From Owenia fusiformis (lineage: Eukaryota > Annelida > Polychaeta > Sabellida > Oweniidae): a stretch of 64,000 nt of DNA. Made by a program: the position numbers and the translations under genes. Shown here piece by piece: positions 1-64,000 of the stretch; within the stretch, counting starts at the first letter, position 1, and every line of letters starts with the position of its first letter. Below the pieces are notes generated by a model, which ran no database searches, was not told the DNA's origin, and worked only from the letters and a program-made list of their open reading frames with translations. Location: NCBI GenBank assembly GCA_903813345.2, contig CAIIXF020000009.1:21599759-21663758 (forward strand), read 5' to 3'.

Positions 1-273
1 TAGATAACTTCAATTGTATAGCCAGTATTATCACAATTTCAACAGAAGGTATGATTCTGGGATCAGTTAACACTTTCTATGATTTTTTTTTATCTCCCCT
101 CAATATTTATAACCCCTCCCGCATGACAAAAGTAGGGGATACATTGAAAATGATTAACAACAATCCAGCAAAAAACCACCAATTTTTCAGACAGAATAAA
201 AAAAGTATCTTGTTCATGAAATAAAAGGGTTATCTTCATTTTTAGCTATTTTGGGGAGATTTGTTTTAATTTT
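1..273 (+). repeat. Fragment of foldback repeat family A
   Basis: This stretch is nearly the same as 28687-28915 (shared phrases include 'atagccagtattatcac' and 'catgacaaaagtaggggat') and matches 32927-33165 in inverted orientation. It is one subunit of the tandem repeats that build the arms of the foldback element at 28119-33723. The piggyBac-like element at 274-6176 is inserted in it or at its edge. Confidence 0.8.
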
Positions 274-440
274 TTAACCCTTTGAGTGCCATTGGGCCGA
301 TTCGGCCGATGGGAAAATGTATGTCGCTAAAGTGCCAAGATCGGCCCAAAATAACGCGTTTATATACACAGGGAAACATGTCATCAACTAGGAATGAATA
401 ATCTATTCTTATTTATTTATGTTTGTTCAGATCGCTCTTA

Positions 441-1150
441 ATAAATCGACCCGGTCTCAGTTTGATTTAAGTTAATTTAACAGACGCTGGGTATTTTACA
501 ACATCGTATAGTAAATGCGTTTAACCAAGTTGGCAAGGTTTAATGGAATATCGGCCCGAATATAGTAGATTCAATGATGTCCCCATAAATGGTGAATAAT
601 ACGTTACTGGTCAAGTAATTAAACAAATTGTGTTGCAAACTATCTGAGGTAACTTATTTTATGCTATGAACGCACGTAATTTTCGTATTTTTGCAACGCT
701 GATGTTTGTTAGATTGTATCTGTTAACGCAATTTAGTGTACAAATGAAGTAAATACTTGAAATTCGTGTATTGGAAATAAAATATGCATGGATATGAATG
801 AAACGTAATGTTTGTTTTGTTCATTAAAAATAATTCGACCTGATCTATTCCTCATATACAGTATACAATGTAGTTATATTTTACGAACGCTGGGCATCTT
901 ACAATATCCAAAAATTAATGCTTATTAACAAGCTTGGCATTCAAGGATTTCGTTAATATCGGCCCAAAATGTTGTCCCTATAAACGTTGATTTGTAAGTA
1001 ATTCGTCGCAAGTATACCAAAGTCACTTATTTGTAAATGAGTGCATTTCTTATTATACTTTGAACGCATATGATTTTCAGCATTTTAGAACGCTTACTGT
1101 TGTCTTGAAAGTGTAGCGTAATAACGTTTTTGAAACATGAAATTAACTGT
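441..1150 (+). repeat. Imperfect subterminal duplication inside the piggyBac-like element
   Basis: About 441-770 and 836-1150 are diverged tandem copies. Matching landmarks are 'gacgctgggtattttacaacat' type text at about 482 and its counterpart at about 887, the 'tcggccc' motifs, and 'gaacgca..ttttc..cattt' blocks. Duplicated subterminal blocks are common at transposase-binding ends, but function here is only inference. No gene is seen in 291-1757. Confidence 0.55.
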
Positions 1151-1757
1151 AACAATGTAAAACATGTATTTATAAATATAATCCATGTGAATATATAGAA
1201 ATGACATTACACATTATGCATCAACTGAAAATAAAAATAAAATACTTTTGGATGTAGAAATGCGAACTGATCATTGATAAAGAGCGTCCGTTTTCGTGTT
1301 TGTACGATGGACGCTGTGGTAGCTACATGTGTAAGTAGGCCTACATTATGCCTTATTACATGTATTAAACAAATCAAACATTAAATGAGTTAACGTACCA
1401 TTTCCTTAGTTTATCTGATTTTAACGTCGTCCTGAACATTATAAAAGGCGATACAATATGTATATTTCGTTGGGTAAATTATTTGTTCCTTCATGAGTAT
1501 AGCAAGCAATACGTATATACGTTTAGGGGATCTGGATTTACAGACAATATTGTCACAGAATATGCAAATGCTAAGATGATTAAATGTACGAGTAATAAAC
1601 AGTGTTTGAATGATTATAAATATAAAGAATCCACTATTTAGTTTTGTGTTCATTTAATACAATTAACCTGTTTTACCCTACCAGTGGAGACGATGGGCTC
1701 AATTGCAGTATCATATTGCAGTAAGTACAATGTTAAAGTATTTTACATAAATAAGGG

Positions 1758-2381
1758 TAGAGATTAAAAGGTGGATTGGATCGAGTGGATTGGATTCATG
1801 TAAAAGGTGGATTGGATCAGGATTCTTCAAATTATGGATTTTCCTTAAAAATGTATATTGATCTCCCATCAGATGATTAATGCTCTCCTCACTTCCACAA
1901 TGTCAAATAATAGATGTTATATCATTTTGCTTGGGTAGGCTAGAAAGGTGACCTCAGATACACAATCTTAATTATTCCAAGAGTAAATTTAGACGTTTCA
2001 CAAATCATAAGGCATGCTTTTGAAGTCGAAGTCCATATCATCTGTTTTCAATTCAAACAGAACATGTCTTGGGAACACCCACACGTCAATTTGAATGACA
2101 GTTTTTCTCTATAGATCTATGTTTATTATGTCTTACTAATGTTTATTTACAGGGGAGAGTAGTTAAATACTTTAGAGTATCTATCAACTAATTGAAATAT
2201 GTATTTGTCATTGCTTTGTCGATTCTTAAAGGGACCCAAGTAATCATAAAATACTTTAGCCCGGAGGAAATTGCTAAGAGGGAGTACAACTAAAAAATCC
2301 ATATTTTGAAGATTCCCGATCCAATCCACCTTTTACATGAATCCAATCCACTCGATCCAATCCACCTTTTAATATCTGCCT
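1758..2381. mobile_element. Nested miniature inverted-repeat element, MULE-like
   Basis: Two long inverted arms (about 1761-1842 and 2291-2377) share 'attaaaaggtggattggat' and 'gagtggattggattcatg' in opposite orientation. The element is flanked by the 9-bp direct repeat AAATAAGGG (1749-1757 and 2382-2390), the size expected for Mutator-type target duplications. No transposase-like frame lies inside. It is nested in the piggyBac-like element and therefore younger than it. Confidence 0.7.
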
Positions 2382-3340
2382 AAATAAGGGGTTTAAATTT
2401 AATAATATGAAATATTTTGTCCTAGATATCGTTTATTTATACTCCAGGCCACAAGGGCCGATTACCGCCCATTTTACCTGAAATTGTGAATTGCAACAAT
2501 ATAGAGTACCTCTCTTGTACATAATTTCGGCAATGTTAAATAAAGAGATGGCATCAGAAGAACATATATAAAATGACAATTTACTTACCTGCATTTAAAT
2601 TCTACTGCGTGCTATAGAAGATCTAGAGTTTCTAGATAGCTTTGAAATCTTGCTAACTCTCGTTTTTTCATGTCGCGATTTTAAGAGATTTGCACTTTTT
2701 ATCTCTAATTTTGATAGCATATTTGAATTTAGTGACACGTTTTCTCCAATAATAGCTTTGATTTACACAGTTATGTCATTTAAATCATTTTCTATGACAT
2801 TTGAAAAAACTTGGGCCAAATCTCCATTGGTGCAGTACTAAAATTCATTCAAACCTTGGCTAATTTGTATGACAACCATCTTGTATTGACAATATTGACA
2901 GGGCCATCCAATAGTATGTCATTCGAGTTTCAGACAGATTCAACCAACACGTTTTGATAAATCATGAAATTAATTGACTATTGCACGTTTCTAGCACTGA
3001 AGTGAATGGAGGTCTGGCCCAAGTAAAGTCAAAGACAAACAAAAGTGACATTTATTATGTCAGCGTTATTCAGCTATTTAGAAACTATACAATTACTCCC
3101 GTGGGTTCAAAGCTAATAATAATATTTTTAGTTTCACTTATTTTGAGCAAAATACTTTGGGGTTTAGGTACTTTTCAGACATTCTAGAGGTGAGAATTAC
3201 ATAAAACCAGACAGGTTTTTAGTTTTATTTCATCGTTTTTATATAAAACCTCGTCTTCTTGAATAATTTTGGATTTGATTCATCCTTTACACTGACGTTT
3301 CAGGTATATCAGTTTCAGATTTTAGTCATTATGTGAAACA

Positions 3341-3815
3341 AAATCGAGAGATGTATGTAATAAGTGCCATTTTTAACAACTCCATTTGGAGTCGGAAAAG
3401 TGGCTTGAGAATGCAGGAAAACTGACCAATCAGAATGCCAGATTCCTCAGTATTTTTAAAGTGAATCTTCGATTATCGAGAAACTTTTTCACGTTCAAAT
3501 TTCACCTACTTATCCTACGTGGGTGGCTTCAAAGGTGATACCATCGGGAAACTGACAATGTTAGCTTCACTATGACATTATGCTTTTAGAAATCGATCGA
3601 GAAATGGCGGAGAAAAAGACCGATAAGTGTCATTTCTGTAAAACGTGAGTTTGGGGAGCTAAAGTGGATTGGGACTGCAAGAAAGTCGGCCAATCAGAAC
3701 GCAGCATTTCTTCAGTGAAACTTGGCATTCGAGAAATCACCTTTACTCTCTATTTCCCCCATTTTCTCGTAATTTGGTCATTACAAAAGTGGAACCATCG
3801 GAAAGCTATTGTTCC
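3341..3815 (+). repeat. Diverged tandem duplication, about 250-bp unit
   Basis: 3341-3565 and 3594-3815 are imperfect copies. Paired landmarks are 'gaccaatcagaatgc' and 'ggccaatcagaacgc', 'tcagtga/tcagtatt', and 'accatcgggaaactg' and 'accatcggaaagcta'. It belongs to the body of the piggyBac-like element. No credible gene is seen between 2382 and 5101; the open frames there are short and unrecognised. Confidence 0.55.
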
Positions 3816-4559
3816 GAGCAAAACCATGGTCTTATTTATTTCGAAGTCTATCAATCAACAGCAGAGTTAAAGACTAATAAATTCCATTTTTATACAGCCA
3901 GTTTAGAGCAAAAAAGTGGATTTATGCAAATTAGCTAGACGTATCTAGGTTAGTAGCCCACGTATGTGGGTTAGTAGGTTTGTTCTGTCAAGGCCGCGCA
4001 TGTATCAATGCATAAGCAGATATCCGTTTCAGCATACTTTGAAACCGTACCTTACGTGTTCTTTCACGGAATCCACGTAGATTGAAAAATGCTGACATAT
4101 TTGGTCATTTCTATTTATTACACCTTAATTCGTATGATAGAATAGCGGGGATATTCTTTTTTCCATCTGAAAATGTACAAATGTACTTCAACATTGGGTG
4201 GGGAAAGATTTGTACATCAAACAAACCTTATTCAAATACATGAAGAAATAAACTCATATTATCAAGAAATTCTTGAAACCTCTGTTGCAGTTGCACGCAA
4301 AGACAAGAAGACTTTATTTCATGTATTTGGTTCTATAACCTGCGTAATCAACTGCATGCCTGTATGTACCTCCATGCAGAAACCATTTTTTAGGACTATA
4401 CGATTAAAGTTTTGTTTTTGGGGATAATGACAAATATTCTACTATTTTCCGTATTATCTCAGAAGGAAAACTGAATCTTTCACAGATTTCATATCGCAAA
4501 CATTATCTCGAAATATAGTTGACGATGCTTTTGGCCATACTAACTGACTAATAATTAAT

Positions 4560-4968
4560 ACATCTTGTTGATAAATGATGGAATCAGACTATGTTCGGCC
4601 TATTGTCATAATTAAAACAATCAGTCATTTCAATCATTTTATGCTATGGGCTTATTTTAAATATTGTTTATCCAAAGTAAAATTGGTTGTCTGAGTACGT
4701 TTGAGATCGGCGTTTAGCGCATTACACTACGTTGAAGCCTGGACGATATAAAAATGACTTTTTCATTTATACCAGGTGATGGATGGAATCAGACCATGTT
4801 CGATCTATTTTCGCAATTAACAAATCAGTCATTTAAATCATATATCAAAAGTATAATTGGTTGACTGAGTACGTTTGAGATATCAGTCATTTAAATCATT
4901 TAATGCTATAGGCTAATTTGGAATATAAAAATATAAAATTGGTTGTCTGAGTACGTTTAAGATTTCAA
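4560..4968 (+). repeat. Three degenerate repeats around 'ggttg(t/a)ctgagtacgttt'
   Basis: The string 'ggttg.ctgagtacgttt.agat' recurs at about 4685, 4858 and 4941. Each is preceded by 'cagtcattt.aatcat', and two by 'gatggaatcaga.catgttcg'. This is a small decayed tandem repeat upstream of the transposase remnant. Confidence 0.6.
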
Positions 4969-5101
4969 ACAGTATACTTTCAATAGAAAATAAAAATGGA
5001 TTAGAGCAGTATTGATTATTTTTAAATTTATAAGGAAAAATCCACCCCGCTTGTAAGGTTAGACTTTCACCAGGCCGTCATCGCCTCCCTAGATATCCAG
5101 C

Positions 5102-5421
5102 ATGAAAAAAGTGCATTTTAACATCATACAGAGATGGTTGCTCAATGCTAATATAATTTATAATGAAAACAATGCAGCTCTACTTTCAAGGTTAGACTTT
5201 CACATGGCCTTCATCGCCTCCCTAGTAGATATCCATCATTGGCCAGCCGATCTTGAGGGTTCGGAAAGTACCTGGAAGGCGGGAAAGGGACTGCTGCGTT
5301 TGTATTTGTAGTGATAGAGATGCAGGCAAGAGGACTAAATTCCGTAATGCATGAGCCAAGTGTGCCAAGCCCGGTGCCAAGGGCCTTCACTTGGACTGTT
5401 GCAGACACCACGTGTGCTGAA
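5102..5421 (+). pseudogene. piggyBac-type transposase, C-terminal remnant
   Basis: The frame from 5102 reads M-K-K-V-H-F-N-I-I-Q-R-W-L-L-N-A-N-I-I-Y then ...RLDFHMAFIASLVD. This resembles the family's region just after the DDE domain (W..+...LN..I.Y......FR..IA..L+). After a frame change near 5240 a second frame reads R-D-C-C-V-C...G-K-R-T-K-F-R-N-A, then TGA (5350-5352), then A-K-C-A-K...H-L-D-C-C-R-H-H-V-C. That spacing of Cys and His residues matches the cysteine-rich DNA-binding tail of piggyBac transposases. The reading is broken by at least one frame change and one stop. The position 0.75 kb inside the right inverted repeat fits a plus-strand transposase gene. The N-terminal and catalytic parts were not found. 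Confidence 0.65.
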
Positions 5422-6176
5422 AATACTAACAGACTAGCATATTGACATGATTCATTCATTACAATATAACGTAATGGATAAGATGTGGCTTATACATTGT
5501 ACATACTATTTTGTTGGTCACTTGTTTCGCATGTTACTAGCTTCACGTTTACGATCTATACTAACAAGTACAAGTAGGCTTTCACAATTAAACCATGGTT
5601 CATTATACACATCACACATGTTCTGCCAATTAAAGTTATCCTGAATTTGTATGAATTTGAATTATCCTGATATTGTATATTTATTCATTATTTTTGTACA
5701 TAGCATGTATATTGTTCGTATATGCTGAATTTCTTTAATTTGAAAGAAGGAATAATAAAAGAAAGAGGATAAATATTTGTATCATATTTTAATTTTAATT
5801 ATTGTTTTAAAATATTTGATAAGCTACGCCAAATGTGTTGCGCAAGAACGGGCGCATTACTAAAAGTAATTACGTTTAGTTTTCAAAGCTTTTTTCTTTC
5901 AACCGTGCGATATTTCCAATGTTAATTTTAGCTATAAAACCCCTCTAAGAACTGAAATATGTATTGATTAAGTGACGTTCAACATGTTACCATAGTAACT
6001 AAAAGTGAAAATAAAGCATTTTAACACTTGCTATATCATCAAGATAGATACCAGTGGAAGAAATATCATGGAGTGGAAAAACCATAAAAATCGATTTTTT
6101 CATCAATATTATAGTCATTTCCGTGGCATTTTGACGTCATAACAATTCCAAAACCCCACGGCACTCAAAGGGTTAA

Positions 6177-6503
6177 ATACTTTTTGTAAAATCAACCAAA
6201 ATTTCCTTTGTATAACTATATATAATATTGAGAGGTCTAATAGAACGTCAGATATGCTATTTTGTTCCAACAAGGTTCGGAAAGACATTTTATTTCATTC
6301 TCAAGAATTGGGAGAAAGGAACAAAAACAATTGCACTAAAAAACGAAAAATGTTAACAAAAACAGTTATATAATAAAAAATTTATACAAATAATTTTCGC
6401 ATTAAATTGTTATCAATCAGTCAACAATACTTAAAGGACCGTGTTTTTTTACAAAATGTTTTCAATAATTGGTTAAGAGGAAAAACATTGTTGAATTCAA
6501 TAT
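6177..6503. other. Gene-free spacer between piggyBac-like element and tRNA array
   Basis: AT-rich sequence with no open frame, repeat or RNA gene that I can recognise. It ends where the tRNA array unit begins abruptly. Confidence 0.6.
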
Positions 6504-6511
6504 CAGAGTTG
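6504..6511 (+). pseudogene. 3' tail of a truncated tRNA-Arg
   Basis: CAGAGTTG is the 3' acceptor strand and discriminator base of the array tRNA, followed by the normal unit spacer. It marks the left breakpoint of the array. Confidence 0.7.
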
Positions 6512-6660
6512 ATAACACTTTTTTGTTAGGAGACAAACGATGAAGTGAAATTCAATGCATGCACGAAATCAATAAAGTTACTTTTATTTCATGTTCTCAT
6601 GATACGCAGTAACGGATTGCTCTCATTATCAATTCAGTAATATTTATTTGTGCATGAATT

Positions 6661-6751
6661 GACTCTGTGGCGCAATGGATAGCGCGTTGGACTTCTAGCC
6701 GTGGTAAACAAAGTGGTTCAAAGGTTGTGGGTTCGAGTCCCACCAGAGTTG
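6661..6751 (+). tRNA. tRNA-Arg(UCU), copy 1
   Basis: The 91-bp gene has a 73-nt mature part. The acceptor stem pairs GACTCTG with CAGAGTT, with a terminal G-U. D stem is GCGC/GCGC, anticodon stem TTGGA/TTCAA, loop CTTCTA plus intron plus one base, and anticodon TCT. The 18-bp intron follows position 37, and the T stem GTGGG/CCCAC is perfect. It differs from consensus by G instead of A at position 38 and one intron base. TTTT lies just downstream. Confidence 0.9.
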
Positions 6752-6899
6752 ATATCTTCTTTTCTTAAAAGACAAACGGTACAGTGATATTCAATGCATA
6801 CACGAAATCAATAAAGTTACTTTTATTTCATGTTCTCATGATACGTAGTAACGGATTGCTCTCTTTATCAATCCAGTAATATTAATGTATGCATGAATT

Positions 6900-6990
6900 G
6901 ACTCTGTGGCGCAATGGATAGCGCGTTGGACTTCTAGCCGTGATAAACAAAGTGATTCAAAAGTTGTGGGTTCGAGTCCCACTAGAGTTG
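6900..6990 (+). tRNA. tRNA-Arg(UCU), copy 2
   Basis: Full-length with the 18-bp intron. It carries a G-to-A change in the variable loop and C66 to T, leaving a G-U pair at 7-66. Probably functional. Confidence 0.85.
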
Positions 6991-7139
6991 ATATCTTCTT
7001 TTGTTAGAAGACAAACGGTACAGTGATATTCAATGCATACACGAAATCGATAAAGTTACTTTTATGTCATGTTCTCACGATACGTAGTAACGGATTGCTC
7101 TCTTTATCAATCCAGTAATATTCTTGGTATGCAGGAATT

Positions 7140-7230
7140 GACTCTCTGGCGCAATGGATAGCGCGTTGGACTTCTAGCCGTGATAAACAAAGTGATTCAA
7201 AGGTTGTGGCTTCGAGTCCAACCGGAGTTG
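7140..7230 (+). tRNA. tRNA-Arg(UCU)-like, copy 3, variant B (defective stems)
   Basis: Same length and intron, but G7 is C and the T arm reads GTGGC/CCAAC, giving mismatches at 7-66, 51-63 and 53-61. The B-box G at 53 is lost. The same changes recur in copies 7, 10 and 15, so this is a propagated sub-family. Likely a tRNA pseudogene. Confidence 0.75.
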
Positions 7231-7377
7231 ATAACTTCTTTTGTTAGAAGACAAACGGTACAGTGATATTCAATGCATACACAGAATCAATAAAGTTACT
7301 TTTATTTCATGTTCTCATGATACGTAGCAATGGATTGCTCCCATTATGAATCCAGTAATATTTATCATGCATGAATT

Positions 7378-7468
7378 GACTCTGCGGCGCAATGGATAGC
7401 GCGTTGGACTTCTAGCCGTGATAAACAAAGTGATTCAAAGGTTGTGGGTTCGAGTACCACCAGAGTTG
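7378..7468 (+). tRNA. tRNA-Arg(UCU), copy 4
   Basis: Full-length with intron. The conserved T8 is C and C61 is A, the latter unpairing 53-61. Function is doubtful. Confidence 0.75.
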
Positions 7469-7613
7469 ATAACAATTTTGTTGGAAGACAAACGGTACAG
7501 TGATATTCAATGCATACACGAAATCAATAAAGTTACTTTTATTTCATGTTCTCATGATACGTAGTAATGCATTGCTCTCATTAAGAATCCAGTAAAAACT
7601 GTATCCATGAATT

Positions 7614-7704
7614 GACTCTGTGGCGCAATGGATAGCGCGTTGGACTTCTAGCCGTGATAAACAAAGTGATTCAAAGGTTGTGGGTTCGAGTCCCACCAGA
7701 GTTG
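7614..7704 (+). tRNA. tRNA-Arg(UCU), copy 5 (consensus)
   Basis: Identical to the array consensus: all stems pair, the 18-bp intron is in place, and an oligo-T stop follows. The upstream spacer is of the 'aaaaactgtatccatg' type shared with copies 9, 12 and 17. Confidence 0.93.
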
Positions 7705-7853
7705 ATATCTTCTTTTGTTAGAAGACAAACGGTACAGTGATATTCAATGCATACACGAAATCGATAAAGTTACTTTTATTTCATGTTCTCACGATACGTA
7801 GTAACGGATTGCTCTCTTTATCAATCCAGTAATATTCTGCGTATGCATGAATT

Positions 7854-7944
7854 GACTCTGTGGCGCAATGGATAGCGCGTTGGACTTCTAGCCGTGATAA
7901 ACAAAGTGATTCAAAGGTTGTGGGTTCGAGTCCCACCAGAGTTG
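7854..7944 (+). tRNA. tRNA-Arg(UCU), copy 6 (consensus)
   Basis: Identical to the array consensus. TTTT follows in 'aacaattttgttgg'. Confidence 0.93.
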
Positions 7945-8092
7945 GTAACAATTTTGTTGGAAGACAAACAGTACAGTGATATTCAATGCATACACGAAAT
8001 CAATAAAGTTACTTTTATTTCATGTTCTCATGATACGTAGTAATGCATTGCTCTCATTATGAATCCAGTAATATTCTTGGTATGCAGGAATT

Positions 8093-8183
8093 GACTCTCT
8101 GGCGCAATGGATAGCGCGTTGGACTTCTAGCCGTGATAAAAAAAGTGATTCAAAGGTTGTGGCTTCGAGTCCAAGCGGAGTTG
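8093..8183 (+). tRNA. tRNA-Arg(UCU)-like, copy 7, variant B
   Basis: Carries the variant-B changes (G7 to C, GTGGC T arm), an extra change at position 65 and a C-to-A in the intron. Likely a pseudogene. Confidence 0.7.
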
Positions 8184-8332
8184 ATAACTTCTTTTGTTAG
8201 AAGACAGACGGTACAGTGATATTCAATGCATACACGGAATCAATAAAGTTACTTTTATTTCATGTCCTCATGATACGTAGCAATGGATTGCTCCCATTAT
8301 CAATCCAGTAATATTCTTCGTATGCATGAATT

Positions 8333-8423
8333 GACTCTGTGGCGCAATGGATAGCGCTTTGGACTTCTAGTCGTGATAAACAAAGTGATTCAAAGGTTGT
8401 GGGTTCGAGTCCCACCAGAGTTG
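8333..8423 (+). tRNA. tRNA-Arg(UCU), copy 8
   Basis: Full-length; G26 is T and one intron base is changed. All stems remain paired. Confidence 0.87.
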
Positions 8424-8568
8424 ATAACAATTTTGTTGGAAGACAAACGGTACAGTGATATTCAATGCATACACGAAATCAATAAAGTTACTTTTATTTC
8501 ATGTTCTCATGATACGTAGTAATGCATTGCTCTCATTAAGAATCCAGTAAAAACTGTATCCATGAATT

Positions 8569-8659
8569 GACTCTGTGGCGCAATGGATAGCGTGTTGGAC
8601 TTCTAGCTGTGATAAACAAAGTGATTCAAAGGTTGTGGTTTCGAGTCCCACCAGAGTTG
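8569..8659 (+). tRNA. tRNA-Arg(UCU), copy 9
   Basis: C25 is T (G-U pair 10-25), one intron base is changed, and G53 is T, which breaks the last T-stem pair. Function is doubtful. Confidence 0.77.
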
Positions 8660-8806
8660 GTAACAATTTTGTTGGAAGACAAACAGTACAGTGATATTCA
8701 ATGCATACACAAAATCAATAAAGTTACTTTTATTTCATGTTCTCATGATACGTAGTAATGCATTGCTCTCATTATGAATCCAGTAATATCTTGGTATGCA
8801 GGAATT

Positions 8807-8897
8807 GACTCTCTGGCGCAATGGATAGCGCGTTGGACTTCTAGCCGTGATAAACAAAGTGATTCAAAGGTTGTGGCTTCGAGTCCAACCGGAGTTG
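8807..8897 (+). tRNA. tRNA-Arg(UCU)-like, copy 10, variant B
   Basis: Sequence is the same as copy 3, with the same acceptor and T-arm mismatches. Likely a pseudogene. Confidence 0.75.
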
Positions 8898-9044
8898 ATA
8901 ACTTCTTTTGTTAGAAGACAAACGGTACAGTGATATTCAATGCATACACGGAATCAATAAAGTTACTTTTATTTCATGTTCTCATGATACGTAGCAATGG
9001 ATTGCTCCCATTATGAATCCAGTAATATTTATCATGCATGAATT

Positions 9045-9135
9045 GACTCTGTGGCGCAATGGATAGCGCGTTGGACTTCTAGCCGTGATAAACAAAGTGA
9101 TTCAAAGGTTGTGGGTTCGAGTCCCACCAGAGTTG
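9045..9135 (+). tRNA. tRNA-Arg(UCU), copy 11 (consensus)
   Basis: Identical to the array consensus; an oligo-T stop follows. Confidence 0.93.
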
Positions 9136-9280
9136 ATAACAATTTTGTTGGAAGACAAACGGTACAGTGATATTCAATACATACACGAAATCAATAAAGT
9201 TACTTTTATTTCATGTTCTCATGATACGTAATAATGCATTGCTCTCATTAAGAATCCAGTAAAAACTGTATCCATGAATT

Positions 9281-9371
9281 GACTCTGTGGCGCAATGGTT
9301 AGCGCGTTGGACTTCTAGCCGTGATAAACAAAGTGATTCAAAGGTTGTGGGTTCGAGTCCCACCAGAGTTG
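9281..9371 (+). tRNA. tRNA-Arg(UCU), copy 12
   Basis: One change from consensus, A to T in the D loop (caatggTtagcg). Probably functional. Confidence 0.9.
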
Positions 9372-9519
9372 ATAATTTCTTTTGTTAGAAGACAAACGGT
9401 ACAGTGATATTCAATGCATACATGAAATCAATAAAGTTACTTTTATTTCATGTTCTCATGATACGTAGTAACGGATTGCTCTCTTTATCAATCCAGTAAT
9501 ATTCATGTATGCATGAATT

Positions 9520-9610
9520 GACTCTGTGGCGCAATGGATAGCGCGTTGGACTTCTAGCCGTGATAAACAAAGTGATTCAAAGGTTGTGGGTTCGAGTCCC
9601 ACCAAAGTTG
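9520..9610 (+). tRNA. tRNA-Arg(UCU), copy 13
   Basis: One change from consensus: G68 to A, giving a C-A mismatch at acceptor pair 5-68. Confidence 0.82.
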
Positions 9611-9759
9611 ATATCTTCTTTTGTTAGAAGACAAACGGTACAGTGATATTCAATGCATACACGAAATCGATAAAGTTACTTTTATTTCATGTTCTCACGA
9701 TACGTAGTAACGGATTGCTCTCTTTATCAATCCAGTAATATTCTGCATATGCATGAATT

Positions 9760-9850
9760 GACTCTGTGGCGCAATGGATAGCGCGTTGGACTTCTAGCCG
9801 TGATAAACAAAGTGATTCAAAGGTTGTGGGTTCGAGTCTCACCAGAGTTG
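9760..9850 (+). tRNA. tRNA-Arg(UCU), copy 14
   Basis: One change from consensus: C62 to T, giving a tolerable G-U pair in the T stem. Confidence 0.88.
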
Positions 9851-9998
9851 GTAACAATTTTGTTGGAAGACAAACAGTACAGTGATATTCAATGCATACA
9901 CAAAACCAATAAAGTTTCTTTCATTTCATGTTCTCATGATACGTAGTAATGCATTGCTCTCATTATGAATCCAGTAATATTCTTGGTATGCAGGAATT

Positions 9999-10089
9999 GA
10001 CTCTCTGGCGCAATGGATAGCGCGTTGGACTTCTAGCCGTGATAAAAAAAGTGATTCAAAGGTTGTGGCTTCGAGTCCAACCGGAGTTG
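9999..10089 (+). tRNA. tRNA-Arg(UCU)-like, copy 15, variant B
   Basis: Variant-B changes plus the intron C-to-A shared with copy 7, which marks the two as recent duplicates of one block. Likely a pseudogene. Confidence 0.72.
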
Positions 10090-10238
10090 ACAACTTCTTT
10101 TGTTAGAAGACAGACGGTACAGTGATATTCAATGCATACACGAAATCAATAAAGTTACTTTTATTTCATGTTCTCATGATACGTAGCAATGGATTGCTCC
10201 CATTATCAATCCAGTAATATTCTTCGTATGCATGAATT

Positions 10239-10329
10239 GACTCTGTGGCGCAATGGATAGCGCGTTGGACTTCTAGCCGTGATAAACAAAGTGATTCAAA
10301 GGTTGTGGGTTCGAGTCCCACCAGAGTTG
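10239..10329 (+). tRNA. tRNA-Arg(UCU), copy 16 (consensus)
   Basis: Identical to the array consensus; an oligo-T stop follows. Confidence 0.93.
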
Positions 10330-10474
10330 ATAACAATTTTGTTGGAAGACAAACGGTACAGTGATATTCAATGCATACACAAAATCAATAAAGTTACTTT
10401 TATTTTATGTTCTCATGATACGTAGTAATGCATTGCTCTCATTAAGAATACAGTAAAAACTGTATCCATGAATT

Positions 10475-10565
10475 GACTCTGTGGCGCAATGGATAGCGCG
10501 TTAGACTTCTAGCCGTGATAAACAAAGTGATTCAAAGGTTGTGGCATCGAGTCCCACCGGAGTTG
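10475..10565 (+). tRNA. tRNA-Arg(UCU)-like, copy 17
   Basis: Changes: G29 to A, G53 to C, T54 to A and A67 to G. The T54 change hits a near-invariant T-loop base and the B box. Probably inactive. Confidence 0.7.
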
Positions 10566-10712
10566 ATAACTTCTTTTGTTAGAAGACAAACGGTACAGTG
10601 ATATTCAATGCATACACGGAATCAATAAAGTTACTTTTATTTCATGTCCTCATGATACGTAGCAATGGATTGCTCCCATTATGAATCCAGTAATATTTAT
10701 CATGCATGAATT

Positions 10713-10803
10713 GACTCTGTGGCGCAATGGATAGCGCGTTGGACTTCTAGCCGTGATAAACAAAGTGATTCAAAGGTTGTGGGTTCGAGTCCCACCAGAG
10801 TTG
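10713..10803 (+). tRNA. tRNA-Arg(UCU), copy 18 (consensus)
   Basis: Identical to the array consensus; an oligo-T stop follows. Confidence 0.93.
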
Positions 10804-10950
10804 ATAACACTTTTGTTAGAAGACAAACGGTACAGTGATATTCAATGCATACACGAAATCAAAAAAGTTACTTTTATTTCATGTTCTCATGATACATAGT
10901 AATAGATTGCTCCCATTATCAATCCAGTAATATTTATTTATGCATGAATT

Positions 10951-11041
10951 GACTCTGTGGCGCAATGGATAGCGCGTTGTACTTCTAGCTGTGATAAACA
11001 AAGTGATTCAAAGGTTGTGGGTTCTAGTCCCACCAGAGTTG
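10951..11041 (+). tRNA. tRNA-Arg(UCU)-like, copy 19
   Basis: G30 is T (breaks an anticodon-stem pair) and G57 is T (breaks the conserved T loop/B box). One intron base is changed. Probably inactive. Confidence 0.72.
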
Positions 11042-11187
11042 ATAACACTTTTGTTAGAAGACAAACGGTACAGTGATATTCAATGCATACAGGAAATCAA
11101 AAAAGTTACTTTTATTTCATGTTCTCATGATACGTAGTAATAGATTGCTCCCATTATCAATCCAGTATTATTATTTCTGCATGAATT

Positions 11188-11278
11188 GACTCTGTGGCGC
11201 AATGGATAGCGCGTTGGACTTCTAGCCGTGATAAACAAAGTGATTCAAAGGTTGTGGGTTCGAGTCCCACCAGAGTTG
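11188..11278 (+). tRNA. tRNA-Arg(UCU), copy 20 (consensus)
   Basis: Identical to the array consensus and the last intact copy. TTTT follows in 'agctccttttgttag'. Confidence 0.93.
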
Positions 11279-11427
11279 ATAGCTCCTTTTGTTAGAAGAC
11301 AAACGGTACAGTGGTATTCAATGCATACACGAAATCAATAAAGTTACTTTTATTTCATGTTACCATGATACGTAGCAATGGATTTCTCCCATTATCAATC
11401 CAGTAATATTCTTCGTATGCATGAATT

Positions 11428-11516
11428 GACTCTGTGGCGCAATGGATTCGTGTTGGACTTCTAGCCGTGATAAACAAACTGATCCAAAGGTTGTGGGTTC
11501 TAGTCCCACCAGATTG
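11428..11516 (+). pseudogene. tRNA-Arg pseudogene, copy 21
   Basis: Recognisable tRNA-Arg sequence with a damaged D arm (GGATTCGTG), G57 to T, and a deletion in the 3' acceptor strand (CACCAGATTG). Confidence 0.8.
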
Positions 11517-11673
11517 TTAGAAGACAAACGGTACAGTGATATTCATTGTATGCGAGAAATCAATAATGTTACTCATATTTCATGTTCTCATGATACGTAG
11601 CAATTAATGGGTTGCTCTCATTATAAATTCAGTAATATTATAAATTCAGTAATATTCATGGAACGCATGATTA

Positions 11674-11728
11674 GACTCTGTGGCACAATGGATGGCGCGT
11701 TGGACTTCTAGCTGTGATAAACAAAGTA
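11674..11728 (+). pseudogene. 5' half of tRNA-Arg, copy 22 (truncated)
   Basis: Runs from GACTCTG through the anticodon and most of the intron, then stops at 'acaaagta' and joins unrelated sequence. It is the right edge of the array, 5 bp before the hairpin at 11733. Confidence 0.8.
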
Positions 11729-11732
11729 AATA

Positions 11733-11776
11733 GACGCAAAATCATTTTTTTATGAGTCGAAAAATGATTTTGCGTC
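11733..11776. repeat. 17-bp inverted repeat (hairpin) at the array/kinase junction
   Basis: Arms GACGCAAAATCATTTTT (11733-11749) and its exact inverse (11760-11776) enclose a 10-bp loop. It sits between the truncated last tRNA and the splice donor of the kinase exon ending at 11789. Confidence 0.85.
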
Positions 11777-11788
11777 GCCTGAACTTAC

Positions 11789-11883
11789 CTCAACAGAGCT
11801 TTTTCGCCAAAATAATCCCCTCGTTTCAACATTCGTATTTCTTGCGGTTCTTCTTTTCCGGATACATTTTGTGTGACACGGAC
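11789..11883 (-). CDS. PRKG: PKG exon: domain B cassette start
   Basis: Acceptor is TTTCAAG and donor GTAAGT. It reads VRVTQNVSGKEEPQEIRMLK, then RGDYFGEKALL, ending in phase 2. The next exon should encode the R-T-A-N part of domain B and was not found below this point; the tRNA array occupies the adjacent 5 kb. Confidence 0.88.
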
Positions 11884-12036
11884 CTTGAAAGAATACCATT
11901 TTGATTTATAAGAACAATAGAAGTGATTAAAAAATGTATCTCTTCTTCTTTCATAATATTGTTTAATAATTACTAATAACAGACAATGATATTCCGTATA
12001 CAAAAGCCAAAAAAGAAAAGGAAACCGTGTTCTTAC

Positions 12037-12114
12037 CTCTCCTTTTCGGATGATAAAGAAAGTATCACCAGTTTCACCCTCTCGTAATATATACTCGTGT
12101 TCATGGAAGAAATC
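12037..12114 (-). CDS. PRKG: PKG exon: domain B, first half
   Basis: Phase-0 exon of 26 codons with acceptor ATTATAG and donor GTAAGA. It reads DFFHEHEYILREGETGDTFF, then IIRKGE. The R-E-G-E-x-G-D-T-F-F-I-I block is diagnostic of PKG domain B. Confidence 0.9.
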
Positions 12115-12366
12115 CTATAATATCAAAGTGTTACAATCATGATAGAATACCAAGATTATTATATCATTCTCCATTCTCCAGCGCCCCATTGTGTTGTTTT
12201 AATTGGACTATACTAACAAATATACTTTAACAGCAGAATATTATCTCTTAAATTCGAACTTTGGCACACACTACCATAGGCTATAACTGTACTAATAGTT
12301 ACACAGCATGCAGTTCATACATTTCTGTATCATATACATACTGATCCAATTTCAATATCTACTTAC

Positions 12367-12430
12367 AACTTCAAGCACATCTGCAATTTTGGCAAGTTTG
12401 TCTGTAGGCAGCTTTTTCAGTAAAGGCACA
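12367..12430 (-). CDS. PRKG: PKG exon: linker into domain B
   Basis: Acceptor is GTTTTCAG and donor GTAAGT. It reads (S)VPLLKKLPTDKLAKIADVLEV, matching the PKG segment S-V-P-x-L-x-x-L-P-x-x-K-L-x-K-I-A-D-x-L-E. It completes a Ser codon split with the previous exon. Confidence 0.88.
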
Positions 12431-12930
12431 CTGAAAACAAGAGAAATTAATTGAAACATGTTGCGCAATTCAGTCTCATTGACATTCAGGGTATCTGCTA
12501 CATTTGGTTAAACAAGCCAAGTCAAGCCCCGAATTGAAAAGGGTAAGTACAGTTTGATTGTGCAAGGTTATTGCCAATAGACTCTAGATGTGAGTAGACT
12601 AGAAATAATCTTTTTTTTATTCATAGAAAAAACATTTGAAAGCAGTTACATTAACATATACAATATACATAATATCATAGAAGTCACACAATTTCCCATC
12701 ATATTCTTTTTTAAGGCATCTAACCACACTAGTCTAATCTAATCTAGTACCCATAATTTCCCACCTTTTTTCTGCCTATTCGCTTATCAATATTACAATA
12801 GGATATTACATTTGCTTTAAATCCTTTAAAGATACAGGTAGGTCTTAACATCGAACATTTGCATAGGTTCACATATTATTTTAACGTCCTTAAAAATTCA
12901 AAATTCAGTCAAAGTGCTATCAAATGTGAA

Positions 12931-13055
12931 ATATACATGTAAAATTACATCTAGAAATGTGGTTTTAAAAACTGTTATCAACTTTGAAACTTTAATTTTC
13001 TTTGAAAATGTGACATTTAGGTTGTGAAGATTCTCCCATAGACCCACGTTATAAA
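12931..13055 (+). repeat. Dispersed repeat, second copy at 55504-55640
   Basis: The two copies share 'acatgtaaaattacatcta', 'gaaatgtggtttt', 'aattttctttgaaaatgtga' and 'cccatagaccc' in the same order and orientation. Family unknown. Confidence 0.8.
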
Positions 13056-13691
13056 ATAAAAAATCGCATCTTGGTAATTGTACCGTATATAGAATGACTT
13101 CGAGGGCTGTCAATAGATGCTACTCTGGCGGATCAAATGTAATTGCAATTTAACATTGTAGTTTCATCATTCACGATTTCTACATTGTACAGGTCAACGA
13201 ACAAAATGAGACTTTTGGACGACACGTTGTAATAATGATTTTCCTCAAATAATTGTGCAGGCTTCATTTCTACAAACTCATATCAATCACCTGCTTGGCA
13301 TAATTTCCAGATATATATTTTCACACTCTGGCCTTGGTTGGTATGTAAACATACAACTGATCGATACAGTCGTATTATTGATCAATGTTGTATGACATAC
13401 GGTCAATCTGTCACTAATTACTTTTCACTGGTAAGGGAGTTGAATAATTTCAAATTCATTTGTTTCTAGGTTACCTTAGGAAACGTGATATCAATTGATT
13501 TTTTGTCATGAACTGACTGCAATGTGACTTTAGTTTTACATGTTTTTCAATATCTCTATCTTCCCGATGGTTTTGATAATTAGCACTTCGGAAATGTCAT
13601 AATTTCACAATTATTGTGGTTTGAAAGAATGGTCAGTAATATGGGATCGATGTCAGTCTAGGCTATAGGGCTCAGTTGCTTGGATTAAATC

Positions 13692-13834
13692 CACTGGCGG
13701 ATCTTGGGGGGGGGGCAAATTTTGAAGAAAATGGGCCTCAAAATCTGGGCCCACTTTTGGGTTTTAGGGGCCCAAAATTTTTTTCTCTGTCCTGAAATTT
13801 GCCCCCCCCTTGTTGGTTCCCAGATCCGCCCCTG
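13692..13834. mobile_element. 143-bp hairpin miniature element
   Basis: The ends CACTGGCGGATCTTGG and CCAGATCCGCCCCTG are near-perfect inverted repeats, and the G-run/C-run interior also folds back. A 5-bp direct repeat AAATC flanks it (13687-13691, 13835-13839). The C-A-x-x-GGCGGATC-type terminus resembles hAT-derived miniature elements, but an 8-bp duplication is not seen. Confidence 0.7.
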
Positions 13835-13969
13835 AAATCATTCCCTATGTGCTCTACTATAGTTCCACCCGGGGAGTCATTACATTGTCAATCCCATTAC
13901 ATCTACTGCAATGCAATCTACTCCATAATTATTCAGTGGTATTGATATACTAATACTAATAATTGATAC

Positions 13970-14075
13970 CTTCTGAGAAAACGAATATTTTCTTCTTGTC
14001 TTTGAGGACCAGTTTTCATCATAATCGCCTGGAAGACTCGTCAGTCTAGAACCCACATCCGGGCATTGGAGGCAG
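13970..14075 (-). pseudogene. PRKG: PKG exon: end of domain A, interrupted by TGA
   Basis: Acceptor is CTTTCAG and donor GTATCA; the length of 106 bp keeps phase 1 in and phase 2 out. It reads A-A-S-N-A-R-M-W-V-L-D, stop, R-V-F-Q-A-I-M-M-K-T-G, then PQRQEENIRFLR. The stop is TGA at 14041-14043. A CGA codon there would give the conserved Arg, so a CpG C-to-T transition is the simplest explanation. Confidence 0.85.
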
Positions 14076-14398
14076 CTGAAAGATAAATGTGCATGTCCGT
14101 AGTTGTTGTCTACTAACTTGAACCTTTTTGACTTGCTCACATGACCAGATAGGTTTCAATTTCTCAGAGGTAAGGATGGAAAGACACATGTGTGCTCATC
14201 ATTACTTGGGGTTAGGCTATTATCCTATGCTAATCAAACCATATTAAGAACAGTTCGAAATCATTTTTTCCATTTCTTCATTTTTCAAAGTACGGTCCTT
14301 ATAATTCAAAACGATATTCATGTATGTTTTAAACACCAACCCGCCTGCCCAAAAATATGCGAGAATGAGCGTGAACGTGTATATATATTTTGTAATAC

Positions 14399-14512
14399 CT
14401 CTGACTGAAGCTGTCCTGGTACAATTGTATAAAATTGCCAGTTCTCCGAATGCCCTGCCAGGTCCCATCTTTCCCAACAATTTTCCATCCTTCATAACTT
14501 CCAGTTCTCCCT
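14399..14512 (-). CDS. PRKG: PKG exon: domain A phosphate-binding cassette
   Basis: Acceptor is TTGTTGCAG and donor GTATTA. It reads EGELEVMKDGKLLGKMGPGR, then AFGELAILYNCTRTASVRG. The cassette FGELAILYNCTRTA is characteristic of PKG; the residue after RTA is Ser, compatible with cGMP preference. Confidence 0.9.
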
Positions 14513-16044
14513 CTGCAACAAATAACAAACAAAAATAGTAGTTATTGACACGTGCAGGCTCTACATTATGCCTGGGTGACATTTGCTCCGATCCATCGGC
14601 CGGCGCCCGACCGATTAAGTGTTTTCTCAATATTGTATTAAATTTTGGACGAAATACTCAATCGGCCGGGCGCCGTAGTGAAAATCGGAGCCTATGTGAC
14701 CAAGGCATTAGTACTACGTATTGAAGTCGAACATCCGAATGGCCCATGGACTTAGTTTTTACCAATTTTATACGATTTTTGAAACAATTATTGTTCTATC
14801 CTTTCATTTAATTTAGGATTAACACTCCACCCGCCAATGGTTATATTGAAGAATAATTGTTTCAAAAATTACGGAGAGAAGTGTATGTGACGTCACTTTG
14901 CGTTTAATATGTATTTTGCAGATTTATATTTACCTCGTAAATAGTTGTTAATTGCGATACTAAATGTGCTAAATATACTAACAACACACTAAATAAGAAA
15001 CTCCGATAAGAAACGTTATGTTAGTACCGAAACAAATCAAAAAGGAGAAACACTTCCCAAGTTTACTACATTGTGAACTTTACTGAACAAAAATAAACAT
15101 TAAAAATAGAAGAAATATATCGAGTAATAAGCGCCATTAAAGCTACATCCCCGGAGGGTTCCAAATGTAACTTAAATTAATGAGAATACAATATTTTTTA
15201 AATAAAAAGTGTATAATCAATTCCGCAATCGGAACCATAGGGAGCCATAAAGTGCCGTTTCGTGTTCCAGTCTCTGACGTGATACCGACACTAACGAGGC
15301 GCAGGGACCAGATGGATGGCAATGCGATGGAGATCAATTTAGAGATGGAAATAAATGATGTAATGTGAAAGCTTTTGGCAATACATCATATTCACATGAA
15401 TGTAATTTAAAGAAGTTATTAATGTTCCTCATTAACAAGTCTAAACACTCAACTATTTTAATGCCAATTGGGAACGGTTCAGCATATATCAGTGACATAA
15501 GCCTACTATAGTCTTCAAGATTTCCTGATTATATACATTTTTAATATTTAGTTTTAATAATATTTTAGCCCCTTGGGTGATTGCGTAATTGCGCAGTACT
15601 AGCGGTTGAACCCCATCGATTAGTTGTACTCGCGGTGTTCAATTATTGGATAAGGTATGCTAAAATTCTGGCAAAAGACTATTTCCTCTATTGTCACCCG
15701 ATCGTCAAATAATCGATCGTCAGTATCTTCTGACAATAAATCATAAAGCTGAAAATATTTTTCCGCTAATCGATGTTCTCCTCAAAGTAATGTCCCCAAA
15801 CTATCATCCGGGCGGTCAATTTAAATGGACACGGAAAGCACCGCCGCATTTAATAAATATGTTGGACCTATTTTCTAAAAACATCACTTTTCATTTTTTG
15901 TCTAAAACCATGCGGATAATGCAATTTCAAAGTGAGACTTGACCATTCGTATAACGTATCTTTGATAATAGTTTCCGATATTCAGTTAAGCCAATGAATG
16001 ATCGGTATTTTTGGAGAATTCTTGATAAATATGTGTTGTCATAC
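14513..16044 (-). other. PRKG: PKG intron, no feature recognised
   Basis: Large intron between the two domain A exons. A short palindromic patch around 14585-14690 (both sides carry 'cggccg..cg' strings) is the only structure I noticed. Confidence 0.5.
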
Positions 16045-16211
16045 CTGCTGATACGTAAACATTTTGACCGTCATCACCCTCTTTGATGACGTAATGGCTT
16101 GTCTTCACGTTGATGGCATACATACAATCTACCACTTCGCGGAGCTGTGTTGGCTCAAGATTCTTCAAAAAATCGTTATCTAATATGGCGTCTTTAATAA
16201 GCTGTTTAGAC
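16045..16211 (-). CDS. PRKG: PKG exon: start of cyclic-nucleotide-binding domain A
   Basis: Acceptor is TTTATTTCCAG at 16212 and donor GTATG at 16044. It reads S-K-Q-L-I-K-D-A-I-L-D-N-D-F-L-K-N-L, then ...VVDCMY...YVIKEGDDGQNVYVSA. It ends with one extra base (phase 1) that completes a Glu codon with the next exon. This is the linker helix and first strands of domain A, close to animal PKG I and nematode EGL-4. Confidence 0.85.
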
Positions 16212-16930
16212 CTGGAAATAAACATGTTTATTTATCAATAAGAGGCAGAATCGATTGCATCGTCCCTTGTACCATGAATTGACTAATAAGCTTCCAGGTC
16301 ATTGGGACTAAGCCTTTAACGTCCTCTTCAAATCTTAGAACTATAGAACACAGGGCAGCCAAAATCTCAGATATATATTCAGTCATGAAACCGTGAAAAT
16401 GAAGTCCAATGGTAACCCATGTCCTCATCCTCACATTTGTTTTTTGATATACTTTATTTGCATCGTCCATGTTTAAGCCTATCCTAGGCCTCTTGTGGAC
16501 ATTGACCTAGGATCTTTGGATGGCCATGTCTCACGCACCTTGACAGATTATGTGTATTATATAAAACGAATTTGCAGGATTCATATTATTACTTCGTGAC
16601 TCTGCATCAGCAACGAACAGTGAGGTGATGCTCCTGCCTGTGATTTATGGTGCATCATCTGGGATATCATTGTGATTAGTACTATGCATTAGCCCAGAGG
16701 CCCTTGTCACAATGTACAACGAAATCAGAAATGGTACGTGGCCATTTTCAGTGATTTTTGAATTGAGGGCCGTTCGTAACGTTTCCAGTAGCAAACGAGC
16801 TGCACCATAAGTAAAAGATTAAAGTCCTTTCTGATCTTGCATACATCTTGGATTCAGAGACCTGATTCGATACAAAATGTGAAGTAACGAGATTTAAATC
16901 TAGGTTGGGACCTAGAATGAAGAAAAGACA
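16212..16930. other. No supported gene upstream of the PKG exons
   Basis: An 80-codon minus-strand open frame (16228-16470) abuts the first PKG exon. It ends before the acceptor and matches nothing I know. The N-terminal leucine zipper and autoinhibitory segment of PKG were not found. Confidence 0.4.
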
Positions 16931-17349
16931 ATTACTCTAAGAGCGAAGAGGAAAATTCTTAATAAATGGAGTATAGTTGGTTTGGCAGCATTTTCAGTTA
17001 GAGGGAAGTCTTGGATGAAAATTCTACCTAGGTGATAGCTTCACAGAGTGGTACATAATTCTTTTTTTTCAGGGGTTATCCCCCCACCCCCCAAAAACAC
17101 CCCACCCCCGGAAAATAATTTTTTCATTCTCAATAATTTTAGATATCTTGATGTTTGTAAGTTACATACATAGACATATACATAGTTACATACATAGGGA
17201 TTATATATATAAATCATTTTCAAAATAAATAATGCCAATTACTCCTACAGAATTTGGAAAATACTACAAAGTATGTACCCCAGGTGGCAAATTTGTGACC
17301 CATTTTCTTACTATTTAGAGCCTCACTTTTCAATCAGACACTGGAAGAC

Positions 17350-19362
17350 ATTGAAAAATTTCATGTGAAGTGCCCAGTAGCAGGGCTATAAGCCCGGAAA
17401 GGTTCAAACTAATTGAATTAGTAGGAGCCGAGAAAAAAATTGTTGATTTTTTGAAAAATTTGACATTTTTGAGAGGGGTGATTTTGTGTATGACTATAGC
17501 TGATGCCTATGGTTTCCAGATCTATCCCTCTTTGATAATAAATATGGTTTTGAAGTATGGAACTAAGATGTAAAAAATAATTAAAATGGGTTTAAAGGAA
17601 GTTTCATGTTTTAAACAAGTTCAAAATTCCAAGAATTGTACAATAGCAGGTCTGAATTTACAAATTTTAGGTAAGACCTTGGATGAGCCTTAGATTTTTT
17701 ACATCTGTCCCCCTTTGATGATATTTATGGTTTTGTAGTATGGAACTAAGAAGTACAAAATAATTTAGATGGGTTTTAAGAAGGTTTAAGAATTTTAACA
17801 AGTTCAAAATTTGAAGAATTGTACAATATCAGGTCTGAATTTACGAATTTCAGGTAAGACCTTGGATGAGCCTTATATTTTTTACATTTGTCCCTCTTTG
17901 ATGATATGTATGGTTTTGTAGTGTGAAACTTATTAGTAAAAAATAATAAAGATGGATTTGAAGAAAGTTTAAGGATTTTGAATGAGTCCAAAATTTGGAG
18001 AATTGTACAATATCAGGTCTGAATTTATGAATTTCAGGTATGACCTTGGATGACCCTTATGTCTTTTAAATCCTTCCCTCTTTGATGGTATTTATGGTTT
18101 TATAGTGTGGAACTAAGATGTAAAATATAATTTAGATGAATTCTAAGAAGGTTTAAGGATTTTTAACAAGTTCAAAATTTGAAGAATTGTACAATATCAG
18201 GTCTGAGTTTACGAATTTCAGGTAAGACCTTGGATGGCTCTTATATTTTTACATCTGTCACTCTTTGATGATATGTATTGTTTTTTCGTGTGGAACTAAG
18301 ATGTAAAAAATGGTTTAGATAGTTTTGAAGAGTGTTTAGGGATTGCAATGAGTCCAAAATTTGAAGAATTGTACAATATCAGGTCTGAATTCTCGAATTT
18401 CAGGTATGACCTTGGACGACCCTTTTGTTTTTTACATCTGTTCCTCTTTGATGATATCTATGGTTTTATAGTGTGAAACTAAGATGTAAAATATAATTTA
18501 GATGAATTTTAAGAGATTTAAGGATTTGAAGAATTGTACAATATCAGGTCTGAATTTTCGAATTATAGGTATGACCTTGGACGACGCTTTTATTTTTTTT
18601 ACATCTGTCCCTCTTTAATGACAGTTATAGTTTTATGGTTTGGAACTAAGATGTAAAATATAGTTTAGATTAATTTTAAGAAGGTTTAATGATTCTAACA
18701 AGTTCAAAATTTGAAGAATTGTACAATATCAAGTCTGAATTTGCAATTTGGGTGAGCCTTATATTTTTTTTTTTACACCTATCCATCTTTGATGATATGC
18801 ATGGTTTTGTAGTGTGGAACTAAGATGTAAAAAATATTTAGAAGCAAGTTCAAAATCTTGGCGTATTGTACAATATCAGATCTGGAATTAATGAATTTAA
18901 AGTATAACCATGGGCTTTCAACTAGACCCATGGTATAACCTTGCTTGGCCCTTATATTTTTAACATCTATCCTTCTTTTGATGATATATATGATTTAGTA
19001 GTGTGGACGTGGAGCTAATATATAAAACATAATCAAGATGGGTATTAAGAAGTTTAAGGTTTTAAATAAGTTCAAATTTTCACAAATTGTACAATAACAG
19101 AGCTGATATTAATGAATTTTAGGGATTATGTTTTTTACATCTATCCCTTTTTGATGTCATATATGCTTTAGTAGTGTTGAACTAAGATGTAAAACAAAAT
19201 TTAAACAGGTTTTAAAGAAGTTTAAGGTTTTAAACAAGTTCAAATTTTGACGAATTGTACAATATCAGAGCTGATATTAATGAATATTGGGTATTTAGGT
19301 GAGCCTTATGTTTTTTACATCTATCCCTTTTTGATGACATATATACTTTAGTAGTGTTGGAC

Positions 19363-19368
<6 letters not shown>
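17350..19368 (+). repeat. 180-bp-class tandem satellite, left block
   Basis: The marker 'gaattgtacaatatcaggtctgaa' or close variants recurs at about 17633, 17816, 17998, 18183, 18365, 18532, 18715, 18862, 19083 and 19253, mostly 182-183 bp apart. Each unit also has 'gatgatat.tatggtttt.tagt.tgg.aactaagatgtaaaa'. Units diverge to the right. The block continues after the LINE at 25178. Confidence 0.9.

Positions 19369-19401
<33 letters not shown>
19369..19401 (-). other. Poly(A) tail of the LINE
   Basis: An unbroken T-run on the plus strand directly abuts the left target duplication. It marks the 3' end of the minus-strand LINE. Confidence 0.9.
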
Positions 19402-19403
<2 letters not shown>

Positions 19404-19869
19404 TCACTCATTTATTTCATATATACATACTACAGCATTCTATAAATATTTTTTGTGTTTACAATTGACGGGCTAAAGGTTGTCGCCAACATTAGTTATA
19501 TATCAAGAAGTAATACAAAAAGCTTATTCTTATGATGCTTTATCTACAAAACAAGTTCTTATGATCTTTTTATCTACCAAATTTACTTTTTTTTTTTTTT
19601 ATTGATCCAGTATTATTTATGGATACTGTGCTTGTTACATGTATTTCATATGTAGTTGTATGCATCTATGGAATAACCTCATTCATACATCCCTCATTCA
19701 TACATTCATTCACTCATTCAATCATCTTTTCATTCGTTACACATTTTACAATATGTTAAATATGATCTTTGGTTACATATCTATTTATTTTTATTACTGT
19801 TACACATAATTTTTTATTATGTCAATGGAAAATATAAAGTTAATACAAAAATAAAAACAATACATATTC

Positions 19870-22800
19870 TTATAACTTTTCATAAATGACTGCTAATTCA
19901 TCATTCTTATTAAAAAAAGTGGACCTCTCTATATAATCTTTGATATATGATTTGAACTCATAAAAGGTTACATTTGTTTTTTCTAGAAAACTTTTGTATA
20001 TACAATATTTCATAATAATGATTGCTAAATTCATTACATTATACTCATCGTCTTTAGGTTTATGACCATATAAAATATCTTTGTCATGCAGTTTTACTTT
20101 ATCATTAATTACAAATTTAGAAAATTCACTCCACATTTCTTTTGCTTTTTTACAATCAACAAACATATGTTTCAGGGTATGGATTTCATTGCAATACAAA
20201 CATTTTTGTGTATCAGCTAATTTCATTTTAAACAATTTATCTTGACATATAAGTATATTATGGAGTATTTTAAATTGAAATATTTGTAATTTTGGATCGT
20301 TAGTAATTTTCTTTGCTAACATAAAATGTGATTGAATATCTTCTTCTTCAATAAATTGTTTTACTCTTTCGAGTGAAACAGGTATTTCAAAATTACTTTG
20401 TATCAAAGCATTATGTGCTTTTTTGCATGTGACATTTTCTACAGTGACATTACTCTTTCTTTCAACTCTAGCAATATTTGTAATTTGACCTCTTAAAATT
20501 TTTTTCCAAACCGCGGGAATTGCTGATTTTAAGCCATTAAAATCCATATCTTTGATTCTTAAATTATATTTTTCTTGTATAACATTCTTCTGTAAAAATT
20601 GACCATTTTCATCCACAATATGCTTTATTTTACAAATACCATGTTTGTACCAATCCTTATGAAAAACTGATTTATTTGCAATTAATATATTTTGATTGTT
20701 CCATATTATCTCTTCCTGGATTTCCTCTACTTCTTCTGGTTGACTGTTATCCTTTATTTTGTTCCAATCTTTTACAACATTCTTGTAAAATGGATAAATT
20801 TTAGTTAAATCTAAATGTTTAAAATCATAATTAGACTTAAAAAGGAGATCTTGTCCAAATTGTGATAGTAACATTCTTGGTATTGCTTTCCATGCACCAT
20901 CTTCATCGTTGGATAATCTTTTAACCCAAACTGCTTTAAGCGCCTGGTCTAACAATTGGAATTCTGTCATTTTCAGGCCTCCGTCTTGAAGTTCACCAAT
21001 TAGCGTTTTTTTCTTAATCTTTGGAGTCTTATTTCCCCATACAAAATTCCATATAACATCATCAATTTCTTTAATATATTTCTCTGGGATTATTGATATT
21101 GCTGATATATTTGTTATTTGGGAAATTCCAATAGATTTTACCAAAAGTATTCTTCCTTGTAAACTTAAGTTTCTGTATGTCCACATATTTAGCTTATTCT
21201 TTATCTTTCTTATTTTATCTATAACATTGAATTCTAACTCAACATTTTGATCATATGAAAAACAATATCCCAGTGCTTTAGCTTGCCTAACATTTTGTAT
21301 ATCATTAAATGTTTCTGTGTTATTTTTTGACTGTCCAATCCACATTAGTTCTGTTTTACTTTTATTAAGTTTTAATCCTGAACATATTTCAAATCTATCT
21401 AAAATATTTATAGTTTCTTGCACTGACTCTTTATCACTTAGGGTTGCTGTGATGTCATCAGCATATTGAACTGACTTTATTTCTAAGTCTTGCACTTTTA
21501 TACCATGTATGTTTTTATTTCTTTGAATTTCTAAACTTAGTATTTCTATTATCATTATAAATAACATGCCAGAAAGTGGATCTCCTTGTCTTACTCCTCT
21601 ACTGACTTTAAAAAATCCTGATGATTCTCCATTATTAATAATACTGCTCTCAGAGTTTTTGTAAATACTTTTAAAATAATTAATAAAAATGTCTCCAAAA
21701 CCAAAAGCTTCTAAAGTGTGTTCAATGAATTCCCATTCCACGGAATCGAACGCCTTATGAAAATCTAAAAACAGTAACAGCCCATTTTGTTTTGTATCAT
21801 CCATATATTGCATTACATCTTTTATTAATCTAACATTTGTTCCCATGAATCTTTTCATTACATATCCCGTCTGGTTTGCACTAATTATATTTGGAAGTAC
21901 CAATCTTAATCTTTGAGAGAATATTTTGGTCAACAATTTATAATCATAATTAAGTAATGTTATTGGTCTCCAATTAGCTAAATTATATCTGTCTTTAGAT
22001 TTTTTAGGGATTAAACTAATTATTCCTCTCTTTTGGCTACAACTTAATTCACCTTGTTGTAAAGAAAAATTAAAACATTCAACTAAATCCTTCTTTAATA
22101 GATCCCAAAATTCTAAATAAAATTCTGGTGGTAAACCATCACTTCCTGGTGACTTTCCTTTTTTAAAAGATCTTATACAAGTATGGCATTCTTCTATTGT
22201 TATTTCTTTATCACATATATCCTTATTATCTTCATTAATTTTTGGGATGTCATTGTGATCAAGAAAGTAATTACTTGCTTGTTTGATATCTTTTTCATCT
22301 TTCTTTCTGTAAGAAGATGTATATAAACTTTCATAAAAACTTTTTTCTGCTTCTAATATTTCATCAGGTGCAGTGATCTCTCTTCCATTCTGTAATCTCA
22401 GCTTTGTTATAACTTTATTTGTACTGTTTGATTTTTCTAAATTAAAAAAGTATTTTGTAGATCTTTCTCCTTCCTCATACCATTTTGCACGGCTCCTTAT
22501 CATGTGACCTTTTGTCTTTCTGTCTTGTATAACACCCAATCTTAACTTTAACCTGTTTAACTCATTTATATTATCTTGAGATGCATTTTTATCTACATTA
22601 ACTTGAGCTTTATTTGTTTCTACTAATAATTTCTTCTCCTCGTCCCTTTGTTCTTTTGCTAACTTTTTTGAAAATTTTATACATTCTTGTCTAATTTTCA
22701 TCTTTAGAAAGTCCCATTGTACTCTTCTATCTTCGTTTTTATTTTCATCATTTTGTATGTCTTCAATTTGTTTACGAAGATGTTCTTTAAATTCTAGATT

Positions 22801-23577
22801 ATTCAATAAGGCTGTGTTTAGTTTCCATATCCCTGGGCCCCTTTTTCTATAGTCCTTTGATTGTATTTCAAGTTTAATTGCAAGATGGTCTGGAGAGGGT
22901 GCTGACTGTATATCTGTACTGCATAAATCTTCTAAATGATTTGAAGTGAAAAAATAATCAAGACGACATTGTATCTTAAATGATGGGTTGTGCCATGTAT
23001 ATCGTTGCTGGGTAGGGTGCTGTCTCCTCCATATATCTGTCAAACTGTTTCCTTGTAGAATATATTCTATTTCCTCGATTACTGTGCGTTTTTCCTGAAC
23101 ATCTTTTCCACCATTTTTGTCAATGGTTTGCATGCAACAATTAAAATCTCCTCCTAATATCAAATGATCATATTCTTGCTGCTGTATAATACCATTTATG
23201 TCTTTATAAAATGTTACCTGTTGTTTTGGATCATTAGGTGCATATAGATTAAGTAAACAATAAATTTCATTTTGAATCTTTATATTTATTAATAGGTATC
23301 TTCCAGTTTTATCATATATAACATCACATATGTCATAATCAAAATTTTTGGAAAACAGTACCATTACCCCTTTACTATGATTCGTTCCATGATTAAAATA
23401 ACACTGACCATTCCATTCTGATTTCCATTTATCTTCTACATCTTTTACACTAAATGTTTCTTGCAGAAAACAAATATCTACACATTGATTTTTTAACCAT
23501 CTGAAAATATTCATTCTTTTTCTAGCTTTATGTAACCCTCTTGCATTCAATGACATCATTTTAAACTTGTAACCCAT
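19870..23577 (-). CDS. LINE ORF2: endonuclease and reverse transcriptase
   Basis: An intact 1235-residue polyprotein for target-primed reverse transcription. Residues 1-240 form an AP-like endonuclease: N-A-R-G-L at 11-15, F-L-Q-E-T with catalytic Glu40, G-G-D-F-N near 145, and S-P-D-H-L near 230. The reverse transcriptase spans roughly 470-770: L-L-L-F-L-D-F-H-K-A-F-D-S-V-E-W, R-G-V-R-Q-G-D-P-L-S, and the active-site Y-A-D-D at 705-708 (21454-21465). Near 1124-1140 a C-x2-C-x7-H-x4-C finger (CLYCNEIHTLKHMFVDC) matches the C-terminal zinc-binding region of L1/Tx1-type elements. The overall pattern fits the Tx1 branch of the L1 superfamily. The start at 23577 was chosen because the endonuclease begins there (M-G-Y-K-F-K-M-M-S-L-N). 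No stop or frameshift was seen, so it could be enzymatically competent. Confidence 0.95.
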   Translation of the reverse strand: MGYKFKMMSLNARGLHKARKRMNIFRWLKNQCVDICFLQETFSVKDVEDKWKSEWNGQCYFNHGTNHSKGVMVLFSKNFDYDICDVIYDKTGRYLLINIKIQNEIYCLLNLYAPNDPKQQVTFYKDINGIIQQQEYDHLILGGDFNCCMQTIDKNGGKDVQEKRTVIEEIEYILQGNSLTDIWRRQHPTQQRYTWHNPSFKIQCRLDYFFTSNHLEDLCSTDIQSAPSPDHLAIKLEIQSKDYRKRGPGIWKLNTALLNNLEFKEHLRKQIEDIQNDENKNEDRRVQWDFLKMKIRQECIKFSKKLAKEQRDEEKKLLVETNKAQVNVDKNASQDNINELNRLKLRLGVIQDRKTKGHMIRSRAKWYEEGERSTKYFFNLEKSNSTNKVITKLRLQNGREITAPDEILEAEKSFYESLYTSSYRKKDEKDIKQASNYFLDHNDIPKINEDNKDICDKEITIEECHTCIRSFKKGKSPGSDGLPPEFYLEFWDLLKKDLVECFNFSLQQGELSCSQKRGIISLIPKKSKDRYNLANWRPITLLNYDYKLLTKIFSQRLRLVLPNIISANQTGYVMKRFMGTNVRLIKDVMQYMDDTKQNGLLLFLDFHKAFDSVEWEFIEHTLEAFGFGDIFINYFKSIYKNSESSIINNGESSGFFKVSRGVRQGDPLSGMLFIMIIEILSLEIQRNKNIHGIKVQDLEIKSVQYADDITATLSDKESVQETINILDRFEICSGLKLNKSKTELMWIGQSKNNTETFNDIQNVRQAKALGYCFSYDQNVELEFNVIDKIRKIKNKLNMWTYRNLSLQGRILLVKSIGISQITNISAISIIPEKYIKEIDDVIWNFVWGNKTPKIKKKTLIGELQDGGLKMTEFQLLDQALKAVWVKRLSNDEDGAWKAIPRMLLSQFGQDLLFKSNYDFKHLDLTKIYPFYKNVVKDWNKIKDNSQPEEVEEIQEEIIWNNQNILIANKSVFHKDWYKHGICKIKHIVDENGQFLQKNVIQEKYNLRIKDMDFNGLKSAIPAVWKKILRGQITNIARVERKSNVTVENVTCKKAHNALIQSNFEIPVSLERVKQFIEEEDIQSHFMLAKKITNDPKLQIFQFKILHNILICQDKLFKMKLADTQKCLYCNEIHTLKHMFVDCKKAKEMWSEFSKFVINDKVKLHDKDILYGHKPKDDEYNVMNLAIIIMKYCIYKSFLEKTNVTFYEFKSYIKDYIERSTFFNKNDELAVIYEKL

Positions 23578-25162
23578 GTTTTTTAGAAGTATATCTGATA
23601 TTTACCTGCATTATGTTAATCTCTGTACAGACATTTTTCACATCATTCACACACATTCTTGAATTATCACACACAAACACACAAACAGAGTAGAAGAAAA
23701 TAACAAACAATGAACTAATGAATTTATTTATTGTAATATATATACAGTTACTTTACTAAGGTCTCAGGATACTATTTATCCTGTGTATTGCAGTGTATAA
23801 AAAGGAACTGCAATAAAAAGCAATTGGTAATATGAGAAATTAGATAAAAACTTACCTTATGAGACAAAAGGAAAATTACTAAGTCTATATCAATAATATG
23901 TAAAAGGCAATAAGCCCATTTAAAGCTGATAATAATTTAACATTTATCAGGTGATATAATTTAAATAGAATATAACTTAAGAACCTTAGCATTTAAGAAT
24001 GGATCTATGGTTTGGTTTCCACTCATTTAAAAAATTGGATGGATGCACCGGTGGCGACTGTCAGGCTACCGCGTTGACATCGCCACTGCCCACGAGTAGT
24101 GCAGGCGTGTTGCTTTAGATTAAAACATCCAATCACATTTAAAGGTACACACCTGATAAATTTCTTGAAAATTATATTATCACGAGAATATTTAAATATG
24201 AAAAAACAAAAATAGTAAATTAGGTTCATACCCACTTTACCCAACCGTGCTCTGTATTTCTTGTATGTTGTCAGGTCAAAAAATTTGTGATTAACTTTTG
24301 AGCTATGTAAAGATGTCAGTGTTGACTACTGACATTTCAAAATTGAAAAGAAAGTGAAAGTGAAAGTGGATCTGTTTTTATGCTGTCACGAGCAATCTTA
24401 CGCCATTTATATATGTGTATCTTAAAGTCATTTTATATGGTTGTCTAATTTTCGAACTCTATCTCTCGAGCAAGAATTAGTGTTGAATCACCCATGTATT
24501 GCATACAACCAAATATATTTGATTCTGAGTGTTATTTAATAGCAAGTGATTGCTAATTGCAAACCTGGTAAATTCATTATACCACATCACAGTTAAGAGT
24601 TGATTCTTATTTACATGTGGGCGACCACCTTTATAATTAACAGTATTACTGAGCTTTGGTATAGGAAATAAGAACTCCATCCTCACTGTTTTCGTCACTT
24701 GATTTGATTTTCAAAATATTTGTTAGTGTTAAATAGTTTTTTACAGTTTGTTTATATCGTGGTTTTTAACCCTTTTCCAGTAGTCTGTTTACATGTATGT
24801 CTCTAGTTATTGACTCTCTGTCTCAGTGAGTGGAGTAATTTTCTTATTTCAAAAAATGTTAATTAAGGAATTTCTTATTGAAAAAAGCTAATAAAGTCTC
24901 TGTTATTTAGGCAAATAATTGGAATGTTCGACCTGAAATGCAAAATTACTCAATTAACAATTCAATTGATCTTCAAATATAAATTTGTTTCAAGTTCAAG
25001 TTTTGTCTCAAGGTAAAAACGTTTGTAGACAGTTTTTTCACTGGTGTGGAGCTTATGTTGCTGGTATATGAAGCTGTCCATTCACAAACAGTTTGTCTCC
25101 CCGTAGTTTTACATTACACCCCTGCCTCTTGAATTCCATGAGTTTAGGTAAGAGGGCCTTAC
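23578..25162 (-). other. LINE 5' region, no ORF1 evident
   Basis: It contains only short frames (24023-24244 and 24477-24698), with no RNA-binding or zinc-knuckle motif. ORF1 may be decayed, diverged or absent. Confidence 0.55.
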
Positions 25163-25177
25163 GTGTTGGACTAAGAT

Positions 25178-25700
25178 GTTAAACAAAATTTAGACAGGTT
25201 TTAAAGAAGCTTAAGGTTTAAACAATATAAAAAATTGAAGAATTGTATAATAACAGGTCTGGAATTTTTTTTTATTTTTTTTTTTTTATTAATCATCTTT
25301 ATTATATTCCATAAAATACAGATGTACAAACTTAAACAATTGCCAAAGTCTAGTGACATTGACGGCAATTTTGAGTGAAATCCAAAGGAATGTTATTAAA
25401 TTTTAATATAATAAGTTATTAATTTTAGGTATAACTGTGAATGGTCCTTATTCTTTTTTTACATATATCTCTCTATGATAACATATATGGTTTTGTAGTA
25501 TGAAACTAAGATGTAAAACATAATTTAGATGTGTTTTAAGGAGGTTTAAGGTTTTAAACCTGTTCAAAACTTAACAAATTGTACAATATCATATCTTCTG
25601 ACATTAACGAATTTCAGGTATGTATCTCTCTATGATGATATATATGGTTTAGTAGTATGGAACTTAGGTGTAAAACATAATTCAAATGGGTTTTAAGGAA
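25178..25700 (+). repeat. 180-bp-class satellite, block right of the LINE
   Basis: It continues the left block in the same orientation. Satellite markers recur at about 25237 and 25577. A poly-T-headed insertion interrupts it (25267-25425). Confidence 0.8.
25267..25425 (-). mobile_element. Short retroposon fragment (poly-A tailed)
   Basis: A T-rich run (25267-25290) followed by about 130 bp of non-satellite sequence interrupts a satellite unit after 'ggtctggaa'. It looks like a 5'-truncated LINE or a SINE end on the minus strand. The source family is unknown. Confidence 0.45.
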
Positions 25701-26239
25701 GTTTAAAGGCAGAATCAGATCTATGGGTGTGACAAAATTACAAGCAACATGTACAGTTCATGTACCAATCTATTCCTTACAATCTCAAATACAATATCTC
25801 CAAAAAGATTCACGATGTGTTAAAAATTGATGAAGTAATAATGGATTCAAAAAGCAAAAATGGGTGAAAATGTTTAAATTCTCCCAAAATAATAAGAATG
25901 GTAACCATTCTTATGGAAAAATAATACATTATTGTAGAAATCTTTAGTTTTCCTGAAATAAAGGGTGCACTTTGGGGATTATTAGCAAATAGACATGAAA
26001 AGGAATTACATCAGCCAGAAATATTCAAAAAGGTCCATGTGCAGTTTGGCAAGTGATTTTAGACGGTCATATATTTCACCATGAGTACTTTCTGGGCATA
26101 AATACAGTGGTTTTTATTTTAAAAAAGTATGTTTTTCTTACAAGTGAAGTCCCCATGAAAAATTATAAATTTGGACCCGATGTCAACAATTTTTTCTAAA
26201 TGTTTAGAGCCAACCAAGGTTATACTTGAAATGTAGTGT

Positions 26240-26860
26240 TAATTGCCGAATTAATATTGTACAATGCGCCAAGATTTTGAACATGTGAAAATCCTTAAAC
26301 CTTCTTAAAATCCATCTTAATTGTTTTTTGAAATCTTTTTTAAATCTTAGTTCTACACTACAAAACCATACATATCTTCAAAGAGGGACAAATGTAAACA
26401 ATATATGGCTCACCAAAGGTCTTACCTGAAATTCGTAAATTCAGACCTGATATTGTACAATTCTTCAAATTTTGAACTTGTTAAAATCCTTAAACCTTCT
26501 TAAAAACCATCTTAATTATTTTTTACATCTTAGTTCCACACTAAAAAGCCATAAATATCATCAAAGGGGGACAGATGTAAAAAATCTAAGGCTCATCCAA
26601 GGTCTTACCTAAAATTTGTAAATTCAGACCTGATATTGTACAATTCTTGGAATTTTGAACTTGTTTAATACATCAAACTTCCTTAAAACCCATTTTAATT
26701 ATTTTTTACATCTTAGTTCCATACTTCAAAACCATATTTATCATCAAAGAGGGATAGATCTGGAAACCATAGGCATCAGCTATAGTCATACACAAAATCA
26801 CCCCTCTCAAAAATGTCAAATTTTTCAAAAAATCAACAATTTTTTTCTCGGCTCCTACTG
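26240..26860 (-). repeat. 180-bp-class satellite, inverted block in right arm
   Basis: The same satellite in reverse orientation. Inverted markers 'cagacctgatattgtacaatt' lie at about 26434 and 26625, and a diverged one at 26255. The 0.5 kb between 25700 and 26240 is a unique-looking centre of the foldback element. Confidence 0.85.
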
Positions 26861-27326
26861 ATTCAATTAGTTTGAACCTTTCAGGGCTTATAGCTCTGCT
26901 ACTGGCCACTTCACATGAGATTTTTCAATGACTTCCAGTGTCTGATTGAAAAGTGAGGCTCTAAATAATAAGAAAATGGTTCACGAATTTGCCCCCTGGG
27001 GTACATACTTTGGAGTATTTTTCAAATTCTATAGGAGTAATTGGCATTATTTATTTTGCAAATGATTTATATATATAATCCCTATGTATGTAACTTAAAA
27101 AAATCAAGATATCTAAAATTATTGAAGATGAAAAAATTATTTTCCGGGGGTTGGGTGTTTTTGGGGGGTGGGGGGCTAACCCCTGAAAAAAAAGAATTAT
27201 GTACCACTCTGTGAAGCTATCACCTAGGTAGAATTTTCATCCAAGACTTCCCTCTAACTGAAAATGCTGCCAAATCAACTATACTCCATTTATTAAGAAT
27301 TTTCCTTCTCGCTCTTAGAGTAAATA

Positions 27327-28118
27327 CGTATATTGTTACACCTGTGGATTTAACCAGAATAACAAATGTGGACATGATGCAACGTAACAAGGCTTTATGT
27401 TAAAAAGTCATATCATCTGAAAAGTACACTTTGATACACAGCACGACGACCTTTGTAATGACAAAGGATTATATTTTTGATATTGGCTGTCTTCCTGGTC
27501 CAAATTGACGATGAGACTTTAAGTAGCAATTTTATTAATGTGTCAGAGTAAACTTATTTGATTTTGATTTAAACAATTGATATAATTGATTACGACATTT
27601 TGACAGTACAGTGTGGCCCAATATAAATGACTTTACATTTGTATTCAAATTATTTTTATAGCATTTCAAGCGCTTTTCATGAAAGTGATGTACTCATTTT
27701 TTTCTGGGCCAACCTGTATGATCGGTTTCATGAATAGTTGGCGTAGGCAAAAAGTAATAACGCTAGTTATTTCTGTACATTTAGCAGATTTGAGGTAAGG
27801 TGTGCTAGTGCTCCAAATGGAATGAGCCTCTCTGACATATTTGGGCAAAATGTTACTTTTTAAATTTTGATTTACAACGCACTTACAACCTATGAAGTGA
27901 TAACGATCGTGAATGCTCAGACACCCGATTTCCTCCATTTGACTAGGTCTAGAGACGAAATATGTCATAAAACTGTTGTAAATATAAAGTGTACTTATGT
28001 TTGGACCCTGTTATTATGCTATCGCTGCCGTTAAACTGTTAAGGATATTTGGGAGCTCGAAAATTAACAATTTGAAATACACGAGGTCCAAACTAATAAA
28101 ATTACATCCTAACATTTT
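27327..28118. other. Spacer between foldback elements
   Basis: No gene supported. It contains a 108-bp inverted-repeat miniature element (27609-27716). Confidence 0.5.
27609..27716. mobile_element. TA-flanked miniature element
   Basis: The ends CAGTGTGGCCCA and TGGGCCAACCTG are imperfect inverses and are flanked by TA on both sides (27607-27608, 27717-27718), as for Tc1/mariner-type elements. Confidence 0.5.
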
Positions 28119-30316
28119 AGGTGATGGGCTAGCCCTTAAATTGCGGTATGGAGGTAGAATTTTGGAGACCATGCTAGTTACATCCTAATTTGTAATTCTC
28201 ACCAGAATTTGGCAATAATTAAGCAAAATTTTACAGCGTTTAGGAAAAAATCAATATTTATACCCCCCGCATGACAAAAGCAGGGGGTACATAGAAAATA
28301 ATTAATAACTTTACAAAAACATTATAAATAACCACAATTTTTTCAGAATATATGCTTATATATGTCTTTGATAAGTGGTAAAAATTTTGTGACTATAGGT
28401 ATGATGGTTCCTATGAAAACATAATTTGATTGTCAAAATTTGCTAATTTCTGTCTATTTTGGGGGGCTCGTTAATGAAAAAATCCTATGTTAGCAAGTTA
28501 TGCTGCAAAAATAGTATTGTTTTAAGGTCTGGAAAATTGCATATATATGTCCTGCATGCATTAAAATTGGAATGATGATTGAATCTCAATCAGAAATATT
28601 TTTAAAAAATTTTTCTATGACCCACCCGCTCTAAATAATCCAAAGTGGGCGTGGCATTTAACTGAATGATCATGCCTACTTAACAGTAGATAACTTTAAT
28701 TGTATAGCCAGTATTATCACAATTTCAACAGAAGGTATGATTCTGGGATCAGTTAACACTTTCTATGATTTTTTTTTATCTCCCCTCAATATTTATAACC
28801 CCTCTCCCTCCTCAACCACCCCTCCCGCATGACAAAAGTAGGGGATACATTGAAAATGATTAATAACTTAACAACAATCCAGCAAATAACCACCAATTTT
28901 TCAGACAGAATAAATGTATATTTCATCTGTAATTTGAAATAATTCTTGATGGTTCTATAGAAACAGGATTTGATTGTTGTGAATTTGTGTAGATTGGGTG
29001 GGGGGGGGGGGCTAGTGCATTAAGAATCATATCCTAGTAAATTATGCAGCAAAATTCCATTGTTTTAAGGTTAAGGAACTGTCTCCTACATACATTAAAA
29101 CTGAAATAATGATAGGGTGTCATTCACAAATAAATTTTTTGATGAGATTATAATAATAGGTGACATTAACAAACTTTGATTTAGCGGCAGAAAAGAAGAT
29201 CATTTTGCCTGATCCTTTAATGTTTCACTGCAATGCTTTCAATAGATTGGGGACATTCTATACCCTTTTGTGCTGCGAGAAAATATATGAGATTAAGGGT
29301 TCGAGGACATACTTAAAGAATCTTTGATATATGCAGTTCAATTGATGGTAGTGGAAAACATTTCAACAAGGCCTTCAGAATTCATAAAGTCATGAATGAG
29401 GAATTGGAATCCTTGTTGATTTTAAGATTCCATGAATCTGGAGGGTATTCAGCTTACTTATCTGCTCTCGATATTATGTATTGGCACTCGACTTCATCTC
29501 GTTCCAACACAGAATTTTACGAGCAGAATATATACTGTATTGCATTTCAAATCATTCAATCACTTATACTACTGCTAATTGAACTAAAGCCTAGTTAATA
29601 TTGAAAACAATGAGTTATCACAAAGTACCAAACATTCAAGAATGACATGAAGAATGGAAAGTTTGGAAAGACTGTCCAATACTTAGTTACATATCAAAAC
29701 GTGATTGATATATCACTGTACTTTGAAACACCAGAGAATGGAACATCAGCCAGTTGACGTAATGTGTTTGGGAATTTGGCAACTTGGTAAAAGGACATGT
29801 TGCCACTAACACTTTCACTGTTTTGTAAGTTGTGACACGCCCTTCTCCCTAGATAACTGCAATTTGCTTTTTGCTAAGCACCATAGAATCTGTCCTAATG
29901 GGCTTTCCATGATATTATGGCTGTCCATGAGTTTTTATTATAAACTGAATGGAATTTCTTCATCTTAATTTGTGTGCAATAAATGATTTAGCATTGATCC
30001 TAATACAGGCATTTAACAAATTCTTGATAAGCAACAGCTCTTAACACTGGGTGGATTTTTTGACTTGAGTAAGTGGTGGAAGTTCTGATGATATGCATAG
30101 GAGTCTTGATTCTGTGATATCAAATGGCTTGATAAACACCACCAATCTGCACTCATGGTACATTAATTGTACCGTACAGAACCATTCGTATTATGGTGCT
30201 GTACAGTGTCCATGGTACCGTACAATACTATTTTAGTCTATGGTACCATATATTACTGTACCATACAGTACAATAGCCCAAACGGTACCATATGATACTG
30301 TTGGAGATATACAACT

Positions 30317-31476
30317 CAGCGCTTGCATTAGGCTCTGAAAAATGTGAGTCCCAATGAAGGAAAAAATTTTAAAAAGTGAGTCCCGACAGAAAAAAGCGTG
30401 TCCTCCAATATATAAGCTAAATTAGCTAAATTAGCTATAATGGGCTATTTTGGAATGTGCATGACTTGATCTTTAATACATGTCTTATGTGTTTTCAAAA
30501 TGTTGCCATTCGTGCCCTGTGATTTAAACATGTTCTTTATATTCAATTCACTTATGTTATGTAACCTCCAGCCTGTTATAGTAAGTACTATTATACTGTG
30601 ATTATCTTTATTATACTTGCTGTTTGCACTGAACAACTGCTTGAAAAAATAAGAACATTTTTTAGTATGAATTTGTCTGACACTCAGTAATTTAGTGTAG
30701 CACTACATTTTCTACATGATCAGAATCCTCTGATTTATATCATAAATTAGACCATTTTGACGTTATATTTAGAGGTTATGTCACTATGACGTGAAATATG
30801 CCTGAGTTCTCCCAATATAGGCCGACCTTGGGAGGCTCTATATTTGGGCAAGAACGAAGGCATATTTCACGTCATAGTGACATAACTGATGTATTACATG
30901 CCTTTGTTCCCATGGTTACTTTGTATCAATGACGTGACGTCATGATATTATCATGGTTATTAAAGAAATCTAATATCAAAACGAGGTAAGCGGGCTATAT
31001 CGGGGTAATCGGGCAATATCGGTGGATATAGCTCGCTAACTTTCCCATTGACTTCCATACAAATGCTTCGCTAGGTATGTAATACAATCACAAATAGACT
31101 ACTTCACCTAGGTAAGTATGCATCATTTGTACAATTGAACTCATTTTGAAGGTTTTATATCAGCTTTTCAGTGAGAAAAATATGTCACATGCAAACTGAT
31201 AACCTATTATCGCCCATTACAATAGTTCGTTTTTCTGCATTCTTTTTCTTTTTTACTCAAAATAAAGTTGTAAATCTCACATATTTTGATCTTAATAAAC
31301 ACCTCAAAGAAGTCAAACATGATCAACTATTGAGATTTTCAAGATTTTCAAAAAATGTTCAAAGTTTTGACTCAATTTTTTTTCCGTCCCAAAAACGGAA
31401 ATATTTTTTATTTTTCCTTCCTACAATTTTTTTTTGCGTCACTTACATGTAAGGGACGCCGTTAATGCAAGCCCTG
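30317..31476. mobile_element. Nested inverted-repeat element inside foldback A
   Basis: The ends CAGCGCTTGCATTA and TAATGCAAGCCCTG are near-inverse. They are flanked by the direct 5-mer CAACT (30312-30316, 31477-31481). The termini look hAT-like, but the duplication is shorter than 8 bp. No coding frame. Confidence 0.55.
30775..30889. repeat. Long perfect-stem hairpin with TGACGT-type motifs
   Basis: A 27-bp perfect inverted repeat, 'tatgtcactatgacgtgaaa' plus 'tatgcct' and its inverse, extends imperfectly to about 48 bp arms. Further TGACGTCA-like sites follow near 30930-30945. Confidence 0.75.
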
Positions 31477-31896
31477 CAACTGTATGTAATTTTACAGTAC
31501 TGTTGCCTGTGAAGCTGTCAGATGGACGTGACTGTTATCTTCATCAATGATCAACATGTTTGGGACTGAATCGTTTTATACCAAGAAGGATCCTAGGAAC
31601 TTTGCGTGCCTGTTGATTGTTGGTTGTATTGTTGAGGTTTTGATTTGGACAGCATTGTACCGGTACCATTGTACCTACCCCTTGACCTCCTTCCATGGTA
31701 CATCCCCCCATCATCTATCTAAGATTTAACACCAGGAAAAAGTGTATCTACGCTAAGCAATGTCAGAAGATATATTATATTGTATGGTTCTGATGATCAA
31801 AAGTGATGAAGAGATGTATGAGTCATGGGAACAAGAGTAGCAAAGTATACAGGTAGATTGTTTTCTTTTGTTGCTCTCAAGAAAATCTACAAGTCT

Positions 31897-32424
31897 ACAT
31901 GAATTCACAAAAGGACCGCGAGTTGTTTGTAGAATGAATCGGGGGAGTTTTTTCATGCATTTCTCTAAATACACTTTCAAACATTTTATTGACTATTGTT
32001 TTGCTTTATATCACAACCCAATGAGGTGTGTATTAATGATTCACTTTCCTGTTATCTAAAAATTTGCTTGTATACCATAGGATTGCTATGGGAAATTCCT
32101 CAATAAGAAAATTCTAGGGAATAAGGAATGGGTACCATTTACGCAATTTGAGAAATTATTGGCATACCTTAAACCTATTTTAAAACAGCATTTATATGAT
32201 CGTAATCAATGATTCCCAGCCCTCTGAAGTTTGAAAAATGAAAATACTTGTGTGTTAATCCATAGGTAATCCTTGAAAAAGAGAAATATTGTTTGGGGAT
32301 TATATGGTGCAGTGTTATAGTCAATAAAATGTTTTAAAGTGTATTAATGTTTTTAAGATAAAAAACACCAGCAAAATGCAAAATCCCCCGATTCATTATA
32401 CAAACAACATGCGGTCCTTTGCTT
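31897..32424. repeat. Inner inverted repeat of foldback A
   Basis: 'aaaggaccgcgagttgtttgt' with 'gaatgaatcgggggag' (about 31908-31950) faces its inverse at about 32382-32422. This makes a second, inner fold. Confidence 0.7.
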
Positions 32425-33723
32425 GACAATCGAATCCGTTTTCCATAGCAACCATCAAACCTATAATCACCATAATCTTTTTCCAGTTACTAATGACATA
32501 TACATGTGTAATTTTTAGTATGTTAATACGAGGGGAGTGGCATAAATATTTGGGGATGAACAAAATGATAAAAAGTTAACCGATGCCTACATTCTGTAGA
32601 AATATTGAACTATTAAGTAGGTTTGATCATACAGTTAAATGTCACGCTCACTTTGGATTATAAAGAAGAAGTGGGTCATAGTATAATCTAAAAAATCTAA
32701 TTGAAACCGAATCATTTCAGTTTTAATGCATGCAGGACATACATATGCAGTTTTCTAAACCTTAAAACAATGCTAATTTTCCAGCAGAATTCGCTAGTAT
32801 TCTTTGTAAACCAGCGCCCCTCCCAATATCTTCGCAAATTCACAAATTTTGACGATCGAATCCTGTTTAGAAACCATAATACCTATAATTACCAAGAATT
32901 TTTCCAATTACTGATGACATATACATTTATTCTGTCTGAAAAATTGGTGGTTATTCGCTGCATTGTTGTAAAGTTATTAATCATTTTCAAGGTACTGTAT
33001 CCCCTACTTTTGTCACGCGGGATGGGTGGTGGTGACGAAGGAGGCGTTATAAATATTGAGGGGGATAAATGAAATCATATAAACTGGTAACTGATACCAG
33101 AATCCTACATTCTGTTGAAATTGTGATAATACTGGCTATACAATTAAAGTTATCTACTGTTAAGTAGGCTTGATCATTCAGTTAAATGCCACGCCCACTT
33201 TGGATTATTTAGAAGGGGTGGGTCATAGAAAAAAATTTTAAAAATATTTCTGATTGAGATTCAATCATCATTCCAATTTTAATGCATGCAGGACATATAC
33301 ATGCAATTTTCCAGACCTTAAAACAATACTATTTTTGCAGCATAACTTGCTAACATAAGATTTTTTCATTAACGAGCCCCAAAAACAGACAGAAATTAGC
33401 AAATTTTGACAATCAAATTATGTTTCCATAGCAACCATCATACCTATAGTCACCAAATTTTTACAACTTATCAAAGACATATATGTGCATATATTCTGAA
33501 AAAATTGTGGTTATTTATAATGTTTTTGTAAAGTTATTAATTATTTTCTATGTACCCCCTACTTTTGTCGTGCGTGGGGTATAAATATTGATTTTTTCCT
33601 AAACGCTGTAAAATTTTGCTTAATTATTGCCAAATTCTGGTGAGAATTACAAATTAAGATGTAACTAGCATGGTCTCCAAAATTCTACCTACATACCGCA
33701 ATTTAAGGGCTAGCCCATCACCT

Positions 33724-34323
33724 ATTTATATATAGCAAGTGCAAATCAAGGGTTTTATTGCCTTAACTGGCTCCACTAATAGAACATACAAAAGATGAGC
33801 ATTTATATAGAGATGTGCAAGTATGTTTTAGGAGATAGGCAAAATTAAATAAATGATAAAAATAATTTCTACATTTAGTTCAGTGTAGCTTTGTAACATT
33901 TTGTAATATTACTGAAGTAAAACAATATAAATAGTGGTGTCAAGGAATGAAATAGAAATATTCAATGTTTTGTTCCACTATTCGTTTCATAGTTTACCCA
34001 TACTAGGATGCATGCACAGTACTGCTTTCTTTTTGAACACTGAATCATTGAACAAAATTGAGCGAAGAGCTACAGAGCTACAGCATAAGCTGTCAGAGAT
34101 GCTGGTATACAAATCTAGAAATGGATACTTGTATAGGTCAATGATAAAATGTCTTTGGTTCCAGGCTGATAATCAAAGGATAACAGTAATGTTGCTGTGA
34201 TATGTGGGTGACATGAGATTAATAGGAACTGTTAAGTAATGATGATAATAATTCATTTAATACATTTTGCAATCATATCTCGTTGTTAGCTATAGAGTGG
34301 CATGTCTGGGTCAGAGCCTTCAT
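33724..34323. other. No supported feature
   Basis: One 88-codon plus-strand frame (33934-34200) is unrecognised and not supported by splice context or motif. Confidence 0.4.
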
Positions 34324-34500
34324 TATCCCAGCGAACGAAGTTCTGTAGGGATATTATGAAGCCCTCCGTCCGTCCGTCGGTTGGTTGGTCAGTCGTCTGT
34401 CCGTCCGTGTGTCCGGAAGATAACTCGAATACTAGTCGACAGATTTTCTTCATATTTGGTGGAAAAAATGTATTTATTCACGGTTGAATCACGAAGTATG
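34324..34500 (+). repeat. Truncated copy of the CGAACGAAG/(CCGT)n element
   Basis: It opens with TATCCCAGCGAACGAAGTTC, then a CCGT/CCGTCGG simple repeat, then 'gataactcgaatact' and 'ttcatatttggt'. The order is the same as at 49052-49215, but the minisatellite core is missing. Confidence 0.75.
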
Positions 34501-35320
34501 AATTAGTGTATAAATAATTTCTGTACGGTCAAGGTGATTTGAAATGATCTAATAATAGAACGAGGTCATGTATGAGTGGATTGTTTTCTTGGGTATTGAA
34601 AGGTTTTGTAGGCGTCATCTCGGTTCTAAACGCCAAAGCGGGTGGACTAAACTTAAAGTATCATATTATCTTAGATACGTATTTAGTTTATTGTATGTTC
34701 AAAAAATTATTAACATGGTTATTTGGTTATGTAGTAGTTAAAATCCTCACACTGCTCCTTTTCATGGAGAGGTGGACCTCCTTATAGAATTTTCTGTAAA
34801 GTACGCGCTGGTGTATTGCAGTTTTTTATAAAGGGTTGGGTTCCCGGATCAGGAGCCGGTGCAACAGTTGCATCGTTAACAGTTTTGGTCACAGACAAAC
34901 CATTAAAATTCAAGTGCAAATAGCAACTCTTTTATCAGCAAAATAGTTTGTAGACGCGAATTAAATACATAATAATCGATAAAGATCGCATTGTAATAAT
35001 GTTAATAATTAATGTTGTAAGATAAATATGATATTGTATTTGTCAGTTGGAATAAACGGTTACTGCAGCTCCACTCTCGGCGCTTGGCGCAGAACCATAC
35101 CTAAGAGGATGTGTGTTAGGTTTTTTATTGAGAATGAAGAAGCTTTGTTAGGACAGAATGTATATTGGTGAATAGTTTTACGCTTTTCAAGATGGCCAAC
35201 AGTTTGAAAATGGCGGGAATTTTTCGTATAAATCTTATGTTTTTCATTTTAAACCAAAATAATAGATATTATTATTTGAAATTTTGGTAGTATATTAACA
35301 ACATCTATCTATTTCACATA
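34501..35320. other. No supported feature
   Basis: AT-rich, with short unrecognised frames only. Confidence 0.4.
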
Positions 35321-35922
35321 CCGTATTCTCTGTAATTAGCGCCCAGGGCGTTTAGAAAATTGAAAATACATTATTTAGACCATTCTAATAAGCGCCCATG
35401 TATGAAAGAAATCAGAAATCCCGAGGAATTTCATGTATGGCAATTTTTCTTGACAAGAATGCATTTTCTTCAACATATTTTTATAATAATATGACAAGTG
35501 CTGTTATTGGAGAGAATACGGTAAAGATCGCTTAGACAATATTGACAGTGGTTGAAGACCCGTCTATGTCTAATTTATTTCCGGCACGCCCACTTTGTCA
35601 TTATCGCCGATTACCTTCAATATTTCCACTAGAGACTGCTGGATATCGATCTAAAGTTATACATTATTTCTAATTTGATGAGAGATCATCATTATTCATG
35701 CAAAAGTCGTGTAAAAGTCGAGAAACATTAAAAAGAAACCAGAAAGTTCACGACCTTGACATGCGCAGAACATCTGCGCAGTAGCTTTTGAAATTTCTGA
35801 ATGCCGATAAAGAACAATTCCTTCATTCATTATGGATTATTATGATTCCTCGATGTTTCTTGAACTTTGTGAAGCGGGGTGGGCGCTTATTAGAGAGTGA
35901 GCGGTAATTACAGAGAATACGG
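35321..35922. mobile_element. 602-bp TA-flanked inverted-repeat element
   Basis: Terminal inverted repeats CCGTATTCTCTGTAATTA (35321 on) and TAATTACAGAGAATACGG (to 35922) are perfect. TA flanks both sides, as for Tc1/mariner-type insertions. An extra copy of the inverse tip sits inside at about 35510-35523. Non-autonomous. Confidence 0.85.
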
Positions 35923-37377
35923 TATATCTCGGGTTTTTCACCCTGACCCAAAGGGGCACAAATGGGGATTGGGAAAACAGGAATTTGCTTTAATTTTGAG
36001 ATGTTTTTGAAGTATAGCTTTATTATACTCAAATGAAAGGCAATTTAGAGTAGATTGCAAATATTGTAGCGTTTTTCTGATTCGGGCCTTCAAAATGGCC
36101 GCCTAATGTGGGATTTCGCAATTTTTTTCTGATCTCTTAAAGGTATGGCTACTGTAGTCTTTAATTTCGCTGTGTGTATATTTTCGCTATATTCGCGGGA
36201 TGCCCTCCATTCGCGAAAAAAGAACCCGCAAATTATTAGCTACACATGTAGGTCTAGGCTAGTTGTCTTGAAAAAAAATCTGAAAAAATTGAGGAAAAAA
36301 TTATGATTTTGTTGATTTTCTGTAAGTCCGTGGCACTTATCCCTCATATCCCTAAGCTACATCATATTTTGTAGGTGTGTGCATCTTAAGTCATAATCAT
36401 GAGATAGTAATGCACATAGTTATTTATAGTGAAAAACGATCTCAAACATTTTAATTTCAGTTCACGCATGCGTACTAAACTCAGAGGTCAAAGTTCAAAA
36501 TTAACATCTGTGTAAGAACTAACCAAGCAATCAGTAATGTAGGACTACTATAGTATAATACAGTGCGCAAAATGTTTGTGTAATCAAGGTTTACGTTTAT
36601 TTGATTGACTGCCATACATAATTGGCTTAGTTTATGAACAAGCAACTCAAATGTCAGTCCCGGGATATCAGGTTCGTTCATAATGTTTTCGTCAGTGCAC
36701 AGAAAACTCCCAAGATGCTTTGTGAATATGGCGATTTTTCGTAAGTTTATTTATTTTGTTTATACAGATAACTTGATAAGTGCACTCAGCGTGAAAATAT
36801 AAACACGCTAAATTAACGAATTTATAAAAGGCGCGAAAATTTACCCCCGCATAAATTAAGACGTCTCCAGTTTATTATACTCAAATTGAAGGTATTTCTG
36901 AGTAGATCACAATTATGGCATTGTTTTCTGATTTGCGCCTCTGAAAATTCAAAATAGCTGACTAGAGCAGAAATTCGCCATTACTTAGAGTTATCTTGAA
37001 AGTATGGTTACATGATACTACAATGATTTAAAATATTTATTGAAGGTATACGAGTAGATGGTAAATATTACATTGTGACTGTACAGATTGATGATTTATA
37101 TAGTGTTCGTTGGGATTTGCTACAATGTGGAGTTGCCATTTTCTAGTTAAGCTTGACTTACTTATATATTCGAGTCTGAACCCAGACACTTACAACAGCA
37201 CCTATATAGGTGCAATGGGACTAGATATATCACTCTCTTTGGACAAAATTTGATAAAACCCAAACTCATGGGATAAAATGTTAAATTGATTTTATTCTCA
37301 TTTGGATACATTTTAGCAAATAAAATATTACTGTCAGAGTTAAGGTTTCAGATAATTATGAAGAAGATTGCCATGTA
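35923..37377. other. No supported gene
   Basis: Contains diverged text about 'cttcaaaatggccg' similar to the repeats further right. Nothing coding is supported. Confidence 0.4.
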
Positions 37378-38613
37378 CAGGGTGTCCCGAAAGTATGGCC
37401 CCCCCCTAGGCAGACATATACCAGTGTCGTCATAGTATGTTTCATATATCATTTTAATGCTTATCCAAAGTTACATGGTTCAACTCTCAAATGTGAAAAA
37501 ATTACAGGCATTTCAAAATTTAGTGTTTGGTCAAAATTAAGTTCAATTTTACACCAAAACACTAGTCAATGTGTCCTCCTGGGGCATCTTAACAACAGCA
37601 ATTCTTTTCGGGTCAGATGGATATTGAGTTGGAAAAAGAGAATGGTGAGGGTAGAAACTCTAAGGAAACTCTTCTAAAGTCCTTTAACAGGTTTTAAGAG
37701 GGTTATAAAATTCCATACCCCTATTTGAAGGGCTTCTGAGGTCATATCTGAAAATAATCGCTGCTGTTAACATAGCCAAGGGGGGACACATTGACTAGTA
37801 ATGCGGTGTAAAATTGAACTTTATTTTGACAAATTACACTAACTTTTAAAATGACTGTAACTTTTTCCCATTTGGGAGTTAAACCATGATACTTGGCAAA
37901 TCAATGTAACTTTGGATAAGCTTTAAAATGATATATGACACATACTATTAATGGAGGGGGGATTTATATATCTTTACGATGGAACAAATTCACAAGAACT
38001 CATGTATTTGAAAAAACTAAACTCAGTACCCCAGTAAGACACTGGATATTATATCTCTGGAGAATGAAAAATGGGAAAATTTGGAGTCATAAGAATAAAT
38101 TCAAGTAGCATGTCTTATCATGTCTTACATACATGTGATTCCCCCTCCATCCGATCCCCCTCCATCCCAAATAAATTTATTTCGATTATTTTTTGTATAA
38201 CACATGGAAACTAACTTTAAAAAGTGAGCAATGTCATTAGCATTGTGATAATAACGTCCCTAATACCTATTTATTACAGGTTGTGTAGATCATTGTTGCC
38301 CGATTTATAGCAAAAACATTGACTTTTGCACGTTGGTGTTGATGCACCTTTTTTAATAGATCTCATATCTCAGAAGGGTATCAGTTCAAAAAAATACTAG
38401 ATGACCTAACATATTTTGCCATGCACTGCACCTATTTATTTGGCAATCCAGTTTTAAATTTTCTCTTGAAAAAATAAATCTTCCACATTTGTTGTGTTTT
38501 CTTGCATAAATTGCCTAATCCCCCCTCCATCCCATTTGTATGATCACAGGGCGTGATGAGGACACTGGAATATGTCTGCCTAGGGGGGGGGGGCATACTT
38601 TTGGGACACCCTG
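37378..38613. mobile_element. 1.24-kb Tc1/mariner-type non-autonomous element
   Basis: Inverted ends CAGGGTGTCCCGAAAGTATG and CATACTTTTGGGACACCCTG continue into C8/G11 runs and 'taggcagacatat'. The arms are about 45 bp and flanked by TA (37376-37377, 38614-38615). CAGGGTGTCCC tips are typical of mariner-like elements. No open frame of 60 codons lies inside. Confidence 0.88.
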
Positions 38614-39558
38614 TAAATGAAGCTCTTGTTTTTCAAAGGCCTTTGGATTTCCTGATCCTACTGAAGATCATTGGATGATTACGTCATGAAAACCTGCAAT
38701 ATCCGTTCTTTATTCTTCAACATAGTGATTCTAATATGTTATGATGATACCTACCTGTAGGGTTATATTGACACTGGTGACGATTAATTACTTGATATTT
38801 ATACTGAACAGTTGAATGAAGAATTTGAATTAGAAGCTTTCAGAAATCTATCTATTGGAAAAGGAAAAAACAGGCAATATACATTTCTATAAATCAAGCA
38901 TTAATCTGCTCTTGCAAGATACATGTTTACAGCAACTGTCTATGACATAATTAAACAAATAAAATATTTTCAGAAAATGACCTGATATAATAATTTTCAC
39001 TTCACACGTGTTGCAGACATCAGTTTGGAACCAATGCTCTGTCCAACCTAACTTTTATATGAGAAATTGGCATTCCCTGCAGATCTCAATCCTGGATGGA
39101 ACTTTTAGCATACTTTCTTAGATGCTGCAATCGGAGTACCACCAGATGCGATAATTTCACTACCTCCCTTTCCTACTCCCAGCGAATCAGTATTATGAAA
39201 GACCCATTATCAGTTTGCTGTATATCAGCATCACATTCCTATTCTATTTTGGGTGTATTTACTATTTTTACATATATATTTTTTTATTTTAGAAAGCAGT
39301 GATGGGGTACACTAGACGGAATATCCGCAAAAATGTGATGAAAATTCCCAGGGGCTAATAGTCAATTTTCAGAACTTAACTATTTAGGACAATAACACCC
39401 CCCTCCTTAGAAAGTATCAGAACATAGTAAATTATCCGACATTAATATTTTGCGTTGGTCCTTTAATAATTTTATCAGTTGGTGCATCAATCCCCCCAAC
39501 ATAGTATAATGTTGGAGAGAGAATGTTGGACAAAAATGGGTTATTAAGGCTTTTTTAT
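38614..39558. other. No supported feature
   Basis: A 68-codon plus-strand frame (39096-39302) is unrecognised. Nothing else stands out. Confidence 0.4.
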
Positions 39559-40719
39559 TATCGCACTTTGAAAAAGTGCTATATTGTCGTCGTCTTGAGC
39601 TGTTGGGCGGGCGTGCGGGTGTGCGGGTGTGCGGGCGGGCGGCACATAAACCAAATCTTGTCATCAAATTTCTAGGATAACTGCTTACCTGTTCAACTTG
39701 AAATTTTTACAGATGCAAGAGCAGACTAGTACCAAGATCTGATTAGGTTAAGGGCATGCTGGGTAAACTATGTGGTGGCCATTTTGAATTTTTCAACAAA
39801 TCTTGTCATCAAAATTCCAGGAAAACCACTTATCCGTTCAACTTGAAATTTTTACAGATGCAAGAGCAGACTATTGCCAAGATCTGATTAGGTTTTGGGT
39901 ATGCTGACTGATTTACATGGCGGCCATTTTGAATTTTTCAATTTGGCGGCCATTTTGAATTTTTCAACTTGCTCCAAATTGACCAAATTGTTTATTTAAA
40001 AAACATCTACAAGTTCTCAGAAGTTCAAATCTGACCTTATATTTCAGATTTGACCTTTCGTCCACCTTCAGTGACCTTGAAAAGGTAAAAAAAGTTGATT
40101 TTCTAAATTGATATTTTGGATTTAAATTTAGGTCAGCTTAATTACAAAACACCTACTGAGGTCTGAAAAAGTGAAATTTTCAAGGTCGAAGGTCAAGGTC
40201 ATTAAACTAGGTCACAGATTTGACCTTTCATTCACCTTCAGTGACCTTGAAAAGGTCAAAAAAGTTGATTTTCTAAATTGATATTTTGGATTTAAAATTT
40301 AGGTAAGCTTAATTACAAAACACCTACTGAGGTCTGAAAAGTGAAATTTTCAAGGTCGAAGGTCAAGGTCATTAATGATGTTATCCAAGTTTCTCAAAGT
40401 TTGAGACTACAAATCAATTCTTGTCATCAAAATTCCAAGAAAACCGCTAACCTGTTCAACTTGAAATTTTTACACATGCAATAGCAGACTAGTGCCAAGA
40501 TCTGATTAGGTTTAGGGCATGCTGGGTAAACTACGTGGCGGCCATTTTGATTTTTCAACAAATCTTGTCATCAAAATTCCAGGAAAACCACTTATCCGTT
40601 CAACTTGGAATTTTTACAGATGCAAGAGCAGACTATTGCCAAGATCTGATTAGGTTTTGGGTATGCTGGCTGAATTACATGGTGGCCATTTTGAATTTTT
40701 CAATTTGGTGGCCATTTTG

Positions 40720-41486
40720 CAGAGATCACGATAGTTGAAAAAACTTGTTAGCCATTGTGGCTAAATCTTCCAAAAAAAATTTCGCCAACCAAAATATGAA
40801 TTAGCCATTTTGAAAAACCGTAAAAAAGGGAACATTAAAAATGATGCAATGTCTGATGATGACAGTTTCACTTTCAGTTTCACTTTTCAAAATCATATTC
40901 AGAAATAAAAAAACGTCAATTAAAATTGAATGTAAAGCATCTGCCGCGAATGTGATCGGCATTTCACATAGTCTGCACGGTGTTCGTTTACCTTGTGATA
41001 TCGGAGTCCCAAAATACTTCCAAACTGCCGACTTTTTCGACTTAGATGCCGGCTCGAGTTTTCAATTTCTTTCCTACATCCGGCATACTGATAATGCACT
41101 CGATTTGCGAACGACGATGAAGAAATTTACGAACAAGCATTACCATCTACCTGAAATTGCGGATCCGTTAATAACACTTTTCAATGCAAAGAAGTGTAAA
41201 CTAGGTACGAGGTAAGTGAAAATATTTAATTTTTCAGAACGAAGTCGGAGGTGTTCCTCGCTATTTATACACGTTTTTATGCATTCTAGGGAAGGAATCT
41301 TTGTACCGATATTAACCCTTTCTGTCCCATGTCCCGAACCGAAGCATCTGGACCGAAATTCGGTCCAATATCGGGAAACCGTGACACCTCTAATTCGCCA
41401 TAACTGCGAAATACCTTTACATATTTTTCGCCACCTCTTTCGAAAATTCGCGATTGGCGAATGGCGAACGTCTACCGTGATCTCTG
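40720..41486. mobile_element. hAT-like insertion carrying a 124-codon frame
   Basis: The ends CAGAGATCACGATAG and CTACCGTGATCTCTG are inverse with one mismatch. The 7-bp duplication CATTTTG flanks it (40713-40719, 41487-41493). The interrupted repeat unit is intact elsewhere (39950-39975), confirming the insertion. The interior is less AT-rich than its surroundings. It holds a 124-codon plus-strand frame (40841-41215) followed at once by a donor-like 'gag|gtaagtg' (41212). I do not recognise the peptide. Confidence 0.75.
40841..41215 (+). CDS. Unrecognised frame in hAT-like element, possible captured exon
   Basis: A 124-codon frame inside the insertion at 40720-41486. I see no known domain, no signal peptide and no clear membrane segment. 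Its second half is moderately polar and includes Y-F-Q-T-A-D-F-F-D-L-D-A-G-S. The end coincides with GAG|GTAAGTGAA, a strong donor, so the true coding part may end at 41211 and be spliced. It could be a remnant of the element's own transposase gene, a host exon carried by the element, or chance. Codon use looks less AT-rich than nearby sequence. Confidence 0.3.
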   Translation: MMQCLMMTVSLSVSLFKIIFRNKKTSIKIECKASAANVIGISHSLHGVRLPCDIGVPKYFQTADFFDLDAGSSFQFLSYIRHTDNALDLRTTMKKFTNKHYHLPEIADPLITLFNAKKCKLGTR

Positions 41487-42054
41487 CATTTTGAATTTTT
41501 CAACTTGCTCCAAATTGACCAAATTTTTTTTTAAAAAACATCTACAAGTTCCCAGAAGTTCAAATCTGACCTTAGATTTCAGATTTGACTTTTCCTTGAC
41601 CTTCAGTGACCTTGAAAAGGCCAAAAATTTGATTTTCTAAATTGATATTCTGGATTTAAATTTAGGTCAGCTTAATTACAAAAGACCTACTGAGGTCTGA
41701 AAAAGTGAAATTTTCAAGGTCGAAGGTCATCAAATTAGGTCACAAACAATGTTATCTAAATTTTCCCAAAGTTCAACACTACAAATAAATTCTTGTCATC
41801 AAAATTGCAGGAAAACCGCTAACCTTGTCAACTTGAAATGTTTACAGATGCAAGAGCATACTAGTGCCAAGGTCTGATTAGGTATTGGCCATGCTGGGTA
41901 AATTGCATGGTGGCCAGTTTGCTCTTCAAAGTGCGATATTTATCACTGTGTGTCTTGTTTCTTAATGACTGCCATGTTTTGGTCTTTCTCTTTTGTACCT
42001 ACACATTTAGAAATTATGAATCAATTGATATCAAATTTCAATTCAATTTTGTAG

Positions 42055-42129
42055 GATATCAGACTTAGAAGAGGGGATTAAACAAACAGAGCTGACCACT
42101 AAAAGACTTCAGGAAGATTTTAAAAGGAA
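42055..42129 (+). CDS. CCDC57: CCDC57 coiled-coil exon
   Basis: A 75-bp exon with acceptor TTTTGTAG and donor GTAAGT, phase 1 in and phase 2 out. It reads ISDLEEGIKQTELTTKRLQE, then DFKR, then a Lys codon completed by the exon at 57680. This heptad-rich text aligns with the middle of vertebrate CCDC57 (v-K-D-L-E-D...L-T-R-K...F-K-R-K), and the next residues H-E-E-L-D-R come from the next exon exactly as in CCDC57. CCDC57 is a centrosome/microtubule-associated coiled-coil protein needed for centriole duplication and mitosis in vertebrates. Earlier exons were not found upstream. The alignment is from memory of the family, not a search. Confidence 0.75.
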
Positions 42130-42145
42130 GTAAGTCAAGATAATA

Positions 42146-42887
42146 GGGAGGTTAAGATTAGCGTAAAAATATATGTGTACCTATCCCTATCCGTATGTTT
42201 GTTACTAATACGTATAGGTAATGCGTATTGCAAAATGAGTTTAAGATTAACGTAAAAGGCTACGAAACCGTATGCTTCACTTTATGATAAAATTAACATC
42301 CTAATTATAGAATGAAAACCATGCGATGGCTTATATGGCATATACCAGTACATGTCAGCTCCAGAACTGTTATATACTTCAGAGAGAGTGTGGTGTAGCT
42401 ACTGTAGTTGGGAGGGGGTGTTGCTTGTGGGCCCGCTAATGGGGCAGTGACTTAAGGCGAAATGTTAAATTTCTAGCATGATCCAGCAATGAGAGGGACC
42501 AAATAGTAAAGTTAAACAATTAAAACCAAGAGAAAATGGCTGATTTCATACATTTACAATAAGCAAAACTGATGAAGAATGTGTAAATTCAACAATTTCA
42601 TCCTTCATCACATGGCATCATTTATCCCATCAATGAATGTGTTCGACCATTTAATTTCTATGCAGATTGAATGAGAAATGTTTGTTGTTACTATTTTAAA
42701 GTTTAATGAATGATGTTTGATCAATAAATGACATAATTTGTTGGATAAAAACATACGTTTTCAAATTACCTATCTTCGGTAATTACGTATTGTAAACCTT
42801 GTATCTTAGGTAAAATACCGCTTAGTGTAATAACAAACTACGTATAGGTATAGGTAAATAGTTTATTTACGCTAATCTTAAACTCCC
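42146..42887. mobile_element. 742-bp TA-flanked inverted-repeat element
   Basis: The tips GGGAGGTTAAGATTAGCGTAA and TTACGCTAATCTTAAACTCCC are near-inverse, followed by 'tacctatccctat'/'ataggtataggta'. TA flanks both ends (42144-42145, 42888-42889). It starts 16 bp into the CCDC57 intron, directly after the donor site. No coding frame. Confidence 0.8.
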
Positions 42888-43848
42888 TAATGATAAGATT
42901 TCAAATCCTTAAATAAATTACATATTATTTGAGGATATTCATGAATTACACTACAAAATTGTTGAAATGTAATTTAATGAATCCAATAGTTTGAGCCAAA
43001 GATACATGTAACTGATCATCTGTCCTTCATATAATACATGTTTTGTTTACCATATAATGCATAGATAAAATTTTGCTATGAGTTTTTATTTTCCCATTTT
43101 GCAAATGGGAAGATATTAAAATCTCTTTCTGTGTTGTTCTAAGGTAAGTGATTTGAGCAAAAATATCAGGGTATAATTTTTGTCGATGAATTTTTAATAT
43201 TAACCCATCTTTGACCAACACCAGGTTATATTTTTATTTATAATAACCCCTGCCCTCAGGATTCCGAGTTTGCAGAGCGCTGACGGAATTGGCGTTTGCC
43301 CGCAGAATTGCAGAAAGAACTATTTATTAGTGAGGAATTTTCTGCGGAATCTATATATTTTCCAAAACTTTAAATAGTCAGTTACTGGTCCAGCAATTAC
43401 ATTCAATTAATTCAATTACACCATGCGTTTTAGAAAGGCGCCTAAGGTTTTAACCCGGTTTGAAAAATATCCTGATTTCGGTTTTACAAAAGTGCTCTTC
43501 CAAAACTCCTAGAATCCTAGTCACTAGAATATATAAGCACAAATGCCAAAAGGGAAGGGTGACTAAAAACTTTAAGGAAACCCAACAAGAAAAGCAAACT
43601 GTAAGTGTAAATCTGTCATAAGAAAAGTAGACCCTATATATCCCAAAACCATGATCTAACGTGAAAAGAAACAATGTCTAACATCCCCCTCCCCCTCCAA
43701 TCGAGAACCAATATCACAATCCAGGACCAAAACACCAAGGGACATTTCATTCATACTGAAGTTATTACAATACATGTTGAGGAAAAATTGAAAAATTGAT
43801 AGCCAATACTCATAACATAAAAAATAGTTTTAGAAAAATAGTTGTAGA

Positions 43849-44240
43849 AAACGCCTTAAATCATTAGGTGCTTTGGGAGTGTAGTGTAAAAACGATCGTT
43901 TTTTGTTAAACGCCTTACCCGGGTTTATACCATTTGCCCCGAACGAAATAAGATGTATTTCGATTGCTACACATTTGGGCCACCACAAAAATACGGAAAA
44001 TGATGGATGGGAGCCAAAAGATGCAATAGGTCATCAAATCACATCGCAAAAATTGAAAGTAAGTTCAGATCACTGGCAAAAGTCTCGGCTATGTTTTCTC
44101 TTAGATGCTAAAAGAATATATTTATTGTATATGCACACATCTGCTGGATATTCTCCATATCTACATCGTTAAAAGTGCACGAAAGGCGTTTTAAAAATGA
44201 CAGGTGTAATTCCAAAATAAAATTCCTAAGGCGTTTTAGA
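43849..44240. repeat. Palindromic patch with repeated aaacgcctta/aaggcgtttt
   Basis: 'aaaacgcctta' and 'taaacgcctta' (43849, 43909) face 'aaaggcgtttta' and 'taaggcgtttta' (44181, 44227). The open frame 43903-44172 within it is unrecognised. The rest of 42888-45800 shows no gene. Confidence 0.45.
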
Positions 44241-45800
44241 ATTGTTTGTGTAATTAACCAGGATGGTGATTTTGTAAAGCGCTTTCCACTAAAGTGTTAC
44301 CTGTAACAATTTAACACATTTTCAGTCAAATCCCTGTAGAAATAACCCAAAAATGACCAAAATATGCGAAGTGAAAATTCATTGTTTGATTTCTGTCACT
44401 AGATGGCAGCATGTATTGAGTAGTGACGTAGTGACTGACTGCGTAAATATCACAATATTTTCGGCGGAATTTCTGCAGAATTAACCTTTTCCCCTTGCAG
44501 ATTTCACTAATTTCACTTGTAGAATTTAGCATTTTAACTTGCAGAAATTTGGGAGAGTGAATAACTGTATATCTTTAAATTCATACAGTAAGGTAAGTGA
44601 TTTGAAAAAAAGATTAATGTAACATCTCATGTCATTACCCCTAACTACCTAGTATTAACTATCTCATCAATCCCAGTGCAATAACTTCTTCATGATTATT
44701 ATCCTTGGTATTTTAGTCTGATCACAACACCTACATATATTGATGTGAATACTAATGCTGATTTCCATTCCTTAAGATGACTGTTAGATTGAAAAACATG
44801 ATGATATTTTGATGGTCATTTGCTAATCTCTATAAGCTCTTATTGGACATAATGCAGGAATACACCAGAATTTTAAATTCATCTCTCATCTGAATATTTG
44901 GTATATGATACCCAGTGGCCTTTGTTTGCCAGTTAAAACATATGGCATATTTCCACTGAGGATAAAATATGTCATAGATTTAATTGAATTTAATTGGATT
45001 TGATAAGCTGCCAGCAAAGGCAATAGTTTGCACCAAACATACATATAAAACAAGGACTCCCATGTGTGCAAAATGTTCCCAATGGGTAATTATATTCTAA
45101 TTTGTCACCCTGAGTACAGTGAAACAATCAGTTCAATAAATAAGTTCTAGGTTTTAATACCAAAATGTCTATCTGTAAAATTCATTTCAGTGCCTGAAAT
45201 ATTTTCGCTAAAACAAGTCTTTTATTTCAGGGATCAAGTTCCCAAAACAAGTTCTTAAAACATTCAAAGTGACTGCCATGACTGAGAAAAATTGCCAAAA
45301 CTAATTCAGCTCCATCTAAAACCAAGATAATTAAAGAAAATGAGAAGGAATGAAAATGAGTATGCATTGAATGATGGAAGGTTGAGATATTGCCTTTCTA
45401 ATGTATCATTGCACTTATACTTGCAAGATGAATTACTGTTTTTCCAGGAACTAGATAATGAATAAACAGATTATACAGGATGATATGTTTATGAACTGGC
45501 TTGTGTAGGCCCAAAATAACATCCAATTACTGTCCTGGGTTAAATATCAAGAAAAAGCATCTTCACCTTGGAGAAATATAAATCATTGATAACCCTTACT
45601 TTTGAATTAAACTATCTTAAGGATTAATAATCTATTTATCAGTTAATATTTTCTGTATCATTGTCATTGAAAAAGTAAAAATGTACACATATCAAATTAA
45701 CTCGATGACACATCTCACATTAAAGAGGAATTATCCCTAAGGTAAGAACAAAGTATAATTTTTAAGAGCAATAACACCCTATGCAGACAGAGCCTGTGGG

Positions 45801-46618
45801 AAATATTGGGTGCGGAGCAAATGAGCGGAGGGTGCGGAGCTAACGGTCATTTTTGAATTTAAAGGACGATTCTCGGTTTGGAGAACGAAGTTCATCAATC
45901 TAAATGAGCATTATCCCTGCTTCGGACAAATTTGATTTTTTTTACATAATATAGATTTGAATGTCTTCTTTTGAATAGTCATAATTTAATTTGGGTAATA
46001 TTTCTAGATTTTTCTCAAAAAAAATATTAGCGCAGTACACTGATGAACTTCTTTCCCCAAATCGAGACTTGTATTTTATTGAATCGGTCAAATCGAGCAT
46101 TATCCCTACTTCAGACCAATTTGTTATTTTTACATCTTGTAGATCTAAATGTCCTCTTTTGAATATTCATAGTTTAATTTGGGTAATATTTCTATATTTT
46201 TCATTAAAAAATTTATTAGCCCAGGAGACTGTTCTCCAAACCGAGAATCGTCCTTTGGGATATTTCTGAAACTAAGCAGTTTTGGGACTTCAAATATACC
46301 AAGATATGTGTATTTGACACCAAATATCAATACAATTGTGAAAATAGTAGCGCAATTCATTCTATAGCGACGCAGTGTGCTTTAAACCTTTCCCAGACCT
46401 ATATATTTTGAAATTATCCTTTTAATACTGAGTCCGCAGCATTCATAAAAAATGGTGTTCAAGGTACACTATCTATACAAATTATTTTTGCATCTTGGAA
46501 GCCAGGCAGTATCTGTTTGATTTTATAAAAATTCAGAAATGTTTTTCAGATATGAGCCCCCTCTAAATATTGGGTGCGGAGGAGCTCCATAAACGTACCT
46601 CCGCACCCAATATTTAGA
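45801..46618. mobile_element. Inverted-repeat element with nested hairpins
   Basis: AAATATTGGGTGCGGAG (45801-45817) faces its inverse at the right end. The right end is itself a 21-bp perfect hairpin (46562-46582 with 46598-46618). Inside, a 26-bp perfect inverted repeat (45861-45886 with 46231-46256) encloses two diverged direct copies of about 188 bp (about 45905-46092 and 46093-46280). No coding content. Confidence 0.7.
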
Positions 46619-47273
46619 GAATATTAGATTTTCTCTATTTGAGAGTGGTAATTGATCATGCAGAGTGGATCAATGTTTTAGAAGAAATGTTGCTTGGGGA
46701 AATATTGCAAAATACAGGCCTATAGTGTTTTAGGAAGATATATCTGATAAAATATCACAGGGAATTTCAATTGAACTGAACATTCTCTTATATTATTTTG
46801 GAGAAGCTTTCCGATTGGTCAAACATCAGAACTAATCATTAATTTGTCAGTAGTGGGTTGGTTTGTTTATAAATACGATTTCATTATAGTAATAGCCACC
46901 AAAAAGCAGACTTGAGGATCATGGGAATTTTGAAACAGGTCTGTTTATGAGCTCTGCCTTTCTCACTGTCAGTTCTTTAAAAATGAATGAAATAAATTAT
47001 TAATTTCGAAAACCTGTCTATTTTATTTTGACAATCAATTATGTATCAACTGTTTTGCTTGAAGATTAAAAAAAACATTATTTCGAAATGACGAATGGCA
47101 GATATTAATTGAATTTTTGACTCTGTATCAAATATACAGCAGAATTTATAATGCATTTCCCTCTCATGAATGGTCAGAATCAGTGATTCATCCCTCATCA
47201 TTTTGGTCATGAAATTGTATTTTTGTTGTTTTTACAGTTGACAACAAATAATTTAATGGCTTGTATTAAACTA

Positions 47274-47877
47274 CAGGATGGGCCAAAAAACGCCACCTTT
47301 TTTTCAAAATTCTATAACTTTTTTAATTTTTGATACAAAATCATAATTTGCATACCAAATCAAACTTAAGGTTGTTATCTAGCCATGGATCATGAATTAT
47401 ACACTTTTACTAGAATGAAATATGTCACCAGCGTCTCACTAAACATGTGGTGTGCCATGAGAAATAAGTATAATTTGCAAAATGTTCCTAAACTGATACG
47501 CCCTGATGACCGCCAAGCTAATGGCCTTAATGCAAACCCAAGTGAGTATAGGGTATGGGGAGGTCTCCAGGAGATGGTATGAAGGCACCCAATCTAAAAG
47601 ATTGCTCAGCTAAAGCTGACAATTAAGACACTTTGAAAAAAATATAGTTAACATTTTATTGATACTACTATATCAGCAAGGCGACTAAAACCTAGGGCGG
47701 CGGACCAATTGAACTCCTATTTTTTTAGATCAATATAATCCCAGTTGAAGGACTTGTTACATTATATTCTTACTAAGAACCCCTGGCACTATATAACTGC
47801 AAAATTCGGGGTATGTAGGTTGGAAAATAAAAAAGTTATAGTGTCTTGAAAAAAGTGGCATTTTTTGGCCCACCCTG
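47274..47877 (+). mobile_element. Mariner-like element with transposase C-terminal remnant
   Basis: The ends CAGGATGGGCCAAAAAACGC and the inverse-like GCATTTTTTGGCCCACCCTG are flanked by TA (47272-47273, 47878-47879). The plus-strand frame 47385-47582 ends N-A-N-P-S-E-Y-R-V-W-G-G-L-Q-E-M-V. This matches the end of mariner-type DDE transposases (S-P-D-L-N-P-x-D-Y-x-x-W-G-x-L-Q). The catalytic Asp of that block is replaced or shifted (A-N-G-L-N-A-N-P), and a stop follows. The element is 604 bp, an internally deleted relic. Confidence 0.75.
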
Positions 47878-47999
47878 TATATATTTTATTTCACAAACAT
47901 TTCATGAAGTTATTATAAGCTATTGAAGACAAGGTACGGTACACTTCAAATTTATTTGTACATTTTTCAAAATGATGTTTGGATTGTTCAGTTTTTTGT

Positions 48000-48261
48000 T
48001 ATCTTGGGCTTCTTGTGTAGAATATGGAGGATATGGCATCTTCTTTGAGTTTCATTTTCTTCGGGATATAAACTGGCATCAGAGCAGAAATCCCGCTCAA
48101 AATCATCTTGATTAAAGTGTTGGGAGCAAATGGCAAATCTGGACTTTTGATTTTTCCCTTTTCCTTCGCCTACTATAGATCTAGGACTAATCAAAACTTA
48201 TCCTTAGCTAAGCCATAGCTGTTGAAATAGTGGTGCAATTTACCGCACAACACATAGGCAT
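48000..48261 (-). pseudogene. THAP-domain remnant
   Basis: On the minus strand 48261 begins M-P-M-C-C-A-V-N-C-T, the C-x4-C start of a THAP zinc-binding DNA-binding domain. About 40 codons later, in another frame, R-F-A-I-C-S-Q-H-F-N-Q-D-D-F-E-R-D matches the C-x2-H-F second half of the domain. The two parts are separated by stops and a frame change, and the closing A-V-P-T-I-F motif is missing. THAP domains occur in host regulators and in P-element-like transposases; this could come from either. The minus-strand frame 48521-48718 upstream is unrecognised. Confidence 0.5.
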
Positions 48262-49051
48262 TTTTATGTTGTGGATGCTTTTCAAGATTGTGGCTAAGTC
48301 GACAATATGCCACACTTTGGCCTACATCCGGTTCTCTAGAGGAAAGATGGAGATTCCTGTCTAATAAACAACTATGCCATTGGGTCAATTTATAATACCT
48401 ATATTTTTCAATATTACACCAAAACTAACACACAACAAGATTTTTATCTTATTGGATTTTATTTAAGTTAAGTCAGGTAATTACTGTAAGTACATATCAA
48501 GTTGATTAAACAACCTGCCATTAGTTCTGCTTTAAAGGATGTGTATCTAAAAAGCAAATCCTCAAAATCAATTCCTTTATGTGGTGTTTACACACATACT
48601 TTACTGCTGATTTTTGTTTATTCATTTCTGCATAGAGATCCTTCTCACATTGGTTAAAGCTCAAATTGAACTCATCATTGAATTTTCTGTAAATGCATGC
48701 TTTGTAAGAATGGGTCAACTCCTTTCTAGGTATTTCTTTTCAGTTTTGGTGATCTACAGTAATGACTTTCTACAGTGAGAAATGATCTTATATGCTCTAT
48801 TATAATATCTTTCCTTGCTTCTCTACCAAACTCTGATTTATTCCATGGCCTGCCATACTTTTTAACTTTGATACTCCTGTGATGTGATCTACAATACAAC
48901 TATAGAAATAGAAAACAATGTGATGAAAAACATAAAGTGGACAAGTAGTAGTCTAGGTGGACAAGTAGTATTCTTTATTCTGATTCTAGTATCTCCCATG
49001 TGATAAAAATGTTGAGTGGGATAGTTTCTCTTTGAGATTCATTTAGATTAT

Positions 49052-50214
49052 TATCCCATCGAACGAAGTTCGGAGGGATATAGAGAACGCCTCCGTCCGT
49101 CCGTACGTACGTCCGTCCGTCCATCCGTCCGTCCGTCCGTCCGTACGTCCGTCCGTCCGTCCGTCCGGGCAATAACTCAAATACCGTTGGACCGATTTTG
49201 TTCATATTTTGTACACATATACCCTATGGGGGTAGAAGTTCTGCTCGAAAGCCGATTTTCAAAATGGCCGCTCATTTCAAAATGGCGGCCATTTTAGTGA
49301 CGATTTTACAGTAATTTAGGTGCAATATGTAAATCTGTAATAGCAATATGTTTTAAATGTAAAAAAATTATAAAGGACATTAATAATGCTACAAATGTAG
49401 ATATTAAAGAAGCACATGGCAGCCATCTTGAAAAATGGTGGCCTTTACTCGTCATTTTACGATTTTGGCTGTAACTCAAAAAATAGTGGAGCGATTTTGT
49501 TCATATTTGGTATGTGAATACTATAAGCATTGCACACTATCTAAAGACACTTTTGGTAGAAGGCGGCCATTTTGAAAAATGGCCGCCATTTTAACGCCTT
49601 TTACTATAACTCGAAAAGTAGTGGAGCGATTTTGTTCATATTTGGTATGTGAATACTATAAGCATGGCACACTGTCCTATGACACTTTTGGTAGAAGGCG
49701 GCCATTTTGAAAAAAATTTTGGAAAATGGCCACTATTTTAACATATTTTACTATAACTCGAAAAGTAGTGGAGCGATTGTGTTCATATTTGGTATGTGAA
49801 TACTATAAGCATGGCACACTGTCTATTTCTGATGACGCTTTTGGTAGAAGGTGGCCATTTTGAAAAATGGCCGCCATTTTAACATATTTTACTATAACTC
49901 GAAAAGTAGTGGAGCGATTTTGTTCATATTTGATATGTGAATACTTTAAGCATGGCACATTGTCTAATAAAACTTTGGGGAGTAGTCAGCCATTTTGAAA
50001 AATGGCCACCATTTTTATGTGTGTTATTTTACAAGTATGTGTGTGATTTCTTAAAAGCTTCTTAAAAGCATATTATTTCTTCTGATGACAACTTGGCTAG
50101 TGAGCAACCATTTTGAAAATGGTGGCCTCTCTGGTGTGTTGTTTTATGATATTTGCACTTCGTTTGTAAAAATGCCAGCCATTTCTGTTCGATGGGATTC
50201 GCTACGCTTTAGCG
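49052..50214. mobile_element. Repeat family 'CGAACGAAG' with (CCGT)n and minisatellite core
   Basis: Inverted repeats ATCCCATCGAAC (49053-49064) and GTTCGATGGGAT (50187-50198) bound it. The left end folds (TATCCC at CGAAC gaa GTTCG ga GGGATA, 49052-49080). Next comes a (CCGT)n/(CCGTACGT) microsatellite (49096-49168), then 'ataactcaaataccgttgga' and about five diverged units of 120-150 bp with 'gttcatatttggtatgtgaa', 'ggcggccattttgaaaaatg' and 'gtggagcgatt'. Directly after the right inverted repeat is a hairpin CGCTAcgcttTAGCG (50200-50214). A truncated relative is at 34324. Confidence 0.75.
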
Positions 50215-51136
50215 TTGCCGTTGTTCTGGTTTAATGCTATTTTTATGCTTCTGATCCAAAATGTCTCTTTTTTGTCTTTCTGAATGAGAAATGTTCAGAC
50301 TCCATGCATTCATAGAATCAGTTACACCAAGTACAGGGTGACAAAAAGTGCCACCCACAACCAGAATGAATGAAACACTGGCACAATTCAGTGGACTCAC
50401 ACTGTGAAAACAAATTTTATTTTTTCTCTCTCTTGTTCAATAGTTTCTCCATCATATGTCATGTATTTTTCCTTTGATGTTATATCTCTAGAGAACCTCC
50501 ACCTTTCTAGTCTACATATTATTAATTTATGTGTCATGAAGTCATGAATGTGTTGTAAAACTGGAATAGTTATAAGTATTATAAATAGATTTGCATAATT
50601 AATATTTTCATGATAACAAATGCCACTATTTAATAAAATAGGTAATTTATTTCAGTTTTCCATTTTCTAGTTTCACGTATTCATTCCCTAGGAATTAATT
50701 AGAAGATAACCAGAAATTCCACAGGAACCAAAGTTCCACATTGGGTTAGTAATAAAGTGTGAAAATAGCCATGGGAAGTTCACTTAACACAATCAACCAG
50801 CTTATTGAATTAGAACTGCCAATACTCATTTTAAAACCTTTTTTGCCATGCAATGTATAGCTGACATTGGCACGCATGTTTGACTAGATATTAATTGTGT
50901 GAATGGTGTAATTGACATTGATTGCCTACATTGTTCTTGAAATGTTCCATACCTTTCAAAATCTATTTTCATTACTGTCAAATAGCATCAAACCCATCAC
51001 TTAGTAGAAAACAAATAGATTAGCATTTAACTCCTCGTGATATAATGGAATTGATTTTAAACACGAGTCCCTTGAGTGGTCTCATTTGGCATTCATTAGC
51101 ATGTTGAGGTTTACTGTAGCCATCCTGTCTCTATAG
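50215..51136. other. CCDC57: CCDC57 intron, no feature recognised
   Basis: AT-rich intronic sequence; no exon-like coiled-coil frame seen. Confidence 0.45.
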
Positions 51137-53094
51137 TCTATTATTAGACTCCAGATGTAAATCTGGAGTCTATTGTTTTCGTCAGTATTCTTATTCTTTA
51201 TTAGACTCCAGATGAAATCTGGAGTCTATTGTTTTCGTCACTTTTCTTATTCTTATTATTATTATTCTAAACCAGTTTTCTCAACAACCGTAAGACATTC
51301 AGTAAAGACAATCATATGGTCAATTTAGGTCCAGTATCTAGTTCCTCGGAAATTGGGTCAAATTTTTATCTAGGTCAAAGGTCAAGAACTAGGTCAAATC
51401 TTGATTTTTCCAGTTTTCTCCGTCATCCTTCAATATTTTTTTTCGATTTATTTTTCATTGTATTCCTTAGAAACAAAGCTAAATCTGCACTGCGGGTCAT
51501 TTTTGGATTACTCTTACCCTTTTCAAGATATGGTGTCCGAAAAGTAGGTCAAAATAAAAAATTCTCCAAATTTAATGTATGAGTTATGAATTAGATGTAG
51601 AATTTTCTCAGGAATCCAAATCTGCAAACCAATTATCGATCGGACTCCTGGTACAGAAGTTATGTCGTTTTGAAACCTCAAAAATAGCTAAATTTGGTGC
51701 CCCATGTTAATTCAATGGGAAAAAAAAAATTTTTGAAGTGTAAAATACGAGATATAGACTAAGTACAGCTAAACATAATGGAAGCCAATAAAAGAAGGAG
51801 AGGTCAGAAAGCTTCTTTAAAAAAAAATTTGGAGACCAAAATGCCTAGGTCAAAATCTAGGTCAAATTCAAATTTTTATCTTATTTTTGTGATTCTGACA
51901 CTACAGATTAATTATATTCTTCGAAATTTTGTATACATGTAGCCAAGAGTGCGCTTATAGTGTTAGCCTTTTGCCGTCAGAAAGTATTTTGCCCCACTTT
52001 TGAGATATGGTGTCCGAAAAGTAGGTCAAAATAGAAAATTCTCCAAATTTAACGTGTGAGTTATGAACTAAGTATAGAATTTTCTCAGGAATCCGAATCT
52101 GCAAACCAAATTTGGATCCGACTTCCGATTCGGAAGTTATGACATTTTGAAAGCTCAAAAATCGCTAAATTTGGTGCCCCATGTTATGTCAATGGGAAAA
52201 AAGATTTTTTTGAAGTGTAAAATACGAGATATAGACTAAGTACAGCTTAAAATAATGAAAGCCTATGAAAGAAGGGAACCTCGAAGGCTACCTAACTTCA
52301 AAATTTGGACACCAAAATCCCTAGGTCAAAATCTAGGTCAAATTCATAGTTTATCCTTATTTTTGCGATTCTGACACTACACTTTAATTATATTCCTCGA
52401 AATTGTGTATACATGTAGCCAAGAGTGTGCTAATAGCGTTAGCCTTTTGCCGTCAGAAAGTATTTTGACCCACTTTTGAGATATGGTGTCCGAAAAGTAG
52501 GTCAAAATAAAAAGTTCTCCAAATTTAACGTTTGAGTTATGAATTAAGAGTAGAATTTTCTCAGAAATACGAATCTGCAAACCAAATTTCGATTCGACTT
52601 CCGGTTCCGAAGTTATTGCGTGTCCGAAAAGTAGGTCAAAATAAAAATTCGCCAAATTTAACGTATGAGTTATGAATTAGGGGTAGAATTTTGTCAGGAA
52701 TCTGAATCTGCAAATCAAATTTCGATCCGACTCCCGGTTCGGAAGTTATGGCGTTTTGAAATTTCAAGGAAAATCGATCTGATGGTTTCCTGATAGAAAG
52801 TCAAGAGTAGAGAAGAAAATATTGAAAAATGCATCCATCCTTCCTTTCTGATCCTATCCTATCCTTCCTATTCTATCCCTTCTTCCTATTCTATTCTATC
52901 CTTCTTTCCTATTCTATCCTATCGTTCCTTCCTATTCTATCCTATCCTTCCTTCCTTTTTCATCCATCCATCCATCCTTCTTTTTCTTGATGACTTAGCT
53001 TATTTTGGATGACTTGGCTTATTCTGGATGACTCGGCTAAAAAAAGTCTAGATCTGGAGTCTGAAATTGAACTCGTTCAATTTCCAAAATCTAG
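51137..53094 (+). mobile_element. Helentron-like non-autonomous element, copy 1
   Basis: The left end TCTATTATTAGACTCCAGAT begins with TC and carries the subterminal repeat AGACTCCAGAT, which also pairs with ATCTGGAGTCT 15 bp on (51146-51171, again 51203-51227). The core has repeated blocks 'ccgacttccggttcggaagt', 'gtccgaaaagtaggtcaaaa', 'ctaggtcaaaatctaggtca', then TCCTATCC-type microsatellite (52830-52985). The right end has the inverse subterminal repeat ATCTGGAGTCT (53052-53062), a 9-bp hairpin AAATTGAAC tc GTTCAATTT (53064-53083), 7 bases, and CTAG (53091-53094). A hairpin about 10 nt before CTRR is a Helitron hallmark. No Rep/helicase is present. Confidence 0.65.
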
Positions 53095-54915
53095 TTATTA
53101 TTCTTTCCCAGATTTCTCGATAACCATAAGGCTTCCAATAAAGATCATTATTCAGTCAATTTATGTCCAGTATCTAGTTCCTCGGAAATTGGGTCAAATT
53201 TTTATCTAGGTCAAAGGTCAAGAACTAGGTCAAATCTTACATTTTCAACATTATGTCATTTATCTTCGTCGTTGTTTATCGTAACTCCTAAATCTTTTTT
53301 GTCATCATGTAGCTTAGAAAAAGCCAAAGCAAAGATATGACATTAGATTTTTAATTACGCTTACTGATTTTGAAATATGGCGTCCAGAAAGTAGGTCAAA
53401 ATAACTAGTTCTCCAAATTTAACATCTGAGTTATGAATTAAGGGTAGAATTTACTCAGGAATCCAAATCTGCAAACCAAATTTCGATCCGACTTCCGGTT
53501 CGAAAGTTATGGCGTTTTTAAATTTCGAGAAAAATCGATCTGATGATATCCTTATAGAAAGTCAAGAGTAGCGAAGAAAATATAGAAAAAATCATCCATC
53601 CTTCCTTCCTATCTTGTCTGATCATATCCTTCCTATCTATCCTTCCTTCCTATCCTTTCCTTCCTATCCTATCCTTCCTTCCTATTCTATATCCTATCCT
53701 ATCCTAGAACTGGGTCAAATCTTACATTTTCAACCTTCTGTCTATTATCTTCGTCGTTATTTATCGAAACGTCTTCATCTTTTTTTCATCATGTAGCTTA
53801 GAAACAGCCCTTTCATATGTGTGCCATCCGTTTTTTGATTACTCTTACCGATTTTGAAATATGGCGTCCAGAAAGTATGTCAAAATAAAAAGTTCTCCAA
53901 ATTCAAGGTATGAGTTATCAATTAGGGGTAGAATATTTTCAGGAATCCGAATCTGCAAACCAAATCTCGATCAGACTTCCGGTTCGGAAGTTATGGCGTT
54001 TTAAAAGCTCAATAATCGCTAAATTTGGTGCCCATGTTAAGTCAATGGGAAAAAAAGATTTTTTTGAAGTGAGAAATACGAAATATAGACTGAGTTCAGC
54101 TTAATTTAATGAAAGCCTTCAAAAGAAGGGGACCTCAAAAGCCAGTTAGTTTCAAAATTTGGACACCAAAATGCCAAGGTCAAAATCTAGGTCAAATTCA
54201 AAGGTTTTCCTTATTTTTGCGTTTCTGACACTACACTTTAATTATATTCTTCAAAATTGTGTATACATGTAGCCAGGAGTGTACTAATAGTGTTAGCCTT
54301 TTGCCGTCAGAAAGTATTTTGACCCACTTTTGAGATATGGTGTCCGAAAAGTAGGTCAAAATAAAAAAATCTCCAAATTTAATGTATGAGTTATCTATCA
54401 GGTGTAGAATTTTGTCAGGAATCCGAATCTGCAATTCAAATTTCGATCCGACTTCCGGTTCGGAAGTTATGGCGTGTCCAAAAAGTAGGTCAAAATAAAA
54501 AGTTTCCAAGTTTAACGTATGAGTTATGAATTAGGATTTGGAAGTTATGGCGTTTTATAATCGATCTGATGGTATCCTGATAGATTAGTCAAGAGTAGAG
54601 AAGAAAATATTGAAAAATTCATCCATCCTTCCTATCTGATCCTATCCTATCCTTCCTATCTATCCTTCCTTCGTATCTTTTCCTTCCTATCCTATCCTAT
54701 CATATCCTTTCTTCTTATTCTATCCTATCCTTCTTTCTTATTCTATACTATCGTTCCTTCCTATTCTATCCTATCCTACCTTCTTATTTTATTCATCCAT
54801 CTTTTTTTGGATGACTCGGCTTATTCTGGATGACTCGGCTTATTCTGAATGACTCGGCTAAAAAAGGTCTTAATCTGGAGTCTGAAATTGAACTTGTTCA
54901 ATTACCAAAGTCTAG
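53095..54915 (+). mobile_element. Helentron-like element, tandem second copy
   Basis: It repeats the core and right end of 51137-53094: the same '.ggaagttatggcgttt' and 'ggtcaaa' blocks, the TCCTATCC microsatellite (53590-53705, 54622-54790), then ATCTGGAGTCT (54873-54883), hairpin ATTGAAC ttg TTCAAT and CTAG (54912-54915). The left subterminal hairpin is lacking, so this is a head-to-tail partial copy. Confidence 0.65.
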
Positions 54916-57679
54916 TTATATTACTTTTATAAAAGTGAACCCATGTGAACCTCCTCTTGATCTTAATGAATTCTGGAGTGAGAAATGAATAAAGTAGAAT
55001 GAACTGTGATATCTATGGTGTTTTCAAACTGAATGGGTATAAAGTACATCGCTTTTGGGTAAGATGCTTGAATTAAGGAGGCTGACTAGGTTTCCTGGAT
55101 GGATCGTCAAATGGTTAAGCAACATGAATAGGTCTGTTTCAAATAGTTTAACTGGTCAACTTAAGTTTCAATCTCTATCTTTCTCCTTTAAGACTTTTAA
55201 AGGAAAAAGTGGAATGTTTTCCGGTGTTTATAGTAGTAGGTTTAGGATGCGTACATCATTATAGATCTTGCTCTTTTCTTGAATTCTTCTGAATCTCACT
55301 ATTTACCTCTTGTGTAAAATTAAATTTTCTGAGTTATACATAGAACAGGGATACAGGGAGAGTTTTTTAATACATTACCTGATTTACCACTGTCTTAGCA
55401 GTACTTTAACATGTTGTTCTACCTCACCAATATCCTAGATGCGAGTAGAAATAATCTTGATTTACATCATTAGTCATTTACGTCACAATTCAGTCAAGCT
55501 GATGTCATATTTGGAATCTACATGTAAAATTACATCTAGAAATGTGGTTTTGAAAAGAGTTTATCAACTTTTGAAAATTTAATTTTCTTTGAAAATGTGA
55601 CTTCTAGGTCGGGGAGATTCCCCATAGACCCCATGTTGTAAAACCAGAAAAGTGAAATATCTCTTCTTGTGTTGGGCAGATAATATTTTCTTTTACTGAA
55701 CATATATTAATTTGTATAACTATCACATGCATAAGGGTAATATTAAAAGTGAACCACTAAAACTGATTAATATTCAAGTTTAAGAGAATTTTGTAATACC
55801 CTGCCATGTTATTTCCCCCGAATCAGCCACCTGGTGGCGAAACTGGTAACTACCTACTCGCATCTGAGTAATTGCTCGATACATGTATATCTCACTTGAC
55901 TGCATGGCCCCATTTCCATGGTATTTAATAGGCTTGATTACACACCACAATCTGAGTCTTTTTTTGCAAAACAGCATGCGATTTGTGATTGCTATATATT
56001 TGTTTGATATAATGCACAAGGTGGTACTTTCATTGTTAAAAAACTTACTAATGGTAAGCTTATTAGAGAGGGAGAATTAAAATACTGAATTGATGAAATA
56101 ATATTTTTCAATTTTTTACACTTTCACAAGTTAAATATTTTCTTATATATCTGTACATGTATATTCAAAATTGTGAGCACCTACAAATGACCTCCAGCAA
56201 GCTGTTGACTGAAGATAATGTAATCATCATTTTTTGTTTGCACATACTTAAATCCCCATTCTGGTATCAATAGATCAACAAGTCTCTCATTAATCTGATA
56301 CAGCTGCTGCTATCAAAGAAATTCACCATCATGGAAACAATTCCCAGACATGTCTGTTCAAATCTATAATGTCGACTATAGTCCCAATGATAGAATCATT
56401 ATTATTGATTGCACATTGATTTGCACAATGTTTCGCGGAGATAAGAGTCATGCGGTTTAATGTATGGCAAACTTGCATTTCTTTTCATTCACATGATATA
56501 TGATTAATATGTTGTAAGTAATTCTTCTTCAGTATTCAGTCATTTTGATGCCATGTCGTACTTGCAGAGATTTGGTGTGTCAATCATTTGACATGTTTGA
56601 ATGGACAGAAAAACATTTCCTTTAATGTCAGTTAGATTTCCGTTGAAGTATTTTGGTATGTTAGTCCATTTCCAAGAAGTCTGTTAGTGATTGATTGCAA
56701 CACCAATGATTTTAAATCCAGACGTTCTCTGGGAAGTCTATTAATTATTCAATATTCTTCTCCATAAAGATTTGTTATTGAATAAGTGTTTGGATACTTC
56801 GGTCACCTGTTAGCACAGCTATTTAATTGAGACCTCTAAAGATTGGAGTGAAATTTACAACATCATTCAATTCCTAGGGGACTGAGCAATATACATTCAT
56901 TTTCAGAATGTGTCTGAAAAACATATCCCATTCTGCATACCTATGTCATTTATGTAAATTAATACCCAATAGACCTCCTCATGAATTTTTGTACTAACAG
57001 CCTGGTCCTAAAGGTTTCACGTTTTCCCCTTGAACTGATTATTATATAATCAATACCAAATTTTCTTGAATTATTACCGTTCACTATATGGCCCATGTGC
57101 ACTTTGAAACTACTTATTAAATAGTTATCATGCATATTCAAGTTCTACTGTGTAAAGTAGAACCTACAGTGTATGTGATATATTTCTCACTCATTTTGAT
57201 ATCTTTACTTTGTCTTGTTTGCTAAATGAATTTAATAATGGCATTATTCTCCCACCAGCTCTTTGACCCCAAAAACATGAGAAAGCTGCCTCAAGAAAAA
57301 AAAATTGTTTCTATCTCATGCTTATTATCATATCTCTGTGTATTTGACTCCATGACTTCAACACTTGGTAATACTTTTGCTTAACAAATACCTTTTATTT
57401 TCGAGGTATAGAGGTATAAAATGCAAGAGAAACATCTGTGTATCCAATTAAACCTAATTTCAACCTTCATTAATTGCTCAGTGGAAGCTTGGGCTTCCAA
57501 TATTGAATGCCCATGGTGGAAGCAGTGCTCCATTGTTATAACAGATATACATTATTTGAAACATGGTTTTGAATATTGTTTTAAAGAAATGAAACATCGT
57601 TTCACACTGGAGAATGACAAAAGTTTATTTCCTCTATCCAGATAAAGTTATGGATGCAAAGCCCTATGTTTGCTTCCAG
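54916..57679 (+). other. CCDC57: CCDC57 intron
   Basis: No gene recognised apart from the dispersed repeat at 55504-55640. Confidence 0.5.
55504..55640 (+). repeat. Dispersed repeat, second copy at 12931-13055
   Basis: Same orientation and order of blocks as the copy in the PKG intron; the preceding 'gagtagaaataatcttga' is also matched at about 12594. Confidence 0.8.
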
Positions 57680-57880
57680 ACATGAAGAACTTGACAGATA
57701 TGCTAGGGAAAAAGAAAATGCTCTCCATAACCTGAAAGATTCATATAACAACAGGGAGAAAGACCTTGAAGATACTATAAGGCAGCTACAGGGGCAACTT
57801 GAAGATTTTGGTATTAAGATGAGACAAATGGAATGGACAAAAGAAGACATAATGAAGGATAAAGAAATAACAATTGAAAG
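57680..57880 (+). CDS. CCDC57: CCDC57 coiled-coil exon
   Basis: A 201-bp exon with acceptor TTGCTTCCAG and donor GTGAGT, phase 2 in and phase 2 out. With the previous exon it reads ...FKR-K-HEELDRYAREKENALHNL, then KDSYNNREKDLEDTIRQL, then QGQLEDFGIKMRQMEW, then TKEDIMKDKEITIE. Vertebrate CCDC57 has F-K-R-K-H-E-E-L-D-R-x-A-R-E-K-D at the same exon junction and a later R-x-x-E-W-x-x-x-D...K-D. Strong heptads and charged residues indicate a long coiled coil. The following exon, which would begin with one base completing an Arg or Ser codon, was not found before 64000. The minisatellite begins about 95 bp into the next intron. Confidence 0.82.
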
Positions 57881-57974
57881 GTGAGTTATTATTTTATATA
57901 AGCAACATTTTCTTTAGCTTTTTATAAGTTATTACATGGTATATTAGGCAAAATTTAACTTTATTAAATTATGG

Positions 57975-59653
57975 CGAAAGTAAGTAAAACACAATCCAGT
58001 GTGGTCGTATCACTGATTTTCAGGGCATAGTATTAAAGAATGTAAAGTTAAGTGAAACACGATCCAGTGTGGTCCTATCACTGATTTTCAGGGCATAGTA
58101 TTAAAGAATGTAAAGGTAAGTGAAACATGATTCAATGTGGTTTAATCAATGATTTTCAGGGCATAGTATTAAAGAATGTAAAGGTAAGTGAAACATGATT
58201 CAGTGTGGTTTAATCACTGATTTTCAGGGCATAGTATTAAAGAATGTAAAGTTAAGTGAAACACGATCCAGTGTGGTCCTATCACTGATATTCAGGGCAT
58301 AGTATTAAAGAATGTAAAGGTAAGTGAAACATGATTCAGTGTGGTTTAATCAATGATTTTCAGGGCATAGTATTAAAGAATGTAAAGGTAAGTGAAACAT
58401 GATTCAGTGTGGTTTAATCACTGATTTTCAGGGCATAGTATTAAAGAATGTAAAGGTAAGTGAAACATGATTCAGTGTGGTTTAATGAATGATTTTCAGG
58501 GCATAGTATTAAAGAATGTAAAGGTAAGTGAAACATGATTCAGTGTGATTTAATCAATGATTTTCAGGGCATAGTATTAAAGAATGTAAAGGTAATTGAA
58601 ACATGATTCAGTGTGGTTTAATCAATGATTTTCAGGGCATAGTATTAAAGAATATAAAGTTAAGTGAAACATGATCTAGTGTGGTATAATCACTGATTTT
58701 CAGGGCATTATATTAAAGAATGTAAAGGTAAGTGAAACATGATTCAGTGTGGTTTAATCACTGATTTTCAGGGCATAGTATTAAAGAATGTAAAGGTAAG
58801 TGAAACATGATTCAGTGTGGTTTAATCAATGATTTTCAGGGCATAGTTTTAAAGAATGTAAAGGTAAGTGAAACATGATCCAGTGTGGTCTAATCACTGA
58901 TTTTCAGGGCATTATATTAAAGAATGTAAAAGTAATTGAAACATGCAAAGGTAAGTGAATCATCTACACAATCAGGGGATTATATTAAAGAATGAATGTA
59001 AAGGTGATTGAAACATGATCCAGTGTGGTATAATCACTGATTTTCAGGGCATTATATTAAAGAATGTAAAGGTAATTGAAACATGATCCAGTGTGGTATA
59101 ACCACTGATTTTCAGGGCATTATATTTAAGAATATAAAGTTAAGTGAAACATGATCTAGTGTGGTATAATCACTGATTTTCAGGGCATTATATTAAAGAA
59201 TGTAAAGTTAAGTGAAACATGATCTAGTGTGGTATAATCACTGATTTTCAGGGCATTATATTAAAGAATGTAAAGGTAATTGAAACATGATCCAGTGTGG
59301 TATAACCACTGATTTTCAGGGCATTATATTAAAGAATATAAAGTTAAGTGAAACATGATCTAGTGTGGTATAATCACTGATTTTCAGGGCATTATATTAA
59401 AGAATGTAAAGTTAAGTGAAACATGATCCAGTGTGGTATAATCACTGATTTTCAGGGCATAGTATTAAAGAATGTAAAGTTAAGTGAAACATGATCCAGT
59501 GTGGTATAATCACTGATTTTCAGGGCATTATATTAAAGAATGTAAAGTTAATTGAAACATGATCCAGTGTGGTCTAATCACTGATTTTCAGGGCATTATA
59601 TTAAAGAATGTAAAAGTAATTGAAACATGCAAAGGTAAGTGAATCATCTACAC
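57975..59653 (+). repeat. CCDC57: 68-bp minisatellite, each unit with splice-like signals
   Basis: About 24 units, exactly 68 bp apart over most of the array. Each reads 'actgattttcag', then 24 nt 'ggcatagtattaaagaatgt' plus 'aaag', then 'gtaagtgaaacatgatt' and 'cagtgtggt'. The 24-nt blocks start at 58024, 58092, 58160 and so on to 58908, then 59048 to 59592. A divergent 28-nt version starts at 58976. Nine units have a perfect AAG|GTAAGT donor (58092, 58160, 58296, 58364, 58432, 58500, 58704, 58772, 58840); others have GTTAAG or GTAATT. Two sub-families ('catagtatt' and 'cattatatt') dominate the left and right halves. It lies in the CCDC57 intron. Confidence 0.93.
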
Positions 59654-60125
59654 TTTAGGTAGAATGTGTCAAACCCCTTTCCAATGTTGACATGGTCTCT
59701 CCACTAAAGTGTGTTGTAAAATATTTGAAACTGTCATAAAAAAGAAATGGTACATTTTATAGTGATACCCTGGCACCATTTTCAGTAGCTCTTACCCCTA
59801 GTGTTATTGGATTTCAAACAGATTACAACCTATGCTTTATTATGGACTTCAAGGGCAGTCTTTGACTATTGTCCTTCAACAAGTATATTGCATCATGTCA
59901 TTATGATTTCAATTGAATGTTCATTGTTTCAAGATTGTGAGAATTGACAGACCTTGTTATGTGGTAAACACAATACAAATATATGGCATATTCACTTGCT
60001 GTGTATGACAGATTCACCTGCAGTATATGGCATACATATGGAAGTACATAATTCTCTGTTGCATAGATTGAACGAACGGACAAAGTTTATGATTATCATA
60101 ATGATTACTGCATCAACAAGACAGT

Positions 60126-61835
60126 CATACTATGTCCCGATCTCATGTACATTTACGTTGCAAACAGTGAAAATAATGCTAAAATTGCCGCCTGTTGATG
60201 CTTTGAGGTGTCATCAATTGTTATTAAATCCAAATAAAGTAAACATTATTTTGTAGATTTAGACACGGGCTTTCAGATCGTATATGCATTTTAGTCATTA
60301 AGTGAACAAGAACGCTAGATTATACGTGTTAATAGGGTATCAAATTGAAATAAAATAACGAAATTAAATATGAACACATTAATGATAAATGACTTTTCGC
60401 TATCAGTATAATGACTATCTGCTACTCAGAATAATTTAAATTGCCTGAACTACTTGTGAAGAATCTTTCTGTATAACCCCTTGAATGGTCTAATTCACTA
60501 TCGTCCTCAAAAACCGATCATTTAAAATATTTTGTTCAAAATACTATCATGCCACGACTTGAGAGCATTTTGTTCTTCACGATTTGCTGTAGCGCTGATA
60601 TGACATCGTATTTCTCTATTTTTGTAAAAAAAATCGTAGATGGGACAAATTATGTCACGCACATATTAAACAATAACTAAAGATCTAAGAAGGGATGATA
60701 GTCATGTGATATATCATTGGAATCTTGAGTCTATGAGCATATTTATGATAATATAATATCATATATTTTCAAAGCTTATATTCATTCCTTTCTTCCCTTG
60801 ATTCAGCCTACTAAAATTCAAAGGAAAAAAAATTGAGATGGGACAATTCTCTGTCACGCACGTTTAAAGGAAAATCTCATACTTATCTTGATCTAAAGAT
60901 GTTAAACGTGATGAATCATAAAATATGTGCTATGAGCATTCTCTACATACCAAATATGTTATCATTTGTTTTCACGATATCATTTTAGACTGCTATTAAA
61001 AACACCCTTGCTAATCAATTTTTACGTCAAAATATTTTGGAACAAAAGAATGCTGAATTTGACCAAGTCATATTACCTGGTCCAAAAACATGCAAAGCAA
61101 TGCAACTAAACTTAAAATTATAGTATATGTAGTAAAAGGGCAATGTTTTTATGACATTATAAAAAAAATCTAGTTGAACCTCACTAGAAAAACATAATTT
61201 CGTGTATTTAAATGACGAGAGTCTTTGAAACCCGTCATATTTCTATCAATTTTTTTCTTCGTACAAAACAGACACAAGTCGCAAAATGTTTGCTATGTAA
61301 ACAAAATGAATACAAAACATATATTTTTAACGTCAAATTCTAGTTAAACATATATAGAATAAGTATTAATGATATCTTTTTCATAGGTTTGATTTTTAAA
61401 TAAGATAATAAGGGCCTAAGGTCCTTACCAACATTTATTTTTCGAGTTTTACATATTTTTACCATTTCTTGGGCATCCAAGATGGCGGATATGCGTTGAT
61501 GACGTCACAAGATCATGTGACGTCATAAACGCCCATTAGCAATTGTTGTCCCATACCGAATTTGAACTAAATTGGTTAAGGAATAAAAAAGTTATGACCA
61601 AATTACCATATTTCAAAATTATCAAATGCAATGTTTTACATGGTAAAAATGTGCACTTTAAAACTCAATAGAGTCTTTTAAGCGTCCCTTATCTGAAAAA
61701 TAAAAAATAAAAATTAAATATTAATATTTATTATATATATATTAATAAAACCATTGTTCAAGAGTCTTCCGAAAATAGATGTACCATTGCGTGTTAGTAA
61801 TTCTGTAAATGTACATGAGATCGGGACATAGTATG
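60126..61835. repeat. 31-bp perfect inverted repeat 1.65 kb apart
   Basis: 60126-60156 ('catactatgtcccgatctca' plus 11 more) is exactly inverse to 61805-61835. Weaker similarity continues outward to 'cagaccttgttatg' (59950) and 'cataacagaccttg' (61984). The interval may be a decayed inverted-repeat element. Confidence 0.7.
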
Positions 61836-62219
61836 AGTATATTAATATATACATCAGTTGGAATCTATATTGTTTGGAGTTGTTTTGATGTATGTGATGC
61901 ATAGACAAACAAACACTACAAGGGAAAACATGACATAAATAAACGAACCTACAATGTGCAACCATGAATATATGCCATATTCCGCATAACAGACCTTGCA
62001 TGGTGGGATGAGGTTGAGACTATTATCTTCTGTTTTAGATTTTTGTTTGAGAAAAATCTTATTTTCCGATACTTATGACACTTCTTGACACTCATTGCTA
62101 CATATTGATATCGTTGACTTATTGGTATTTACAATGTGTCTCATATGACTTACTAATAACAATACATTATTTTCTTTTGCAATAATTGAGAATTTATTTC
62201 TCATAACATTGAATGACAC

Positions 62220-62225
62220 TTTATT
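62220..62225 (-). terminator. ACP5: Polyadenylation signal AATAAA of the phosphatase gene
   Basis: AATAAA on the minus strand follows the TGA stop with no gap. A second candidate lies near 62189-62194, which would give a more usual 3' UTR. Confidence 0.5.
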
Positions 62226-63091
62226 TCAAGGTTTGGTCCTTGTAACCTGGTAAACACGGTTTCCTCTGTCATTAATGTAGTCGATTGTCATCTGCCTTTC
62301 AGAGATTTCAAAATATACAAAGCCATGGTCTGCCTCATGCATCACACTCTCTATACCAACTGTAACCTCTAATTCAGGAATAGCCAGGGGGTTCTGAAGA
62401 TAAAGACTTCTTCCACCTCCACCACTTAAAATGTAATCAATGTCACGGCCATCTATTTTACGTAGATACTCAAGATTGTGATCATGTCCAGAAAGATATA
62501 CATCAGCATTGGCTGCCTCCATAGCTGGTAGAACATATCTCCTTATACTTGTGGATCCAGGGGCATGACCTCCAGTGGTATATGGAGGATGATGGCCAAA
62601 GACAATTTTCCAATCTGCATTTGAATTTGACAATTGATCATCGATAAAAGTAATCTGACTCTCACGGTCATTGAGATTTCGCCTTAGAGCCTGTGAATCT
62701 ATAGCAACAAAATGTACTGTGGAACTGCCAGCTGGCATTGTGAAGTTGTAATAAAGGTTGGGGAGACGCCATCGGGGCTCAATATTTCCAAAATCTACCT
62801 GATACCATTCATTGTTTGTAATACCAGACTGCCCATAATCATGATTTCCAACTGTGATATACCATGTCAGGTCAGAGATACCAGGAAGATTGTAGATGTC
62901 CCTCCATTTTGTTGTGAACTGTTCATCATCAGCTGACCAGACACCATCAGGATAAAAGTTATCACCAGTTGAAACGATGAAATCAATCGGACCATTAGCT
63001 TGGGCATGGTTTGACATGGCTTCGGCAACATTATCTTGGTTAATGTCAGCAACTCCCCAATCACCAATAGCATAGAATTTTAATTGGGCAT
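62226..63091 (-). CDS. ACP5: Phosphatase exon 3 (catalytic domain)
   Basis: Acceptor is TTAATTTTAG at 63092. The frame opens A-Q-L-K-F-Y-A-I-G-D-W-G and runs uninterrupted to the stop at 62226-62228. Almost the whole catalytic domain is in this one exon. Confidence 0.93.
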
Positions 63092-63632
63092 CTAAAATTA
63101 AAATTTGAAAATATCAAACAAACCAAGATCTTATTCAGAGACCATATATAGGCTGATACAAAATATCCTTATTCAACTAATATTTTACAGTTTGGAATGG
63201 AATTAAACCAATTGGAGAGCTCCGGTGAACTATGTTTACATTTTTAGAGAACATTAGTAAAGAAAGTGAACCATTTGTAACAGCTGGCTTAGTAAGTTCA
63301 AAAGATATTATGAAAAATATTAGTACAATTGACATTAAGAAATTACATTTGGAATGAAATATCTGTTTGATTTAACACAAAAATCATCTTTTTAATCATT
63401 GATCACCCCTTGTAGTTACCTACTTGTTGATGTTGCCCCAAGTACCAAAAGTAGCCCCAGCAAAATCTAAAAAATAAATTTGATGCATAAGGAGCAAAAT
63501 TCAAAAATGCACATCAAGTTTATTCTTTCAGAACAATGAAGGATGTTGGATTAGATTCAAAATATAACATTAAAAAATATCAAATCATTTACAAGATTAC
63601 AAGGTTTAACATTATACTTCAGTACTTACCAT
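62226..63632 (-). CDS. ACP5: Tartrate-resistant (purple) acid phosphatase, complete gene
   Basis: Three coding parts on the minus strand: ATG at 63630-63632 (exon 1 end, donor GTAAGT), exon 2 at 63424-63466, and exon 3 at 62226-63091. They give 303 residues; human ACP5 is 325. Residues 1-15 (M-I-L-L-G-L-L-L-V-L-G-A-T-S-T) are a signal peptide, so the enzyme should be secreted or lysosomal. All seven ligands of the Fe-Fe/Zn metallophosphoesterase centre are present: Asp26 (GDWG), Asp59 and Tyr62 (GDNFY), Asn98 (GNHD), His182 (GHHP), His218 and His220 (GHDH). Tyr62 is the charge-transfer ligand that colours these enzymes. An N-F-T glycosylation site lies at 131-133. The family hydrolyses phosphomonoesters at acid pH. 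The junctions 1-2 (phase 0) and 2-3 (phase 1, forming Asn16) both fit. Donor of exon 2 is CAA|GTAGGT, slightly weak. Confidence 0.9.
63424..63466 (-). CDS. ACP5: Phosphatase exon 2 (signal peptide)
   Basis: A 43-bp exon with acceptor ATTTTTTAG. It encodes I-L-L-G-L-L-L-V-L-G-A-T-S-T plus one base. Using the donor GTAGGT keeps the frame; the stronger-looking GTAACT four bases on would not. Confidence 0.8.
63630..63632 (-). CDS. ACP5: Phosphatase exon 1 end: lone start codon before the intron
   Basis: CAAACACAATG|GTAAGT places the initiator ATG as the last three bases of the otherwise untranslated first exon. Its 5' end is not determined. Confidence 0.7.
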
Positions 63633-63662
63633 TGTGTTTGAGACAGGAGTTTTTACTTTTCT

Positions 63663-63844
63663 AAACTTTCTTTATCTGAAACATTTATTTATAGTCTGTT
63701 ATATTGTTATCTGATATGATTTAGTCAGAGCCATTCACATACATTTTTATATCAAACTTTTTTTATCTGAAGCATTTGTTTATAGCCTGCTTTTTGGTTA
63801 TCTGATATGTTCTAGTCGGTGCCATTCACATAAATTTTCATTTT
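63663..63844. repeat. 91-bp direct duplication upstream of the phosphatase gene
   Basis: 63663-63753 and 63754-63844 are about 80% alike ('aaacttt.tttatctga', 'gttatctgatatg.t.tagtc', 'gccattcacata'). They sit in the presumed promoter or 5' UTR of the minus-strand gene. Confidence 0.8.
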
Positions 63845-64000
63845 AGTTCAAATGTAGGCTACTTTTGTAATGTCAGAATTCAACATGATTTCTAAATATT
63901 CGCTGTTCTACTTTTCTACTTGTGTTTCAATGTAAGAAAAGTGTAGAACTGCTTAGTTTTTTGGCATTTTTCTTCCTAAAATCTTGTCTGTCCAGGCTTG

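Follow-up and report, generated by a model that had tools for sequence, protein, structure and literature searches.

Organization of the tRNA-Arg(UCU) array

In the window, a 64,000-nt stretch of Owenia fusiformis DNA, 20 full-length tRNA-Arg(UCU) genes of 91 bp were found on the plus strand at 6661–11278, arranged head to tail with a spacing of 236–240 bp. Full-length copies were defined as ungapped matches with no more than 6 mismatches in 91 positions; on the minus strand, an ungapped scan allowing up to 30 mismatches detected no copy. The repeat unit of approximately 238 bp consisted of one gene and a non-tRNA part of approximately 147 bp, and TRF reported a 239-bp unit present in 21.6 copies at 6504–11639. 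At the left edge (6504–6660, plus strand), as set by the TRF start and the sequence, the spacer opened with the last bases of one tRNA copy and no full tRNA was present. Downstream of the full copies, on the same strand, were a decayed edge copy with indels (copy 21, 11428–11517, Rfam 34.7 bits) and a 22nd copy reduced to a 54-bp 5′ stub (11674–11727), which formed the right edge.

The initial annotation had described a dense, single-isoacceptor array of 20 intron-bearing copies in strict head-to-tail order at about 238-bp spacing, six of them identical to the consensus and the majority followed by a Pol III T-stop. All of this was borne out: the ungapped scan gave the same count and order, the TCT anticodon and an 18-nt intron after position 37 were present in 20 of the 20 copies, six copies matched the consensus exactly, and TTTT started at +8 or +9 downstream of every copy. 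With a single anticodon and such short distances, the array agrees with the definition of a homogeneous tRNA gene cluster (one isoacceptor family, less than 1000 nt apart) in PMC2888827.

Searching with the Rfam tRNA model (RF00005) at the gathering threshold produced 20 hits in the window, comprising 19 of the 20 full copies (the one at 8093 was missed) and the edge copy at 11428, with scores of 31.2–60.4 bits against a cut-off of 29 and E values of 6e-10 or lower in eight. ARAGORN made only 13 calls, and in 12 the anticodon could not be read, for which the intron is the most likely cause.

Integrity of the individual copies

All 21 cloverleaf pairs were kept in 11 of the 20 copies, and 10 of those also had strict A and B boxes; over the whole array, the A box was found in 19 copies and the strict B box in 11. 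The consensus-identical copies were copy 5 (7614–7704, Rfam 58.1 bits), copy 6 (7854–7944), copy 11 (9045–9135), copy 16 (10239–10329), copy 18 (10713–10803) and copy 20 (11188–11278). Pairs and boxes were also intact in copy 1 (6661–6751), copy 2 (6900–6990; C84T, giving G-U), copy 8 (8333–8423; G26T and, in the intron, C39T) and copy 12 (9281–9371; A19T), which had the top Rfam score of 60.4.

Each of the other 10 copies had at least one pair or box that was broken or departed from the consensus. One broken type, class C (G7C, G71C, C81A, A85G), was common to four copies and spread by block duplication: copy 3 (7140–7230, Rfam 31.2 bits), copy 7 (8093–8183; with C83G added, under the Rfam gathering score), copy 10 (8807–8897) and copy 15 (9999–10089). 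Copy 17 (10475–10565; G29A, G71C, T72A, A85G) was a broken relative of this class. Different changes affected copy 4 (7378–7468; T8C and C79A, in the A box and the 71-79 pair), copy 9 (8569–8659; G71T, breaking the B box), copy 13 (9520–9610; G86A, breaking one acceptor pair), copy 14 (9760–9850; C80T, giving a G-U pair and a B box off consensus) and copy 19 (10951–11041; broken by G30T and G75T). The initial annotation had named tRNAscan-SE scoring of nearly all copies as pseudogenes as a result that would speak against the array; by our own pair and box criteria, applied in place of tRNAscan-SE scores, half of the copies were intact, with 19 of 20 accepted by Rfam.

C32 and intron G(-3), which we take to be the anticodon-intron pair, were kept in all 20 copies. 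The acceptor pair 1-72 was G-U in the array and also in 5 of the six separate Arg(UCU) genes of the genome (see below). The minimum-energy fold was not a cloverleaf either for the pre-tRNA (-28.3 kcal/mol, vs -22.6 with the cloverleaf enforced) or for the spliced form (-24.0). In the energy model, the anticodon-intron helix brought no gain (-20.4 vs -20.5).

A sister array and the host kinase gene

A sister array (B) was located 0.33 Mb from the window array (A). It had 6 full copies, compared with 20 in A, and 4 of the 6 were identical to the A consensus; thus the intact sequence was the commonest allele in both arrays. Together, A and B held 14 strictly intact Arg(UCU) genes among the 26 copies tested. 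The edges of the two arrays decayed alike, the decayed right edge being common to both.

Array B lay within a cGMP-dependent protein kinase gene, antisense in one of its introns, and the window array, judged from sequence, looks as if it sits in a partial duplicate of that gene. Adjoining the array, on the minus strand, were cNBD-B coding pieces at 11788–11883 and 12034–12114 (feature 11788–12114, ends approximate); on the same strand, a cNBD-A coding piece of the same gene copy was at 14400–14519. Used as one query, these kinase-like pieces had PKG 1 as their best PDB match (E 3.3e-27). The segment common to the two loci extended over 199–28117 of the window and C9:21936616–21946070, minus two insertions present in the window only (about 277–6173 and 16889–27323). 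Outside 199–28117, matches to the B flanks were short or of low identity and repeat-like, the best being 91% over 170 bp at 45860. No N was present in the stretches examined at A and B, a scope that leaves out approximately 0.25 Mb between the loci.

Other tRNA genes and spacer matches in the genome

A count of Arg-TCT genes elsewhere had been proposed in the initial annotation, and six separate genes were found outside the arrays (three on C4 and one each on C7, C10 and C194), with other introns and flanks. In three of the six (two on C4 and the C7 gene), the mature sequence agreed with the array consensus at all but a single compensated pair, T6-A67 in the array vs C6-G67. The C10, C194 and third C4 genes differed further from this consensus; the C194 gene also had T6-A67, together with other differences. 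Introns varied between loci, and the 3′ end AAGTNA was found in the array and 4 of the 6 separate genes (absent from C194 and C4:21724636). Elsewhere in the genome, Lys(UUU) genes formed arrays on C7 and C8, and Arg(UCG) genes an irregular cluster on C3. A genome-wide tRNA search, with 63 scored out of 33,560 first-look candidates, also gave pairs of tRNA hits on C1, C5 and C11; the window array itself was absent from its listing.

All 29 genome matches to the spacer were inside arrays A and B (3 of 3 first-look candidates scored), although this is not proof, very common words having been skipped.

Turnover and tests for selection

Along the array, the unit types were ordered a a C d a e C d e C d a a e C d C f f g. 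With these hand-set labels, neighbouring units recurred together more than in shuffles, both as pairs (p = 0.003) and as triples (p = 0.004). Because copy 20, labelled g by hand, groups with class C by spacer, the test was rerun with strict spacer-cluster labels at three cut-offs, giving weaker results (pairs, p 0.007–0.032; triples, p 0.012–0.016).

Variation was studied in the 20 A copies and 5 of the 6 B copies, edge copies being left out. In the tRNA exons, 15 variants were single-copy and 4 shared, all 4 in class C, while the spacer had 20 single-copy and 31 shared variants (Fisher p = 0.006); this test is only suggestive, because the sites are linked. Without class C and its relative p was 0.037, and with class C taken as one event it was 0.0001, both choices being post hoc. 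Nucleotide diversity (pi) was 0.042 in exons, 0.094 in the spacer and 0.032 in the intron. The density of variable sites did not differ significantly between exons (19/73) and spacer (51/148; p = 0.22), and the intron was as uniform as the exons, which is not predicted by selection on the mature tRNA alone. A comparison restricted to intact copies (p = 2e-5) was discarded as circular, the copies having been picked for their intact exons, and no weight was placed on a neutral expectation for the exon difference, which rests on an assumed divergence of 5.5%.

Interpretation and alternatives

The array represents a familiar kind of tRNA gene cluster that has been amplified locally. Each unit of approximately 238 bp carries one gene with its TTTT terminator, and intact copies have the internal Pol III promoter (A and B box). 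Gene integrity, turnover, the single and shared variants and the similar tRNA arrays elsewhere in the genome support this reading, and we consider it probable that this is a real homogeneous tRNA-Arg(UCU) cluster in which unequal exchange makes the array grow and shrink, about half of the copies are active, and purifying selection acts at the level of the array. The starting point would have been a single tRNA gene in an intron of the cGMP-dependent protein kinase gene, which may have grown into an array by unequal crossing-over. The array and about 11 kb of the kinase gene would then have been copied over a distance of 0.33 Mb, and independent expansion and contraction at the two sites could have led to 20 and 6 copies. 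About half of the copies would give transcripts that are spliced and serve as ordinary tRNA-Arg in reading AGA codons. Broken copies may arise freely, a few hitch-hiking in block duplications, and selection on the whole array would hold the intact sequence commonest.

Several other explanations were weighed. The array might be a mostly silent, neutral or satellite-like repeat that holds a tRNA gene by chance and is uniform through homogenisation alone, perhaps silenced in chromatin like the Arabidopsis Ser-Tyr-Tyr (SYY) cluster, which, according to PMC12308677, shows activity in root cap cells but is silenced across most other tissues. The 10 defective copies, the propagation of class C in blocks, the similar variable-site densities of exons and spacer and the uniform intron are in its favour; we nevertheless regard it as unlikely, since the intact sequence is the commonest in both arrays and matches three separate genes bar the compensated pair, and few exon variants are shared. 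Dosage amplification selected for AGA decoding, with a high and perhaps tissue-specific AGA demand raising copy number, is quite unlikely. It is consistent with the 14 strictly intact genes and with two points in PMC12308677, that codon frequencies and the number of tRNA gene copies are correlated and that a tandem cluster has a role in making a Ser-/Tyr-rich protein; in a LINE-like ORF of the window, 38 of 50 Arg codons are AGA, but this ORF belongs to a mobile element. Against it, the sister arrays differ in copy number, and, according to PMC2888827, codon usage cannot account for how widely tRNA gene copy numbers differ. In the host coding pieces, AGA accounted for 10 of 56 Arg codons: 1/9 in the protein kinase exons, 3/15 in a phosphatase-like ORF, 1/18 in histone H3 and 5/14 in H4. 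For the histones, 3 of 14 returned loci were read and one (L029) was counted, the other two being alike (H4 5/14 and 4/14); two open frames on the opposite strand were left out. In this small sample AGA, called a rare codon in the initial annotation, was thus not rare, nor did it predominate; the annotation's suggestion of AGA supply found no positive support in the sample, and separate Arg(UCU) genes exist.

An assembly artefact, in which A and B are two retained haplotypes of one locus, would fit the common stretches, 92–99% alike with large insertion differences, and the compared coding pieces, which differ at 1 of 297 bases. We hold this to be decidedly unlikely, because the B kinase exon is single: its next best genome match was 93% at C9:24597636 (31 matches, all 92 candidates being scored). 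A search for a small set of kinase motifs gave no match in the window or the 45 kb upstream, and the repeat-like character of B-flank matches outside the common segment also argues against two haplotypes. It is very improbable that the array is a copy-number-variable regulatory block, in which Pol III traffic from 6–20 antisense intronic units would oppose or insulate the kinase gene and class-C units, amplified with intact neighbours, would give tRNA-like RNAs that do not translate. SINEs are built of a tRNA head and a non-tRNA part, and the unit here shares this general build. An origin as tandem copies of such a tRNA-headed mobile element is hardly tenable, however, given that no poly-A tail was seen in the unit, that tRNA matches outside the arrays were the six separate genes, and that the spacer, whose 29 matches in a search skipping very common words all fell in A and B, is not a spreading repeat. 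A SINE or dispersed satellite was accordingly rejected as unsupported; of the selfish satellite proposed initially, satellite-like block turnover within the array stood and spreading did not.

The sister arrays of 20 and 6 copies with a common decayed right edge can be used to trace tRNA dosage change by unequal exchange, and could show at which level selection operates, the single copy or the entire array. Since the T6-A67 pair and the intron are unlike those of most separate genes, transcripts of the array could be distinguished by tRNA or pre-tRNA sequencing, and the activity of tandem tRNA clusters becomes directly testable here.

Comparison with known tRNA gene clusters

In eukaryotes, homogeneous clusters consist of parallel tRNA genes of the same isoacceptor less than 1000 nt apart, with interspersed pseudogenes, and are evolutionarily unstable (PMC2888827, 2010). 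The present array resembles them in its isoacceptor, close spacing, parallel order and interspersed broken copies. Those clusters are mostly small, reaching fifty and more in Nematostella and teleosts; in Nematostella and zebrafish, tRNA pairs are mostly of mixed types, unlike the single-type array here (PMC2888827). The Arabidopsis SYY and Cys clusters are likewise tandem tRNA gene repeats (PMC12308677; PMC10701932), the Cys cluster having 0.4-kb units, an edge pseudogene and ecotype-dependent copy number (PMC10701932). The SYY cluster, however, is from a plant, contains two different tRNAs and is silent in the majority of tissues (PMC12308677), whereas the array here has one tRNA; its sister array, unlike the Arabidopsis clusters, lies in an intron of a protein gene. 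The human tRNA VNTR at 1q23.3 (9–43 units) also consists of tRNA genes in tandem, and its copy number varies widely; in O. fusiformis, the difference observed is that between the sister loci, with 20 and 6 full copies. The human unit is 7.3 kb, GC-rich and has a CTCF site (PMC4041453), compared with approximately 238 bp and one gene here. In Entamoeba, tRNA genes are in tandem arrays as well; there, almost all tRNA genes are arrayed, in mixed units with microsatellite-like repeats (PMC2652664), whereas O. fusiformis also has separate genes.

Organization of the tRNA-Arg(UCU) array

The genome assembly comprises 498 Mb in 525 contigs, and the window (CAIIXF020000009.1, hereafter C9, 21599759-21663758) has a G+C content of 33.6%. 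The initial annotation had described twenty head-to-tail tRNA genes at a spacing of about 238 bp, six identical to the consensus and most followed by a Pol III T-stop, and recounting bore this out. Array A contained 20 full-length copies (91 bp) at window positions 6661-11278, all on the plus strand and 236-240 bp apart; 6 were consensus-identical, and TTTT began 8-9 bp past the gene end in all 20. A decayed 21st copy (11428-11517) lay at the right edge, followed by a 54-bp stub (11674-11727) at the right end. TRF reported a single array (6504-11639) with a period of 239 (or 479). The Rfam tRNA model, at its gathering threshold, matched 19 of the 20 full copies and the 21st copy. ARAGORN made 13 calls, 12 of them with an unreadable anticodon, most likely because of the intron.

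Integrity of the gene copies

Gene parts (UCU anticodon, 18-nt intron after position 37, A box and B box) were assigned by position. The anticodon TCT was present in all 20 copies, the A box in 19 and a strict B box in 11. In every copy C32 lay opposite intron base -3; this anticodon-intron pair is a known guide for splicing. Ten copies had all cloverleaf pairs and both boxes. Copy 14 kept every pair but departed from the B-box consensus; in copy 13 one acceptor pair was broken. Copies 3, 7, 10 and 15 (class C) had in common G7C, G71C, C81A and A85G (numbered by alignment column); these changes disrupt the B box and three pairs. Copy 17 was a relative of this class.

On free RNA folding, neither the precursor nor the spliced RNA preferred the cloverleaf, and the energy model credited no gain to the anticodon-intron helix. 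These results weigh mildly against a real tRNA gene cluster, though RNA energy models often fail on unmodified tRNA.

Sister array and host locus

A DNA search of the genome with the array gene gave 36 candidates, all of which were scored, at 36 places: 22 were in array A (20 copies, the decayed copy and the stub), 8 were in array B, a sister array on C9 at a distance of 0.33 Mb, and six were separate. Array B had 6 copies (C9:21937542-21938830), 4 of them identical to the array A consensus, as well as a 39-bp piece and an edge stub. Directly before its first tRNA was an element of about 500 bp (C9:21937037-21937536; 7037-7536 in locus L009), 73% like window 3094-2624 on the opposite strand.

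Array A is adjoined by minus-strand coding pieces resembling a cGMP-dependent protein kinase (best PDB match PKG 1, E 3.3e-27). At array B, kinase-domain motifs were found beyond the array (C9:21932585, 21931131, 21930611 and 21930557), placing array B in an intron, antisense to the kinase gene. At A, the window and the 45 kb upstream of it showed no such motif. In the genome search with that kinase exon (31 matches in total), the exon itself occurred at B only, the next best match being a paralogue of 93% identity at C9:24597636. The two loci resemble each other across window 199-28117, interrupted by two insertions present only in A; beyond it, matches were short or of low identity, the best, at window 45860, being 91% over 170 bp. 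On the sequence read at either side of an intervening stretch of about 0.25 Mb, locus A is therefore best taken for a partial copy of locus B. Counting against partial duplication, the kinase coding pieces (window 11788-14519 and C9:21939109-21941800) had 1 difference in 297 bases compared, when a decaying fragment should differ more; the common non-array stretches differed by about 1-8%. Exon conversion, a use for the shortened gene or an assembly error may account for the low coding divergence.

The insertion at window 277-6173 (5.9 kb) had a TTAA target and terminal repeats starting CCCTTTGAGTGCC, and is presumably piggyBac-like. The other (16889-27323; 10.4 kb) had inverted ends and carried a 1243-aa open reading frame on the minus strand (19873-23601), which by eye resembles a LINE endonuclease/reverse transcriptase and in which AGA made up 38 of 50 Arg codons. 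Elsewhere in the window were a 68-bp unit in about 24 tandem copies (57980-59629) and a 295-aa open frame (62229-63113), which by eye resembles a purple acid phosphatase.

Separate relatives of the gene and spacer

The six separate places were on C4 (three), C7, C10 and C194. In the C7 gene and two of those on C4 the tRNA body was that of the array except at pair 6-67, which is C-G versus T-A in the array, a compensated change. The C10 gene had a further difference at position 72. The C194 gene carried T-A at pair 6-67, like the array, but differed from it elsewhere, and the remaining C4 gene had an altered T arm and an altered intron. Introns of the separate genes differed from the array's, with the 3' end AAGTNA common to the array and 4 of the 6. 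All 29 genome matches to the spacer fell within arrays A and B, so the spacer was not seen as a dispersed repeat by this search, whose tool passes over very common words.

Turnover and proposed selection

Typed by spacer and gene, the unit order in array A was a a C d a e C d e C d a a e C d C f f g. Neighbouring pairs and triples recurred more often than in shuffles with these hand-set labels (p=0.003 and p=0.004), and with spacer-cluster labels at three cut-offs (pairs, p 0.007-0.032; triples, p 0.012-0.016), as expected if multi-unit blocks were duplicated by unequal exchange. Spacers of A and B (5 of 6 B copies included) differed on average at 15.4 of 153 columns (minimum 5), close to the 15.3 within A, which suggests that the unit diversity is older than the A/B split.

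Variable sites were not significantly rarer in tRNA exons (19/73) than in the spacer (51/148; p=0.22); pi was lowest in the intron (0.032), followed by the exons (0.042) and the spacer (0.094). Exon variants were mostly single-copy (15, with 4 shared, all four being class C) and spacer variants mostly shared (31, with 20 single; p=0.006, a guide only since the sites are linked). Mutations thus appear to strike the genes freely and seldom spread, a pattern that fits array-level selection; the low intron diversity hints that whole-gene homogenisation plays some part. We consider it quite probable that array A is a real tRNA-Arg(UCU) cluster, reshaped by unequal exchange and kept under array-level purifying selection, with about half of the copies predicted to be active. 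This is tempered by the weaker recurrence under strict labels and by an intron as uniform as the exons.

The likeliest predicted job of that half is as ordinary tRNA-Arg for AGA codons. As for the suggestion that the array could supply AGA-rich translation, no sign was seen of such demand as the driver: of 56 Arg codons counted in host coding sequence, AGA accounted for 10, in a small sample picked by convenience. According to PMC2888827, codon usage cannot account for tRNA copy-number differences of this kind; PMC12308677 has tRNA gene number correlating with codon frequencies.

Comparison with other tRNA clusters

A genome tRNA scan, with 63 of 33,560 first-look candidates scored, nevertheless turned up further clusters. 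A Lys(UUU) cluster on C7 (L021, C7:7127001-7137000, local 3644-6383) had 9 ARAGORN calls and more, truncated copies interleaved, spaced 234-238 bp in places. A second (L022, C8:34956001-34966000, local 4255-5791) had 5 calls every 365-367 bp, and an Arg(UCG) cluster (L023, C3:7351001-7360000, local 4108-7404) had 5 calls at irregular spacing. Tandem clustering of tRNA genes thus seems to be habitual in this genome. Within the C7 array, L021 3790-3864 had the anticodon TTC (Glu) and scored 62.3 bits as tRNA, possibly an anticodon-switched Lys tRNA. Histone genes also stood in regular tandem repeats (C8:9815557-9873725, about 6.4 kb; C11:19692500-19737461, about 6.8 kb).

Literature searches capable of finding this array turned up no paper with a plain description of it. 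As defined in PMC2888827 (same isoacceptor family, less than 1000 nt apart), array A is a homogeneous parallel tRNA gene cluster, and the Figure 4 legend there has a mixed cluster including several Arg(TCT) copies. Other reports describe tandem tRNA repeats in Arabidopsis (PMC10701932; PMC12308677), at human 1q23.3 (PMC4041453) and in Entamoeba (PMC2652664), and a flea genome with 4,358 tRNA genes, Arg among those raised, and ordinary codon usage (PMC7305587).
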